This document shows positions 1 through 57,710 of a stretch of 57,710 nt of DNA, piece by piece. Position numbers and translations under genes: made by a program. Origin of the DNA: a virus; IMG/VR virus record IMGVR_UViG_3300000227_000004, positions 17,564-75,273 of that record; one strand, written 5' to 3'. The first letter of the stretch is position 1, and each line of letters begins with the position of its first letter. The notes under the pieces were generated by a model. That model ran no database searches. It was given only the letters and a program-made list of their open reading frames with translations, and was not told the DNA's origin.

Positions 1-360
1 ACGCCGCCTGTGCAGGGGGACGGATACAATCCGTATGATACCTCCTATCTTTATACGCAGCCCTACGTTCCTTCACAGCCCGCCTCAAATCCTGTATCAG
101 GCGCGGCATCTGCCAATACCGTGACCAATAATCCAAGTATGTTGCGGCGGATAGCCACCAATCCATGGACTTGGGCATACGGCGGATTGATAGGCACGGG
201 CCTCGCCCTGAGAGGTGTAAATGTTGCAAGGAATCCCTCACTTGCAGAGCCAATACAATCAAACAAACCTCAGCAAAAGATTCCCCAATCATTCAGGCAT
301 CCTGCTGACCCAAGACCGTACATGCCTATGCAAAACTATAGATATCCAGGAGATTATTAA
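1..360 (+). CDS. Small virion-type protein, 5' end outside window
   Basis: The frame is open from base 1 (ACG CCG CCT, then a GTG at 10), so the true start probably lies upstream and only the C-terminal 119 or so residues are visible. The visible part is rich in Tyr, Pro and Asn at both ends. It has one short glycine-containing hydrophobic stretch (about residues 51-67 counted from the GTG; NPWTWAYGGLIGTGLAL). It ends two bases before the next gene, and both resemble other small hydrophobic proteins scattered through this head region. The family is not recognised. A structural or morphogenesis role is inferred from position only. Confidence 0.6.
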   Translation, partial: TPPVQGDGYNPYDTSYLYTQPYVPSQPASNPVSGAASANTVTNNPSMLRRIATNPWTWAYGGLIGTGLALRGVNVARNPSLAEPIQSNKPQQKIPQSFRHPADPRPYMPMQNYRYPGDY

Positions 361-362
361 CC

Positions 363-623
363 ATGTTTATTGATAGTAAAAATTTCAGTGTAAGTAAAAT
401 TGTAAAGATGGCGGCTGCTAAGCGACACAGAGAAAAAACTGCCGGGAGTTTTCTAAGAATGCTGCCCTGGGTCGGGCTTCTAGGGGGAGCAGCATACGGT
501 GCTGGAAGTTTAGCTGGTGGCGTTGGTGGTGCGTTTAAAGGTATGTTTTCTAACTTAGGCTTTAATTCAAATTTTGGCAAGGCGCCTACAGCACCCGCTC
601 AGCCAGTAGCTAACAAAAAATAA
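363..623 (+). CDS. Small glycine-zipper hydrophobic protein
   Basis: This 86-residue protein has a basic N-terminal third, a Gly/Ala-rich hydrophobic segment at about residues 33-60 (GGAAYGAGSLAGGVGG) that looks like a glycine zipper or membrane-active helix, and a polar Pro/Ala tail. It carries the peptide KMAAA at residues 15-19, similar to peptides in the capsid protein and other virion-type proteins of this window. It sits between two genes with almost no spacing, so it is probably co-transcribed with them. Family unknown; a virion or ejection protein is possible. Confidence 0.6.
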   Translation: MFIDSKNFSVSKIVKMAAAKRHREKTAGSFLRMLPWVGLLGGAAYGAGSLAGGVGGAFKGMFSNLGFNSNFGKAPTAPAQPVANKK

Positions 624-641
624 CGAAGGCAGGTAAGTGAA

Positions 642-2504
642 ATGCTAGAAAGAGCTTTTGTAAACGACAACGTCGGCTACGAAATAGAGCTTCCGGAAGA
701 CACGTCAGTTTGGACTGGGGAGATTAATAAAATATTGTTCTCCACCTACCCAGAGTTGGCTTCTTTCCCCATAAAGCTCATCATAGATAAGTTCGAGCCC
801 CAGAAGCTGTATGCCAAGGGCTCTTTCGTAGTAGATGCCTCGGGAAGTAGCTTAGTCATTCCAGTTTTAATTAAAAATAAAAAACTTCAGCCCTTTGATA
901 TTGCGCTACTCAATGGTAAGTGGAGATACATGAGCAATAAACTAATTACCGACTTAATTAACGGAAGGCTAGACTTAGGAGTAGCTATGAATAACAAAGA
1001 CAGTATTGATTTTTATGCCGCAGGACTAAGTAACAATGTCCCGAATAACACTGGCACCCGGAACTTTAGAGAAATAACTGCGTCCGTGATAAGCCCCGAT
1101 CAAAGAGAAGAGTTGGCCAGACGGATAACTACTGATAGCTGTATAAAAAGCGCCTGTGTCTCCAACCAAAATTTAGCAGCGACACTTACCTCTATACTAA
1201 GCAAGCAACCTTCCAGGTACAAATCAGCTTTCATTTCTAGAGATGGGTTCTTACATGGGCACATTTATCTCACTAAGAAGAACGGTGATCGGGAAAAGTT
1301 AGCAACTTCGTTTGCTGAGGCCAAGTCTTTTGTCAAAAAATATATGCCGGATAAATACGTAGATTTTATTAAAACCGGCAGCCTCTCTATTCTTGGAGAT
1401 GACAGCGAAGACAGCATGCTCATGCCTGGCATTTCCGGCATTCTAAACAAAATTATGAAGAAAGTCTCGAATCCAGGCATGTTTTCATTTATGCACGGAG
1501 AGGGATTTAGTCCTGTGATGGTCATAAAAATAAAATCAGTTGGTAGTGGCGGTGGCGGTAAAGGCATGCTTGGGAAACTGCTCGGCCTGTCACACGGGGG
1601 TATGATGCACGATGTCGACGACGACACTGAGGCAGTTCCCATGAAAGGGGACTGCTCAAGCATATTGTCTAGCTTTGATAAAAAAAGCCCAGATGATCTG
1701 ATACCAGATGACGATATTCTGATTAATAATTCAGGAGAATATTTAGAGCCAATAACAGTCCATAAAACTATGGACATGCCCATTGGCAAAGTCATAATAG
1801 GTGAAACTAAGCAGGGTGGAGACGCCTTTGTAGGTGTTATCCTGAGTAAATTAGATAGAAGTAAAACTGCATCTGATGCTGGTTTGCCTGAAGGAAACCG
1901 CGTTATATTATCACCTAATGCCGTGTTTTACAAAGTTGCCGAACCTTTGGAAGATAAATTTTTAACAAGCAAGCGAGCCTGCCTCTCGGAGCTGACTAGG
2001 AATGCTCAGCTTTTAACAGTGATAAACCGAGATGAAAACACCGTAGCAATTAAGTGCGCCAAAGAGAATATCATTTGCCCGAAAAATACTATAGAGTATC
2101 AGCTCAATAGTTTTGGCATAAAGAAGGCTGACATTGCTGATGCGATTCCAATGCTCGAAGCAGACGGTAAAGTTGATTTTATCATACCGCTAAGAAACAA
2201 AGTTAAAATCTCTTCGGCACTTAAGGCTAAGATTAGTAAGATTGATTGGTTGAAAGTGGCATCTATAATGCCGACAGAGGAAACTATTGATTCTGCATTG
2301 GCATTAGATTACCTAGATGATAACACTACTGGCAGCTTTTATAAAGCGGTTCCTGTGTACAGAAACGCACTGGCCGAAATGGCCAAACTAATGGCAGGTG
2401 TTCGCTTGGGAAATAACTTAGTTTCCGAAGAAACTCTTAAGACTGCCATGGCCACCTTAGATGACTTAATTACTGAATTGACAGCTTACCGCGAAGGCAT
2501 ATAA
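642..2504 (+). CDS. Large structural protein candidate, unknown
   Basis: This 620-residue protein starts at ATG 642 behind an AGGCAGG-like ribosome site. The N-terminal 120 residues alternate short hydrophobic strands with charged turns and look beta-rich. A Gly-rich linker (GSGGGGKG) lies near residue 305, and the C-terminal 60 residues look helical. I see no ATPase, nuclease or protease motif. Its place just upstream of the terminase would suit a portal protein, but the beta-rich start and absence of long portal-type helices argue against that. I call it a probable virion protein of unknown function. Confidence 0.6.
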   Translation: MLERAFVNDNVGYEIELPEDTSVWTGEINKILFSTYPELASFPIKLIIDKFEPQKLYAKGSFVVDASGSSLVIPVLIKNKKLQPFDIALLNGKWRYMSNKLITDLINGRLDLGVAMNNKDSIDFYAAGLSNNVPNNTGTRNFREITASVISPDQREELARRITTDSCIKSACVSNQNLAATLTSILSKQPSRYKSAFISRDGFLHGHIYLTKKNGDREKLATSFAEAKSFVKKYMPDKYVDFIKTGSLSILGDDSEDSMLMPGISGILNKIMKKVSNPGMFSFMHGEGFSPVMVIKIKSVGSGGGGKGMLGKLLGLSHGGMMHDVDDDTEAVPMKGDCSSILSSFDKKSPDDLIPDDDILINNSGEYLEPITVHKTMDMPIGKVIIGETKQGGDAFVGVILSKLDRSKTASDAGLPEGNRVILSPNAVFYKVAEPLEDKFLTSKRACLSELTRNAQLLTVINRDENTVAIKCAKENIICPKNTIEYQLNSFGIKKADIADAIPMLEADGKVDFIIPLRNKVKISSALKAKISKIDWLKVASIMPTEETIDSALALDYLDDNTTGSFYKAVPVYRNALAEMAKLMAGVRLGNNLVSEETLKTAMATLDDLITELTAYREGI

Positions 2505-2546
2505 CATAACTCAATGCTCAGGAAACCGCCATATAGGAGATACATC

Positions 2547-3341
2547 GTGGCGTCGCTGCTACGAGGTAAATCAATGAAAAGTATCTCCACATGCCTACAG
2601 TCTATGGGATTGATGGGAAGTGGAGGTGCTTCGGTATTTAGTCAGTTAGCTACTGATGAATTACTGAAAGATGCGGCCCTGTTCGCTCGTAGTAATAAAG
2701 TAAAGCGACTGTCGCTTGGTGAAAAGTACGACGTTGGGGATTTTATTTTACATGATTTAGAAAAGACGGAAGTTTGGAACGAGTGCTGGGATCTTGCATC
2801 TGTTCGTAAGTATCGAGAGTACATTTTCATACTTGCCTCAATTCCTAACTACACACCCCTGGCCATCGCAGACATGTTCAATAAAAAGTTCAGTCGTAGT
2901 TTTTCTAAAGAAAGTTTCGATTTGCTTATAAATGCATTTTGGTCAGTAACTGGACTGTCAACCTTAGATATAAAAAACGCAACAGATGCGTTGGCGTCAG
3001 ACACACTTAAGACTGGTATAAACAAGTTGTTATTTGGGAATGCAACAGCGGCTGCCAAATCTGTTGGTGTGAGCTTAAAGTTAAACTATGCGCTAATCCT
3101 TGAAGAAATGCTATCAGATGCGTATCTAAAATACCAAGATGCAGTCTCCAAAAATTTAGACGCGGATACAATTAACAAGCTGGCCGTAGCGGTTATTCGT
3201 GTTGGTGATCGTATTGAGAAGATGAATAGAAAAGACACTGATGTAAACACTTTACATGAATTACTGACAGAGCTTAAGTTAGAAGTTGCCAAGTCAAGCC
3301 CTAAGCTTTCTGACTTCTTAAAAACTAACGAGGTTATTTAA
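2547..3341 (+). CDS. Hypothetical protein upstream of terminase
   Basis: The reading frame opens at ATG 2514, but that codon has no ribosome site. GTG 2547 follows an AGGAG seven bases away and is preferred; ATG 2574 behind GAGG is a third option. The protein (about 264 residues) is mostly helical and soluble, with no recognised motif. It ends directly against the terminase start, so the two are translationally linked. A small terminase subunit would fit the position, but I see no helix-turn-helix or other evidence for that. Confidence 0.6.
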   Translation: MASLLRGKSMKSISTCLQSMGLMGSGGASVFSQLATDELLKDAALFARSNKVKRLSLGEKYDVGDFILHDLEKTEVWNECWDLASVRKYREYIFILASIPNYTPLAIADMFNKKFSRSFSKESFDLLINAFWSVTGLSTLDIKNATDALASDTLKTGINKLLFGNATAAAKSVGVSLKLNYALILEEMLSDAYLKYQDAVSKNLDADTINKLAVAVIRVGDRIEKMNRKDTDVNTLHELLTELKLEVAKSSPKLSDFLKTNEVI

Positions 3342-4892
3342 ATGCTTAGGTCTGCCCTTGTAGAGAAGGTCTTTACCCTTAAAGGCAAGCCCTTTTCTTT
3401 CAGTAAGCGTGAAATGTTTAAATTGATCTACGACAAGCCTCAGAAAAACTCTGTGTATGTCATGGGTCGACAGATGGGTAAGTCAACAACGTTGGCGAAT
3501 GAAATACTATTAGATGCGTTGCTAGTTCCCTGGTTTACTACGCTATTTGTGACTCCCAGAGAAAAACAAACCCGGACGTTTTCAACTGATAAGCTACTCC
3601 CAGTAATAAAATATTCACATATTTTCAGAAAGCTAATGATGGATGCTGATAGCGTATCTAACGTTTTTGATAGATCTTTCAGCAACAACTCTAAAATATT
3701 TTTAAGATACGCATACTTAAGTGCCGACTCTATTCGTGGTATTTCTGCCCACAAAGTCCTACTTGACGAAGTTCAGGATATTATATGGGATAACGTCGGT
3801 GTCATAGACGAAGTTCTGTCTGGTGCAGATCCAGAACTTAGAAGGCGGGCCTATGCAGGAACACCAAAGACTATTAATAATACTCTTAACCGACTTTTTC
3901 AAAAAAGCACCAAGCACGAATACGTCGTCAAGTGCTCGGGATGCAATTCCTGGAATATACTCGGCATTGAAAACGTTGGTCGGCATGGAGTAGTTTGTAA
4001 AAAATGTGACAAACTACTTGGTCCACCATTCGAAGGTATGTGGGTTGCGACTAACGACAGCCCAGAAGCACAAAGGTTGTTCGGGGCCAGGCTGCCGCAG
4101 TTATTATCGCCTGTAGTAGACTGGGAGGAAATGTGGGATAAATTTAACTCGTATCCTACTTATCAATTCTACAATGAAGTCTTGGCGCTGCCATACGATG
4201 TCGGTGCCAACCCAATATCAGAATTAGATTTGATTAACGCCTGCTCAGACGCACCTAACTCATTACCCGCAACCGGCTCAATACAGCCAGGGGCCTTAGC
4301 GCTAGGTATAGATTGGGGGCATGGAGACGCTTCTCTAGGGAGTGCGAAGGGATTTTTACCCACAGGATATACCGTGGTTACATTAGCCCGCTATTATTCG
4401 GATAGAAAATTCAAGCTTATCTGGATAAAAAAATATTCTGGAAAAGAAAGCGATCCGAGAGTACAAGTCCGGGATGTGGCTAGGCTAGCTCGGCTGTATA
4501 GAGTCAACATAGTTGGTGCTGACCATGGTGCCGGTTTTTATCACAACACTGAGCTTAAAGATATGTTAGAGAACATACCTCTGGTGGAGTTTAACGCGTC
4601 TGGAAACGTTAAAGAGAAAATAAAATGGGATCCAGAAATTGATGATAGTCGTATTACTTTCCACAGAACTCGCTGCATGTCTGAGTTTATTCATGAACTG
4701 AAAAACGGCGAAATAGAGCTGCCGAGATGGGAAGACTTTAAAGCTTTTTCAGAAGACTTTACTACTATATATGTAGACTTCTCCAGGAGTGGCAGTATGT
4801 TTTATAATCATGTTTTGCCAGATGACGCTTTTCATGCTACTATGATTGGTAGGTTGGCTGGGCAATTTTACACGCATTATATGCGAAGTTGA
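3342..4892 (+). CDS. terL: Terminase large subunit
   Basis: This 516-residue protein is the DNA-packaging motor ATPase and headful or end-cutting nuclease that docks on the portal. The ATPase domain shows Walker A GRQMGKST (about residues 42-49) and Walker B VLLDE followed by VQD (139-146). Two CxxC pairs (C198/C201 and C219/C222) form a probable zinc ribbon after the ATPase, as in GpA-like terminases. The C-terminal RNase H-like nuclease shows GIDWG (D324), VGADHG (D394) and a late DDAFHA acidic motif. Length is normal for TerL. The TGA stop overlaps the -35 element of a promoter for the following genes. Confidence 0.95.
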   Translation: MLRSALVEKVFTLKGKPFSFSKREMFKLIYDKPQKNSVYVMGRQMGKSTTLANEILLDALLVPWFTTLFVTPREKQTRTFSTDKLLPVIKYSHIFRKLMMDADSVSNVFDRSFSNNSKIFLRYAYLSADSIRGISAHKVLLDEVQDIIWDNVGVIDEVLSGADPELRRRAYAGTPKTINNTLNRLFQKSTKHEYVVKCSGCNSWNILGIENVGRHGVVCKKCDKLLGPPFEGMWVATNDSPEAQRLFGARLPQLLSPVVDWEEMWDKFNSYPTYQFYNEVLALPYDVGANPISELDLINACSDAPNSLPATGSIQPGALALGIDWGHGDASLGSAKGFLPTGYTVVTLARYYSDRKFKLIWIKKYSGKESDPRVQVRDVARLARLYRVNIVGADHGAGFYHNTELKDMLENIPLVEFNASGNVKEKIKWDPEIDDSRITFHRTRCMSEFIHELKNGEIELPRWEDFKAFSEDFTTIYVDFSRSGSMFYNHVLPDDAFHATMIGRLAGQFYTHYMRS

Positions 4893-4917
4893 CTATTGCC
4901 GTGTTAGTATGTATATC
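4889..4917 (+). promoter_or_regulatory. Sigma70-like promoter
   Basis: TTGACT (4889-4894), a 17-base spacer and TATATC (4912-4917) lie at the very end of the terminase gene, about 40 bases before the next start. It has the same form as five other promoters in the structural block. It would drive the 4959-8076 genes. Confidence 0.65.
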
Positions 4918-4958
4918 TTATTAGAACTGTAAACCTGTAATAGTCCGGGAGAATAGCA

Positions 4959-5951
4959 ATGAATGATAAGCTTTTTAAAGATTTAGGAAAAGAGGCTTCT
5001 AAAGCATTTTTAGATAATCTCACTCCTATGAATGAGACAATTACGAAAATGGCTCAGGAACGCGGGCTTAACCAGGAACAGATTGCTCGCGTATGTGAGA
5101 ATGCGAACTTAAGTACTTATAGTACAAAAATGGCTGGTGCTACAGATCGTAAGTTCGAATTTGAGCTGGCAGATAAGGCTAAAATATTTAAAAATCTGGC
5201 CATGCAGGAGCCTGTAAAGCCAGTTAAGACTGCGCATTCTAAAGATGCAGATTATTTTGTTAAGACTGCAACAATCAGTAACGACTCCACTGTCTTTGCT
5301 CCCGAGTATGACACTGATGGGAGGTTCTTAGCTAGTTTGTCCGATGAATCTTCAGAAGACATCGTAATCAAAGTAGCTGACGCTACTCCAGCACTAGATA
5401 AAGAAGGGCATAAGAAGCGCTTCGCAACGCAGAAGGACTTTGTGCTTAGAAACAAAATTGCTGCGGCAAAGGAGAGCTTAGAGGCAGAATTAATGCTCAC
5501 TTACGTTAAACTTTCCAGTGCAATCGATAAAGCAGTAGAACTCATAAAGCAGGCAGCCTTAAATGAAAATCCTTTTCTCATATGGCGTGAGTATGACAAC
5601 AGTGATAAATCTGAAATTGCAGATAAAATATTTGTAAAGGCCGCCAAAGATATCTCTGCCTTCTCTAACAAACGAGCCACTGAGCTTTTACTCGAAGCTA
5701 AAAACTCGGTGATCCCACAACACGACGACTATATCTTAGAGCGGAAAGTAAAGATCGTAGGCAGGGATCCGATAATTAAACAAATTGATGCGATAAGCAA
5801 CTTTAAGAAAATCATAGACAAAATTGAAGACTTTAAGAGTAATGGCGGTGTTTACGAACGAAGCTCTACCCCAGATCCTGGGGTTGCTCACACTTCTGAT
5901 GAGGGCGTCCCCGCGTTAGACTATTATAAAAAGCTTATCGCTGGGGAGTAG
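4959..5951 (+). CDS. Hypothetical helical protein, head module
   Basis: This 330-residue, Lys/Asp/Glu-rich, largely helical protein begins behind GGGAG and is the first gene after a promoter. It contains KMAGAT at residues 57-62, one of the K-hydrophobic-A-A/G motifs shared by virion proteins here. I see no transmembrane segment or enzyme motif. Position between terminase and head protease suggests a capsid-associated, internal head or core protein. It is too short for a typical portal protein. Family not recognised. Confidence 0.6.
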   Translation: MNDKLFKDLGKEASKAFLDNLTPMNETITKMAQERGLNQEQIARVCENANLSTYSTKMAGATDRKFEFELADKAKIFKNLAMQEPVKPVKTAHSKDADYFVKTATISNDSTVFAPEYDTDGRFLASLSDESSEDIVIKVADATPALDKEGHKKRFATQKDFVLRNKIAAAKESLEAELMLTYVKLSSAIDKAVELIKQAALNENPFLIWREYDNSDKSEIADKIFVKAAKDISAFSNKRATELLLEAKNSVIPQHDDYILERKVKIVGRDPIIKQIDAISNFKKIIDKIEDFKSNGGVYERSSTPDPGVAHTSDEGVPALDYYKKLIAGE

Positions 5952-5953
5952 TC

Positions 5954-6655
5954 ATGAGGACTAAGCATAGTAGTTGGGCGCCAGTATTAAAAGAGCTAGG
6001 CTTTGCATCCGCGTTTGCAGGGCTGCTAGGGCCTTCTGTCTTTACCAGCGTTCTATCTCCCGGTGACTCCCCTGGAATGAAGCCGTTAAACTTAAACCCT
6101 AGAGTAGGACTAGGCCAGAACAAGATGGACGATTTTGCCAATCGACTCAATACTAGCCCTCTTTATAAAAAATCATCTGTCGGAGGTAATATGAATCACA
6201 CTGAGATAGTTAGAAAATTTAGAGAAAAGAGAGCTGCCGGTGGGGGAACTTTCCTAGGGGGCATGCTCAAGGAAGTGGCTAAGCCAAGTCTCCAGACAGT
6301 CTTATTTGGTCTGGGCGCGGGTGCCTTGGCCTCTAACTTATACAGCAGATACCAGGATAACGCGAAATCAGAAGCCGCGTATAAAGACATGTTTGTTAAG
6401 TTCCCGGAGTTGCAGGAAGTAGACCAAAATAAAATTAACGACTACTGGGGTTTAATGCAGGAATACGCACCGTCGATGACGAGAAATCCCTTAGTGGCAG
6501 GTCAGTTTATTAAGAACATGGTAGACTATAATCTCAAAGGCGTCGATTTCCCGACACTTAAGAGCGTGCTAGACATAGAGCTTGCCGCCAACAAACGCAG
6601 AGACGACATCATGTCTACTATTGTGAAGAGCGTAGGCGGAAAGATTGATGAGTAA
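5954..6655 (+). CDS. Hypothetical protein with hydrophobic segments
   Basis: This 233-residue protein has two Gly/Ala-rich hydrophobic stretches (about residues 12-35 and 105-122, FGLGAGALASNLY), with a basic region between them (KFREKRAAGGG). The C-terminal part is helical and charged. Two bases separate it from the preceding gene, and its TAA stop overlaps the ATG of the protease gene by one base, so translation is probably coupled. The pattern resembles the small hydrophobic proteins at the start of the window. Function unknown; a virion protein is likely from context. Confidence 0.6.
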   Translation: MRTKHSSWAPVLKELGFASAFAGLLGPSVFTSVLSPGDSPGMKPLNLNPRVGLGQNKMDDFANRLNTSPLYKKSSVGGNMNHTEIVRKFREKRAAGGGTFLGGMLKEVAKPSLQTVLFGLGAGALASNLYSRYQDNAKSEAAYKDMFVKFPELQEVDQNKINDYWGLMQEYAPSMTRNPLVAGQFIKNMVDYNLKGVDFPTLKSVLDIELAANKRRDDIMSTIVKSVGGKIDE

Positions 6656-8076
6656 TGGATAAGTTACTAAGTTATTCTTCGGAAGATGCTAATAATAAGT
6701 ATCTATATACTCTTAGGATGGCTGGCGGCCCTTTGACTAAGCTGGCCGCCGCCTCTGAGTGGCCTCCAGAAGTTACAGACTTTATAAATAAGTTAGTGCC
6801 CAAAGAGCACTGCCATTACTCTTTGTGTAACGCCTTAGGTGCGGGTGAGTACTGGTCATCTAACGTAAACGGAGATTTTTTTGAGCAGGATGAGCTGATA
6901 GAGCATCACCCATCGTTCTTGTCCGGAACACCATTTATGCATCACATAAATAAGGATCCGAGCAAGGGCTACGGTAAAATTCACTTCTCGGCATATAATC
7001 CTAGAATGAATCGTGTAGAACTGGTCGTAGAGTATGACACGACTAAACTGCCTAAAGATATTGTTTCTAAGCTAGAGAAAGATGAGTTAGTGAGCCTGTC
7101 TATGGGGTGTCGAGTGCCCTACGATGTGTGCTCCATTTGTGGAAATAAGGCCCTAACGCCCAAAGACTACTGTGAGCACGTAACTAAGAACGGGCTTAAC
7201 TATGTTTACCCAGATGGTCGAAAAGTATTTGTGTATAATCCTGATCCGGATTTTTTCGACATATCTATTGTAGTAGTCCCTGCAGATAAGACAGCCTGTA
7301 TTTTAGCAAAGATTTTTGGGGCCACTAAAGTAGCCAAGATCTCAGATCCATTAAGGGGTTTCAGAGATTTAGTTATTCCTTCAAGTGTCAAGGCTGCCAT
7401 GGTCAAAGAGGCGGCCGAGAAGGAGAGCGAGCTTGCACCTCCAGACACCCTGAAGAATCTTTCTTTTAAAGAAATAGTAAAAATAGCGGCTGATACTAAA
7501 ACCGCAAAAGGGCTGGCCGATTCTATAAAAGTAAGCAATGCTTACTTTAAGCCCAACGAAATACAGGCGATTTTATTTTCTCAACTGGGGCTAACTAAGA
7601 TAGCCAAAGTGCTGCTTGAGAACAACGCCTACATAGAAGCTGCACGCAACGTAATTACTGATCTTGGACCAGATGGCAAGGCTGTGAAGCTAGCAGGATT
7701 GACACCAAACGCAAGGGCTATTCTGGCTGCCAATAACGTCAGTCCAGAAGTCCTTCAGAGCATTAGCCTGGAAGAAGATGTCAACTCTGTTTTTGGCATA
7801 ACGCCAGAAATGCTGGATGAAATCGCCCGTGTAGCTATGCTGTCTGGTACAGTTGGTGCTGCTATGTCCGGCGGTAGTATGAACTTGGCGGCCCTAGGTA
7901 TGGGAAGCAGTGTGGCGGCAAGGTACTTAAGGTCTGCGCCCAGTGGTGAAAGTGAGATACTTCACCAAATCCGGCAGAATCGGGATTTGAACATAGCACC
8001 TTTGATTAGATCCAAAAGAGCGAGTGTAGACTTGACTTTACGGGAAATATATTCTATACCTTTTATGTGCCGATGA
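6655..8076 (+). CDS. Prohead (head maturation) protease, C-terminally extended
   Basis: The product is a likely serine protease that processes capsid and scaffold proteins inside the prohead. Residues about 50-220 show the pattern of phage prohead proteases: a WSSNVNGDFF segment (67-76), a His pair in FMHHINKDP (H96/H97), and the nucleophile region VSLSMGCRVP (S149). A zinc-knuckle-like set C159/C162/C173/H175 follows, then a conserved strand ending VVVPADK. The usual phage protease is about 200 residues. Here an extra 250 residues, partly Gly/Ala-rich and hydrophobic, may be a fused core or scaffold region. KLAAAS occurs at residues 29-34, a possible self-processing site. The catalytic assignment is from motif recognition only. 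Confidence 0.75.
   Translation: MDKLLSYSSEDANNKYLYTLRMAGGPLTKLAAASEWPPEVTDFINKLVPKEHCHYSLCNALGAGEYWSSNVNGDFFEQDELIEHHPSFLSGTPFMHHINKDPSKGYGKIHFSAYNPRMNRVELVVEYDTTKLPKDIVSKLEKDELVSLSMGCRVPYDVCSICGNKALTPKDYCEHVTKNGLNYVYPDGRKVFVYNPDPDFFDISIVVVPADKTACILAKIFGATKVAKISDPLRGFRDLVIPSSVKAAMVKEAAEKESELAPPDTLKNLSFKEIVKIAADTKTAKGLADSIKVSNAYFKPNEIQAILFSQLGLTKIAKVLLENNAYIEAARNVITDLGPDGKAVKLAGLTPNARAILAANNVSPEVLQSISLEEDVNSVFGITPEMLDEIARVAMLSGTVGAAMSGGSMNLAALGMGSSVAARYLRSAPSGESEILHQIRQNRDLNIAPLIRSKRASVDLTLREIYSIPFMCR
8032..8060 (+). promoter_or_regulatory. Sigma70-like promoter, upstream member of tandem pair
   Basis: TTGACT (8032-8037), a 17-base spacer and TATACC (8055-8060) lie inside the last codons of the protease gene, 69 bases upstream of a second promoter of the same type. 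Together they would give strong transcription of the scaffold and capsid genes. Confidence 0.55.
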
Positions 8077-8100
8077 GTGACAAAATAATCTGAGTTAGTA

Positions 8101-8129
8101 TTGACTATTTTTAGCCAATTAACTATAAA
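8101..8129 (+). promoter_or_regulatory. Sigma70-like promoter for scaffold/capsid genes
   Basis: TTGACT (8101-8106), a 17-base spacer and TATAAA (8124-8129) fill the short gap before the acidic scaffold-like gene at 8150. It is close to consensus and consistent with high expression of the capsid genes. Confidence 0.7.
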
Positions 8130-8149
8130 CTTTTGAAAAGGAGTTAAGA

Positions 8150-8932
8150 GTGATGGGTAGTACATCAGAATCTCTAATTCAAGATATCTTGAATTTGAAG
8201 AACAAAGGTAAAGAAAAAACTGCCGCCATCTCTAAAAGCGACATTCTTGCTGAGACTCTTCTTAAGCTAGCCGAAGAAATGGAAGGCGAAGAAGAAAAAG
8301 AAGAAGAAGAAGAAGAAGGCGAAGAGAAAAGCGAAGAGAAGAAGGATGAAGGTGAGGAAGAGAAGGGCGACTCTAGTACTGAGGACATCGTTGCTGCAGC
8401 TCTTGCTGAGCTTGACAATACCAAAGAAGCAAATTTACGAGGAGAAACTAACGTGAGTAAAATTGATTATGCAAAACTCGCAAAAGAAATTGTAAAGCAA
8501 GCCGTTGACGGCACTGGTGTTTACGGTCTAGATGCAGACATGACTGCCTCTCCCAAGGCCGATCCTGGTGTAGTATCCAGCGAAGCTAAAGCCCTGGCCG
8601 ACAAACAGACCAGCACTACCTCCGCTAATGATCCGAGCATGGGCGTTAAAGGCCCCGTAGACCCGATGATGGGTGCTGCTCCTCAGTCACAGGGCGGTGA
8701 CGAAACCCCCCTCACTCCTGGCGAAATTAAACAGGCAGTTGCTAAAATGAGTGACGAAGATGCCGTCCTGTTCTTCAAACTTGCACAGGTTGGTTATGAC
8801 GTTTCCGTAGACGTTATGTCCGATGAGCTCGTGGAAAAGCAGGCCATGGCCCAAGTTGTGGAAAAAGCTGAGCGCATTAAAGCTGCCGAAGCTTATAATT
8901 ACTTAGTCTCTCGCGGGATTCGCCCGTTTTAA
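8150..8932 (+). CDS. Acidic scaffold/prohead core protein candidate
   Basis: The product (260 residues) has an extremely Glu/Lys-rich segment at about residues 40-75, a Pro/Ser/Thr-rich flexible middle, and a helical C-terminal 70 residues. Such an acidic, disordered-then-helical protein between protease and capsid protein is typical of phage scaffolds, but this is inference. GTG 8150 and ATG 8153 are both possible starts behind AAAGGAG. KTAAIS at residues 23-28 could be a protease site. A second ribosome site and in-frame GTG at 8453 could make a shorter product without the acidic region. Confidence 0.65.
   Translation: MMGSTSESLIQDILNLKNKGKEKTAAISKSDILAETLLKLAEEMEGEEEKEEEEEEGEEKSEEKKDEGEEEKGDSSTEDIVAAALAELDNTKEANLRGETNVSKIDYAKLAKEIVKQAVDGTGVYGLDADMTASPKADPGVVSSEAKALADKQTSTTSANDPSMGVKGPVDPMMGAAPQSQGGDETPLTPGEIKQAVAKMSDEDAVLFFKLAQVGYDVSVDVMSDELVEKQAMAQVVEKAERIKAAEAYNYLVSRGIRPF
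8453..8932 (+). CDS. Possible internal-start short form of scaffold protein
   Basis: Inside the scaffold-like gene a GAGGAG lies nine bases before GTG 8453, which is in frame (codon 102). Initiation there would give a 159-residue protein starting VSKIDYAKLAKE, containing only the linker and helical C-terminal part. Nested scaffold products are known in other phages (lambda Nu3 inside C is the classic case). Whether this start is used cannot be decided from sequence alone. Confidence 0.35.
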   Translation: MSKIDYAKLAKEIVKQAVDGTGVYGLDADMTASPKADPGVVSSEAKALADKQTSTTSANDPSMGVKGPVDPMMGAAPQSQGGDETPLTPGEIKQAVAKMSDEDAVLFFKLAQVGYDVSVDVMSDELVEKQAMAQVVEKAERIKAAEAYNYLVSRGIRPF

Positions 8933-8952
8933 TCTTACTTAGGAGATGACAG

Positions 8953-9330
8953 ATGCCTATCAGCAAAAAGGAAATGGCTAAAATTTTGAAGCTCGCTGCT
9001 AAAAAAATTGAAGCATCCGATGCATTGCGAAAGAAAGCAGAAGCTGAGGCTGAATCTCTTAAAGTAAAAATCTCTGAAAACGAAAGAATGGCTAGGGCAA
9101 GGAAGATAGCCACTAAGTTAGTTGTAGGAGATGACGTCCGTAAAGAAATCGACGAGAAGACCAGCAAAATGGCTTCTCAAGATATGGACGTGGTAGAGAA
9201 GGCCTTAGAACTTGGAAGAAACGAAGCTGTCCTTAAAATCGGAGAAGCTTTGATCTCTTCACAGAAATCAGGTAACAGTGAGGGTCCCAAGGGTAATCCC
9301 CTGGTGGACTACTTAGTCACATTAATGTAA
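8953..9330 (+). CDS. Coiled-coil protein of capsid module
   Basis: This 125-residue protein begins behind TAGGAG, 20 bases after the scaffold candidate. It is Lys/Glu/Ala-rich with heptad-like spacing over about residues 5-50, so a coiled coil is likely. It carries KLAA at 13-16. No cysteines, membrane segment or enzyme motif are visible. Position between scaffold and decoration genes suggests an assembly or minor capsid role, but the family is not recognised. Confidence 0.6.
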   Translation: MPISKKEMAKILKLAAKKIEASDALRKKAEAEAESLKVKISENERMARARKIATKLVVGDDVRKEIDEKTSKMASQDMDVVEKALELGRNEAVLKIGEALISSQKSGNSEGPKGNPLVDYLVTLM

Positions 9331-9350
9331 ATCAGGAGGAATTATCCCAA

Positions 9351-9806
9351 ATGCTTAGAGAAAAACGCACCAAGCATGTGGAATACCGCGGTGTAAGACT
9401 CGCTAATCTAGCGGCCGGCCTAACCGTTCCAGACGGAAGCCTTATCGTGCCGATGGGTGTAGAGGGCGGCGAAGTTACTTTCGGTGTTCCTGACCCTTTC
9501 AGCTCAGACGCGGCATATGTCGCACAGGCAAAGCCTGTATTTTCAGAAGCCGGCAAGTATGATACCGAAGAAACCGGCAAAACCGTAGTCCTGGAAGGTG
9601 CGATTGAATTCGAAACCGACCAGTATATTATGGCTGACGAAGCCTCAATGCTGTTTGGTGTGCCGCTCACCGCCAAAAAAGATGCCGCCGACGGTTTCTT
9701 GAAATACGGCGTAGCCGCTGGTGTTAACCAGGTTATCGGCAGAGTCGCCATGTCACCAGCTGATCATCCAGAAGGCAGACTCGTAGTAGCTGCCGTAATC
9801 AGATAA
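9351..9806 (+). CDS. Head decoration/stabilising protein candidate
   Basis: This 151-residue protein starts behind a strong AGGAGGA site. It is beta-rich and Gly-rich, with phrases such as GLTVPDGSLIVPMGV and a C-terminal GRVAMSPADHPEGRLVVAAVIR-type ending, typical of capsid decoration or cement proteins that sit immediately upstream of the major capsid gene. Base composition here is more GC-rich and codon use more regular than in the neighbours, as in highly expressed genes. Assignment is by fold impression and position. Confidence 0.6.
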   Translation: MLREKRTKHVEYRGVRLANLAAGLTVPDGSLIVPMGVEGGEVTFGVPDPFSSDAAYVAQAKPVFSEAGKYDTEETGKTVVLEGAIEFETDQYIMADEASMLFGVPLTAKKDAADGFLKYGVAAGVNQVIGRVAMSPADHPEGRLVVAAVIR

Positions 9807-9820
9807 GGAGAAACTGACAT

Positions 9821-10741
9821 ATGGCAACTTACGATGTAACCGATAGCATGATTAATGAGTTGTTTTACAAGGCCATCCGCTCGAACGATCCTAAAGTTCA
9901 GCAGAAAGTGGCCGCCGCCAGCGATCTATACATTCGTGATAAAATTCGTGAGAGTTCTTTCCTGAGAAAGATTCTTCCTCCCGAACCAATCACTAAAGAA
10001 GAATGCGACAGAATTCCTGGCAGCAGACGTGGTATTCAGAAGGTCATCGATCTGGAACGCGATGCAGAAGCCGTGTCCCTTCCGATGAATGGAGAATCTG
10101 ACATTGAATACATCAGAGGTGACAGCGTAGGGATTAAATTCCACAAAGTTGCATCTAAAGAGTATGAAATTTCTGAAGGTGATCTGCTTTCTTATGAAAT
10201 GCCGATCACTAAGATCATTGAAAAGAATGCTCTTATGGCCGTTGAAAAACGGGAAGATGGCACTTTCGTCGAACAGTGCCAGAAAATCGTAGACACTACC
10301 GGCAAGAAGTTAGACATTCTGACTACTGAGCCCTACGTAAATGCTCGCTTCCTGACTACCGGCTACAACCTGCTGGAATCTGGTGACCAGCTTCAGTGTG
10401 CTGCCGTACTTATGAATCGATCTGTATGGAACGATCTCATGGGTAATGGCCGTCAGGAATTTGATAACAAGGCGTATGACGTCCTGTTTTCTGGTCTGAC
10501 CGAAGAAAGTCTTCACGGCAAGCGCGTCTTCATTACCAACAAGACTGACCTGGTTCCTCATAACGATATTTGGTTCTTCACTGCTCCGGAATTTCTTGGT
10601 AAATTCTACGCACTGACCGACACCAAACTTTGGATTGAGACCCGTGCCGAATTCCTGAAATACAAAATTTGGGAATACATCGGTGTCGGCCTTATCAACA
10701 CCAAATCGATTGCAAAAATCACTATTAAAAAGCAGCCGTAA
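9821..10741 (+). CDS. Major capsid protein (HK97-type)
   Basis: This 306-residue protein is the best candidate for the main shell subunit. It follows the scaffold and decoration genes, has a strong AAGGAG site, uses regular codons, and is followed by a terminator. The sequence has a helical N-arm, a central PGSRRG and EYIRGDSVGIKFHKVASKEY region like an E-loop and P-domain strand, and a C-terminal A-domain ending with strand-rich GVGLINTKSIAKITIKK. KVAAAS at residues 29-34 could be the maturation cleavage site, matching KLAAAS at the same residues of the protease. At 306 residues it is short but within the HK97-fold range. Confidence 0.85.
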   Translation: MATYDVTDSMINELFYKAIRSNDPKVQQKVAAASDLYIRDKIRESSFLRKILPPEPITKEECDRIPGSRRGIQKVIDLERDAEAVSLPMNGESDIEYIRGDSVGIKFHKVASKEYEISEGDLLSYEMPITKIIEKNALMAVEKREDGTFVEQCQKIVDTTGKKLDILTTEPYVNARFLTTGYNLLESGDQLQCAAVLMNRSVWNDLMGNGRQEFDNKAYDVLFSGLTEESLHGKRVFITNKTDLVPHNDIWFFTAPEFLGKFYALTDTKLWIETRAEFLKYKIWEYIGVGLINTKSIAKITIKKQP

Positions 10742-10757
10742 TTAATTGGTGCTTGAG

Positions 10758-10786
10758 TTGATTTAAATAGCCGGCCCTATTATACT
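10758..10786 (+). promoter_or_regulatory. Sigma70-like promoter inside terminator hairpin
   Basis: TTGATT (10758-10763), a 17-base spacer and TATACT (10781-10786) lie in the gap after the capsid gene. The -10 element falls in the loop of the capsid-gene terminator hairpin, so the same 50 bases end one transcript and start the next, which begins with the gene at 10828. Confidence 0.6.
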
Positions 10787-10805
10787 TAGTAGGGTCGGTT
10801 TATTA
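10771..10805 (+). terminator. Rho-independent terminator after capsid gene
   Basis: A nine-base-pair stem CCGGCCCTA / TAGGGTCGG (10771-10779 with 10790-10798, one G-T pair) is followed by TTTATTATT. It would limit read-through from the heavily transcribed capsid genes. Confidence 0.7.
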
Positions 10806-10827
10806 TTAAAACACTAAGGAGAAAACA

Positions 10828-11175
10828 ATGGCCAAATTTTGGTACAAACTTACTAATGACAAGGATAATCTGACAGTTAAGCTTTCGCCGAAAGACTCTG
10901 TTACTTTTTCAAAAAGACTTAACGGGAATACTAAGTACTTCCTAGAAGAAAATAAAGTCCTGGATGAGCTCGTCGCTGCTAAAAGGCTGTCTAAGATGTC
11001 CGCAACTACTGTCCTTGCCGTTGAGAAGTCTAATCCAGTTGAAGCAGAAGAGCCCAAACCGGCACCAGCTCCTGTGGAAGGTCTCGTCGTAGTAGCTTCC
11101 GAAGAAGCGACTATTTCAGATCCGTTTGCAGAAGAAGGTGAAACTGAAGGTAAACGCAAAGGCAAAAAGAAATAA
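10828..11175 (+). CDS. Hypothetical protein with Lys-rich tail, head-neck module
   Basis: This 115-residue protein starts behind AAGGAG. The first 70 residues look like a small beta-containing domain; the remainder is a Pro/Ala/Glu linker ending in a basic KRKGKKK tail. It opens the transcript after the capsid terminator and precedes probable neck genes. Head-tail connector regions often contain a small protein with a domain like this, but I do not recognise the family. Confidence 0.55.
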   Translation: MAKFWYKLTNDKDNLTVKLSPKDSVTFSKRLNGNTKYFLEENKVLDELVAAKRLSKMSATTVLAVEKSNPVEAEEPKPAPAPVEGLVVVASEEATISDPFAEEGETEGKRKGKKK

Positions 11176-11181
11176 TAAAAC

Positions 11182-11673
11182 ATGACTAGTGTAACTGAAG
11201 AGCAGGCGTTAGATAATTATATTGGCTTAGTGCGAAGTTACTTGTCTGATTATTCGGACATGAATTACCTGCAGCCAGATAAAGAAGAGTTTACCAATAA
11301 CATTATTGGTCAGGCTGTTCTAATGGCGTTGGAAATATTTAATAGCTGCACAGGCCATATAACTAAATACACACTTGAAAACTTTCCAGTTCCAACATTG
11401 CTGGTTCTTGGGGGGAGTGGCTACACGATGCTTAGTGGCGGCGTTCTCCAGGCCCGCAATCATTTTAGTGTCAGTGATGGGAACACATCTGGGCCAATAT
11501 CAGAAAAGACTGAAATATACCGTGGGTGGGCTCAAGAGCTGATTAGTAATTTTATTACTTTGTCTGCCAAGTTCAAAGAGGCTACCAATATGGAAGGGGC
11601 ATACAAGAACTTTGGAAGTAGCTACTTGCTCCAGAACTATTATGTCCGTCAATTAAAGCGACTTGAAATTTAA
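11182..11673 (+). CDS. Probable head-tail connector/neck protein
   Basis: This 163-residue protein lies six bases after the previous stop and lacks a clear ribosome site, which suggests coupled translation. It is helical at the N-terminus and contains a GGSGYTMLSGG glycine patch in the middle. Position between capsid and the zinc-ribbon neck protein suggests an adaptor or head-completion role. This is a positional inference; no family is recognised. Confidence 0.5.
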   Translation: MTSVTEEQALDNYIGLVRSYLSDYSDMNYLQPDKEEFTNNIIGQAVLMALEIFNSCTGHITKYTLENFPVPTLLVLGGSGYTMLSGGVLQARNHFSVSDGNTSGPISEKTEIYRGWAQELISNFITLSAKFKEATNMEGAYKNFGSSYLLQNYYVRQLKRLEI

Positions 11674-11684
11674 GGAGAAACACA

Positions 11685-12233
11685 ATGCTTACGAAACAAG
11701 CAGTTAGGGCTTTGGTAAAACGTGCCGGCATCATGGATATGCTTGGCGGAGTGGCTGACATGGCCCCCGAAGGACTTGGCACACTCGTGGGTGCCGGTTC
11801 TGCTCTGGGACTTGCTGGTGCCGGAGGACTTGGTGCCAGGGGGCAGCTCATATCTGCTGCTATCGGCGCAACTATTGGCGCGATGGCTGCCAATAAAATG
11901 AAAGAACATGAGATGATACAACAGGCAAATATCAACAGCAATTCTATGCTGGGCATTAACAACGCGCTCATGAATCTTGACCAGCAAGCCATGATTGACC
12001 CAATGGCCGCAGCTGCTATGGGCTACGATCCTAATATGATGGGTATGGACCCTAATATGATGGGCATGCAGGCACCTATGGGCATGGACCCTAACATGAT
12101 GGCAATGCAGCCTCCGATGGGCAACCCAGTTTCTGGGTATCCGGATGCACAGCAGGCAATGCAGCAGGGCAAGCAGGCCAGTGTTAACATTAAAATGGCG
12201 GCTGCCGATCTAGTAGATAAATACTTTGGTTAA
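11685..12233 (+). CDS. Met/Gly-rich protein with DPNMM repeats
   Basis: This 182-residue protein has a glycine-zipper hydrophobic region at about residues 30-65 and a helix ending near residue 95. A Met/Pro/Gly-rich tract with repeated DPNMMGM or DPNMMAM units follows (about residues 110-145). It ends with KMAAAD (170-175), one of the shared K-hydrophobic-AAA peptides. It starts behind AAGGAG. The hydrophobic zipper could insert into membrane, as in ejected internal proteins, or mediate packing in the head. Family unknown. Confidence 0.6.
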   Translation: MLTKQAVRALVKRAGIMDMLGGVADMAPEGLGTLVGAGSALGLAGAGGLGARGQLISAAIGATIGAMAANKMKEHEMIQQANINSNSMLGINNALMNLDQQAMIDPMAAAAMGYDPNMMGMDPNMMGMQAPMGMDPNMMAMQPPMGNPVSGYPDAQQAMQQGKQASVNIKMAAADLVDKYFG

Positions 12234-12242
12234 GTGACATAT

Positions 12243-12266
12243 GGGCGGGCGAGTCCCGCCCTGTTT
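12243..12266 (+). terminator. GC-rich hairpin, probable terminator
   Basis: A perfect seven-base-pair stem GGGCGGG / CCCGCCC (12243-12249 with 12255-12261) is followed by TGTTT. It lies between the Met-rich gene and the neck gene. An ATG at 12241 begins inside it, which argues against that codon as a start. Confidence 0.55.
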
Positions 12267-12270
12267 AACT

Positions 12271-13047
12271 ATGATCGATGTCAAAAACATAACAGTCACA
12301 CCTATATCCAGGAGAGAATTTGCAATTACTTGGGATTTTCAGCCAAGTGTTGATAAATTCTCTAATTTTGATTTCTACTTAGAACGAAGTGAGGCTCCTC
12401 ATGAGGGTTTTGTTTTGCTATCCAAAGTCGACCCAAGTGAGAGATACTATCTAGACCGAGATGTAGAAATATTTAAGCTCTGGAAGGCTTATTATGTTCG
12501 GCTAAAGATTAAAGATAAACGAGATGGGAAAGTTAGTTACTCCCAGCCTGGAACTGTAGAGCACCCACCAAACTTAGAGGCCTTAGAGCTAATAAGACGA
12601 AACAGAATTTCTTTGGAAAACCCAAGATATGGTAACGGCGTGCCTTGCCTAGTCTTCATCAGGAAAGAAGGGGGGCAGCGCTGCCAAGAGTGCTACGATG
12701 AAATTAAGCGCAGAAGTACTAAGTCTAGCTGTGTTAACTGTTATGGGACCAGTTATGATGGGGGATTTTACGCACCGATAAGTGCCTACGTAAACTTCAG
12801 CACAGATGCTAAGGGCATGGGTGTGGGGGACATGGGCAACCTGATAAAGTCTGTCAATCGGGGCATAATGACAAACTATCCAAAAGTCAAACCTGGTGAT
12901 GTTATTGCCGACCCTCGACTAAATAGGCTCTGGACCGTGACTGAAATACAAAACATAGAACGTCGTAGGCATTTAGTCAAACAGATAACAACTCTGGAAG
13001 AAGAAGAACGAACTAATATACTAATGCAATTATTAGGTAAAAAGTAA
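12271..13047 (+). CDS. Neck/virion protein: FnIII-like domain plus zinc ribbon
   Basis: The frame is open from ATG 12241, but that region forms a terminator hairpin, so ATG 12271 (MIDVKNITV) is preferred although neither start has a good ribosome site. Residues about 1-95 look like a fibronectin type III fold (ITWDFQPS, YYVRLKIKDK). They are followed by CQECYDEI and CVNCYGTSYDGG, two CxxC pairs forming a zinc ribbon. The motif GDVIADPRLNRLWTVTEI follows. The CxxC...CxxCYGT...GG arrangement recalls phage neck or virion proteins. The last base of its stop overlaps the next ATG. I am fairly sure it is structural, less sure of the exact role. Confidence 0.65.
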   Translation: MIDVKNITVTPISRREFAITWDFQPSVDKFSNFDFYLERSEAPHEGFVLLSKVDPSERYYLDRDVEIFKLWKAYYVRLKIKDKRDGKVSYSQPGTVEHPPNLEALELIRRNRISLENPRYGNGVPCLVFIRKEGGQRCQECYDEIKRRSTKSSCVNCYGTSYDGGFYAPISAYVNFSTDAKGMGVGDMGNLIKSVNRGIMTNYPKVKPGDVIADPRLNRLWTVTEIQNIERRRHLVKQITTLEEEERTNILMQLLGKK

Positions 13048-13829
13048 TGGCCGGTGAACTCAATAATTTAAATAAGCCAAATTTAAACCAAACATCTCAG
13101 ACGATGATTGATTTAGTTACTTCTGAGAGATACGTAATTACATCTTTCGTTAAAGATGTGTATTTACTTATAATCAGAGAGCTGTTTAAACAAAACGAGG
13201 GGCCATTTCATTACTCCGACGATCCTGAAATTACTAGGCTTTACATATCAGATAAATTTGAAGTCCCAAAAGAAGTGCAAACATTTAAGCCTACGATTTA
13301 TCTAACTCGAGGCCGTATAGGTTACTCCAATTTGTCAATAGACAATTTAAAAAGTATGAATATGAATACTGGGGCCACAACGCATTCAGACTTGATACGC
13401 GGGTCGATGCTAATAAATTGCGTTTCCGAGGAGGGCCTTGAAGCAGAGCACTTGGCAAGCCTGATCTTTGTGCTGTTGGAGTCTTTTAAGCAGCAGTTTA
13501 GGAACTTACGATTTCATCAGTTTGGGGTTGGCGAAATCTTAGAGGAACGCCCACTTCAGGCTAGTACCGATACTAAGCTAGTCGAAGTGTCAGTTACTAG
13601 TATGTTTTCTTTCTCATACTCATGGGCAGTTTCTGTAATGAATAACACGCCCTTAAATGACATAAACATGTCTAGGGCCCGCCCAGTAGATCCTGATAAT
13701 CCTAATTGTAGCAGTGACGTAGATGAGTGCGGAACAAATATAGGAATAGATGGCACTGGGCTAGACTGTGGCCCGTTTGAAGCCCTGAGATTTCCGTCAG
13801 GCGATCCTGACTACACTAAGGAGGAATAG
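13047..13829 (+). CDS. Probable tail completion/terminator protein
   Basis: This 260-residue protein overlaps the previous stop by one base. It has a helical N-terminus, a strand-rich middle (TIYLTRGRIGYSNLS, LIRGSMLINCVS) and a long helix (EHLASLIFVLLESFKQQF). An alternating C-terminal domain (VSVTSMFSFSYSWAVSV) precedes a disordered Asp/Cys-containing tail. This helix-plus-beta layout and the position after the neck gene fit tail-completion proteins of contractile tails. The assignment is an inference from arrangement. Confidence 0.45.
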   Translation: MAGELNNLNKPNLNQTSQTMIDLVTSERYVITSFVKDVYLLIIRELFKQNEGPFHYSDDPEITRLYISDKFEVPKEVQTFKPTIYLTRGRIGYSNLSIDNLKSMNMNTGATTHSDLIRGSMLINCVSEEGLEAEHLASLIFVLLESFKQQFRNLRFHQFGVGEILEERPLQASTDTKLVEVSVTSMFSFSYSWAVSVMNNTPLNDINMSRARPVDPDNPNCSSDVDECGTNIGIDGTGLDCGPFEALRFPSGDPDYTKEE

Positions 13830-13831
13830 GC

Positions 13832-14473
13832 ATGGGCGACTACAATAAGCCTGATGTAATTGTTTACCAGGATGTGAAAAACAAACCGGATTCAGTAAGC
13901 AAGTTTAACTGGTCTGGATTTGATCCGGCTGCCTTTATCAAGGCTTTCTCTAAAAAAAGAAGTGCCGAAGATGCTGAATCTGAGCTTTACGACTTATTAT
14001 TAGAACATTCCACTGGAGGGAGTATGGGTAAATCTGCTTACGAAATTTGGTTAGATGCGGGTAATACAGGGACTGTCGAAGATTTTCTTAATAGTTTAAT
14101 TGGTCCCCAGGGGGACGCTGGCGCTTCAGCTTATGAAATATGGCTCGGCCTAGGTAACGTAGGAACTCAGCAGGACTTTATTACTAGTCTAGTTGGGGCA
14201 GAAGGTAAATCTGCGTATGATATCTGGATTGAAGAAGGGAACTCTGGGTCTACGCAGGACTTTTTAGATTACCTAAAAAATGCAGCCAGCTACACGCAGC
14301 AGTTTACTAACGAAAGTTTAGTATTGGTGGAGCATAATTTAAATCGCTTTCCGAGTGTGGTAGTACTAGATGAAGACAAAAACTTAGTTATGACCGCAGT
14401 ATCTCACACTGACATAAATAACTTGCAAGTAAAAATGACAGGCCCTAAATCTGGGTATGTTTTTTGTAATTAA
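13832..14473 (+). CDS. Tail fibre-like protein with three SAYEIWL repeats
   Basis: The product (213 residues) has three copies of a repeat of about 26 residues beginning GxSAYEIWL and ending DFLxSL (about 66-91, 97-122 and 125-149), linked by collagen-like GPQGDAG. Such repeats are common in phage fibres. The C-terminal 60 residues (HNLNRFPSVVV to SGYVFCN) are homologous to the end of the next gene. The N-terminus YNKPDVIVYQDV is nearly identical to the start of the tail sheath (YNKPDVEVYQQF), which may reflect a shared attachment segment. It starts behind AAGGAGG. A trimeric fibre tip or connector is the likely role. Confidence 0.75.
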   Translation: MGDYNKPDVIVYQDVKNKPDSVSKFNWSGFDPAAFIKAFSKKRSAEDAESELYDLLLEHSTGGSMGKSAYEIWLDAGNTGTVEDFLNSLIGPQGDAGASAYEIWLGLGNVGTQQDFITSLVGAEGKSAYDIWIEEGNSGSTQDFLDYLKNAASYTQQFTNESLVLVEHNLNRFPSVVVLDEDKNLVMTAVSHTDINNLQVKMTGPKSGYVFCN

Positions 14474-14476
14474 CCC

Positions 14477-14505
14477 TGGACTAAAACTTGTTCGGTTTTT
14501 ATATT
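14477..14505 (+). promoter_or_regulatory. Sigma70-like promoter in fibre cluster
   Basis: TGGACT (14477-14482), a 17-base spacer and TATATT (14500-14505) occupy the 60-base gap before the next fibre gene. The -35 is one base off the TTGACT form of the other structural-block promoters. Confidence 0.55.
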
Positions 14506-14533
14506 AATATCGAAAAGCGGGCAGGAGGGAATT

Positions 14534-14986
14534 ATGGCAGACGTAGTAAAATTTTGGTCAACGGCCGATTTTGACCTAAATCAGCTTAAGAATTTAATAA
14601 TCGACAGGCTAGACTCTGATCCTGCTTCTCCACAGACAGGGCAGTTTTGGTTTAATAACATCGAGAGGGTTTATAAAACTTTTGATGGGACCGTCGTTAA
14701 GTCGGTCGGCCAAGCAGAGTTTTCTGTATCAGCGACCCACTTACAATACAGGCCCGTAGGTACCAGCACTTGGGTGAACATAATGCCCTTGCCGAAATTA
14801 AATCATACTCAAGACTTTATCAACACCAACACCGTCCTAGTAAATCACGGCCTGAATAGATATCCAAGTGTTACTGTCGTAGATACAGCCAAGACTGAAT
14901 TTGGTGTAGAAATTCAGCACATAGACGAAAATAGCTTAACAGTGATGATGACTCTCCCAATGAGTGGGAAAGTCTTTTGCAATTAA
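14534..14986 (+). CDS. Short tail fibre protein
   Basis: This 150-residue protein starts behind CAGGAGGG. The N-terminal part (LNQLKNLIIDRLDSDP, then FWFNN and YKTFDGTVV) is homologous to the start of the gene at 15014. The C-terminal 60 residues match the end of the gene at 13832, finishing MSGKVFCN against SGYVFCN. It therefore looks like a two-module fibre: shared base plus shared cap with no shaft. A trimeric receptor-contacting or fibre-joint protein is the likely role. Confidence 0.65.
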   Translation: MADVVKFWSTADFDLNQLKNLIIDRLDSDPASPQTGQFWFNNIERVYKTFDGTVVKSVGQAEFSVSATHLQYRPVGTSTWVNIMPLPKLNHTQDFINTNTVLVNHGLNRYPSVTVVDTAKTEFGVEIQHIDENSLTVMMTLPMSGKVFCN

Positions 14987-15013
14987 AAAAAAACTTAAAG
15001 GAGAGTTATTGAT

Positions 15014-16183
15014 ATGGCGAAGCCTTTCAATACCAGCATTGATCTCAAACTTAACGAACTACTAAATGCCAAGATCCAGGCCCTAGTCGCCGATCCAAGT
15101 GGTGGCGAGCTTGTTGAGGCCCGTGTTTGGTATAACAGTGTAAGCAAGCAGCTCAAGTATTTTGATGGAACGGCCGTTAACACTGTCGCAGTCGGCGATG
15201 ATCTGACTACCGCAGTTACTCGTGCAATCGCAGCCTCTGGCGCAGGGATCCTGATGGTCTCTGGTGGTGCTGACAGAACTGCCGCTTCTTATAATGGCGG
15301 TGCAGGCATTGTCAAGACTGACTCCACTGGCGCAGCATCTGCCGCCATTCCTGGCATAGACTACATGACCGATATTTCGGCCAATACTTTGAGCAACAAA
15401 ACTTTTGATGCTAATGGCTCAGGCAACTCTATTTCTAACCTGGAAATAGCTGACTTTGCACCCTCTGCCCTGGCAAGTGACATTCAGACTGGCACAGCAT
15501 CTCAGGTCGCCGTAGCCACTGTCATTAAAGCCTATGTAGACAGTAAAGTTGCCGCTCTGGGTCAGTTAGTTGGTCAGTTTGATGCTAGTTCAGGCCTTCT
15601 TCCGAGCACTGGTTCTGGTGCTGGTAGCGCAATTGTAAAAGGTGATTACTGGCGCGTGTCAGTTGCCGGTGACATCGTAGGTCTCGGCCATCTGGAAATT
15701 GGAGATGCGCTTGTGGCATCGGAAGACATCGCGTCTACTGCGGCTGACTTCTTCGTTCTGCAGGCCAACCTGACTGACGCGGTGTCATCATCAAGTGTGT
15801 CTTCAACAGACAACGCTCTCGCTCGTTTTGACGGAGCAACTGGCAGAATTATCCAGAACTCCGGTGTGTCTGTGGATGATAGTAACAACGTAAACATCCC
15901 GACTGGTGCTGAATATCGTGTAAACGGCGTGAACATAATGACTGCCGTCGCGAAGAAATATGCACAGGGATTTGTAGTTGCTGATTGGGTAGGCGTGTCT
16001 GCACCTTACACTTTCACCGTAGCTGCTGCATCCCACGGCCTCGGAAGCACCCAGGACCTGGTAGTGGACATTAAGGATAGTGCCGGAGACGTGACTATGC
16101 TGGATGTTAACGTTGCAGCGACTGGAACTGTAGTTCTTAGCAGCAATATTAAGTTTGATGGCAGAGTTGTAATTGTCGGGTAA
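15014..16183 (+). CDS. Tail fibre protein
   Basis: This 389-residue, Gly/Ala/Ser/Thr-rich protein has the look of a beta-structured fibre shaft (SSTDNALARFDGATGRIIQNSG is a common fibre motif). The N-terminal 50 residues match the gene at 14534. The last 50 (ASHGLGSTQDLVVDI to GRVVIVG) are a diverged copy of the cap domain of both preceding fibres. It starts behind AAAGGAG and is followed by a very strong hairpin terminator. Codon use is more regular than in the earlier fibre genes, suggesting higher expression. Confidence 0.75.
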   Translation: MAKPFNTSIDLKLNELLNAKIQALVADPSGGELVEARVWYNSVSKQLKYFDGTAVNTVAVGDDLTTAVTRAIAASGAGILMVSGGADRTAASYNGGAGIVKTDSTGAASAAIPGIDYMTDISANTLSNKTFDANGSGNSISNLEIADFAPSALASDIQTGTASQVAVATVIKAYVDSKVAALGQLVGQFDASSGLLPSTGSGAGSAIVKGDYWRVSVAGDIVGLGHLEIGDALVASEDIASTAADFFVLQANLTDAVSSSSVSSTDNALARFDGATGRIIQNSGVSVDDSNNVNIPTGAEYRVNGVNIMTAVAKKYAQGFVVADWVGVSAPYTFTVAAASHGLGSTQDLVVDIKDSAGDVTMLDVNVAATGTVVLSSNIKFDGRVVIVG

Positions 16184-16189
16184 CTTATA

Positions 16190-16230
16190 GTAAAATAAGT
16201 GCCCAAATATTTTTTGGGCACTTATTTTAC
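16190..16230. terminator. Perfect 18-bp hairpin, bidirectional terminator
   Basis: GTAAAATAAGTGCCCAAA (16190-16207) pairs perfectly with 16213-16230 around a five-base loop. AT-rich outer parts give A- and T-rich tracts on both sides of the GTGCCC core, so it could stop transcription in either direction. Confidence 0.75.
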
Positions 16231-16252
16231 TGAAATTTTTTGGAGGAGAGAA

Positions 16253-16504
16253 ATGCCTAAAATAGCGGGTGACTTAGTGTTAGTACAGCGCGCATTCCCC
16301 ACCACAAACCCAGATGCTGGTTTTATAGAAATATTCGCTGATTCTGAGGTTGGCGGTAAACCCTCGGTTATATACCCAACGGGTCAAAAGTTTCCTTTAG
16401 TCGAAGATGACGGCTCTCTTCTCAGAACAGCACAGCTTGTTGGTGGATCTGCTGCTAGTATCTACACACCAGACCAAGAGATTATTAATGCAGGGGGCGC
16501 ATAA
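16253..16504 (+). CDS. Small fibre-associated protein
   Basis: The longest frame begins at GTG 16199 within the terminator hairpin. ATG 16253 behind GGAGGAG is the credible start, giving 83 residues (MPKIAGDLVLVQ). The protein is a compact beta-type domain with no motif I recognise. Its stop overlaps the ATG of the large fibre gene by one base, so the two are co-translated; a fibre base or attachment role is possible. Confidence 0.6.
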   Translation: MPKIAGDLVLVQRAFPTTNPDAGFIEIFADSEVGGKPSVIYPTGQKFPLVEDDGSLLRTAQLVGGSAASIYTPDQEIINAGGA

Positions 16505-18054
16505 TGGCTTACAGAATCCAATTTAGAAACGACAGCTCAGTCAACTGGCAAACTACTAACCCTGTGTTAGCTCAGGGAGAGATTGGCCTTGACACTACTA
16601 TAAATCAATTTAAAATCGGTGATGGAATATCTGCCTGGAACAGCTTGGCCTACAAAGGCTTTGATGGGAAAACAATCCTGAATGGATCAGTAGATCCAGA
16701 TAGCGGCTCCGGAACTCTGGGAGATTTTTACATAAATACTTCCTCTCTCCAGATTTTTGGACCTAAGTCAGATTCAGGGTGGGGGTCTGGGACTAGCTTA
16801 GTCGGTCCCCAAGGTACCCAGGGCCCAGCTGGCGGTAGGACCATCTTTAGTGGAGCTGTTGCTCCCAGTAGCGGTCTTGGGGACATTGATGATTTTTATA
16901 TCGAGACAACTAACTGGAGAATTTATGGTCCGAAAACAGCTTCGGGTTGGGGCAGCTACACCACTATTATAGGGCCTCAGGGTCTGCAGGGCATCCAAGG
17001 TATCCAAGGGCCCCAAGGCCCACAGGGCATCCAAGGCATCCCCGGTGCAGCAGGTGACCCCGGAGCAGATGGTAAGACTGTTCTAAACGGAACCGTTAAT
17101 CCAACTACTGAGGGTGTAGATGGTGACTTTTATATCAACACCACTACAGGCCAAATTTTCGGCCCCAAAGCTTCGGGTGTATGGCCCGTCGGGACACCTC
17201 TTCTAAGCGCTCACAATCTTGATTACCACACTGACACCAGCGGCTTTGCCACAGCAAACCCGACCATGAATGGTATCGCGAATAGCGGTAGCGCAGATAC
17301 AATTTCAAGAGGTGACCATGTCCATCCAACAGACACCAGTAGAGAGGCTGCTTTTACTAAAAACACAGCTTTCAATAAAGATTTTGGAACAAGTGCAGGG
17401 ACTGTCTCCGAAGGTAATCACTCGCATGATGCTTCCTCAGTAGTTTCTGGCATATTTGATATAGCCAGAATACCGCAGGCTGCCATTGAGCGGCTTGTCC
17501 AAGTTGCAGATCAGGCTGCTAGATTCGCACTAACAACCACTACCGTCCAGTTAGGAGATACTGTTAAGCAGCTTGACACTGGTATCATGTATGTTGTTGT
17601 TGATGAGGCTAATCTAAGTAACGCTGCTGGGTATGTGGACTACGCAGCTGCTACCGCAGCTTCTGTTCCCTGGTCCGGTGTGACTAGTAAACCAACTACC
17701 CTAAGTGGTTACGGCATCACAGATGCCACTCCTAGTTCTCATGTTGGGGCTACCGGTTCTGCCCACGGAGTGGCTACTCAAAGTGCGGCTGGGTTCGAAA
17801 GTGCGGCAGACAAGACTAAACTTGACGGTATTGCTGATGGAGCTACTGCGAATACAGCATCAGATGTGACTCCCGCAGCTCCGACGAGTACAGGAAGCGC
17901 AGGGACCGCGTCTGCATATGCACGGGGAGACCACGCTCACCCTAATTTAATTAATGATGGTGGTACCGGGACTACGGATTTGTGGTCTGGATCTTATTTA
18001 AATACTCAAATTGGTGACATAGAAGCCGCATTAAACGCAATCCTAGGAGTATAA
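16504..18054 (+). CDS. Long tail fibre with collagen-like segment
   Basis: The product (516 residues) begins with the common fibre N-terminal domain (IQFRNDSS, NPVLAQGEIG, FKIGDGISAWNSL). Three related modules follow, each with a DGDFYIN or similar core and IFGPK, separated by collagen-like GPQG/GIQG repeats (about residues 159-190). The C-terminal half has the His-containing GDHVHP, GNHSHD and GDHAHP motifs typical of metal-binding fibre shafts, plus WSGVTSKPTTLSGYGI. It would form a trimeric fibre contacting the host surface. Confidence 0.88.
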   Translation: MAYRIQFRNDSSVNWQTTNPVLAQGEIGLDTTINQFKIGDGISAWNSLAYKGFDGKTILNGSVDPDSGSGTLGDFYINTSSLQIFGPKSDSGWGSGTSLVGPQGTQGPAGGRTIFSGAVAPSSGLGDIDDFYIETTNWRIYGPKTASGWGSYTTIIGPQGLQGIQGIQGPQGPQGIQGIPGAAGDPGADGKTVLNGTVNPTTEGVDGDFYINTTTGQIFGPKASGVWPVGTPLLSAHNLDYHTDTSGFATANPTMNGIANSGSADTISRGDHVHPTDTSREAAFTKNTAFNKDFGTSAGTVSEGNHSHDASSVVSGIFDIARIPQAAIERLVQVADQAARFALTTTTVQLGDTVKQLDTGIMYVVVDEANLSNAAGYVDYAAATAASVPWSGVTSKPTTLSGYGITDATPSSHVGATGSAHGVATQSAAGFESAADKTKLDGIADGATANTASDVTPAAPTSTGSAGTASAYARGDHAHPNLINDGGTGTTDLWSGSYLNTQIGDIEAALNAILGV

Positions 18055-18057
18055 TCG

Positions 18058-18267
18058 ATGGTTTACTATCTAAAAAAAGATGCTAATAACTACGTAGTAG
18101 ACGCCACATGCATTAATCCAAATTTGCCCGACTATCAGGCTGTAGACCTCTCAGAAGTTCCTGTAGATTTGGCCTGTGGTTACTACACTTACGTGGATAA
18201 CACTTTAGCAATAGATCCTGCGAAAAAGGCAGAGATAAACACGAACTCACTACCTCCTGCAATATAA
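18058..18267 (+). CDS. Small protein after long fibre; possible fibre chaperone
   Basis: This 69-residue protein begins four bases after the fibre stop. Its pattern, YYLKKDANNYVVDATCIN at the start and a central VDLACGYYTYVDNTLAID, is like short tail-fibre assembly or tip proteins. No cysteine cluster or membrane segment is present. The role is inferred from its position after the longest fibre gene. Confidence 0.5.
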   Translation: MVYYLKKDANNYVVDATCINPNLPDYQAVDLSEVPVDLACGYYTYVDNTLAIDPAKKAEINTNSLPPAI

Positions 18268-18279
18268 TAAGGACAGAGC

Positions 18280-19722
18280 ATGAGCATATCTAATAAATTG
18301 CTGGCTATAAACCAGGTAAAGAATGACATAAAGGCTTCCATAGAAGGAATGGGAGGGGATCTGACAGGGAAGACTTTTTCCCAATATCCCTCCGAGGTAT
18401 CGTCACTCAGCACCTCGTTCACTATTAACGGTACTTCTGACACCACTATTCAGGCAGCGGACACGCTGTCCGCAAACGATATAGTCGTAGCTAAACAAAT
18501 CAAGCAGTGGCAAGTCGGTAACCCCGCCAATTGGTATGGCGGCAGCTCAGCTAGCACAGGCTATTGCTTTGGTATGGCCTGCACGCCAGATGGCAGTAGG
18601 TTAGTAGTGGCTTGTCATAGAGAGACAAGCACAATAGGCGCCCGTGTGTTTTATGCGTATAACTGGTCTGAAGCCAACCAAAGATATGAGTCTATCGAGC
18701 CGTCTGTAGACGTGAATGTTGCGTTGGCTAGTTATGATATTGCGCTGAGTGAAGACGGGATGACTTTGGCAATATGTGGGTATGCAGGGGTAGGTCTCAA
18801 CACGTTTAAATGGAGTGTGGCCAACTCAAGATATGAGAAGACAGCGGACCCGGACATTAGTCCAGCCGACACCTGCGTTGCTGTGGAGCTGTCTCCTGAC
18901 GGGACGCAGTTAGCTGTTGGCAGATCCACTGCTCCCTTTATCTACACTTATACATGGAATGCCGAGTCTAATAGGTTTGTCAAAGACGCTAACCCCGACG
19001 TCAGCCCCAGTAGCTATACTTACGGGATGAGTTTTGCGAATACAAGTCCCCTCAGATTGCTGGTAGGACATGCTGGGACACCTTATTTTATAAACTATCA
19101 ATGGAGTAGCGCTAACTCCAGATTTGAGATAATGCCGTATCCGGATGTAATGCCTAATGTGGATTCTAATGGCTGCAGGACAGTGTCAGTTACCTCTGAC
19201 GGGAACACTGCTGTGCTATGTGCCGGTGGCACCAGTGCTTCAGCATTTTTAAGCTCATATAAATGGAATAGCACAAACGGAAGATACGAGAAAACTGCAG
19301 CTCCAGATATAAAAACAGGCGCTTATGGCGTCTGGGGAAACCACATCTCCAATGACGGACTGCATGTTGCTATCCCACGATCCACTCTTGGGTTTTTCGG
19401 CTACGAGTGGGACAACGATAACGCCAGATTTGAAAAAACAGATGATGCAAATTACATTATGCCAGGCACAGACGGGAGCCTTTGTGTGCTCATGCCCAAG
19501 AACCTGCCCAGCAGAGTAATTGTGGCAAGCCATAAATACACGTCTGCTACGTGCTATTTCAGGCATTTTAACTTAAGCAGTGGCTTTACCAAAACTAGGG
19601 CCTATAAGCGTTTATCCTCGAACATAACCATAGACGACAGACATGTTGCTATTGGCTATACCGAAGTCGGAGGCGCGCAGTTGGCTGACGTTTTGGTCAA
19701 ACGCCTCTGGTGGAAAGTTTGA
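18280..19722 (+). CDS. Tail protein with seven-bladed beta-propeller
   Basis: The first 45 residues (IKASIEGMGGDLTGKTFSQY) match the start of the next gene and are a common phage tail attachment segment. From about residue 90 to 455 I count seven repeats of about 50 residues. Most carry LSPDG-like turns and YxWNxxNxRYEKxxxPD, the pattern of a beta-propeller. The C-terminal tail (DRHVAIGYTEVGGAQLADVLVKR) differs. A propeller at the end of a tail fibre would suit binding of a surface carbohydrate or protein. The blade count and fold are from reading the sequence; the ligand is unknown. Confidence 0.7.
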   Translation: MSISNKLLAINQVKNDIKASIEGMGGDLTGKTFSQYPSEVSSLSTSFTINGTSDTTIQAADTLSANDIVVAKQIKQWQVGNPANWYGGSSASTGYCFGMACTPDGSRLVVACHRETSTIGARVFYAYNWSEANQRYESIEPSVDVNVALASYDIALSEDGMTLAICGYAGVGLNTFKWSVANSRYEKTADPDISPADTCVAVELSPDGTQLAVGRSTAPFIYTYTWNAESNRFVKDANPDVSPSSYTYGMSFANTSPLRLLVGHAGTPYFINYQWSSANSRFEIMPYPDVMPNVDSNGCRTVSVTSDGNTAVLCAGGTSASAFLSSYKWNSTNGRYEKTAAPDIKTGAYGVWGNHISNDGLHVAIPRSTLGFFGYEWDNDNARFEKTDDANYIMPGTDGSLCVLMPKNLPSRVIVASHKYTSATCYFRHFNLSSGFTKTRAYKRLSSNITIDDRHVAIGYTEVGGAQLADVLVKRLWWKV

Positions 19723-19740
19723 TAGAGGAGAAAAGCTGAC

Positions 19741-20604
19741 ATGGCTAACGCAGCAATAACAACTAAAATGGAGCAGATAGCCACCATTAAATCGGATTTA
19801 AAGACGGCTATCGAAGGTAAGGGTGGGAATCTGAGCGGTAAGGCATTTACTGAGTATGCTAATGAAATTAGCAATATACCCGCCACCGGAGTCTCCATCA
19901 CAGGGACATTCACTGAACAAGTTCATTTAGAAGAGAATGTGGCCAGAGGTAACTTAATATATGCGGTCGAATCTCTCACAGGCACCGGAATAAAGAGCGC
20001 GTATAACCTGGCTAACCCGTCGGCGTTGCCATGGAATGCTACCAGAGTAGGCTACCTAACCGGCAGTGGACTGGCGGGCAATAATGTGACAGGCACTATG
20101 GTACACTCTGGGAACCTCGTTGTAAAGAGCAATGAGGTCACCACGGCCTATTTTGCACTGAGTGCATGGCCTCTGAGAGAAGTAATAGGAGACTGGGCCG
20201 AAATACCCCTAACCTTCCCGGCTGCACTGGCTTATTCTAGCCGGGCCTTTACTAAAGCTTTGCTAAACTTCACATTTATATTTGAGGCCGATGCTGGGGT
20301 GTCTAAGGCAAAAGCATATTTGCACACATCCCAGCAAGTGCCTAAAGACTACGATCACGGAACCTATTGGACCTCAGAGTCCTTTGTGAACTCTCCTGTT
20401 GGGGACATATACCCATACACTGGGGGGACTGATCCTAATAGTTTTTTTTATTTTTACAGGAGTGGGGGGTTTGGCACAAAATTTAGTGTAGACATCACCT
20501 CCTACCTGGCGGCAAACTCTACAAATACTTACTATTTCGCTGTTCAAAACAATGATTCCCCATCGATGAAGGTACTAAGCGCGGGCATCAGTGTCTTCTA
20601 CTAA
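19741..20604 (+). CDS. Tail fibre/receptor-binding protein
   Basis: The product (287 residues) shares its N-terminal attachment segment (IKSDLKTAIEGKGGNLSGKAF) with the propeller protein. The rest is a beta-rich domain with many aromatic residues (TYYFAVQNND, SVDITSYL), like a jelly-roll or lectin-type head. It begins behind GAGGAG. The two genes probably offer alternative or joint receptor-binding heads on the same base. Family of the head domain not recognised. Confidence 0.6.
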   Translation: MANAAITTKMEQIATIKSDLKTAIEGKGGNLSGKAFTEYANEISNIPATGVSITGTFTEQVHLEENVARGNLIYAVESLTGTGIKSAYNLANPSALPWNATRVGYLTGSGLAGNNVTGTMVHSGNLVVKSNEVTTAYFALSAWPLREVIGDWAEIPLTFPAALAYSSRAFTKALLNFTFIFEADAGVSKAKAYLHTSQQVPKDYDHGTYWTSESFVNSPVGDIYPYTGGTDPNSFFYFYRSGGFGTKFSVDITSYLAANSTNTYYFAVQNNDSPSMKVLSAGISVFY

Positions 20605-20610
20605 CTGTCC

Positions 20611-20639
20611 TTGACTAAACAGTCTCGCTCTTCTATACA
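20611..20639 (+). promoter_or_regulatory. Sigma70-like promoter for sheath/tube genes
   Basis: TTGACT (20611-20616), a 17-base spacer and TATACA (20634-20639) lie in the gap before the sheath gene. It is among the closest to consensus of the structural promoters. Confidence 0.7.
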
Positions 20640-20677
20640 TCAATGTGTGTAGTTATTAAATATTCGGAGGAAAAGAC

Positions 20678-23458
20678 ATGGTGGCTTACAACAAACCAGA
20701 TGTCGAAGTATACCAGCAGTTTAGATTGCCGCAGGGCGATATTAGACCGGGAGTACTTCAAGCATGCCTAATAGGCCCTTTGTACCAAATTTTTAAAGAT
20801 GAAGTTCTCGGAACCTATTCAGACGCCGAGCACGTCTATTATTTCCCGCTGAATCTTAAACCGGGTGCCGTTCTGGTAGAAGAATCATTGAGTGTTAACG
20901 TACTTAAATATGGCGAGACTTATGTAGTCGGCAAGTCTGACCTGGTAACTCAGGGGCTTGACGGTTCTATCGCCACTGGCTTCGAAACCCTCTTCGTGGA
21001 TAACGCGAAAGATTTCTTGGCCATGGACATCACAACCCATACTGATGCTTTCGCAAATGATGGGGACTATTTAAGAATCCCGGTTGGGGCTAACGCTGGC
21101 TATCATAAGATCCTTGAGATTGTGGACAGCCATACTATTAGACTAGCAGCTCCGCTGCTCCCAGCATCCAGCGAGAATTATGAGATTCGCAGCGCTGGTT
21201 ATGTTATTGAGCAGGGCACTATTGGGCTTATGCTCCGAGTAACACCGCTGCTTGGTTTTGCCGGCGACTTAACTGTGAGTTTCAAAGCTCTCAGAACCGA
21301 CAGAGACAGGTATTTTGAGTGGACTTACGATGACTTAGTCGCTGATGTCGGCAAAGATCAGATCACTCCGGAAAATCCTTTAGCGTTTGGTGCAAGTCTT
21401 GCGCTCTCAGTACTTGGCTCCAACAATTTTGTAGGTGCAATGCCTATTAAAAGTGATGACCTGAACGGCTACACAGCTGCTCTAGAAGCGTTGGAGGCTG
21501 AAGAAGTATACGGCCTGGTTGCCCTCACACACAACGTGCAGGTTGCTCAGTCATTAATGGCCCACGTAAGGGCAATGTCCGATCCTTTGGAAAAGAAAGA
21601 GCGTATCGCCATTATAAACACTGGCTTTGGTAATGAAATTATTAAAGCTGGATACATCGATGTGTCTGATGGTGAGACTTCTTTCAGTGGCATTAACAGC
21701 ACTGAGACAGTTTTGACTGAGAGTGGTGCTTTGGCGGCCGACGCTGTTGCGAATACTTACTCATTCACAATTGCGGCATCTAGAGTCTCATTGCACTTTA
21801 AGTATCCTACTGAAAACATCGATAACGGTGCAATAGTAGAATATGAACTGGCAAATGACATTGGTAACTGGATTCCAGTCCTTGCTGATTCAGACCCATT
21901 GCATGTTATAATCATGGCCCCCGCTGGCACTAGCGTGTCTAAAGTAAGGTATACGGCCCCAGCCGGTCAGATAGGTGAGATAAATGTCTTCGGACTAGCG
22001 ACTGTTGGCCAGGCCGAATACACTGAATACACACATATGACAGTTGCCGGTCAGATAACTAACATTGAACCCATTTCTGAGATTATCACCGTAAGTGCCA
22101 CAAACATCACAGAGAAACGCGTCCTGCTTGCAGACAAGCCTATTAACCCAGAAATCGTAAAAGTTTCAATTCCGGATGTTCAGAAGTTCATCCAGGGTGA
22201 TGATTACGTCGTTATGGAAATAGGTGGCTTCTGGTATGTACACTGGGCCGGCCGCAACATGGATGGAGTTGTTGTGCAAGGCGATACTCTTAAAGTAAGC
22301 TATATTAAGGGTGACGCAGTAACCAAGGTCACCGTTCCTACTCCCGGCCACAAAGCATTAAAAGTCCGCGCCTATGATGTCTCCCCGAGCACTTTTGCTG
22401 AAAAACCTGAGGGCTGGACTATGCCAGAAGGAATGGTTATCCACGTAATCACCGAAGGCAAAGTAACCAGCATTGTCAGACCCGGAACTTACGTATTTGA
22501 CACAGACATACTGGCCATATACAAAACCATCAGTACTACGGATGACATCGCGGACAGACTCTATGACATCCTCATAGAACTTATGATTCTCCCAGGTGCC
22601 GGAAGTTACTCAAGAAACAGATTCATCGACGGAGATGCTGAATTCGTAACTGGGTCCAAGATCAGCGCCGGAGATATTTTGGTTATTGAAAACGGAGCGT
22701 CTGCCGGTGAGTATACCGTCCTGAATGTGGCGTCTAACACTGAGTTATTCGTAGACAAGCAGTTCGTAGTATTTGAAAGCGGCCTGACTTATAAAGTCAA
22801 GCAGGGCACTGTCTCTAAGCTAGACATTGCGAACTGGATCGGGACTATCTCACAGTCTTTCGCCGAACGCAGAATTACTAATATTTTCTGTCCATATGTA
22901 GGTAGGTCACTGGATGGCGTCAACGTAGAAGTTCTCCCTGGATATTATTTTAACTGTGTAATCGCTGGACTTATCCAAGTCATGGCACCTCAGGCAGGGT
23001 TAACTAACATGAGTATCCCCGGCTTTACTCAGGTCTTCTTTGTAAGCGACTTCTTCACTTCCAAACAGCTTGACATAATCGCTGGCGGCGGGACATTTAT
23101 TATAATGCAGCATAATAAATGGTCGGTGCCTTACTGCAGACACCAACTGACTACCGACATGAGCATGCTGGAGAAACGCGAACTGTCTTGTGTCAAAGAT
23201 CTAGATTACATCACCAAGATGGGCAGAGAAACTCTAAGACCATATATCGGCAGATTCCTGGTCAATGAAGTGACGATGACGACTCTGTATAGCGTAGGCA
23301 ATGCTTTCCTGGCAAAATGTATTCAGGACGGGTTGATTAATAGCGGCAATCTAATAAAGATCTACGTAGATCCCAATGCTAGAGACACAGTCATAATCTG
23401 TGTTGAAGTAGAACTGCCTGTGCCGTTGAATAAAATCAAGCTGTACATCTACGTATAA
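20678..23458 (+). CDS. Tail sheath protein
   Basis: This 926-residue protein is the contractile sheath subunit. The C-terminal 250 residues carry the conserved sheath core, including SFAERRITNIFCPY, a stretch around PYCRHQLTTD, LRPYIGRFLVN and a final strand-rich VIICVEVELPVPLNKIKLYI. Typical sheaths have about 400-700 residues, so the middle (about residues 80-650) contains extra domains likely displayed on the outside. The N-terminal arm begins YNKPDVEVYQ, shared with the fibre gene at 13832. A strong ribosome site (GGAGGA) and promoter precede it. Confidence 0.9.
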   Translation: MVAYNKPDVEVYQQFRLPQGDIRPGVLQACLIGPLYQIFKDEVLGTYSDAEHVYYFPLNLKPGAVLVEESLSVNVLKYGETYVVGKSDLVTQGLDGSIATGFETLFVDNAKDFLAMDITTHTDAFANDGDYLRIPVGANAGYHKILEIVDSHTIRLAAPLLPASSENYEIRSAGYVIEQGTIGLMLRVTPLLGFAGDLTVSFKALRTDRDRYFEWTYDDLVADVGKDQITPENPLAFGASLALSVLGSNNFVGAMPIKSDDLNGYTAALEALEAEEVYGLVALTHNVQVAQSLMAHVRAMSDPLEKKERIAIINTGFGNEIIKAGYIDVSDGETSFSGINSTETVLTESGALAADAVANTYSFTIAASRVSLHFKYPTENIDNGAIVEYELANDIGNWIPVLADSDPLHVIIMAPAGTSVSKVRYTAPAGQIGEINVFGLATVGQAEYTEYTHMTVAGQITNIEPISEIITVSATNITEKRVLLADKPINPEIVKVSIPDVQKFIQGDDYVVMEIGGFWYVHWAGRNMDGVVVQGDTLKVSYIKGDAVTKVTVPTPGHKALKVRAYDVSPSTFAEKPEGWTMPEGMVIHVITEGKVTSIVRPGTYVFDTDILAIYKTISTTDDIADRLYDILIELMILPGAGSYSRNRFIDGDAEFVTGSKISAGDILVIENGASAGEYTVLNVASNTELFVDKQFVVFESGLTYKVKQGTVSKLDIANWIGTISQSFAERRITNIFCPYVGRSLDGVNVEVLPGYYFNCVIAGLIQVMAPQAGLTNMSIPGFTQVFFVSDFFTSKQLDIIAGGGTFIIMQHNKWSVPYCRHQLTTDMSMLEKRELSCVKDLDYITKMGRETLRPYIGRFLVNEVTMTTLYSVGNAFLAKCIQDGLINSGNLIKIYVDPNARDTVIICVEVELPVPLNKIKLYIYV

Positions 23459-23473
23459 GGAGATAAATAACCA

Positions 23474-24325
23474 ATGGCTTCAGTAACTACTAGCTACAAC
23501 AACTGGAACTTCAACGAACAACACGTTCAGCAGAATCTATCGGGAGGGGACTTTGTTGGTTCCCACTCGATTATTTTGTGTGCTACGGCTCCAAACATGG
23601 CGGCCCTGTCCTCTATTGGCAATGGTCAGAACAATACGATCGGCGATTCTGGCTTCGGCGCGGCCCCTAACGCCGCAGCAGCCGCTGCTGGAATTCCATC
23701 TTCAGTCTTTGGTGGGTTCACTGAAAAAATATCAATGGACAGGACTGCACCAGCGTTCGCCATCCCACTAGGGGTGTGCTCCGATGTGACTGTTCAGCAA
23801 GCTCGCCAGATAAACAAGATTTATGAAATCGGTTCTAAGCTAAGCTACACTGTTAGCGCTAGAACTACTATTAGCTTGTCTCTCTCTCGGGTTCTATATC
23901 ATGGTCCGAATCTTCTTAGAATGCTATATGCATACTATCCAGAAGCACTCCTGCAAGGACAAGGCAACAGACTGGCAGATATGGCTAAAAAAGGCGATAC
24001 TGCTATGCCTGAAATTAAATTAGAAAGTAATTTTCAGAGCAGCTTGCCAAAGATCAACGATCTACCTGGTCATGATAATATTTTCCTAAATGCAGCGTCG
24101 GATCTATTCTCGCAGCCTATTGGGTTAGTTATGTATATCAAGGACAATGTGCACTCTGACGTAGCCTCGATATTTATTGAAGACTGCAACTTAGTGACAC
24201 ATCAGTTTGGCATTTCACAGAACACTGTTGTCGTCGCTGAAGGTGTCCAGCTGACTGCTGATCGCATCCGACCCATGAAAGTGAATGTCCAAACTACCCA
24301 AGCACTTAATGCACTCCCAGTCTAA
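23474..24325 (+). CDS. Probable tail tube protein
   Basis: This 283-residue protein follows the sheath by 15 bases behind AAGGAG, the standard sheath-tube order. A Gly/Ala/Asn-rich N-terminal region (about residues 45-75) precedes strands such as KLSYTVSARTTISLSLSRVL and a C-terminal VVVAEGVQLTADRIRPM. The alternating strand pattern in the second half fits a tube-type beta-barrel. The family is inferred from position and strand pattern. It is the last gene of the + strand structural block and is followed by a terminator. Confidence 0.65.
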   Translation: MASVTTSYNNWNFNEQHVQQNLSGGDFVGSHSIILCATAPNMAALSSIGNGQNNTIGDSGFGAAPNAAAAAAGIPSSVFGGFTEKISMDRTAPAFAIPLGVCSDVTVQQARQINKIYEIGSKLSYTVSARTTISLSLSRVLYHGPNLLRMLYAYYPEALLQGQGNRLADMAKKGDTAMPEIKLESNFQSSLPKINDLPGHDNIFLNAASDLFSQPIGLVMYIKDNVHSDVASIFIEDCNLVTHQFGISQNTVVVAEGVQLTADRIRPMKVNVQTTQALNALPV

Positions 24326-24371
24326 GTTATCTGCAACTTTTCTTTCTCTCAAAGGAAAATCACCTTCTTCA

Positions 24372-24396
24372 GGGCCCGTAACCCGGGCCCTTTTTT
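24372..24396 (+). terminator. Rho-independent terminator of structural block
   Basis: GGGCCCG / CGGGCCC (24372-24378 with 24384-24390) with a five-base loop is followed by six Ts. It ends the + strand sheath-tube transcript. Confidence 0.9.
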
Positions 24397-24401
24397 ATGC
24401 T

Positions 24402-24429
24402 AAAAAAAGCCGAGGCACATGGCCCCGGC
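24402..24429 (-). terminator. Rho-independent terminator of - strand block
   Basis: On the - strand a GC-rich stem (24409-24416 with 24422-24429, one mismatch) is followed by seven Ts. With the + terminator next to it, it insulates the two convergent gene blocks. Confidence 0.85.
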
Positions 24430-24461
24430 AAAAAAAAATGAACACTATTACAGAGAGGAGG

Positions 24462-24842
24462 TCAATCTATCACCGCCACACAGGCAGACTCGATTGCCTG
24501 CGCAACTAAATCGGGCTTAGATGAGAAATCTTTCCAGAAGCCAGGCTGGCTAATTATTACTGCTTTTATTGGAGGCATTATCTCAATTGAAAAGGTCCCA
24601 GGTATGTTGCCGCTGCTCAAGTTTTCCTCAAGTGCTTTAACCAGCGCTGATATTTTTTTGTTAATTAAAAGCTCTCCAAAGCTCTTTTTAAAGAAGATCT
24701 GAACTTCTAAATCACACTCAGTGTGCGGGATCTCAATCACCCAGTTCTTCCCTTCCTTGATGGACTTTTTAATTATTAAATTTTCTATTACAAAGCCCCC
24801 TTGGCTAGATAATTGATTAAAAGTCTGCACTGCGTCTGACAT
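24462..24842 (-). CDS. Hypothetical protein
   Basis: This 126-residue protein begins behind AAGGAG and is the last gene of the - strand block. It looks like a compact alpha/beta domain (FVIENLIIKKSIKEG, TECDLEVQIFFKKSFGE, IEIMPPIKAVIIS). No motif is recognised. Its nearest upstream neighbours are two small membrane or secreted proteins, but a shared role cannot be shown. Confidence 0.6.
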   Translation of the reverse strand: MSDAVQTFNQLSSQGGFVIENLIIKKSIKEGKNWVIEIPHTECDLEVQIFFKKSFGELLINKKISALVKALEENLSSGNIPGTFSIEIMPPIKAVIISQPGFWKDFSSKPDLVAQAIESACVAVID

Positions 24843-24853
24843 AATTCTTCTCC

Positions 24854-25294
24854 TTAAAATTTAATACTAAACCCGCCAGCTCTGCCAAGAGCAAGGCCAA
24901 CGGCTAATATATCTAGTAGATTTCTGTTCTGCTGTCTTTTCTGCATTTTATTATTATTACTAATCAACTCAGCTTTGTCTTCGGCACTTTTAACTAGCTT
25001 CTGACTCATGTTGATCAGACGCTCAGACATGTCCGCGACTAAGTTCGTAGTGGACGCCAGCGCATTTTCGTAAGCATTTATACGGATATCTCTAAGTTTT
25101 ATAATTGCGTTAGCAGCCTCTAAGTCTTCTTTTTGAGCTAAGAAATTGTCCAGCTCAGCACGAGTCAATAAGTACTTTTCTTCAGTGATCGGGGTGCTGT
25201 TAATCTTAATGCCCGGGTGTAATATTTGTACCGCAAAGGCGCTAGAAATAGCAAGTAAAATAAATAAGTTACTCAGGATGAATTTCTTCAACAT
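24854..25294 (-). CDS. Exported coiled-coil protein, possible lysis (spanin-like) component
   Basis: The first 21 residues form a signal peptide (KKFILSNLFILLAISSAFA) with a plausible cleavage after AFA. There is no lipobox cysteine. Residues about 40-115 are heptad-like helices (LLTRAELDNFLAQKEDLE, NLVADMSERLINMSQKLV), then a Gln/Arg-rich linker and a hydrophobic C-terminus (LLDILAVGLALGRAGG). The gene overlaps the upstream membrane protein by 26 bases in another frame, as Rz/Rz1-type spanin pairs do. The absence of a lipobox argues against a classical outer-membrane spanin, so this is only a possibility. Confidence 0.5.
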   Translation of the reverse strand: MLKKFILSNLFILLAISSAFAVQILHPGIKINSTPITEEKYLLTRAELDNFLAQKEDLEAANAIIKLRDIRINAYENALASTTNLVADMSERLINMSQKLVKSAEDKAELISNNNKMQKRQQNRNLLDILAVGLALGRAGGFSIKF

Positions 25295-25601
25295 TGAAGC
25301 CCTCTTTCTTTAGAAAATCTTTTATCTCAGATAGCTTAGCTCTCTCGATAGTCTTCTTGTTTTTTTCAGCATTTGCTAGGATCTCAGCCTCCTCGGCAGC
25401 CAGCTCAGCACTTATTTTATTGATGTGATCATTCACAATCTTAACTGCCTCAATAGCACTCTCCCCCGCAGCTATGCCTGCATTGGCGTCTGCTATTTCT
25501 GTTCCAGGATCAGACACATTGACAGGGCGAGTTGCATAGAACTTTATGTAAATAATTAATACGACAATGGAAAGCGTTAGGCCTACTATCAAATAAAACA
25601 T
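25269..25601 (-). CDS. Single-pass membrane protein with periplasmic coiled coil
   Basis: The product (110 residues) has an N-terminal transmembrane helix (about residues 2-21), then a charged Ala/Glu-rich helix (SAELAAEEAEILANAEKNKK) and an acidic end. It starts behind GGAG and overlaps the next gene by 26 bases. Topology and gene overlap resemble an inner-membrane spanin. No endolysin was recognised in the window, so the lysis assignment is weak. Confidence 0.5.
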   Translation of the reverse strand: MFYLIVGLTLSIVVLIIYIKFYATRPVNVSDPGTEIADANAGIAAGESAIEAVKIVNDHINKISAELAAEEAEILANAEKNKKTIERAKLSEIKDFLKKEGFNVEEIHPE

Positions 25602-25604
25602 AGG

Positions 25605-26249
25605 TCAGCTCCTTAGGTAAGTTGGTATGTAAATATCAAGTGAAAAGTCCTCGATCACGTCTTTAGCATGTCTGCTTATGTATACATCTGACGCTATTGA
25701 CCTGGTATCATGCACGGATTTACCAGATAATCCCTCAAAGATGATTGCAAATGTGTTGTATAAATTGACGCTGTTCATCCAGCTAATTAACCTCAGACGC
25801 CTGTTGTTGTCAGTCTCTTCGCCTTTCAGAGCGCGTTTAAGTAAATCAACTAACAACCAATTCCCTTCTGGGGTAGACTCTAAGTCTGACAAATTGATCG
25901 AAAGCATTGGACCTGAATAAAAATCCTCTTTCGGGTAGTCGTTTAAGATTTTAATAACTGAGTCACAAGAATACAAGTCTCGAAGATCATCGAAGCCAAA
26001 TATACTTCCGGTAATTCCCCTGAATGAAAAATCATCCACTGCCAGGCCGGAAAGAACACCGGTTTGTTGAAAAGTCATAATGATTGTTTGCAATTGTCGA
26101 GTTTTCTCAGTCTTATCAGACGCATAAGTGTCTATGGCGTTGCTTAGTGCGCTTATTACTTGCGAGTAAGAGCTATAACTGTCTCCGTCAAAACTCTGGA
26201 TAAATAAGCCAATGTCAGTCAGCTTCTGCTTAGCAGCTTGAATGCTCAC
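25605..26249 (-). CDS. Hypothetical protein
   Basis: This 214-residue protein uses GTG 26249 behind AAGGAGG, and its start overlaps the kinase-like gene upstream by 20 bases, so translation is coupled. It appears mostly helical and soluble, with no recognised motif. Shared operon with a nucleotide kinase-like protein and small unknown genes gives no firm clue. Confidence 0.6.
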   Translation of the reverse strand: MSIQAAKQKLTDIGLFIQSFDGDSYSSYSQVISALSNAIDTYASDKTEKTRQLQTIIMTFQQTGVLSGLAVDDFSFRGITGSIFGFDDLRDLYSCDSVIKILNDYPKEDFYSGPMLSINLSDLESTPEGNWLLVDLLKRALKGEETDNNRRLRLISWMNSVNLYNTFAIIFEGLSGKSVHDTRSIASDVYISRHAKDVIEDFSLDIYIPTYLRS

Positions 26250-26784
26250 TGCATACCTCCTTGAAAAGCGCCACGCAGGCCTTGTGATACTTCTCTAGCC
26301 CATCGCCAGTATTGTTAAGAACCCGGTCATACATGTTGAGCATGTCCAGTTCCTCAAGATTTTTAGCCTCGATCTCGTTCGTCGGCCCAAACCCATCTCT
26401 GTGTATTCTAATTAGTATGCCTTTTTTCTCTTTTTTGGTCCAGAGGCCTTCGTTTGCATACCTAACATCCGTTATTATGAAGTCTAGGTCTGATCTATTA
26501 ATTACCGGCAAGTTACTTTGAATAAGTTTTTTTATCCAGAAAAAATCATCAATAGCCCTTAGTCCGTCACCAAGTCCCACCAACAGTGATCTGAACCTGA
26601 GTTTATCTCCATCGTTGTTATTTAGGTCATATTTTCCTGGAGAATGCTCATCGATTAACCGCTGCGCAAGTAGCTTAACTTCCCGTGCGAAGGTTAGCTG
26701 CCTAGCTAGACTATTTACGGCCAAAACTGCCTTTGCAAATTCATCTTTTCCGGCGCGAGCGCACCCTACGAGGCCTACAAACAT
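26230..26784 (-). CDS. Deoxynucleoside monophosphate kinase-like protein
   Basis: This 184-residue protein probably phosphorylates dNMPs using ATP to feed phage DNA synthesis. The P-loop GCARAGKD is at residues 7-14. FIITDVRYANE near residue 110 matches the ITDxRxxNE strand of phage dNMP kinases (T4 gene 1 type), followed by IRIHRDG and a terminal helix. Length is usual for the family. An AGGAG site overlaps the end of the upstream small gene. The main alternative is another small P-loop kinase such as dephospho-CoA kinase. Confidence 0.72.
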   Translation of the reverse strand: MFVGLVGCARAGKDEFAKAVLAVNSLARQLTFAREVKLLAQRLIDEHSPGKYDLNNNDGDKLRFRSLLVGLGDGLRAIDDFFWIKKLIQSNLPVINRSDLDFIITDVRYANEGLWTKKEKKGILIRIHRDGFGPTNEIEAKNLEELDMLNMYDRVLNNTGDGLEKYHKACVALFKEVCSEHSSC

Positions 26785-26985
26785 TTAGCTTACTCCTAGT
26801 TTGTTTAGTTCTCTCAAAATTAAAAGCGCTTCATCTATATTGGGGTGATTTTTATTTCTAATTTGCAGATTCTTACTGAGCCACTTTACAGATGAATACC
26901 TGAAGCAGGGCACGTCCATGATCTTAGTGAGATTCTCAAGCTTAGCCTTCAGTTCCTGTATTTTCTGAGAGTTATCACTTGCCAT
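26785..26985 (-). CDS. Small helical protein
   Basis: The frame can be extended to TTG 27009, but ATG 26985 (MASDNSQKIQEL) is preferred, with an AGGAG 13 bases upstream across a T-tract. The 66 residues form a coiled-coil-like N-terminus and a basic middle (KWLSKNLQIRNKN). Its stop directly abuts the kinase start. Function unknown. Confidence 0.55.
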   Translation of the reverse strand: MASDNSQKIQELKAKLENLTKIMDVPCFRYSSVKWLSKNLQIRNKNHPNIDEALLILRELNKLGVS

Positions 26986-27001
26986 TGAAAAAAAAATTCT
27001 C

Positions 27002-27163
27002 CTATTCAAAATATTTACTTACTTCTCCGAGTAGTTCTCTCGCGTGACTAGTACTACTATCATCAATCAAGTCTCTCTCATGATCGATTAGTTGAATTAA
27101 TGTGTCTAGCTCCTCTTCTATTTGTTTCAGGAGCTTAGCACTTATAAGTATTTTCTTAGCCAT
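27002..27163 (-). CDS. Small acidic helical protein (53 residues)
   Basis: ATG 27163 follows GAGGGA and opens 53 codons to a TAG at 27002-27004, giving MAKKILISAKLLKQIEEEL and ending GEVSKYFE. The composition (Lys/Glu/Leu/Ile, helical) is protein-like, and the frame fills an otherwise empty gap between same-strand genes. Its stop lies just before the ribosome site of the next gene. Function unknown; a small regulatory or host-interaction protein is possible. Confidence 0.55.
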   Translation of the reverse strand: MAKKILISAKLLKQIEEELDTLIQLIDHERDLIDDSSTSHARELLGEVSKYFE

Positions 27164-27219
27164 ATCTTCCCTCGCATCTAGTACTACCCTATGATTAATA
27201 GCAGATTACCATATTTATT

Positions 27220-27453
27220 CTAAGATGACAACACAGGACGTAATATTCTTTTAGGAACCCACCTCGCCTTGTCATCGTTGGTGAAGCGGCCGAGCTCCTC
27301 GCTTGCCCACATCTTTCTGATAAATTCTGCAGACAGCATGCTACCCAGCGCAGCACTCTTCTCAATTTCAGTGCAGACTGTGAATTTTGTGTTTTTATTA
27401 AAGCGTTTATCGGTAAATTCACACGAACATCTTAGTCTATAAACAACCACCAA
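27220..27453 (-). CDS. Small Cys-containing hypothetical protein
   Basis: AAGGAGG precedes TTG 27453 and GTG 27450; either start gives about 76-77 residues. The N-terminal part is strand-like with two cysteines (RLRCSCEFTDKRF), and the end is basic (KARWVPKRIL). It lies directly downstream of a strong terminator, so it needs read-through or an unseen promoter. No family recognised. Confidence 0.5.
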   Translation of the reverse strand: MVVVYRLRCSCEFTDKRFNKNTKFTVCTEIEKSAALGSMLSAEFIRKMWASEELGRFTNDDKARWVPKRILRPVLSS

Positions 27454-27465
27454 TATTTCCTCCTT

Positions 27466-27501
27466 AAAAAAATAGGGGAGGCGAACCTCCCCTATTTTTT
27501 T
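27466..27501 (-). terminator. Strong rho-independent terminator
   Basis: AATAGGGGAGG and its complement form a perfect stem around a CGAA loop (27482-27485), flanked by A- and T-tracts, ending the VWA/MoxR transcript. The stop codon of the gene at 27500 lies on its edge. Confidence 0.9.
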
Positions 27502-28066
27502 AAATACCGCCCTTCATTTTGGCCAGGGTCTCCAACATTTCCCTCTCCTGTGTTGAGAGAGTTTCTGCGACGGTCTCGGCTGGAGCAGCTGTCGCACTCG
27601 TCGACTGCACCTGCCCCCCAATTTCTGGGGTAGCGTGTCTTCTCTTGGTTACCCGTTTTTCAGGTGCAGGACTCTCTTCGGTAGTTTGACTGTTTTTAAG
27701 CCAAAATTTTGGCCTTATATCGGGAATTGAGACTATGGGTCTGCTCTTGAAGTCCGCGAAATGCAGCCACATAATTCTCACTCTACCGCTGGCGTCGAGC
27801 AACTTAGCTTCGTACACGTGCCCGTCATCCAAGAAAAGCAGCATGTCTATATCGTCAGGCCCCCCGACAACTGAGTCCATAGGCTCTACCGCAAAGATGG
27901 TTTTTCCTTTAAGCGTTTCCTCCGTGAAGTTTTCCTTCTTGAGGGAATAGAACGCCTTACCAAAGCTGCTAACCCAAGTGTAGTTTCCTGACATAACAGC
28001 TGCCCGAACAGTTTGACTGATCATTGACCAGTATCGTGCTACATCTTTCCAGTTTTTAAAATTCAT
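27500..28066 (-). CDS. Hypothetical protein downstream of VWA gene
   Basis: This 188-residue protein starts behind AAGGAG and overlaps the end of the VWA gene. Residues 1-120 appear to be a beta-rich folded domain with aromatic strands (YTWVSSFGKAFYSL, MLLFLDDGHVYEAKLLD, VRIMWLHFADF). The rest is a disordered Thr/Ala/Pro linker and a C-terminal Glu-rich helix. Its coupling to the VWA and MoxR genes suggests a partner or substrate of that pair, which is an inference. Confidence 0.6.
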   Translation of the reverse strand: MNFKNWKDVARYWSMISQTVRAAVMSGNYTWVSSFGKAFYSLKKENFTEETLKGKTIFAVEPMDSVVGGPDDIDMLLFLDDGHVYEAKLLDASGRVRIMWLHFADFKSRPIVSIPDIRPKFWLKNSQTTEESPAPEKRVTKRRHATPEIGGQVQSTSATAAPAETVAETLSTQEREMLETLAKMKGGI

Positions 28067-29540
28067 TCTTCTGCTCCTTCTCTATCTCAATTATGTGTGC
28101 CGAAGCGTCCCAATTATTGATGTATCTCCTGGTGCTATTTGGGAGCAGAAGCCAATGGATCTTCCCCTTGACCTGCTCTCGGGGGAAGGATATCGAGCAT
28201 TCCCCATCTGTATACATAACCAGCACGCACCCATCCCGCTCCTTCCTTTTCTCAGAAAACACACGTTCGAACACCCTGTCGAAGTTTGTTCCACCAGATT
28301 GTAGGTTATTTAGATCAGCCTCTTTGTACTCGCCGACTTCTTTGTCGTAGTATATTTCATGATGGAAAAATATAACTCGGCATTCGATGCTATCGGAGCA
28401 CGCACTTATCGAGATGAATTCCGTAATGATCTTCCGAACATCATCGAGGGCTATTGACCCAGATGTGTCTAGGGCAATAACGTAACGTTGTTTTGGCTTA
28501 GATCTGGTTCCCGGGTATAAATACCCAAATCTTCTGTTTGGGCGGTATCTAGTGCTCTCTGTCAAAGAGCTCATACTGGAGCCCAGTGTCCCTCTAAGCT
28601 GCTCTATGTATGGTCGCTTTCTCTCCTTCTTCATTTCCTTCAGCAAATCTATCAAGTTGCTTCCGGCTTTGCTGAATCTAGCGCTGTCGGACATTGCTTG
28701 GTGCATCGCGTGGCTGACTATAGAATCCACTACACTTTTCTCAAAGATGGACTCATACGGCACTAGTGGATCTGCCAACGAGTATATGCTAAAATCCTGG
28801 GTTTTTGACTTGGCCTTCTTAACAAGTTCCTCATGCAAGGTCTTGGCTACCCCAAAGCTATTGGTCACCACATGCCCAGGGGACAGTCTGATCTTACCAC
28901 CGTTGTGGTGAGAGTTTAGTGCGTTGACGGCAGACATGTCCACCATCAAATGACCGACCCCACGGCACAAGCTACAGGCTTTGCGATTAGGAGTTACAGA
29001 TAGGTTCTTAATGTCTCCCTCCTTCAGCGCAGTTAACCTGGGAATTTTATTCGCTACTAAGTGCGCCTGCAGGCACTCGGGACAAATCGGTCTAATTGCG
29101 GCGTATTCGTGTAACTCAGATACGTATTGGTTTACACATATGTCCATCGATATGTTAACCAGTGCGCCTTGGTACTCATCCTTTTTTCTGGCGATTATAT
29201 CCATGTGCGAAAGAACTAAGTGCATTAGTATATGCCTCAATTCTCTGCGCAGAAATAGTTCCCCAAGTACTTGTAAGTAAACCACCCAGTTTGGGTTGTA
29301 TTCCAGTACAAGTTGACTGCCCCTAACATTGGGCCTCATAAAAGGGATTGTTGTGGATGGAACGCGGAGACACTCGGTTAAGAGTCCCCCGAGCAGTACG
29401 GCTTCTGGGTCTGAAGTTCGCATTAAAAGCCGCATACTGGCGGCCTTTATTGCAGAGACAGCAGCCGTGTCGAGTGACGCGAAGTCAATGCAGGGAGCTA
29501 ATATCTCGCGTATGGCGGTGTCTAGTTGTTCTCTTTCCAT
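28056..29540 (-). CDS. VWA domain protein with metallopeptidase-like N-terminus
   Basis: The product (494 residues) resembles the DUF2201/VWA-like family that pairs with MoxR ATPases. The C-terminal VWA domain shows a MIDAS: ALDTSGS (D358, S360, S362), GGTNFD (T418) and YTDGE (D444). The N-terminal half has ELRHILMHLVLSH followed by NISMDICVNQ, aligning with the HExxH and D/N motifs of its family. The Glu after the first His is replaced by Ile104, so peptidase activity is doubtful. Two CxxC pairs (CPEC near 153, CSLC near 189) may bind zinc. It overlaps the MoxR gene by 19 bases. Confidence 0.85.
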   Translation of the reverse strand: MEREQLDTAIREILAPCIDFASLDTAAVSAIKAASMRLLMRTSDPEAVLLGGLLTECLRVPSTTIPFMRPNVRGSQLVLEYNPNWVVYLQVLGELFLRRELRHILMHLVLSHMDIIARKKDEYQGALVNISMDICVNQYVSELHEYAAIRPICPECLQAHLVANKIPRLTALKEGDIKNLSVTPNRKACSLCRGVGHLMVDMSAVNALNSHHNGGKIRLSPGHVVTNSFGVAKTLHEELVKKAKSKTQDFSIYSLADPLVPYESIFEKSVVDSIVSHAMHQAMSDSARFSKAGSNLIDLLKEMKKERKRPYIEQLRGTLGSSMSSLTESTRYRPNRRFGYLYPGTRSKPKQRYVIALDTSGSIALDDVRKIITEFISISACSDSIECRVIFFHHEIYYDKEVGEYKEADLNNLQSGGTNFDRVFERVFSEKRKERDGCVLVMYTDGECSISFPREQVKGKIHWLLLPNSTRRYINNWDASAHIIEIEKEQKNEF

Positions 29541-30679
29541 GAGAGCTCCTCATTTTTAAATACTATCTCCCCAGAGATTATTTTTCTGATTCTCGGCACA
29601 ATGTTGCTCATACTGAGTAAGATCATTGAGCCGGATTTTACATGAGTCTTTATAAACTCCAGGACACCCACAGACATGTCCTCCGGGAGAGCGTCGACCA
29701 TACTTTCAATAAGCTTGAACTGCTCTTTCTTCGGTGGGTTATTTTTAATAAATGACGTTATCAGACGCGTAAAAGCACTGAGTTTTTCCAGCCTACCGTT
29801 TTCGTGCCAAGATCGAACCATGGCAAGCATCTCTGGCTGCTTCTCTTTGTCATAAATGTCTTCTGGTCGGATGAGCTCATTATCTTGACGGCGGTCGTAA
29901 GTCAGTAAAGATGCTGCCGCTGCCTCTCCCACCAAGGCCACTAAGAAATCTGGACCAATAAAAACCTTATCCTCGTCCGACATGAACTGCAAGTACTTTA
30001 TTGCAGTATACATACTACGTCGAGTCGGTCTGCCCACGTACTCAGTGCCCTTAGCCCATGACGCATCGTCCTTCCTGAGCTCCTGCTGATCATGAAGAAG
30101 ATCTGGCTGCTCCGCAATCATATTCCGAAATTTTATTGGGGTCTTTTCTCGTTCCAAATAATCCATATATTCAGACACCGGTGGAATGACCCGCAAAAAA
30201 GCAAGTCTATTTTTGAATTGTTCAGTAAAGTCATAGCCGCCGTATTCAAGTCCAATTGGATTCATGGCGCACACGATTTGTATGCCTGGGGGCAGAATAC
30301 TACCATGCAGTCGACCACTCTGAAGCAGAGGCATTATAGCCTTTCTGACATCATCTTTCGCATCCCCAAGCTCATCAAAGAAAAGAATGCCTTTGTCATA
30401 TTCGTTAGGCCACCAGTCCGGCTTATTATACACTGTCTTTCCCTCATTAGTACCTGGTATTCCAATTAGATCACCGACTTCAACCTGTGCTAGATAAATC
30501 TCATGAAAGTAGTTTGCACCTTCGGTGTCTTCCAAGTCTCTGAAGAACTCAGACACTATATCGCTCTTACCGATACCCATAGTGCCCACAAGCGTAATAA
30601 TTGGTGCTTTCTGCAGCAAGTTCCCCATCTTTGCTCGCCACACCAGCCTTAATATTGCTTTTACTTTTTCCAATTCCAT
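29522..30679 (-). CDS. MoxR-type AAA+ ATPase
   Basis: The product (385 residues) is an AAA+ remodelling ATPase of the MoxR class. It shows Walker A GTMGIGKS (32-39), Walker B GILFFDELGDA (DE at 102-103), sensor 1 CAMNP (N140) and an arginine-containing GRPTRRS in the lid. It begins behind AGGAG after a terminator, as the first gene of the transcript, and its end overlaps the VWA gene. MoxR-VWA pairs are chaperone-like and act on protein complexes in a metal- and ATP-dependent way. The phage target is unknown. Confidence 0.9.
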   Translation of the reverse strand: MELEKVKAILRLVWRAKMGNLLQKAPIITLVGTMGIGKSDIVSEFFRDLEDTEGANYFHEIYLAQVEVGDLIGIPGTNEGKTVYNKPDWWPNEYDKGILFFDELGDAKDDVRKAIMPLLQSGRLHGSILPPGIQIVCAMNPIGLEYGGYDFTEQFKNRLAFLRVIPPVSEYMDYLEREKTPIKFRNMIAEQPDLLHDQQELRKDDASWAKGTEYVGRPTRRSMYTAIKYLQFMSDEDKVFIGPDFLVALVGEAAAASLLTYDRRQDNELIRPEDIYDKEKQPEMLAMVRSWHENGRLEKLSAFTRLITSFIKNNPPKKEQFKLIESMVDALPEDMSVGVLEFIKTHVKSGSMILLSMSNIVPRIRKIISGEIVFKNEELSWKENN

Positions 30680-30731
30680 TACTATTTCTCCTAGCTAAAT
30701 TAAATGAGACTAACGACGTTTATCTTATAAC

Positions 30732-30764
30732 AAAAAAGCCCCCGAAATTTCCGGGGGCTTTTTT
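30732..30764 (-). terminator. Rho-independent terminator
   Basis: A seven-base-pair GC stem (30738-30744 with 30752-30758) around AAATTTC is flanked by six As and six Ts. It ends the transcript of the 639-residue gene and separates it from the MoxR-VWA genes. The tracts allow function in both directions. Confidence 0.9.
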
Positions 30765-30776
30765 GTTAATAAGGCG

Positions 30777-32696
30777 TTACTTGATGATAAATCTTGCCAA
30801 TGGATTTAGTGTGTACTTCCCCTTGGCTGCCCGCTCCAGCATTCCTTCTTTGGCCATAACAGCAAGAAGGGCCTTCATCGAGTTCTTCTTATACTCAGAC
30901 AACGCTCCTTGGGACAAGAGGATCATGTTTTCGTAGGACAATGGCGTGCCGGGATTGTTAAGCAACACTTCTATTATTCTGTGCCTAGCACTGCCGTGTT
31001 GAACTAAACACCCCTCACCCACGTCTTTACTACCTTTTACCATCGCGTCTGCTTTTATTCTTACATAAGCACGGAGATCTGGCGAGTATGCGAGGAAGTA
31101 TTCACCTACTGGTTCCGCGATCCGAACGGTTATTACATCGCACTCCCCAATCTTTTCTCTTAGTAAGAGCCCTATTGGAACTTCGGGAAGTGTGGTTTTT
31201 TGGATGGCACCGCCCACAACCTTTGCCAGGATGCCGTCCCCCTCCACACTGTCGCTTGCAGAACTAAATGCAAGCTCGTCGTTCTTTAGCTCTTCTAATA
31301 CCGTCGGGATGTCTAATCCTTCATCGGCAGTGTCGCCTTCCGAAAGGGCCTCTTCTCTATCTGCAAGAGATATATCAGTAGATTGCCTTTCCAGCTGGGC
31401 TATCTGCTGTGCGGCCTTTTCAAGCGGAGGCACCGGCTCTTCAGCCTGGGGCTCTTCAGCCTGGGGCTCTTCAGCCTGGGGCTCTTCAGCCTGGGGCTCT
31501 TCAGCCTGGGGCTCTTCAGCCTGCAAAGATTGGATAGTTACAGGAAGTGGTTGATCTGGAGTAACTACGTACTCTTCGATCAGTCTTTTCTGTTTTGCTA
31601 TCGTAGTAGCGGCAGAACCCTCAGACTTGAATAGTACCAGCGAAGATCCCAGCCCTATTTGAATATCGCCTTTAATGAAGCTTACTAAATCTGACACTGA
31701 TTTTCCATCGAGGGTGATGTTTATACCGGCGCCGATGCTTTTTAGATAATCATCCGGGATTAGTGACGAGGGGGTGTGTGCAAGTTCAGTGCTGAGGATA
31801 GTTCCAGCGTTATCCACCACCCACAGATTGGCCACATAACCGTCCTTTTGACTAGAGTCATCTAGCTTAATCGTCAAGTTTATGTCGCTGCTCATTCTTG
31901 AAATCATTTTTATCTTGTTCTTAAGACCTCTAATCATTGGCATCCAGATTTTTGCCTTCAGTCTAGGTCTAGGGGCAGTGTTGTTCTCCATGAGAACTTT
32001 GCTTCCCAACATAAAAGTTACGATAAAGTCTTTACTGTCTTCTATGCTTCCCGCGTCACCATCTTCAGGGAGCGTCCTGGGGGGACCGTTTTCACTCTCT
32101 TCTTCAGAGATAGTTGTTTTTCCAACAAAGGTAAACAGAGAAACACCCCCACTAACATCAGGGGCTAGGAGGAGGTCAGCGTATCTCAGCACAGGCCGGG
32201 AGCATATTTTGTTTGTTACAACACCCACCATCTCTCTGACAGCCGATGCCTTTATCTGGCAAAGACTAACTCCAGGGGCGGAGGCCTTGTCTAGTATGAG
32301 TTCTGGGGTCACCATCGCCTCTAAAGAAAGCGTGGAGGTGTGCCCGACAAATACTACTTGACTTTCTTCCCCATTTTTCTCCGAATAGACTCCGATGACG
32401 CTCTCGTCCCGCTCGGCATTCTTCATGGATAACGCAGCGATGTCTGCTAATTTAGCAGACGCCTCAGGCTTATCACTGTGCTCACTGAACGCCAGCCTTG
32501 CGGTCATCTTCAACGATGTTCCGGTCTTCAGTTCAAGTATCGAGTTGAGGGCTTTAATGGCCATAATGGTCTTGAACTCATCGGGGGACTTAATGTCGTA
32601 TGTGCAATCTAGTACTTCTGCCCCAGTCTCTGCTACCTCATCTTGTATTAACGAGGCCGTAGCCTGGTCTTGCGCCCACACTATTGCATAGAACAT
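30777..32696 (-). CDS. Large hypothetical protein with QAEEP repeats and winged-helix end
   Basis: This 639-residue protein starts behind AAAGGAG. An N-terminal beta-rich region (about 1-380) is followed by six perfect QAEEP repeats and a disordered Glu/Asp-rich segment (about 400-480). A C-terminal region follows whose last 75 residues (RHRIIEVLLNNPGTPLSYENM, MKALLAVMAKEGMLERAAKGKY) look like a winged helix. A nucleic-acid binding or replication-accessory role is possible. I do not recognise the N-terminal domain. It lies directly downstream of the 1940-residue gene. Confidence 0.65.
   Translation of the reverse strand: MFYAIVWAQDQATASLIQDEVAETGAEVLDCTYDIKSPDEFKTIMAIKALNSILELKTGTSLKMTARLAFSEHSDKPEASAKLADIAALSMKNAERDESVIGVYSEKNGEESQVVFVGHTSTLSLEAMVTPELILDKASAPGVSLCQIKASAVREMVGVVTNKICSRPVLRYADLLLAPDVSGGVSLFTFVGKTTISEEESENGPPRTLPEDGDAGSIEDSKDFIVTFMLGSKVLMENNTAPRPRLKAKIWMPMIRGLKNKIKMISRMSSDINLTIKLDDSSQKDGYVANLWVVDNAGTILSTELAHTPSSLIPDDYLKSIGAGINITLDGKSVSDLVSFIKGDIQIGLGSSLVLFKSEGSAATTIAKQKRLIEEYVVTPDQPLPVTIQSLQAEEPQAEEPQAEEPQAEEPQAEEPQAEEPVPPLEKAAQQIAQLERQSTDISLADREEALSEGDTADEGLDIPTVLEELKNDELAFSSASDSVEGDGILAKVVGGAIQKTTLPEVPIGLLLREKIGECDVITVRIAEPVGEYFLAYSPDLRAYVRIKADAMVKGSKDVGEGCLVQHGSARHRIIEVLLNNPGTPLSYENMILLSQGALSEYKKNSMKALLAVMAKEGMLERAAKGKYTLNPLARFIIK
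31435..31524 (-). repeat. Six 15-bp tandem repeats coding QAEEP
   Basis: The + strand unit GGCTCTTCAGCCTGG repeats about six times almost perfectly. It encodes an acidic Pro-containing spacer in the 639-residue protein. Such identical units change copy number easily, so length may differ between relatives. Confidence 0.9.
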
Positions 32697-32714
32697 TTAT
32701 TTCTCTCCTTTTCT

Positions 32715-35700
32715 TTAAATTCCCAATTCTTCAAGCTCATCACAGAACTTTTTAAAGTTGGTATGTTGTGGCTCGAATGATAGTAATAATACTTTACTTG
32801 GTAAGTATCTATCAAATAATTTATCCAGCACTACTGGGTATCTCTTAGTTTGGTCCTTATGACTTACGCTTTTAGTGACTAGTTCCCTGACTTTTAGGGT
32901 TATTTCTCTGATAATTTGTTTAGCTACGCAGATTACCAGAGCACTTCGTAATATTCTCAGGATTGTCCCTTTGACACAGTCTTCTGTGTAGCGACCTGTG
33001 TTCAGGGATCGCGGTTCTGTCCCAGAGAAAACGCGCAGAATCGATGTGGTCACCACCCTTGCAAATAACCTATGATGGTGCGTGTCTAATTCATAAACGC
33101 GCCCCCCACATGTCGCGCTCATTAAGTGTCTTGTGATAGGCAGTGTCCTTAGGTGTCGAGGGTGTTGAGAGCCAACTAGCTCATCTCGTGCGGTGTTATT
33201 GACAATGGTCATCAAACCATTACTAAGTTCGGCTATTGGGGTGGAAACTACTGGAATTATTTCTTCTATAAAGGAACGAACCTTTTTGTGAAGGTCGTAA
33301 TTGTCTAACTGACTTGTTGAGTCTCCTTCTTCTTCTATAATCTCCTTGATACGAGATATATGGTTGGTAATCAGCACTGTTACTGAGTTAGCAGTCCATG
33401 CATCACCAAATACACTTTCATATGACGAACCTTCTGCGGGCCCTGTCCCTATTAATTTATTTTTTAATGCTTTTGATACTCGTCTAAGTTCGTCTCGTAC
33501 TATTCTGTATTCGAGTAAGACACTCCTGATGTCATCGGCAGATGCAGACCCGTCTCTGCTGCCTCTCCCCCTTAGAAATTGGCCTTTCGCATTAGCCAAC
33601 TTTGTCTGCCTACTTTCGTGTACTGGGAATATCACGGATATTTTTTCCGGAGAGAAGGTCGTTCCTTCGTTTGTAAACCCACCACCACTTGGTTTTGTTC
33701 TACGGATTTCTACGGGGGAAGAAGCCCATGCCGTATCGTGTATAGTTTCTGAGAAACCACTAGTCCCAGATGCCAGAGCCGTTGTGTCACTCTTCTCCAG
33801 AGAGTAGTATTTTTGTATGTAGTTCTTAGTTCCTGCACTTTCCTCACCGACATAGAAGGCGCTCATACCCCTCTGTTGCCATGTTAAAGTGTGCTGTCGT
33901 ACGTTGGGGTTTGTTTTTAGCATTGCATAACTCACAACCGGCAGTGGTCTTTTTACCAGTAATGATACTTGCTGCACCTTCTCGTTCAGGAGAGCTAGGT
34001 ACGCCGGACTCATTGCCATTAGTATGAAATTATGAATATGCTCTTTCATATCTTCTGCACTTAAGTCCAGTTGCTCGCCGTATGGCCCGTCAAGTATGTC
34101 GTACTTATCACCTCTGACTTGAATTCTTATTTTCTCAGATCTGAGCTCCCCACCACATTCTCGTCTTGGCCCATCCTGACATAGACTTACTCCGTAGGAG
34201 TATTCATAAATTCTTTTATGTCTTTTATATAAGGAAAGTAGCCTATCGCTATCTATGTCAGCAAACCATGACCAGTGTAGTATAACTATATCATCCACTA
34301 TGTCTATAAAGACATCTTTTAATATGCCTGCAGGTGTCGTAGACACCTTTACTCTCTCTCCTTTGGAAAGACCGGCAATCGACATCGTGGTAATTGGGAC
34401 TTTCTCCTCTTGTGAATGAATGTGGAGAAATATTTTCTCCCAATTTATTTTTGGAAGGAAGCATCTGGATTTTTCCAGCTCTCTATCCATTAGCGATTTT
34501 ATTGCTATATCGCCATCTCCGGTAGATAATGGTTCATCCTGGCTCTGCGAGGGAGGTGCACTGGAACTATCTAGTTCACCACCATTCCAGTAATCACCTA
34601 ATACGTCTTGCCTGCCTGCTACCTGGGCCCACATCACAAGGTTGCTCCCACCGCCATATGCTTCTAACACCTTGGATTTGGCAAAGTGGCTAACTGAATC
34701 ATTTGTCTTGTAGTCTGGTGGGTTAATCTCTCGCAGGTTTATTCTGGTGAAGACGTTATGATCTGCGTATATATTATTAATATTTATATCTGTGTCTATG
34801 TCCGGGAAATAATGGTAGTTATTTTCCCGAAGTTTTTTATTTAAATATGATTTTTGCCTTAGAACTTCCGCAGTAATCATACCCGCTAGGTCTGGCACAC
34901 CACCGTCCAGCCTACACCATCTTCGACTAACTTGTGGCATTGGCCTGTGCCCCCGTATCTCAGATGTGTGACCATGTGCTATCGCCCTCATGTCAGTCTT
35001 TGTCCACTCTCTATTGTTGAGCGAGGCGCGCCTGTCCGACAGCTGTTCATACTTGAATACAACATCTCCAGTTTTTGGGGCTTTGTATTCTAAAACATAT
35101 CTATCCAGTCCTCTTATTGCCATGTCAAGAGACGGCGTCTTTCTGTTGATCAAACAACATGTTTCATCACCGACATTTATGTAGGATATATCGACTACAA
35201 AATAGTCTAGCGACACTAAGGCGGCAGCACTGACTGATTCAACTATGTCTGAGGCCAGGTATAGTGTGTCCGGCATACACGCTGGCCCCTCCTGATACTT
35301 TGGCGTCCAATCTTCTATATGAGTCTGGTATAAAATGCCCGATCCAACGTAACTCGTCAGTGATGCGTGGGGGCTGTGCTGCACTGAATCTCTCGGGTAA
35401 GTTGAGAAAGAATAACCAGATAGCTGAGCTATTTTTGAGTTAACACTAAGTCTTAACACACTTCTATAATCGTTATCTCCAAACTTGGCACTGTTTATTT
35501 CCAGTAACTTCTCTTTTTTAATCTCATTTGACAAGTTGACCAGGTCCACTCCCTTACTTTCGTCATACTCAATATTTATTAACTTACTCAAAAAGGCCAC
35601 TGCATCATCCAGTGAAGTCGGGAGGACGGGCGTGATGCAGTCATCTGTGAAAGACTTCCATAATGAGTCGATCGTGTGTGGGATGTCGCCCTGCAGTTTA

Positions 35701-38537
35701 ACTGCGACCGTCATTCGATGTCTGCCAGAGATAACTGTTACAGGAAGAGCATCGATTTTTAATGTCTTAGGTCGCAACAACTCTTCGTAGAGAAGGTTGC
35801 AGATCCTGTTCTGGTCATAACATAATTCGTCATTCAATGCACACATTTTTGCCACAACTTTCGTCGGCAACCAATAGTTGTCCATGTAGGAAATAAACAA
35901 GCAGCTTATTTTTTCTACATCGACTACTTGTTTTTCTGTAGGGATGACCCCGTCGCATACTTTTTTGAGCAAATAAAGTAGGGAGACTGGTATAGTGCTT
36001 TGTGTGCTCAGTTCTGCTGCGATGATATAATTAAACAAGCTACTTTCCTTATCAGGAAAGAACTGTGATAAAAACTCTGGAAAGAGTTTACAAGTTTTCC
36101 TAAACTCATCGTGAAAATATTGGCAAGCAAACTCGAATAAATTCATAGGCAGTTTTTTGTGCACATCGGTTGGAAAAGTTTCATTTAGCTTCTCAGTCTC
36201 TGCTACGTGTGCCAAATGCCTGTCCACTATTATGTCGCGAACTTTATGATCTTGATACTCTTTTAAGATCTGTTGGTATTTGCTCTTTACAAAATTTATC
36301 TGAGAGACAAAAGCCTTGTCAAGGCTCTCATTCCCAATTAGTTTTGAGCCAGGGACCATGTCTGCGTGCTCGAGTATACTGTCCGCAGCTGCTAGTAGCT
36401 CCGGATCTGACGCCATCGCCTCAAGTCTGGCGATAGATATGTCGGAGAGGAGGTGAGCAACTGAGGTTTGTCGTGTACTCATCAGATCTATTTTTTGTTT
36501 GTAGCTTCTGTGAAGTTCACAGATAGTTGACAGCGAGTAAAACGAGGATCTGTATCTGCCTAAATATTGTCCAAGAGCTTTGTCATTAAAGGGAAGGAAG
36601 TGCCCACTGGATAGCAGGGATGTGAACGCCTTGTATGTATTTGTATATCCGTCAATCGTAGCGATAGAGCTGATGCACGCAGTAGTGTCTAATATTGCAA
36701 CTACATTATTGTTGGCTAAGTATCTAACCGCGGAAACGAATCGTTCAAAGAATAATTGTCTATGCGGACTATGAAGTAAGTTTTTCTTAGCATAATATAT
36801 TTTATTCATTATTTTGCCTAGGCAAGTGCCACTAATGTCACTATTTTGAAGGTCTGAATCTAAAGGAATTAAGTAGACTGATTTCTCGCTGTCCGGCAGG
36901 TTATTATTAGATTTGCGAATGGCGCTTAGGCTGATTTTTTTGATTTTTCGATCTAATGGCAGTACAAAATAATCTATACTATCTTCTATGATGTGCTCGA
37001 AAAGGGGGGCCTCCATGACACTGAGCACCAAGTCTTTCATAGAGGGGATTATCTCTGGAGATGTGATTAGCCCACCCATACCGAGATCTATGTTTAGTTC
37101 TAACCAATCTTCTATCTCTGCATCTTCACCCGTCAATGCGTATGATGTTGCAAAAGCGATGCCCCTTCTTGTTAGATACTTACTGTTATCTTTCCTCTGA
37201 ATAACTAACGGAATGTGCGCCCCGCTAACATCATCACTGCCCGAATCTTTATCAGAAAGCATCTCCATAATTTTTACTATTGTGACACCACGACATATGT
37301 CTATGTCCACGGGCAGATCGGCGTTTTCTGAAATTAAGCACATGAGTTTGTGCGGGCATCGGTCGCAAATGCCTTGTTCATTACGCTTTTTGTAGGTATG
37401 ATCTAAATTAACCACTCGATCGTAGTTATCTACGCCATCCCAGTAAAGAGAGGCTAAGGAGATGATTGTGCTGTTGTAGTCCGCAGCCTTATTATCTGGG
37501 TATTCAGTTACTAAACGTATATTCTCCTGTATCCCACTTAGGCTTTGTGAAAACAGGCTGCCGGCCTCCAGGATGAGGCTAATCTTAGATGGCATCTGTA
37601 TTTTTTCATCTAAGTACTCTTTTAGCAGACCGGGGTTAGCCCCGATTGCCTGGCATAAATTGCCGTGTTGTCCTTTTATAAATATGTCAAACACTTTTTT
37701 GTCTACAAAGAGCGCATCAGTGTCGTTTAGTACGTGGTTACTGGCTGTAAGGGGTTGTTCTATCCGACCCCAACATGTGCTTGAAAAGAAGTATGTCAAT
37801 GAATCTGACAGGATTCTAGTAAGGTTAAATTTTGCAAAGTTGTTGTTATTTATGATGTTTTCCGTAAAGCTGACACTTTTACTATCCCCAGTTGAATACT
37901 GCATGCCTTCTGGGTATAACAAATCGGCCATAGATGTTACCGGGCAAATAAATATAAAGGGCTGTCTAGTAATAAACGGGGCTAACATAGTTGCGAGGCC
38001 AGTATCTATATTTCCCTCCAGGATTATCTCAGTTCCATCAAGCCACTTGCTCCCTGCCGCCTTCGTTTGCTCTAGCTCCGAGAGGGGGGATGGGTTATCT
38101 CTGGATGATGAAGATCCACGTCGTTCTGGGGGAGAGCATAGAACAGATCCTGCGGGAGATATGAGCTTATATGTCAGCACCATACCTTTCCCAAAGTACT
38201 TTTTTACTATTTTCTCACTCTCCCGCTGTAATATGTCCATGTCCCTTGCCAGTGGTGCAGACGCGGCCTCCCCAGATTCTATCTCAGTATCTCTATACAA
38301 TGATATTGCAAGCCCCTTACCGCACTGAGTAATAAAGAAGTGACCTTCTTCTGCAGGACGAGAGTATGCTGCTATCGCCTCTTTGAACGAAGATTGGAAG
38401 GAGTAAGCAGTGCTGCATCCCTGCAGTGATTGGTGCTTAGCCGTGAATATATTTCTATCGTAATAGACAGAATTTAAAACCTCGTTTCTGTTTAGTGCGA
38501 CGGTTTTAAGGTCATCATTTGTTAGTATCTTTTTCAT
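32715..38537 (-). CDS. Giant protein (1940 residues), unknown
   Basis: An uninterrupted 1940-codon frame starts behind GGAG and overlaps the upstream small gene by 23 bases. It is a soluble, mixed alpha/beta protein without signal peptide or clear membrane segments. A CDRCPHKLMC cysteine set near residue 390 may bind metal, and a disordered Ser/Pro/Gln stretch lies near residue 1330. I find no Walker, polymerase, nuclease or protease motif, and no long repeats. Placement in the early/replication half argues against a tail protein. An unrecognised polymerase or large host-takeover or virion-injected protein are options. Confidence 0.75.
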   Translation of the reverse strand: MKKILTNDDLKTVALNRNEVLNSVYYDRNIFTAKHQSLQGCSTAYSFQSSFKEAIAAYSRPAEEGHFFITQCGKGLAISLYRDTEIESGEAASAPLARDMDILQRESEKIVKKYFGKGMVLTYKLISPAGSVLCSPPERRGSSSSRDNPSPLSELEQTKAAGSKWLDGTEIILEGNIDTGLATMLAPFITRQPFIFICPVTSMADLLYPEGMQYSTGDSKSVSFTENIINNNNFAKFNLTRILSDSLTYFFSSTCWGRIEQPLTASNHVLNDTDALFVDKKVFDIFIKGQHGNLCQAIGANPGLLKEYLDEKIQMPSKISLILEAGSLFSQSLSGIQENIRLVTEYPDNKAADYNSTIISLASLYWDGVDNYDRVVNLDHTYKKRNEQGICDRCPHKLMCLISENADLPVDIDICRGVTIVKIMEMLSDKDSGSDDVSGAHIPLVIQRKDNSKYLTRRGIAFATSYALTGEDAEIEDWLELNIDLGMGGLITSPEIIPSMKDLVLSVMEAPLFEHIIEDSIDYFVLPLDRKIKKISLSAIRKSNNNLPDSEKSVYLIPLDSDLQNSDISGTCLGKIMNKIYYAKKNLLHSPHRQLFFERFVSAVRYLANNNVVAILDTTACISSIATIDGYTNTYKAFTSLLSSGHFLPFNDKALGQYLGRYRSSFYSLSTICELHRSYKQKIDLMSTRQTSVAHLLSDISIARLEAMASDPELLAAADSILEHADMVPGSKLIGNESLDKAFVSQINFVKSKYQQILKEYQDHKVRDIIVDRHLAHVAETEKLNETFPTDVHKKLPMNLFEFACQYFHDEFRKTCKLFPEFLSQFFPDKESSLFNYIIAAELSTQSTIPVSLLYLLKKVCDGVIPTEKQVVDVEKISCLFISYMDNYWLPTKVVAKMCALNDELCYDQNRICNLLYEELLRPKTLKIDALPVTVISGRHRMTVAVKLQGDIPHTIDSLWKSFTDDCITPVLPTSLDDAVAFLSKLINIEYDESKGVDLVNLSNEIKKEKLLEINSAKFGDNDYRSVLRLSVNSKIAQLSGYSFSTYPRDSVQHSPHASLTSYVGSGILYQTHIEDWTPKYQEGPACMPDTLYLASDIVESVSAAALVSLDYFVVDISYINVGDETCCLINRKTPSLDMAIRGLDRYVLEYKAPKTGDVVFKYEQLSDRRASLNNREWTKTDMRAIAHGHTSEIRGHRPMPQVSRRWCRLDGGVPDLAGMITAEVLRQKSYLNKKLRENNYHYFPDIDTDININNIYADHNVFTRINLREINPPDYKTNDSVSHFAKSKVLEAYGGGSNLVMWAQVAGRQDVLGDYWNGGELDSSSAPPSQSQDEPLSTGDGDIAIKSLMDRELEKSRCFLPKINWEKIFLHIHSQEEKVPITTMSIAGLSKGERVKVSTTPAGILKDVFIDIVDDIVILHWSWFADIDSDRLLSLYKRHKRIYEYSYGVSLCQDGPRRECGGELRSEKIRIQVRGDKYDILDGPYGEQLDLSAEDMKEHIHNFILMAMSPAYLALLNEKVQQVSLLVKRPLPVVSYAMLKTNPNVRQHTLTWQQRGMSAFYVGEESAGTKNYIQKYYSLEKSDTTALASGTSGFSETIHDTAWASSPVEIRRTKPSGGGFTNEGTTFSPEKISVIFPVHESRQTKLANAKGQFLRGRGSRDGSASADDIRSVLLEYRIVRDELRRVSKALKNKLIGTGPAEGSSYESVFGDAWTANSVTVLITNHISRIKEIIEEEGDSTSQLDNYDLHKKVRSFIEEIIPVVSTPIAELSNGLMTIVNNTARDELVGSQHPRHLRTLPITRHLMSATCGGRVYELDTHHHRLFARVVTTSILRVFSGTEPRSLNTGRYTEDCVKGTILRILRSALVICVAKQIIREITLKVRELVTKSVSHKDQTKRYPVVLDKLFDRYLPSKVLLLSFEPQHTNFKKFCDELEELGI

Positions 38538-39075
38538 ATATTAGCTCCTTTGATTGTCCACCCTCTAACGGATAGGATACTTCCACTGCCCCGTTGTCAA
38601 GCAGACTAACATCCAGCTCCGCGCCAGCTATTATTTTTATTTTTGGAGAAAAAGTAAGTTCATAAACGTTCTTTCCGTTCTTAGCCGCCCATAAATAGTC
38701 CACATCTAAGCCTACTTTTTCAGCAGTCGCCCCAGTGATATGGGCGAGTTGCACCATTTTTGCAGTCCCTCCAGAAGTCACAATATGTATGTTACTCGGG
38801 GATGCTCTTATTATTGTCGACAAAACATACCTGATCACACACAGAAACTCTTTGTTGCCGTAAAACGGGTTGTCTATTGGAATGGGTATGACCATTGAGC
38901 TCCTGGTAAGAGGGGCCGCTATCTTAGTTACATTTGAAAATGTCTTAGGGTAAAGTATTATCGAATGTGTGACATAGTATTTTTTAATATGCTGCACAAA
39001 TGCAGAAAAGTAATCCTCTTTCTGCGTTGCTGTTTGCCCCGTGGGGAAGATCATTACAGATGAAGGTCTTTTCAT
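38515..39075 (-). CDS. Rossmann-like protein with CARF-type signature
   Basis: This 186-residue protein starts with a strand and turn (VMIFPTGQTATQKEDYF), then a helix and a strand (HSIILYPKTF). Residues 96-107 read IHIVTSGGTAKM, followed by a helix and VGLDVDYLWAA. A strand ending in TGGTK/M-like residues, then a helix and a Tyr-containing strand, is the signature of CARF domains that bind cyclic oligoadenylates. No effector domain is visible, so it could be a sensor or a sponge/ring-nuclease type protein. A phosphoribosyltransferase-like Rossmann fold is the main alternative. It overlaps the giant gene. Confidence 0.55.
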   Translation of the reverse strand: MKRPSSVMIFPTGQTATQKEDYFSAFVQHIKKYYVTHSIILYPKTFSNVTKIAAPLTRSSMVIPIPIDNPFYGNKEFLCVIRYVLSTIIRASPSNIHIVTSGGTAKMVQLAHITGATAEKVGLDVDYLWAAKNGKNVYELTFSPKIKIIAGAELDVSLLDNGAVEVSYPLEGGQSKELIYEKDTNK

Positions 39076-39077
39076 TG

Positions 39078-39659
39078 TTATTTACCAACTTTTCCAGGAA
39101 CTACTTTCCCACCGAAGGCCACTGCGTTATGCAAGAACAATATTTTTTGGCCCGGCTTAGGCGCAGGGGCAGAATGATAGTTCGGATGAATCTCTACCTT
39201 ATTTTCACTCTCTGTAAAAACTATCATGAATGGTTCTTCAACGTAGTTTTCTATGAGAATTTTTCTCTCGTTAGCGTCTGCCTGCGCAGTAGCCACAGGC
39301 TTCGGAACTTCTCTCGATCTGACTGGAGGTGCTGGGTCTTGAGTGGGGGGTGGCGCCTTTGCATACAGCCCCACACTCGGTATAGAAGTATTCTTGCAGA
39401 ATTTTGCAAAGGCGGCTTTGTCCATATCAATGGCAGCCAGTATTTTATCCAAGCTACTATCTGGGATATCTTCGAACATGCCCTCTAGAAAGGCCTTAAG
39501 TCTGAGGTCAGAAAGGTCAGCCACGTTGGCTAGGTCTTTCTGTGTAACGCTTTTACCGTCTTTTTTGTAGTTATTAACGAGTTTTTTAACTAGCTCACCG
39601 CGAGTTTTTATCTCTTTGGTGTTTCTTAGTATTAACCCTTCGTACCATTTTGCTGGCAT
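39078..39659 (-). CDS. Hypothetical protein with HTH-like N-terminus
   Basis: The product (193 residues) has a basic helical N-terminal region with SVTQKDLANVADLSDLRLK, resembling a helix-turn-helix. A Pro-rich linker (about 105-130) and a small beta-rich C-terminal domain (ILIENYVEEPFMIVFTE, KILFLHNAVAFGGKVVPG) follow. It starts behind AAGGAG inside the end of the helicase gene (28-base overlap). DNA binding or transcription control is possible but not demonstrated. Confidence 0.55.
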   Translation of the reverse strand: MPAKWYEGLILRNTKEIKTRGELVKKLVNNYKKDGKSVTQKDLANVADLSDLRLKAFLEGMFEDIPDSSLDKILAAIDMDKAAFAKFCKNTSIPSVGLYAKAPPPTQDPAPPVRSREVPKPVATAQADANERKILIENYVEEPFMIVFTESENKVEIHPNYHSAPAPKPGQKILFLHNAVAFGGKVVPGKVGK

Positions 39660-41341
39660 AAAATGCTCTCCTTGGTCAGTTTTGTTGTTTCGAGATCAAT
39701 GATTTTTGGCAAATCGGTCTGGATGTTCACGTCTCCTATTATGTAATGACTCCTGACCGAGAATGTTTCGATTATAGTCTTCGTTCTTTTCTTGCTGCTT
39801 CTCTCCAAGCCGCGGATTTTGTTGTCAACAAAATCTATGACAAAAGCTACCTGCTTCCCGTGCGCAGATCGCACCACCCTACCAGCACGCTGTATTATTG
39901 TAACAGAGCTTTCAAAAGGAGTTGGGAAAAGTATCGCGTCTAAATTGGGGATGTCAACGCCTTCATCCAAAGTTGTTGTTGCCAAAATCACTTTGTTTTC
40001 TTTTTTAATAGTATCTTCTAATATTTTTGCCCTAGCTGCGGCCTTAGTCTCTCCGATGATTGAGGCGTTTTTTATACCCATACTATCTAGGTTCATCTGC
40101 AACGCTTCAATTAGCCAAAGGTGATTTCCACAAACTACTGCAGAAGTTAGACCTTTAGAGGCCAAGACACGCAGCACGTTTATTACTGCACTAAATCTGC
40201 CAGGTTCAGCTAGAAGTTCTTTGTAAAACTCCGAGTTATGGAAAGAGAAATTATTTAACTTGTCCACTGAATCTGGGAATAAGTAGCCCTCGACATTTAC
40301 TTTTAATAAAGATATTTCTGCTAAGTGCTGAGACACACTAGATTTTCCCACCATCACTTTCCTTTCTGAGAAAAGACCTTCCAGCATTAATACTTGTCCA
40401 TCAGTCCTGTTTGGGGTAGCGCTGCAGCCATATACAACTGACGCACCAAGCGACGAAACTATGTTATAGTATGAGAACGTAGGAGCCACATGAGCCTCGT
40501 CCACTACGACCATTGACTGAGGACTCTTCATGTTTTCATCCCCGAAACCGAGGTCTCGCAGCCCCTCTTTGTGCTTAGATTTTATCAGAGGCGGCGGGAT
40601 TGGGAGGGATGCTACTTTTTGGCCTGTTATCAAATCTGGGACGGGCTTACTCAACACAATCGCTTCATTGTAATCTGTAGCGTTTGCTAAAGACTTAAAC
40701 GAGGCAATCAGTACGTTGGAATCTTTGTCCCCGCAGGTCAATGTTCCACTTGCCAACGTGCTGGGAGCCTTCCCTGTAACAATCTTTAGCGCCTTCTCCC
40801 ATTGCGGGATTAGCATTAATCTGTGACAAAGTATTATTGTTGGAAATGAGAAGTGTTTTATGGCGCCTGACATAGTCATAGTTTTACCACTACCTGTCAT
40901 GGCGACTAGCAATCCTCGCTTGTTTTGCACTAATGAGTTGACACTGGCCTGCTGGTACTCTCTAAGTATGTTTAGCTTTTGCGGAATTTTTTCAAATACT
41001 GACATAGTCTCCTGTGAGAGATCCTTGTATCTACCTGTGGAGTCATGCACATAAACTACTCGTGTCGATATAGATCTTAACACCTTCCGTAGCAGGCCCA
41101 ACGGCACTCCAGTGTATCCCATAACTCCCGGGCAGTTACTTACTGGAGTGGCGGCCATTAAGTATCTTGGTAAATAACTTGGCACTGTCCATCCCATAAC
41201 TCTGCTCATTTTCTCTGCATGAACTAATCTGGGGTTTTTCTCCATTAACACCTGCCGGGCCATTGCAGCAAGCACGGGCTCGTCAGATTCATCTTGAGAA
41301 AGTACATCAAAGCTATTATAATATATATTAATCCTGATCAT
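39632..41341 (-). CDS. SF2 DNA helicase
   Basis: The product (about 569 residues) is an ATP-dependent superfamily 2 helicase likely acting in replication or recombination, similar in layout to UvsW/XPB-type enzymes. Motifs are Q-like REYQQASVNSL, Walker A MTGSGKT, VVVDEAHV (DEAH box), YGCSATPNRTDGQ (motif III), then DEGVDIPNLDAI and QRAGRVVR (motifs V and VI). ATG 41341 is preferred because GGAG lies six bases before it; an in-frame ATG at 41353 lacks a ribosome site. The 5' coding region contains the promoter of the opposite-strand gene at 41354. Confidence 0.92.
   Translation of the reverse strand: MIRINIYYNSFDVLSQDESDEPVLAAMARQVLMEKNPRLVHAEKMSRVMGWTVPSYLPRYLMAATPVSNCPGVMGYTGVPLGLLRKVLRSISTRVVYVHDSTGRYKDLSQETMSVFEKIPQKLNILREYQQASVNSLVQNKRGLLVAMTGSGKTMTMSGAIKHFSFPTIILCHRLMLIPQWEKALKIVTGKAPSTLASGTLTCGDKDSNVLIASFKSLANATDYNEAIVLSKPVPDLITGQKVASLPIPPPLIKSKHKEGLRDLGFGDENMKSPQSMVVVDEAHVAPTFSYYNIVSSLGASVVYGCSATPNRTDGQVLMLEGLFSERKVMVGKSSVSQHLAEISLLKVNVEGYLFPDSVDKLNNFSFHNSEFYKELLAEPGRFSAVINVLRVLASKGLTSAVVCGNHLWLIEALQMNLDSMGIKNASIIGETKAAARAKILEDTIKKENKVILATTTLDEGVDIPNLDAILFPTPFESSVTIIQRAGRVVRSAHGKQVAFVIDFVDNKIRGLERSSKKRTKTIIETFSVRSHYIIGDVNIQTDLPKIIDLETTKLTKESILCQQNGTKG
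41294..41322 (+). promoter_or_regulatory. Consensus sigma70 promoter inside helicase gene
   Basis: On the + strand TTGAGA (41294-41299), a 17-base spacer and a perfect TATAAT (41317-41322) lie about 30 bases before ATG 41354. It runs against the helicase gene and supports the small + strand gene as real. Confidence 0.7.
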
Positions 41342-41353
41342 TGGAGACTCCAT

Positions 41354-41653
41354 ATGTTGTTAGAACTCATCAAAGCCGCTATCACCAAAGAAGCCGCTAG
41401 CAAACTTAATGCTATTACTAAGTCCATCCCGCTAAGCAATAGTCAGAGTAATAAAAAACTAGATAAAATATCGCCTCCTAAGCAACCAAAGGCCACTGCC
41501 CCGTCAAGCTTAAGTGGCATGGATCTCATGGCCCCTCCTACTAACCCACAGGGCAATATGAAAACTCCAGGAATGGCCTACGTAGACAACATGGTCTCGG
41601 CCCCAGCTCCAGCCTTAGTAACAGAACTTAAGGCAGTGAATGCCGGCAGTTAA
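41354..41653 (+). CDS. Lone + strand gene wedged in - strand operon
   Basis: The upstream frame extends to 41294, but ATG 41354 follows GGAG by seven bases and gives 99 residues. The N-terminal 25 residues form an amphipathic helix (LLELIKAAITKEAASKLNAI). The rest is Ser/Pro/Ala/Lys-rich and probably disordered (PPTNPQGNMKTPGMAYVDN). It exactly fills the gap between the helicase start and the polymerase stop. Its composition recalls the small virion proteins at the start of the window. Function unknown. Confidence 0.7.
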   Translation: MLLELIKAAITKEAASKLNAITKSIPLSNSQSNKKLDKISPPKQPKATAPSSLSGMDLMAPPTNPQGNMKTPGMAYVDNMVSAPAPALVTELKAVNAGS

Positions 41654-44256
41654 AAACTACTTAAGTATTTCTCAACCGACATAGTACTCCCCCAGTTATC
41701 TCCAACACTTATACCCACAGACATACTCAGGCATTCTGGGAAGCGATACTTAGTGTATAGTGGGATATCTTTTGTCATCCCAGCCTCTATGGCAGATATA
41801 GTCTGCAGAATATTATCTTTATTTTTTGGGCAGATCGCTAGGATTTCATCATGTATAAAGCCAATGATTTTTGCCTGAAAGGGCAACTCACGCATTCTCG
41901 CACTTGCGTATATGCCCCCCTGCTTGGTCATCTCGGCTGCCGATCCCTGTATAGGATGGTTTTGACTTCGTCTCAGGCACGACATCAGAGTTTTATAGTG
42001 CTCATACCCGTACTTTAGGCCCTCTATCGACAAGTCTTCTCTTACAAAGGGCTCACGACTGAAAAGACTATCTGCGCTATTTATTGGAATTGTAGGATCT
42101 AGTGGCGTGTAATACCGTCTACGGCCTAGGACATCTTCTGAGTATCCATTTTTAATTGCAAACGAATACTTCTCTCTGATCCAAGGTTTTATTCCTGGGA
42201 ATGCAGAAAAATAATCCTGGAATATCTGCTTAGCAGACTCCAAAGTAATCCCAGTTCTTTGAGCGAGAGTGGGCTCAGATCCACCGTAAACTAGCAAAAA
42301 CGTTACAGCCTTTGCAATGTTTCTTAGCTTAGGGAATTTTGCCTTAATTTCCCATATTGGCGTATCTCCAATTTGTGCAGCAAACACTTTACTGGTTACT
42401 AAATCATGAACTTCTATTCGTCTACAGTAGTCAGGTGTCCCAATGCTTGGGGTTATCTTTGGGCAGTGGTGTTTATCGTGAATTTTACTACACTTATAAC
42501 ACGGGTTATATGCCCTGAGAAGGTACTCATCAAGGCAGCTGGCTGCCAGTATAACTACTTCCTGCCCAGAATAGTCAACTGATATTATACAGTATCCGTC
42601 CGGGGGGATAATTGCTCGTCTTATCAAATCTGAAGCTTTTTTCGGCAAATTCTGGAGATTTGGGTTTGTACATGAGATTCTGCCGGTTTCAGCAACGGTC
42701 TGTAGAAAAGACGGGTGGACATTATTAGTGACTGGATTCAGCCTTTCTATGAATGAAAGCGTGTAGGTGCTTTCTAGCTTTTTAAGCCCCCGCCGCTCAA
42801 GTATCTTTCCAAGTATTGGATCTCCAGTCTTTTCGGCGAGCTTCTCCAGTGCCTCTACGTCCACTGATGGGCTTCCTGATCCTGTTTTCTTCTCCGGAGT
42901 ATAATTTTTGACAGTATACAGTTCGTTGCACAACTGGGCTGCTGAATCTACATTTATGCCGTTTAGCGCAGCTGACAATTCAACTCCCATTTCGTCCACT
43001 TGCTTTCTAAGCCGTAGATTCAATTCTGTCAAGTACTCCCGGTCAAGACCAAAACCAGTGAGTTCAGCTTCAGCCAATACTTTCAGAAATGGCATATCCA
43101 CATCTTTGAGGAGATACTTAAAGTCTTTGTACAATGGCCACATTTGGGCCATCATTAGCAGCGCCTCATTGCAACAGTCCTTCACACAATAATTAGCTAT
43201 CTTGTTTATGGGCACTGACGGAAGAGCTTTGAAGAAAGATTTCCCCTCTTTCCACTCCTCAATCATAGGAAAGCGATCGGCCACCGAACTCCCTAAGTTA
43301 AACCGACCACTCAGTCGGCAGTCTAGTATGTATTCACCTATCATTGTGTCTAAAAGCAAATCTAATGATACTGAGAAATTAGTTTTAAAGAACTGGTACT
43401 CAAATTTAGCGTTATGTGCTACTATTTTTCGCTTCACCAATATTTCATGCACAAATTCGTGGATTTTTGACTTAGGTAGTATCTTTGCGTAAGTTATGTC
43501 TTCGGTTGACTTAATGCCTTCTGAGGAGAATGATGCCTGGTAGTCTAGCTGCCCCCCGATAGGCTGCTTACACGGAATGTAAAAACCTTCAGATGCATCT
43601 ACGCAAAGCCCGATACCTAGTATGTCACTAGTATATGGGTCTAGTCCAGACGTTTCTATATCTATAATTATGGGGTATGCTTTCTCTGTAATTTTTGAGA
43701 CTAGCTTGGATAAAGTGGCGTCGTCATGCACTACATGCACTTTACAAGGCATCCCCTGTGCTGTTAGTACGTATTTCTCAATTATGTCTTTAATTATTTT
43801 TCCAATTTTTTCCAGATCAACGTCACTAGCTACCGCACCGGACGCCAGCAAAGATTCATAGTCTCGTTTTATTAAATCTTCCAATAAATAGCCCTCTGTG
43901 GCATTTTTAGCGTATAGCACTGTTTCTTGGGCAAGAGCTGCGCTACCATTGGTTGAGAAGACAGTCATTGTGTGTGGTGCGCTCTTGGCGTTAATAAATC
44001 GGTTATATTTAAGTGCTGCGTTTAAATCGCTGATCTTTGGCTGAGATAAATGCCTGCTGTTAGGCACCAGCAGGTTAAATAGTCGAGATATGTCCGCCAA
44101 ATTTTTTGGAAGGGAGGCGGAAACAAGCTGTATGACTCTGTCCAATCCTGCCGGATATGGCAGAAAGCCAAGCCCAGGAACAGACACGGTAGTGCGCGGC
44201 ACCACCCCCACTTCTACCCGGTGTCTTGGCCTCTTAATTATGTCTGACAATGTCAT
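41650..44256 (-). CDS. polA: DNA polymerase, family A, with 3'-5' exonuclease
   Basis: The product (868 residues) is the likely phage replicative polymerase. Exonuclease motifs are IDIETSGLDP (D199, E201), HNAKFEYQFF and YCVKDCCNEA. Polymerase motif A is SVDYSGQE (D561), motif B RNIAKAVTFLLVYG (645-658) and motif C FIHDEIL (H802, D803, E804). Between motifs A and B about 35 extra residues contain CYKCSKIHDKHHC and a later C611, a possible zinc site not usual in this family. No 5' nuclease domain is evident. It starts behind AAGGAG, overlapping the reverse transcriptase stop by four bases. Confidence 0.97.
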   Translation of the reverse strand: MTLSDIIKRPRHRVEVGVVPRTTVSVPGLGFLPYPAGLDRVIQLVSASLPKNLADISRLFNLLVPNSRHLSQPKISDLNAALKYNRFINAKSAPHTMTVFSTNGSAALAQETVLYAKNATEGYLLEDLIKRDYESLLASGAVASDVDLEKIGKIIKDIIEKYVLTAQGMPCKVHVVHDDATLSKLVSKITEKAYPIIIDIETSGLDPYTSDILGIGLCVDASEGFYIPCKQPIGGQLDYQASFSSEGIKSTEDITYAKILPKSKIHEFVHEILVKRKIVAHNAKFEYQFFKTNFSVSLDLLLDTMIGEYILDCRLSGRFNLGSSVADRFPMIEEWKEGKSFFKALPSVPINKIANYCVKDCCNEALLMMAQMWPLYKDFKYLLKDVDMPFLKVLAEAELTGFGLDREYLTELNLRLRKQVDEMGVELSAALNGINVDSAAQLCNELYTVKNYTPEKKTGSGSPSVDVEALEKLAEKTGDPILGKILERRGLKKLESTYTLSFIERLNPVTNNVHPSFLQTVAETGRISCTNPNLQNLPKKASDLIRRAIIPPDGYCIISVDYSGQEVVILAASCLDEYLLRAYNPCYKCSKIHDKHHCPKITPSIGTPDYCRRIEVHDLVTSKVFAAQIGDTPIWEIKAKFPKLRNIAKAVTFLLVYGGSEPTLAQRTGITLESAKQIFQDYFSAFPGIKPWIREKYSFAIKNGYSEDVLGRRRYYTPLDPTIPINSADSLFSREPFVREDLSIEGLKYGYEHYKTLMSCLRRSQNHPIQGSAAEMTKQGGIYASARMRELPFQAKIIGFIHDEILAICPKNKDNILQTISAIEAGMTKDIPLYTKYRFPECLSMSVGISVGDNWGSTMSVEKYLSSF

Positions 44257-46775
44257 ATTTTGTCACTCCTTTCCACAGACATCATAGCTGCGAGACTCTC
44301 TATTTCCCTAATCTGAGCTTTAGTTACAGATGCTGCCATATCTATGAGACCATACGAAAGCTCTTTTATCTTGGGATATATCTTCTCCCGAATATCACGA
44401 ACTATGTTTTCAAACATCAGGTAAAGCTCCGAGTATTTATTATGGGAAACAGATACGGCCCAGGCAATCTCCCCCCGAAGGACATTCACAGTGTGGGGAA
44501 GTCTCAAATGAGAGAGCCTATCATACCCTTTCGGAAAATACTGCTTTATGTAGCTATCTGATGGGCAGATTAATCCAGTTGTGTCCATCCATTTAAGATA
44601 CACTGCTGCATATTTTTTTAAATTATGAATCTTTGCCCTCAAGTTTCTTGACTTGCCCCTTGCCAGTCTAATCGTTACCCCAGGCTTGGGGCCATCATAC
44701 TCAAGAAAAGTAATACCGAACACCTCACGCTTTTTCGTCCCTAGTATAAACTTAGTTTTTTCCGGAGAAATATGTAAATTTAGCTTACTAAATGCTTTCT
44801 TAATAACACTAATTATCTTTGACTTTACCTCGGTGTCAGGGGCTTGATCTAGTATTACTGTCCAGTCATCTACATAAACACGCACGTGCCCCCCTAGACT
44901 GGCCAGATCTTTTGATACTGAGTCAGCCAAATAAGTCGCCACATAGTTAGCCAACACCGGACTCGTTCTAGTGCCCTCCGGCAATCCATCTGTGTGGCTC
45001 GTCATCAAATCCAAAGTCAATTCATACCCAGTCAGTATGCCGGCTTCTACCTCTTTCCAATAAGAAATATCGTTAGTAAAATCACAGAGCTCCGTCCTGT
45101 TACTTCTAAAGATATGTACCAGATCTGTAAGCGTTGACAGTGGCAAATCAACCGAGTAATATCTGCTCCCCACTTCTAAGATTAGTTTACTTGCCGTAGT
45201 TCGGTGTGTGCATATTCTCACTTTTAAGTTGTCTGGGGCTGTGAGTAGGGAGAACCCAAGCCCCGGCTCCGATAAATAAAGATATTTATCTCCCGCATAG
45301 ATATACTCAGTACCTGCTATTTCCACCGACTTCAGCACTTCTAGTTGACCCTCCTCTGTAGTACTCAAGTAGGTCAATGTTACGTTTGCATTCGGAGTGC
45401 AGGTATCTGTCCTCTGCTTAGTATCTAAATAAATAAGCTTATCGGCATGTGAAAACTTAGATATATTTGGAACTATTGATATATGATAATATTTATCCGC
45501 TAGTAGCGCAGTGTAATCTTTACCTTTTATTGTGAAAGTGTGTGACCCGTTACTCGCATCCAGCACTGTGCATACGCTTCCATATGGGACTCTATGTGCT
45601 GATATTTTGGGCACGTCCGCACTTGCAATTTGCATCGGGTGAAAGTCACTTAGGTCATCTTTTGTAGGATCAGTGTCCAGCCTTATAATAAATCTTTGTC
45701 CAGGTGAGACTGGTGCCCCGGGGAGTGGGAAGTCAGCTGCGCAATCTTTCGGCAGAATTTTTGGGCAAGGGGAGATCAACAGCAGGCTTTTGTGCATACT
45801 CAAGACTATTGTGTTCATGTAGTTTGCAATATGTACTAAGTGTGCCTGAAGTGCTGCCTTTCCATCTTCTGTCCACCTCCCTATCTCTGGAACTAAGCTC
45901 GACACTTTATCCATTGAGAAGGCCCTGCTATTCATTACTCCAAACTTAGATGAATGTAGCGTCTTTAGAAGAATGAGAAGAAATATTACTGGATTTACTT
46001 GCAAAGCCTGAGCTCTGCACAGCAAGGCCAGCTTGGATAAGTATATGCTGATGTGTAGCAGGGCAGCCCCTACTTCTGACGTAGATGAATCTACTCCCAA
46101 GGATAATGATTCGTTCTTAAAGAGAGAAGAGCCCTCACAATCTATTACCGGCACCGAGTAGTCACTCAATGAGTCAGGACTGAAGACTATTTCGTCAGGA
46201 CTAACGTGTTGTAATATTGTGGGCTGTGGGGAAATGCGGGTCCGAAACTTATCGCTGGCCGTAAGGAGTGAGGAAAATAATATCAGTGCCTCTTTTTTAA
46301 CAACGTAAGCCATGGACTTTATAACGGCAGGCCTTTTTGTTTCCCTAAAATAACTCTTAATATCAGTCTTAAAGACTGCCGCTTTTTTGTATGCCAGTCT
46401 CGGTATCTCTGTGACGTGCCGGCCGGCAACACCTCCGACAATCTCTTCTGGTATCAGGTTGGCAAATAGAGCCGAGTTCGGGTTCACTGTTAGAAATTTT
46501 TTGCTTTCGAGCACTCGTAAGTCTTGCGCAGTCGTCGCATCTCGTCTTTTTATGAGAGTAGAGAAACCTTCCGTGCGCCAAAACTCTCGCAGATGGACCC
46601 TTCGTGCGAAGACGGTCTTTTGATGATTTTTAAAAGTTGTGTGGCCTATCTCCAAAAGTTCACACGGCTTGAATATGTATCTAAACTTAGTCCCATTAGA
46701 TTTTGGTATCTTGCTTATTTTATATAGAGATCGTTTTATTTCTGGAGTCATTATTCGTGCCATTTTCTTTCTCAC
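44253..46775 (-). CDS. Reverse transcriptase with large palm insertion
   Basis: The product (840 residues from GTG 46775; ATG 46763 is also plausible) has the RT order IPKSNGTKFRYIFKP (residues 23-37, motifs 1-2), FKTDIKSYFRET (D138, motif A), GLPEGTRTSPVLANY (597-611, motif B), VYVDDWTVI (634-637, YVDD, motif C) and LNLHISPEKTKFILGT (motifs 6-7). Motifs A and B, usually about 60-80 residues apart, are separated by about 460. Thus some 400 residues, partly beta-rich, are inserted into the palm. Basic C-terminal helices follow. It lies between a 226-residue unknown and DNA polymerase. Template and product are unknown; retron and DGR signatures are absent. Confidence 0.85.
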   Translation of the reverse strand: MRKKMARIMTPEIKRSLYKISKIPKSNGTKFRYIFKPCELLEIGHTTFKNHQKTVFARRVHLREFWRTEGFSTLIKRRDATTAQDLRVLESKKFLTVNPNSALFANLIPEEIVGGVAGRHVTEIPRLAYKKAAVFKTDIKSYFRETKRPAVIKSMAYVVKKEALILFSSLLTASDKFRTRISPQPTILQHVSPDEIVFSPDSLSDYSVPVIDCEGSSLFKNESLSLGVDSSTSEVGAALLHISIYLSKLALLCRAQALQVNPVIFLLILLKTLHSSKFGVMNSRAFSMDKVSSLVPEIGRWTEDGKAALQAHLVHIANYMNTIVLSMHKSLLLISPCPKILPKDCAADFPLPGAPVSPGQRFIIRLDTDPTKDDLSDFHPMQIASADVPKISAHRVPYGSVCTVLDASNGSHTFTIKGKDYTALLADKYYHISIVPNISKFSHADKLIYLDTKQRTDTCTPNANVTLTYLSTTEEGQLEVLKSVEIAGTEYIYAGDKYLYLSEPGLGFSLLTAPDNLKVRICTHRTTASKLILEVGSRYYSVDLPLSTLTDLVHIFRSNRTELCDFTNDISYWKEVEAGILTGYELTLDLMTSHTDGLPEGTRTSPVLANYVATYLADSVSKDLASLGGHVRVYVDDWTVILDQAPDTEVKSKIISVIKKAFSKLNLHISPEKTKFILGTKKREVFGITFLEYDGPKPGVTIRLARGKSRNLRAKIHNLKKYAAVYLKWMDTTGLICPSDSYIKQYFPKGYDRLSHLRLPHTVNVLRGEIAWAVSVSHNKYSELYLMFENIVRDIREKIYPKIKELSYGLIDMAASVTKAQIREIESLAAMMSVERSDKI

Positions 46776-47400
46776 TTTCGTTTGTTATTATTTTTGATAA
46801 ATCCGCCAATCCGATTTCTAACGGAAAATACGTGTTTACTCCGGTCCCCAACTGTTTTGGGTCTGTCGGTCTGGCGTAATTTATGGCTGCGTATAGGCAT
46901 GCCTCTGGGTATCTATCTATGTCCGTCCTTATTATGTATTTCAATGCGGGATTCGCTTCCCACATTTCCCTAGGTAACTGTGCTGGGTGTTTGACACCAA
47001 CCCTGGACGCTCTGTATACTTCCCTCAGCACTATTGCCCCTGTGTTGGTGTATATTCCTAGACACTTTAACAGACCGATTACTAAGGCTATATAAGTCAG
47101 TGGATCAGTTTTTGCTTTCACTGTGGTTAACTTTGCACACATGACTGCATCTTCAGAAATAGGTATCGAATAATAATTTCTGAAGAAATTCAGATGGACT
47201 AGTAGCAGCTTTTTAAAAGTAAATCGTTTTATTCCAAAAAGCCTGACTAATTCCACTATGCACATTGGGGAAGTGCTCTCGGCCACATACTTGGCAAGAG
47301 TTTCTATGGACTTGTCTAAACTGGATCTGCTTAGATCGGTGGCATACTTAATTTTGTATCTTCCATTAGTTAACTTCCGAATCTCTTCCGAATATATCAT
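46720..47400 (-). CDS. Unknown protein coupled to reverse transcriptase
   Basis: This 226-residue protein starts behind GAGGAG, overlaps the primase-helicase gene by 35 bases upstream and runs 56 bases into the RT frame downstream. It is mainly helical (VELVRLFGIKRFTFKKLLLVHLNFF, PLTYIALVIGLLKCLG), moderately basic, with a polar Asn/Glu/Lys tail. No motif is recognised. The tight coupling on both sides makes it a candidate partner of the RT or of the primase-helicase. Confidence 0.6.
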   Translation of the reverse strand: MIYSEEIRKLTNGRYKIKYATDLSRSSLDKSIETLAKYVAESTSPMCIVELVRLFGIKRFTFKKLLLVHLNFFRNYYSIPISEDAVMCAKLTTVKAKTDPLTYIALVIGLLKCLGIYTNTGAIVLREVYRASRVGVKHPAQLPREMWEANPALKYIIRTDIDRYPEACLYAAINYARPTDPKQLGTGVNTYFPLEIGLADLSKIITNESEKENGTNNDSRNKTISI

Positions 47401-50400
47401 CTATACTCTCCTCAATTGGCTTGACTTCTCCGGAAAAGATTATATCGTTGGACGTAATACCAGACAGCTTTCTGTCACGTAAGTCTCTGGCTAATTTGTA
47501 CAGCTTGGCAGTAGGTTTATATGTGCCTCCAGTATACTCTGTGTCTAGCATATTATCTGCGGCCAGAAGTTGCAGGACTTTAATTACGTCATTTCTGTTG
47601 AGTTTAAGGTGCATTGCAAGTTCTTCGGCCCTTATCCTGTTAACTTGATTTATGTGAAAAATTATTTCGGTAATGCTCACGGTAGTTGGTATCTGGTGAC
47701 GTGCCAGCACTCTTGAAAAATACTGAAGCCAATCGGCAGGAACTTCTACTTTTCTACGGCATTCTGCTGCCTCTTCATCTAATGCTACTGATTTTGAACC
47801 ATAAGTCCCGTCCAGCAGGGCATACGCATTTTCTACGTCTTCAATTGTCACAGTTACTTTAACAAAATCGTCACTTCTCATGTTAAACATCGCCATGGAT
47901 GCACTAATTCTAGCAACTTTCTCATGAGTATCCGTGGAAATTAGTGGCAGTGTCGTAGCTGCAGCGTAGTACTTATCCATTAGAACCATGGCTTTTTTTA
48001 ATATTTCCCGGGTAACTTCCGGAGGAAATATTATTTCTGCGGGGCTCCTGGTCCAGGACCACAAAAGCCCCGTCCTAACTACGTCCTGCGGCACAGTGAG
48101 TTTAACATCTGTCACTTCTTTTAAGATTACACTGGCGTCAACTTCATCTTTGAAGAAGAACTGAAATATATCAAATCTTCTAGCATCAGGCGTTTCCATA
48201 ATCTCCATTATTGCTTGACAGCCACGTTTATAAGTATCCATTGATAGGCCTTTTGCCGGATTTGCCGAAGCGATTAAACGTACTCGGCAAGCTTTAGACC
48301 CTCGCTTAATTTTTGTAATCATGGCTCTGCCGGTAGACCTTATTTCTCTTAAAGCACTTAAGGCGAGTGTGTTACTTTGCAGCTTTTCCATTTCATCGAT
48401 GAAAACGATTGTTTTGTCACTAATAGGCAACAGCCCCCAGGATATATATTGGTGGTTGTCATACTTATCCACGCCCCCAATTAAGCCGGCAGTAGTAGCA
48501 TTCCCCCCGCTTACGTGGTTATACGTCCCAAGGAATTTCAAAATATGTTCTGGCATTTTTGATTTGCCCTGTGAGGAATCTCCGATGAAGCATGTCTCCA
48601 CCCAGCCTCTGTCTAGCATACGGCCGTTAAACTCAATCTGTAGTGGACTGAATAGGGTGAGCATTACAGTGAGTGCCTCTCTGTATCTACCCCTAATGCC
48701 GCAAACCTGGTCTGCCATTGAGTATACGAGCTCCTGCTTATCCAGAGCCTTGTAAGCTTTCAGCTGCTCCAGCTGTTCTGGAGTAGGATTGAATTGGTCT
48801 AAATTACCTAACATTCGTTCTACTTTAGAGAAGACGAAAGTAGTTTTTTGATCTTTCGGATGTGGATGGACTCGGCCAATTCCAATATAGTCAGTCGACA
48901 CATTTATGCTGTGGCCATTAAAATATGAATAATATGTCCTAGGCTCTATGGAGAACCGGCTTTTAAATAGCATGTTTCTCATAACTTCATCCGCAGATGA
49001 TATCATGATGGGCTGTACATGGTGGTGGGATTTTTCAGTCATTTTTAGAAAAGCCGGCTTTACACACGGTATTCTAGCAAATCCCATCAGAACCCTCTTG
49101 TTGTTTGCCTCAGGGATACCTATACATGAGATCAGGTCTTTCCCATCAGACGAAACTACATATTTAGTCTCACCCGATTTATTATTAAAATCGCAGATGA
49201 CTTTATTGCCAGTCCTGGCTGGGCACCCTTCCGAACAAGTAAATATTACTTCTTTAGGAACATGGTATGAGCCACCAACTAATGAGTCAGCTTTGAATGG
49301 GACTGATATTGACTTACCTATTACTTGATACTGCTCAACTTGCTCAACCAGTTCAAGCCTTTGATCTACCTTTGATTTAGGGTATGCGAGTTTTATGGGG
49401 GACAAGCCTCCCCGGTCTATGATCTCAGCACAATTCTTGGCGCAAATATGGATGTTTTGCATTCTGGCGCAAGACATCGGAATGTACTTCTTCTGATCTC
49501 TCGCATGCCGTATCATCTTTTCAGTTTCTTCTTTGCTGTAGTCAGAGCAATTAGCGATAATCTCATGAAGTTTTTCAGCACCGCTCTCACCAAAATGTAT
49601 GCAAAAAGTCATCAGACAGACTCGCTCTTCGTGTAGTAAATGATGCTCTTTCTGTGCCTTGTTAATTAATCTTTTCAGCGCATTGCATCCGCTCAGCATG
49701 CTACTAATAGAAGCACACGTAGGGGGCTTGGATAAGTCCTTTATCTCTCCTTCTGGAGAATAAGTTCCCACGTTTAATTGTATATTGTTTATTTTGTCTA
49801 GGAGCTCTCCAATGTCATCCATCGAAAGCTTTCGTGTCTTTTTTAGGTAATCAAATTGAGATAGGGGTGGCTTATTCGCATCCTGGAACAGATCTACGAA
49901 ATACCCTCGTTTACCAGTAACTCGGTGCACGCCTAGTGGGAGCTTTATCAAGCTTCCATATGCTCCCCCTGACGCCATCTGTTTTGGAAAAACCTCTAGA
50001 GATTTAGGTAGTTTTGCTTGAGTTTTTATAATAGACGCGAAGTTGTACACGGTCTTGACAGGTATGGGTCTGTCGAAAAATATGTCTAAATGCCAGCCTT
50101 TACTGCCTGAGAAAGAAACTAAATACATGTCGTTGGTTATGCCAACAGAATTCAAGTAAATAATAAAGTCTCTAACTTTGTTTTCTAGCACTAACAAAGC
50201 CTGGCTAAACGCCTCATCTCTAGCCTTAGAGTCCGTTATCTGCTCGATCCCCCGTCGGTCTTCGATTCCAAGGTCGAAGTCAAAGGTGCAATGCAGGCAG
50301 CAATCTTTACTGGGCTCTTCAAGTATAATCGTGTAAACACCAAGAGTTCGGCTCCCATCTAAATGACTAATTAGAGCCTCATCGAAATCTGCGTTCGGGC

Positions 50401-50551
50401 CTTCTATTTTATTGTACCTGGATTTGTTATTCTCGTTAGGGGGGAGTTGCTCGGCGTAGCAGTGCTTATTTGTTTTATAAAAGCTGCTGAATAGCGAAAC
50501 ATTTTCCGGAGTTAAATCTAGCTGCTCATAAAGAACGGTACCATCCGTCAT
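47366..50551 (-). CDS. Primase-helicase: AEP primase fused to MCM-like AAA+ helicase
   Basis: The product (1061 residues) combines priming and unwinding. The N-terminal archaeo-eukaryotic primase shows CTFDFDLG (D91, D93), SGSKGWHLD (148-156) and KLPLGVHR (203-210). A cysteine domain follows (C289, C361, C370, C374, with HHLLHEERVCLMTFCIHFG), like the Fe-S or zinc region after such primases. The helicase has Walker A GDSSQGKS (657-664), Walker B TIVFIDEMEKL, sensor 1 LIASANPA and an arginine pair R791/R792, close to MCM. A winged helix (LAMHLKLNRNDVIKVLQLL) lies near the C-terminus. Start is behind AGGAG. Confidence 0.87.
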   Translation of the reverse strand: MTDGTVLYEQLDLTPENVSLFSSFYKTNKHCYAEQLPPNENNKSRYNKIEGPNADFDEALISHLDGSRTLGVYTIILEEPSKDCCLHCTFDFDLGIEDRRGIEQITDSKARDEAFSQALLVLENKVRDFIIYLNSVGITNDMYLVSFSGSKGWHLDIFFDRPIPVKTVYNFASIIKTQAKLPKSLEVFPKQMASGGAYGSLIKLPLGVHRVTGKRGYFVDLFQDANKPPLSQFDYLKKTRKLSMDDIGELLDKINNIQLNVGTYSPEGEIKDLSKPPTCASISSMLSGCNALKRLINKAQKEHHLLHEERVCLMTFCIHFGESGAEKLHEIIANCSDYSKEETEKMIRHARDQKKYIPMSCARMQNIHICAKNCAEIIDRGGLSPIKLAYPKSKVDQRLELVEQVEQYQVIGKSISVPFKADSLVGGSYHVPKEVIFTCSEGCPARTGNKVICDFNNKSGETKYVVSSDGKDLISCIGIPEANNKRVLMGFARIPCVKPAFLKMTEKSHHHVQPIMISSADEVMRNMLFKSRFSIEPRTYYSYFNGHSINVSTDYIGIGRVHPHPKDQKTTFVFSKVERMLGNLDQFNPTPEQLEQLKAYKALDKQELVYSMADQVCGIRGRYREALTVMLTLFSPLQIEFNGRMLDRGWVETCFIGDSSQGKSKMPEHILKFLGTYNHVSGGNATTAGLIGGVDKYDNHQYISWGLLPISDKTIVFIDEMEKLQSNTLALSALREIRSTGRAMITKIKRGSKACRVRLIASANPAKGLSMDTYKRGCQAIMEIMETPDARRFDIFQFFFKDEVDASVILKEVTDVKLTVPQDVVRTGLLWSWTRSPAEIIFPPEVTREILKKAMVLMDKYYAAATTLPLISTDTHEKVARISASMAMFNMRSDDFVKVTVTIEDVENAYALLDGTYGSKSVALDEEAAECRRKVEVPADWLQYFSRVLARHQIPTTVSITEIIFHINQVNRIRAEELAMHLKLNRNDVIKVLQLLAADNMLDTEYTGGTYKPTAKLYKLARDLRDRKLSGITSNDIIFSGEVKPIEESIDDIFGRDSEVN

Positions 50552-50592
50552 AAGACACTCCTGGTTGGAAAATAGTAAAAAAAATAAAATCG

Positions 50593-50621
50593 AAAAAAGG
50601 CCCCGGAACTAATCCGAGGCC
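50593..50621 (-). terminator. Rho-independent terminator after SSB gene
   Basis: On the - strand GGCCTCGGA and TCCGGGGCC pair (50613-50621 with 50599-50607, one G-T pair) around TTAGT, followed by six Ts. It separates the highly needed ssDNA-binding gene from the primase-helicase gene and could lower expression of the latter. Confidence 0.88.
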
Positions 50622-50630
50622 TTTGTTAGC

Positions 50631-51500
50631 TTAAAAAGCAAGATCGTCCAGATCTGGATTATCCACAATCTCAGCATCCGAAACTGAAGCTTCTGGCTTA
50701 ACACGTCCTGTAACTTTGTTAAACAGTGTTTTTTCCACTGGAGCAGTCTGATGTTTGCCAGATGTGCCGCTATTTTTAATAGAGTTAGCGGCATTCATTG
50801 CGCCGTAAATGTTTTCAAAATATTTTAACAAATCTTTCTGTTCGCGCAGACGATTTTGAGCTTCTTTTGCAAGCTCGACCTTGCTTTCGGCAGTCAAGGG
50901 CGTGAAAGTAAACTCAAACATGGACCATTCAGAATTCCCATCTTTCTTAGATGAGAGCCTGATTGAAAAGTCGAATAAACACAGCGGTGACTTAGAGGCG
51001 CTCTTGAGCTCCTGGATCTTTTTATTAAAGGCACCGACGCTAGTCTGAGGAATTTTAAGCTCTACGGGTCTGTCAATTTTTGGAATTTTAATAAGAAGTC
51101 TGTGCGAAGATGAGCACTCTCTGTACTTACCCTCACCCACGCGTTTGTCCTTCCACTCATGGTGTGGGCATGTTTCACAGCTTTCGAATTTTGAGGGTCT
51201 TCCATGGTTGATAGCTACGCACACTGGTGCTTTGTTTTCATCCTCACCCTGGTCTTCCCGCTTTTCGTAGTATTCCATGAATGAGGCATGAGTGACAACC
51301 CAGCCCTTCAATTCTTTCGTGACTGAGTCATCGGGTAAACTAAACGTCTGGTTGGAATGACCCACCTTCACTTTAGGGAACCTGTTGATTCTGGCACCAA
51401 AGGCCGCGATGTCATGCTGGGCACTCTCTTCGATGAGGGCAGCGAGCTCCGGATTGTCTGTCAAAATACTGGCGTCAATTGTGGTAAGGTCGGTGTTCAT
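50631..51500 (-). CDS. Probable ssDNA-binding protein
   Basis: The frame is open from 51572, but ATG 51500 follows AGGAG by seven bases and overlaps the nuclease stop as ATGA, giving 289 residues. The protein has a central domain with four cysteines (CETCPHHEW and a later YRECSSS), strands such as SPLCLFDFSIRLSS and FEFTFTPL, a helix and a disordered linker. It ends with the acidic, aromatic tail NPDLDDLAF, the form of the partner-binding tip of ssDNA-binding proteins. Position in the replication operon and the following terminator support this. The core fold is not proven. Confidence 0.65.
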   Translation of the reverse strand: MNTDLTTIDASILTDNPELAALIEESAQHDIAAFGARINRFPKVKVGHSNQTFSLPDDSVTKELKGWVVTHASFMEYYEKREDQGEDENKAPVCVAINHGRPSKFESCETCPHHEWKDKRVGEGKYRECSSSHRLLIKIPKIDRPVELKIPQTSVGAFNKKIQELKSASKSPLCLFDFSIRLSSKKDGNSEWSMFEFTFTPLTAESKVELAKEAQNRLREQKDLLKYFENIYGAMNAANSIKNSGTSGKHQTAPVEKTLFNKVTGRVKPEASVSDAEIVDNPDLDDLAF

Positions 51501-52396
51501 AAATCGTCTCCTGTTAAAAAATTTGGTTTGGGTTTTGATAATAGCATTTTTAGGTTCTCTTCGTCCAGGCAATATTCAGCATATTCACACGGGCAGTTGC
51601 CATTTCTGTAATTCCTGCTGATTTTATTATTCCTAAGAATATCATCTACTAAGTCTATTCTTTCGAATAATTCTTTTTCTGCCGACTGGATTTCTTCTGG
51701 GGTAAACATGTATGAGTAAATTTTAAAATTCTTAGTTAGAATAAACTCATGTATCTCGTAAGACTCTATTATAATGTCAGTCTTTTGTTCTATGGCCTTT
51801 TTGTAAACCAGTAACTGTTGCTTGAATTCTTGCCTAAGCTTCATTTTATGGAACTTGTTACTTAATGGATCTTTAGGGTGGTCCTGCCCTGCGGTTTTAA
51901 AGTCGATCAGTCGTCTGTCATACCGCAAATCTAGCTGGCCTTTGAACTTCTTTTTTTTTATGATGATTTCATCATAAGTTTGTTCAGTGTCAATAGCCGC
52001 ATCGTGTGTCTGATACTCAAAATTGTTAGCTAAAAAATCTCCCATACCAGTTATTAGGGCGGAATTACTTTCTAAAATCTCAGCTGACTGTTTCAAGACA
52101 TCTTCATCAATTAGTTCTTTCTTTTGTTTCTTGAAGAACTCTACTGCTTGATGAAGACATTCTGAAAATGTTTCTTCCGCACCTCTTGGTGCAGATTTGC
52201 TTTTGATTTTTAGAAAGTAATTCTCTAAAGCCTTGTGTATTATCTTACCTTTGGTTAGGGCAGGGGACTTACAATGAAAGGGGAGCCTTAGGATTGAGCC
52301 TAAGACCCCCTTCATTGAGCATGCCAGCATTGTAGACAGAAAAGATGGGGACATGTGCCCCCGCAATTCTAGGTTTAAAAACATAAATTCCTTCAT
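51497..52396 (-). CDS. Cas4/RecB-like PD-(D/E)XK nuclease with Fe-S cysteines
   Basis: The product (299 residues) is a probable DNA exonuclease for recombination-dependent replication or host DNA breakdown. Motifs are KGKIIHKALE (H54), GQLDLRYD (D156), RLIDFKTA (D165, K167) and QQLLVYKKAI (the RecB Q-Y motif). C26 and the C-terminal CPCEYAEYC form the four-cysteine arrangement of Cas4/AddB-type iron-sulphur nucleases. It is the first gene of the replication operon, about 100 bases downstream of the nearest hairpin of the non-coding array. Its stop overlaps the next ATG. Confidence 0.85.
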   Translation of the reverse strand: MKEFMFLNLELRGHMSPSFLSTMLACSMKGVLGSILRLPFHCKSPALTKGKIIHKALENYFLKIKSKSAPRGAEETFSECLHQAVEFFKKQKKELIDEDVLKQSAEILESNSALITGMGDFLANNFEYQTHDAAIDTEQTYDEIIIKKKKFKGQLDLRYDRRLIDFKTAGQDHPKDPLSNKFHKMKLRQEFKQQLLVYKKAIEQKTDIIIESYEIHEFILTKNFKIYSYMFTPEEIQSAEKELFERIDLVDDILRNNKISRNYRNGNCPCEYAEYCLDEENLKMLLSKPKPNFLTGDDL

Positions 52397-52498
52397 AAGC
52401 TACACCTTTACAATGTGTTTGTTTTGATTGTGCAACGTTGTCCTCCCAATATGGATTTAGGGCGATTTGGTCCTGAGATGTTTTGATCCTGGTAGTCT

Positions 52499-52570
52499 TG
52501 TTCTCCTTCCACAGTCGGGTGACTAATAATTACCTTTTATTATTAGTCATCCGACTGTGGAGGAGAACAA
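52499..52570 (-). ncRNA. Hairpin unit 1, candidate structured RNA
   Basis: Arms of about 32 bases (52499-52530 and 52539-52570) pair with one bulge and one wobble around an eight-base loop. The promoter-like TTGTCA (52597-52602) and TAAAAC (52575-52580) on the - strand place transcription start at the hairpin base. No T-tract follows, so the RNA may run on into the nuclease gene leader. Confidence 0.45.
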
Positions 52571-52575
52571 ACAAG

Positions 52576-52618
52576 TTTTAAAGTCATATGCGTCGATGAC
52601 AACGCTAAGTTCTAAAGT
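52576..52618 (-). repeat. Direct repeat 1, promoter-like
   Basis: First of three copies of an element of about 43 bases with core ATATGCGTCGATG (+ strand). On the - strand it contains TTGTCA, a 16-base spacer and TAAAAC. Copies start 214 and 189 bases apart. Confidence 0.8.
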
Positions 52619-52691
52619 GTGTATATATTGTCTTTCACTACATGTGCGTGTCTCGTGGTTCCAATTTTGTTTTTATTCAAACGTCTACCTG

Positions 52692-52786
52692 GATGGTCCA
52701 ACCGTCGCTGCTGTCATGTTGGTCGTACTTCTCGGATCGTGATCCAGAGGACGATCAACATGACAGCAGCGGAGGTTTGGGCCATC
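52692..52786 (-). ncRNA. Hairpin unit 2, long near-perfect stem
   Basis: Two arms of about 45 bases centred near 52739-52740 form a long imperfect stem with only a few mismatches and bulges (longest uninterrupted match CGCTGCTGTCATGTTG). On the - strand TTGCCA (52811-52816), 16 bases, and TAATAT (52789-52794) precede it. Confidence 0.45.
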
Positions 52787-52795
52787 GTATATTAT

Positions 52796-52836
52796 GTTTA
52801 TATGCGTCGATGGCAACGCTAAGTCCTATGTGAAAG
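52796..52836 (-). repeat. Direct repeat 2, promoter-like
   Basis: Second copy of the repeat, identical to the others over the GCGTCGATG core and CCTAT part, but diverged in the AT-rich end next to the hairpin. Confidence 0.8.
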
Positions 52837-52847
52837 ATTTTTTTGTT

Positions 52848-52976
52848 AAAAAAAATCGGCAATCTTACCCTGTTCTGGCCGGCCTTACACTTTGCGCGGG
52901 GCAGACCTTACATCTGATTGGGGTCTACCTTAAGCCTGTATGGGGCAGCGGTTGCCCCAGGTTGGGATTGCCGATT
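52848..52976 (-). ncRNA. Unit 3, candidate small RNA with T-tract
   Basis: On the - strand the 5' AATCGGCAATC (52966-52976) pairs with GATTGCCGATT at the 3' end (52854-52864), immediately followed by eight Ts (52848-52855). Inside is a strong TGGGGCA / TGCCCCA hairpin (52941-52959). Upstream are TTCTCA (53000-53005), 16 bases, and TAAAAT (52978-52983). Promoter, paired ends and terminator-like tail together look like a complete RNA gene of about 125 nucleotides. Confidence 0.55.
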
Positions 52977-52978
52977 AA

Positions 52979-53025
52979 TTTTAAAGTCATATGCGTCGAT
53001 GAGAACGCTATGTCCTATTTGTAAG
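52979..53025 (-). repeat. Direct repeat 3, promoter-like
   Basis: Third copy of the repeat, just downstream of the nrdD stop. It carries TTCTCA, a 16-base spacer and TAAAAT on the - strand. Confidence 0.8.
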
Positions 53026-53059
53026 ATTACTGTCCTTATAACGTATTTTTCCGTTTTTT

Positions 53060-54817
53060 TTATGCTGGCCCTTCTGAGAACCTTCTTGACCAAAATTCTG
53101 TCTTTCTAACTTTGTTCCAGCTTGATAATGGGACGAAGTACCCAATTATTCTTGTCGTGTAATCTACTATTTTCCCTTTGCAAATCGGGCATTCACTGTG
53201 TTTTCCTATAGTATTATGCTGATTCTCGCATTGAGCATACACATGTGTCGGTGCGAAATGAGTCATCCCTGCCTTTGCGGCCATTTTTATCAATGAAATC
53301 ATGCTTTTGTTCGTCAGTTGTTTTTCTATATTCAGATGAGTAATCGCACCCCCCGTAAAGTATTCATCCAGCTCTCCTGCGTATTTCACTCTGTCTAATA
53401 GATCAACATCTTCCCAAAGTGGTATATACTGATTGCTTAATATCTGGAGGCCCACTTCCTGCCCTAACTCTGCCGCAGCACTTTCCCCAGGTATCTGCTC
53501 TATGTTTATTGGCATTTTTAGACACTTAGACATGCATGATACCGAATCTTTTATTATGAGCATGATGCTCTTTATTTCCTCGATTATCTCTACTAATTTT
53601 GGCGATTGAACACCTTTCTTACTTAGGGATATTATTGCCCCTTCCCAGATGCCTATAATACCTACAGTGGAGAAAAAATTCTGATCTAGGTTCTCCCAAT
53701 TATTCTTAAAGAACTTTAAAAACTTCCCAGACTTATGCGACACTAAACTTCTTAAAAGTTCTCTATGGGTCTTAAGCACTTTTATGGCGGTGTTTGTATA
53801 CTCCTCTAAAGATTTCCCGTCTGAGATTATTTTCGGGATATTTAAAGTAACGACTCTGTGAGAGCCTATTCTGACCCCCCCATTGCCAAAAGAGTCTACG
53901 CCTGCCATGTCCATAAGTAAATCTAAATCATTTGACATTCGGCAACATGATGCGAACTTCCTGGCATCTTTAGAGATGTATATGTTAAGTCTACCGGTTT
54001 TTAGGTAAGAGGCTATCTCATGGAGCCACTCTTCGTCTAGAATTTCTCTTGTTGGTGAGAGGGCTATATTGGCCGTAGTTACGGGGAATCTAAAAGGCTT
54101 GCCCTTTATCCCTTTAGCGAATTCTTCAAGAAAGACTTTCTGTAGCGCTTTTATAATTAGTATCTGCTCTGGCGTTTGCTTGAATACTACATCAAGCGTC
54201 GGAGCGTCCGCGATAGTCACATTTACAAACGGAGATTGGCCTGATGGCCTCACTTTTCTGTGGAAGGTAAAGATCATTGATTGGTATACATTAGCAATGT
54301 GGTATTTCTCTTGATTAACATGCTCGACAGATTTAAAAAACTCAGCGGAGTTTACAAACAAGTCTGGGATTGCTATTGCGCCGGCATGATCTTGTGCCAT
54401 CTCTAGAACTAGGTCTATGACCTGCATAACATAGCTGTCAAATCTCTTGGGCCTGTCTGATGGGTAATCCTCTACATACTGGAGTCCCTCAAGTAGTATT
54501 CTACCAGTAGAAGTGGCATAGCAATATGGTATGATGCCCTTAGTTATGTCATGAAAATAGAAATATTTAGGGGCGGCCGGCCCGGACATGTGTGCTTCTT
54601 CACGCCAGAATTTATCTAACTCCTCACGAGTCATGTGCTCTGAAAGATTATCATACATCATTTTTACGGTCAGGTCTGCAAGACCTTTTGCTGCGTAGTC
54701 CATGGCAAAGTTACTGAAAGAAAAGTTAGCGGCATTGGCATTTTTATCGTAAGCTATTTCACCTGGCTCTTCAGTCATGTGTTTCTGGAACATTTGGTAA
54801 GATCTATCATCTAACAT
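53060..54817 (-). CDS. nrdD: Anaerobic ribonucleoside-triphosphate reductase (class III)
   Basis: The product (585 residues) reduces ribonucleotides to deoxyribonucleotides using a glycyl radical, supplying phage DNA synthesis without oxygen. It shows FSFSNFAMDYA near the start, SGQSPFVNVTI, a CCRMS cysteine region, and a C-terminal zinc site (CENQ, CPIC). The radical loop is RIIGYFVPLSSWNKVRK, with Gly559 as the probable radical residue. Length is a little below typical NrdD because the N-terminal ATP-cone is absent. The ATG overlaps the end of nrdG by seven bases. Confidence 0.95.
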   Translation of the reverse strand: MLDDRSYQMFQKHMTEEPGEIAYDKNANAANFSFSNFAMDYAAKGLADLTVKMMYDNLSEHMTREELDKFWREEAHMSGPAAPKYFYFHDITKGIIPYCYATSTGRILLEGLQYVEDYPSDRPKRFDSYVMQVIDLVLEMAQDHAGAIAIPDLFVNSAEFFKSVEHVNQEKYHIANVYQSMIFTFHRKVRPSGQSPFVNVTIADAPTLDVVFKQTPEQILIIKALQKVFLEEFAKGIKGKPFRFPVTTANIALSPTREILDEEWLHEIASYLKTGRLNIYISKDARKFASCCRMSNDLDLLMDMAGVDSFGNGGVRIGSHRVVTLNIPKIISDGKSLEEYTNTAIKVLKTHRELLRSLVSHKSGKFLKFFKNNWENLDQNFFSTVGIIGIWEGAIISLSKKGVQSPKLVEIIEEIKSIMLIIKDSVSCMSKCLKMPINIEQIPGESAAAELGQEVGLQILSNQYIPLWEDVDLLDRVKYAGELDEYFTGGAITHLNIEKQLTNKSMISLIKMAAKAGMTHFAPTHVYAQCENQHNTIGKHSECPICKGKIVDYTTRIIGYFVPLSSWNKVRKTEFWSRRFSEGPA

Positions 54818-55362
54818 TTTTTTATCTCCTGTAAGTTTTTATCTTCAAATTCTGGTCGATATTGTCCAATAATTACATCTGTGATAGTTGCATGGCCGTC
54901 CTTGGCTAACGAGAGTTGCTTTACCACTAACCCATCAGAGTTACGTAGTCTGCCCCACAGAATTGCGTCTATTTCCTTAAGTCTGCACTTGTCCTCACCC
55001 CCCTCTTCAGAGAAATCGGCCCCCGTATACCAAATGATCTTAACATAGGGGCATAGAAGCTTAATTTTATGCACTAACGCTAGCCAATCTTCTAACTGAA
55101 AGAAAAAATCCCCCCCAGAACCCACAACAGTCAGGTCATGGCAGGAGACTTTTTTTAAAAATTCAGATTTAGCTTTTATTATCTCTATGATTGCCTCTTC
55201 ATGCAAACCAGTGTTATCATCATTTAATTCAAAGCATTGTAGCGATTTATTATGACAGCCGGGACAGGCCCACTTGCATCCTACTGCATAAAGAACTAGG
55301 GAGGGGTTTTCGAAAACTATGTCATCACTGAACGAGCACGATACGGTTGCTACTCTTAGCAT
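54811..55362 (-). CDS. nrdG: Anaerobic RNR activase, radical SAM
   Basis: The frame is open from 55410, but ATG 55362 follows AGGAG by seven bases and is preferred, giving 183 residues. The radical-SAM cluster motif is CKWACPGCHN (CxxxCxxC). SGGDFFFQ and IIWYTGADF correspond to the conserved GGD and W-YTG motifs of NrdG. It installs the glycyl radical on NrdD and is translationally coupled to it. The 5' end overlaps the opposite-strand resolvase gene by about 44 bases. Confidence 0.93.
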   Translation of the reverse strand: MLRVATVSCSFSDDIVFENPSLVLYAVGCKWACPGCHNKSLQCFELNDDNTGLHEEAIIEIIKAKSEFLKKVSCHDLTVVGSGGDFFFQLEDWLALVHKIKLLCPYVKIIWYTGADFSEEGGEDKCRLKEIDAILWGRLRNSDGLVVKQLSLAKDGHATITDVIIGQYRPEFEDKNLQEIKKC

Positions 55363-56446
55363 AGGGCTGCTCCTGAAAGATCTCTTATGTTTGTCGGGAA
55401 TAGAAAGCATTTACAGTATTCGATGCGGGAGCAACGAATACCGCTACTTTGTTAATGAGTGCACAAAGAGAGTCGGTCATGGTTGTGGTATTTTAATCTG
55501 GGATGAGATATTGCCAGATCTCCAGAAATTGCAAAAGCATTATACAGCATTCCAATTTTTTTATAAAGGCAAACAAAAAGCGAATATCTCCATTTCAATA
55601 GAGTATAATAACAACGAAACGCTGTATCAAAGGCTAGTCTCTGGACTCGTTAACAGTAAAAAAATTATTTTCATAAATTTTCCAAAAAATATCTTAAATT
55701 TAGCAGTAGATAAATTAACTGCCAGTATTGCACTTGGCAAAAACTGGGCGGACATTACCACTACGGCCGGCAACAAAGTACAAGATGTCGTTATGGGAAA
55801 TACCCTCCAAGATATAAAAAATATAGTTTTACACATAAAAAACGAAAGTACATGCGAACTGCGTTCTGAGTATAAATTCTGCAATTCATGCGAGGTGTGC
55901 GCCCTTGACATTTCCATGCAGAGTACTGGTGTTGCGGCGCTGTGCGAAATCGATGGTCAATCCTCAATCTTACTTGGTAAAATAAAATCATCAGCCGATT
56001 TGGATGACATTTCCAGAGGGTGGAGAGCTGCTGAGGAGCTTCGGAGGGTGACCATGTTAAGCATTTCTACTGGGGAGAAATTTATAGTAGATGTGACAAG
56101 AGCCGCATCCTTGGTTGTAGAGGGGGGAGCCTTGGGTGCGATTCAGGGCGCATATAGAATAGGAAGATTCTCAGGAGCTGTGCTGAGTGCTTTCTCAAAT
56201 AAGACAGTTCCTATGGAAGTAAGCCCTACCAGACTAAAACTGGTAACTACTGGAAAGGGCAGAGCAGAGAAGTTCCAAATGATTGCGGCAGCCAGAGCAC
56301 ATTATAACATTCCAGATAGTATTTCAATTTCTGACGATGAGGCGGATGCACTCTCGTTACTCAGGTACAAGATAAGTCAGCCGGAACTGGATAGGGGCTT
56401 CCCCATAAAATCTAAAAAAACCAAAAGGAGAAAAAAATGTCAATAA
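55319..56446 (+). CDS. RuvC-like Holliday junction resolvase with N-terminal extension
   Basis: The product (375 residues from ATG 55319, whose GGGAGG is about 14 bases away; a later non-ATG start is possible) has a RuvC/RNase H fold from about residue 193. It shows CALDISMQSTG (D197), LVVEGGALG (E268), VSPTRLKLVTTGKG and DDEADALSLL (D340, D343). It would cleave branched DNA before packaging. The N-terminal 190 residues are unusual and unrecognised, with a cysteine cluster (CNSCEVC) just before the nuclease. It overlaps nrdG divergently and thyX by ten bases. Confidence 0.75.
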   Translation: MSSLNEHDTVATLSIGLLLKDLLCLSGIESIYSIRCGSNEYRYFVNECTKRVGHGCGILIWDEILPDLQKLQKHYTAFQFFYKGKQKANISISIEYNNNETLYQRLVSGLVNSKKIIFINFPKNILNLAVDKLTASIALGKNWADITTTAGNKVQDVVMGNTLQDIKNIVLHIKNESTCELRSEYKFCNSCEVCALDISMQSTGVAALCEIDGQSSILLGKIKSSADLDDISRGWRAAEELRRVTMLSISTGEKFIVDVTRAASLVVEGGALGAIQGAYRIGRFSGAVLSAFSNKTVPMEVSPTRLKLVTTGKGRAEKFQMIAAARAHYNIPDSISISDDEADALSLLRYKISQPELDRGFPIKSKKTKRRKKCQ

Positions 56447-57078
56447 AAATAAAATTTTGTTATCCACACATAAAACTTCTTGCTTTTAACACCGACGCTG
56501 TGTTACCCGCCATAAATACTTGTTATGATCTGAGTGACTGTGACGAAAGCCGCATACCTCGCGTCATTTCTAGCTCTGGACACTTGTCTGTACTTAGACA
56601 TGGATTTGCCAGCGTCAAGATTATGGGAATTAGCCGGGCTACTGGGCGACAGATACTTAGGAAAGGCCATGCTGACTACCTAGAGAAGTCTCAAAGGTAT
56701 GTAGATGTTAGAAACGCTGCTTTTTCGATACCTAAAAAAATAGTCTCCAACCCAGAATACATTAAAAAATACACCCAAGCTCTGCGTAAGTCTTTAGAGA
56801 CATACGCATGGCTCAGGAATAACGGCGTCACCAAAGAAGATGCAAGAGATGTTTTGCCCCAGTCGATAGAGACGACAATAACTATGTCTGGAAATCTTCA
56901 AATGTGGTGGGATTTTTTTAATCTTAGAATTGACGGTAAAGTACAGGAGCAGTGTAGAATAGTTGCAGTGTTGATATTAAACGCCTTTTGTGGCAAAAGC
57001 GATATTTTCAAGATTCACCCCAAGATAAACGACAATCATTATCTAAGGCATATTTCTGAGATCGATGCCCTTTGCTAA
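56437..57078 (+). CDS. thyX: Flavin-dependent thymidylate synthase
   Basis: The product (213 residues) makes dTMP from dUMP using FAD and folate. ISRATGRQILR leads into the signature region at residues 75-88 (RKGHADYLEKSQRY), which aligns with RHRxxSxNExSxRY but keeps only R75, E83, S85, R87 and Y88. Later GVTKEDARDVLP, SGNLQMWWDFFNLR and VQEQCRIVA match the folate- and nucleotide-binding parts. Overall order and length are those of ThyX. The altered signature raises the question of normal activity. It begins inside the end of the resolvase gene behind AAGGAG. Confidence 0.85.
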   Translation: MSIKIKFCYPHIKLLAFNTDAVLPAINTCYDLSDCDESRIPRVISSSGHLSVLRHGFASVKIMGISRATGRQILRKGHADYLEKSQRYVDVRNAAFSIPKKIVSNPEYIKKYTQALRKSLETYAWLRNNGVTKEDARDVLPQSIETTITMSGNLQMWWDFFNLRIDGKVQEQCRIVAVLILNAFCGKSDIFKIHPKINDNHYLRHISEIDALC

Positions 57079-57459
57079 TAAGTTGTTTAAGCACTCGTTT
57101 AGATATGCCTCGTCGTGCTCTGGGTATATATGCACTGGTGGGCAGGATTTAGGAAGAGACAGAGGCCCTCCCGGCGTCGAAGGCATGGCCTTCCTTCTGT
57201 ATTCTGGGAAAAACCATTTGTAATCTGGAGTAAATTCTCTACGTATCATCTCCCAAAGTATTTGCGTGTGATACATATATAGCATCTCGGGTGGGTGAGT
57301 GGAAACGTAACTGAGCGCACGATAATATTCCGCTAGAGTGATGGGTGGTGGGCATACGTTTCTAAGACACTTCCTACAAACGCCATGAGAGATTAGCCTC
57401 TCTCCGGTGTTGTCATCGACATACGTTATTATTTCTAGGTCATCACAACTACATTTCAT
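57043..57459 (-). CDS. Small cysteine-rich protein
   Basis: ATG 57459 (MKCSCDDLEI) is preferred over the open frame from 57522; it overlaps the stop of the upstream alanine-repeat gene as ATGA. The 138-residue protein has CSC near the start and GVCRKCLRNVC at about residues 27-37, together a possible zinc site. A helical, aromatic middle and a Pro-rich end follow. Its 3' end converges on thyX with a 36-base overlap. Function unknown. Confidence 0.6.
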   Translation of the reverse strand: MKCSCDDLEIITYVDDNTGERLISHGVCRKCLRNVCPPPITLAEYYRALSYVSTHPPEMLYMYHTQILWEMIRREFTPDYKWFFPEYRRKAMPSTPGGPLSLPKSCPPVHIYPEHDEAYLNECLNNLLAKGIDLRNMP

Positions 57460-57710
57460 ATTTTCAACCCTTCTGCCGCTTCGAGCGCGGCGAAGACTGC
57501 TTCTGTAAGCATATCCCTGCAAATCTCTGCCGTGTGCTCGCTGTTTTTTGTATATGCATCGGCGGCATAGTCGACGTCACGAGCAGCAGCGGCGGTATGG
57601 GCACAGGCAGCAGCGGCGGTATGGGCACAGGCAGCAGCGGCGGCATAGGTGGCGGCACAGGAAACAGCGGCGGCATAGGTGGCGGCGGTAGCAGCGGCAG
57701 CATAGGCAGC
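57456..57710 (-). CDS. Alanine-repeat protein, 5' end outside window
   Basis: On the - strand the frame is open from the window edge to TGA 57456-57458. It gives 84 residues: tandem Ala-rich units such as TAAAACAH and YAAA, then a non-repetitive end (DVDYAADAYTKNSEHTAEIC, then RDMLTEAVFAALEAAEG). Such Ala-rich repeats with a short helical C-terminus occur in other phage and prophage proteins of unknown role. The translation is reinforced by the ATGA coupling to the next gene. A Pro-rich reading of the same DNA in another frame is an artefact of the repeats. Confidence 0.65.
   Translation of the reverse strand, partial: AAYAAAATAATYAAAVSCAATYAAAAACAHTAAAACAHTAAAARDVDYAADAYTKNSEHTAEICRDMLTEAVFAALEAAEGLKI
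57583..57710. repeat. GC-rich tandem repeat, about 24-bp units
   Basis: Units like GGCAGCAGCGGCGGTATGGG repeat with small changes to the window edge. The region is much more GC-rich than its surroundings. It encodes the alanine repeats on the - strand and may vary in copy number or cause assembly errors. Confidence 0.8.

Follow-up and report, generated by a model that had tools for sequence, protein, structure and literature searches.

The DNA analyzed here is part of a 75,273-base IMG/VR virus record; positions 17564-75273 of the record form the window, i.e., the whole stretch of 57,710 nucleotides to which all coordinates refer unless record positions are named. On the minus strand, the window carries a replication operon in the order primase (AEP-TOTE)-MCM-like helicase, a 226-residue protein, a reverse transcriptase (RT), a family A DNA polymerase (PolA), and an SF2 helicase. 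The features of the operon, of the RT gene, and of a non-coding region upstream are as follows, with the basis of each assignment in brackets.

47366-50551, minus strand: primase of the AEP-TOTE type fused to an MCM-like helicase (Pfam)
46720-47400, minus strand: 226-residue protein of no known family, overlapping the start of the RT gene and the end of the primase-helicase gene (profile searches, sequence)
44253-46775, minus strand: reverse transcriptase gene, 840 codons, open throughout, from the GTG at 46775
46665-46709, minus strand: RT motifs 1-2 (IPKSNG...R32...KP, residues 23-37) (weak collinear RT-core HMM match and sequence)
46260-46454, minus strand: RT block 1, residues 108-172, with motif 3, motif A (KTDIKSYF, D138), and the next helix (profile matches and model)
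45015-46259, minus strand: insertion of about 415 residues (approximately 173-587) at the RT3a/IFD position, no known family (profiles, spacing, excision)
45780-46076, minus strand: part of the insertion predicted to be helical, residues 234-332 (structure prediction, low confidence)
45141-45578, minus strand: part of the insertion predicted to be beta-rich, residues 400-545 (structure predictions, low confidence)
44427-45014, minus strand: RT block 2, residues 588-783, with GLPEG (597-601), YVDD (634-637), motif D, and the start of the thumb (profiles and model)
41650-44256, minus strand: family A DNA polymerase with 3'-5' exonuclease, its start overlapping the RT stop (Pfam, sequence)
39632-41353, minus strand: SF2 helicase downstream of PolA (Pfam, PHROGs)
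52397-53059, minus strand: non-coding region with three copies of a repeat of about 51 nucleotides, each followed by a strong hairpin (repeat search and RNA folding)

A previous sequence-only reading of this DNA had described the RT gene as translationally coupled to the DNA polymerase and to the 226-residue ORF, and the overlaps with both neighbors are real. The RT stop codon and the PolA start codon share the sequence ATGA, an overlap that implies coupled translation, and an AGGAG lies nine bases ahead of the PolA ATG. At its other end, the RT begins within the 226-residue ORF, which in turn begins inside the 3' end of the primase-helicase gene. The longest frame opens with the GTG at 46775; an ATG four codons further in, at 46763, is better spaced, is preceded by a purine-rich stretch, and is the likelier RT start.

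Judged by its sequence, the minus-strand ORF at 46775-44253 encodes a genuine RT. The Pfam RVT_1 profile matches residues 595-690 only (E 2e-10, 41.2 bits, curated cut-off 29.6), PHROG_2825 ("polymerase") matches the protein in two stretches (E 7e-22), and 56 PADLOC models match at E values up to 10, those among the matches listed being all RT models. The family searches place the gene among RTs and in no non-polymerase family. Residues 1-177 alone also match RT models (PHROG_2825, 7e-5; RT_UG4, 6e-4), at profile positions that come before those matched by the C-terminal part, as expected. An RT-core HMM, which we built from 72 RTs fetched from genomes, gave three collinear matches: a very weak one to motifs 1-2 at residues 14-42, one to motif A at residues 128-172, and one running from motif B to the thumb at residues 588-783. 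The N-terminal part scored 13.1 bits against this HMM, whereas 2000 shuffles reached 7.6 bits at most. The protein has motifs 1-2, A, B, C, and D in the right order, with the catalytic aspartates.

The RT is probably catalytically competent, as the aspartates of motifs A and C, the glycine of motif B, and the lysine of motif D are all kept, and F143 supplies an aromatic residue at the dNTP-selecting position. The second residue of YVDD is beta-branched, and neither YVDD nor YIDD occurs in any of the 72 nearest RTs. Going by its core sequence, the enzyme belongs to the retron/group II/UG supergroup.

The core is split by a long insertion. The distance from motif A to motif C had been read as about 500 residues instead of about 100, and the comparison bears this out: D138 and YVDD lie 496 residues apart, against 75-96 in the 72 relatives. 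From motif A to motif B, we counted 460 residues (39-60 in the relatives), and the spacing from motif B to YxDD is 36 here and in 72 of 72 relatives. When residues 171-580 were removed in silico, the split RT matches became one continuous match. The RVT_1 match, which had covered profile positions 116-205, now ran unbroken over positions 35-205 and rose from 41.2 to 47.5 bits, and PHROG_2825 rose from 79 to 89 bits. The insertion of about 400 residues reported between motifs A and B is real, with a length of about 415, but its place can be given more closely: the two RT blocks meet within about six profile positions, past the helix that comes after motif A and directly before motif B.

No match for the 430 residues around the insertion was found in Pfam, PHROGs, PADLOC, or PDB sequences, apart from a weak PDB sequence match to a C2 domain (E 0.2), which we rejected. 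The insertion had been called partly beta-rich and unrecognized. The latter holds for the family searches, and the former for the last ~150 residues, whereas the first ~200 residues are predicted to be partly helical, all with low confidence. In both GC content and codon usage, the insert equals the operon, which makes a recent insertion or a chimeric assembly join unlikely, and both were rejected. We also rejected an intein, as no terminal HN-C/S/T was seen by eye, and a paralogue of other contig genes, of which the contig contains none.

A single-sequence AlphaFold prediction of the RT reached a pLDDT of 34. A second run, on an alignment of 54 rows made up of motif-A fragments and motif-B-to-thumb fragments from fetched RTs, produced a model with a pLDDT of 71-97 over most of residues 100-160 and 600-720, about 62-86 in the thumb, and a pTM of 0.47. 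Block 1 has a pLDDT of 71-94 over most of its length, and the insertion has a low pLDDT. The best 38 PDB matches of the second model are all RTs, with retron Eco8 first (5.5e-8), followed by other retrons, G2L4, group II, Abi-P2, UG15, DRT4, and DRT2 among further matches; telomerase is match 39. The model supports the RT fold. As to whether D138 and YVDD share a site, both blocks are well modelled and match RTs in the PDB, but the alignment was selected from many for putting motif A on D138, and the model is therefore no independent proof of one active site. Full-length RT alignments placed motif A at residue 562, a wrong assignment that arises because MAFFT avoids the long gap. Motif-A fragments aligned by themselves fell on D138 with no steering.

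Among profiles, the core is matched best by those of retron St85/type VI and group II RTs. With residues 171-580 excised, the best curated retron matches are PADLOC RT_VI (62.7 bits) and NCBIfam retron St85 (58.7 bits, far below its cut-off of 235), and group_II_RT_mat scores 56.8 bits against a cut-off of 300. Retrons of type VI/St85 carry YADD or YCDD, in contrast to the YVDD and the 415-residue insertion of this RT. This RT lacks the retron residues NAxxH and VTG, which 68 and 69 of the 72 relatives, respectively, possess, the VTG count also accepting close variants. There is no space for an msr-msd upstream, where the RT starts inside the preceding ORF, and no Rfam match to one. Template and variable repeats of diversity-generating retroelements (DGRs) were not found in the 75-kb contig, and group II intron RNA gave no Rfam match at the gathering threshold, with the ORF packed between overlapping genes. 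The marks of retrons and DGRs are thus missing, but the claim that this RT is unlike those of retrons and group II introns was too strong for the catalytic core.

The telomerase IFD likewise lies between motifs A and B, and the TERT IFD is far shorter than the insertion here. To our knowledge, the insertion of about 415 residues would be by far the largest at the RT3a/IFD position. In group II-like RTs, RT3a sits directly before motif B (PMC12337344). The G2L4 RT of Pseudomonas, which acts in double-strand break repair, also has an insertion at this place and, like our RT, comes without intron RNA; it is among the structural matches of the model, and its YIDD shares with YVDD a beta-branched second residue (PMC12337344). 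The short RT3a plug of G2L4 blocks the active site until substrate binds, and the enzyme works in DNA end joining (PMC12337344). However, that plug has 21 residues versus about 415 here, and G2L4 is a bacterial housekeeping gene, whereas the RT here is a gene of a phage operon.

We searched for homologues with the insertion in viral contigs, genome contigs, phage and plasmid records (tblastn), and 398 Bacillota genomes, and found none. Weak matches in phage records were rejected as homologues, being RTs of retron-like and group II-like kinds. A single divergent query is poorly served by automatic peptide patterns, so the searches are weak evidence of absence; some contig scans used a hand-made alignment row, solely to widen the peptide pattern. 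With no second member found in searches from which very close records were excluded, the "new RT class" of the sequence-only reading rests on one sequence.

The setting of the gene was compared with related replication modules. In nine viral relatives of the primase-helicase, no RT lies between that gene and PolA, so the RT appears to be an optional extra in a module of a known kind. Bacillus phage vB_BboS-125 has a primase-helicase, a PolA, and a UvsW helicase of the same kinds as here but, unlike this phage, no RT anywhere in its genome. Genomes of PolA or primase relatives yielded three RTs at other places, all of ordinary size and outside the replication module. A PolA is already encoded by this phage, and the closest primase-helicase/PolA relatives lack an RT at this position, so the RT would not be essential to this kind of replisome. 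The proposed role in replication is suggested by location, and the same module works without an RT in relatives. UG10 RTs are fused to a primase domain (PMC8934634); there, RT and primase are physically linked, whereas here they are separate genes in one operon, and UG10 is absent among the 25 PADLOC matches listed for this RT.

Upstream of the window, at record positions 5133-11243, the phage encodes a single-chain RNA polymerase of 2036 residues with fused beta and beta' parts. Its nearest relatives are those of Vibrio phages D69/D181/D148 and Salmonella phage Arash, with 30-33% identity to those of D69 and Arash. Searched over their full length, the Arash and D69 genomes contained no RT.

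We tentatively favor the reading that the protein is an active accessory DNA polymerase of phage replication or repair, regulated or tethered by its insertion. The phage would have added an RT of the supergroup to its replication operon as an accessory polymerase, which may extend ends on which PolA works poorly, namely short primers, RNA-DNA junctions, or broken 3' ends. Located at the RT3a/IFD site, the insertion is expected to flank the active site and the template-primer duplex, where it could serve as a gate or as a docking platform; docking might bring the RT to the primase-helicase or to PolA.

A farther-reaching version, which we consider doubtful, is that the RT is the first of a class of working phage-replisome parts, in which a very large RT3a/IFD domain would couple the RT to the primase-helicase or to structured RNAs of the phage, and reverse transcription would help a DNA phage to replicate its genome or maintain its ends. 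The roles of prokaryotic RTs known to us are in mobile elements, diversification, CRISPR spacer capture, defence, and one case of repair (G2L4). An RT in a tailed-phage replication operon would, if the reading is true, be a new job for the enzyme, and a split-core RT among DNA-copying genes hints at uses beyond mobile elements and defence. The insertion would be a natural experiment on RT control by the loop that gates G2L4 and serves telomerase.

The RT could instead serve phage competition or defence in the manner of Abi or DRT enzymes, its cDNA or untemplated DNA blocking superinfecting phages or countering host defence, with the operon site being incidental. The core also matches the Drt2, Drt3a, Drt4, UG4, UG17, UG26, and AbiA models, and the structure model matches Abi-P2, UG15, and DRT4 structures. 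Abi RTs that synthesize DNA without a template, some of them prophage-borne, are known (PMC8934634; PMC11077055). However, the named defence families score far below their cut-offs (Drt2, 29.2 of 390 bits; Drt3b, 12.6 of 350; AbiA, 19.0 of 250), and the retron VI score is above that of any DRT model. Such RTs are usually found in cargo regions or morons, accompanied by an effector or a non-coding RNA, whereas this gene is stitched into the primase-helicase/PolA module by overlapping start and stop codons. We regard a defence role as unlikely.

Quite unlikely, in our view, is an RNA-templated polymerase that works on a dedicated phage RNA in the manner of telomerase or a retron. The elements at 52397-53059 are the sole local candidates for such RNAs, as a candidate link only. 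Their repeat core, TTAGCGTTGNCATCGACGCATAT, occurs in three copies and nowhere else in the contig, and the hairpins that follow differ in sequence and have RNA fold z-scores of -4.9, -9.9, and -12.1. The insertion at the telomerase IFD position would suit this reading, as would DRT10/UG17, a bacterial RT linked to TERT that carries out telomerase-like repeat synthesis (PMC12632851). However, unlike TERT, this RT has no more than candidate template RNAs, it scores lower against UG17 than against retron VI, and it lacks the retron NAxxH and VTG. The repeat-hairpin region lies about 5.6 kb upstream of the RT gene, and the elements, which have no Rfam match, resemble promoters with terminators, or a replication origin, just as much. 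They are possibly small RNA genes, an operon leader, or a replication origin; in two of the three repeats, a weak sigma-70-like promoter sits at an identical position, no more than expected by chance.

We give little credence to the RT domain being a scaffold or relic with the insertion doing the work. The insertion is half of the protein, and as no relatives were found, the catalytic residues could not be put to a conservation test, but the aspartates, glycine, and lysine of the motifs are all in place. An ordinary DGR, retron, or group II intron RT is extremely unlikely, for despite the best core profiles being those of retron St85/type VI and group II RTs, the contig showed no template/variable repeats, Rfam gave no matching RNA, and the upstream space and the NAxxH and VTG residues are missing.

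Several other genes of the phage were noted. The window also encodes an anaerobic ribonucleotide reductase, NrdD (53060-54817), and a 4Fe-4S single-cluster protein that is probably its activase (54811-55410), a pair that suggests an anaerobic host. At record positions 11963-13273, the phage encodes an ATP-dependent DNA ligase joined to a phosphoesterase domain of the LigD type, and at 13510-14319 a factor of the sigma-70 family. Downstream of the replication operon lies a 1940-residue protein (32715-38537) with no Pfam match. Isolated palindromes of 40-57 bases at 16182-16238, 27464-27503, and 30724-30773 are probably terminators.
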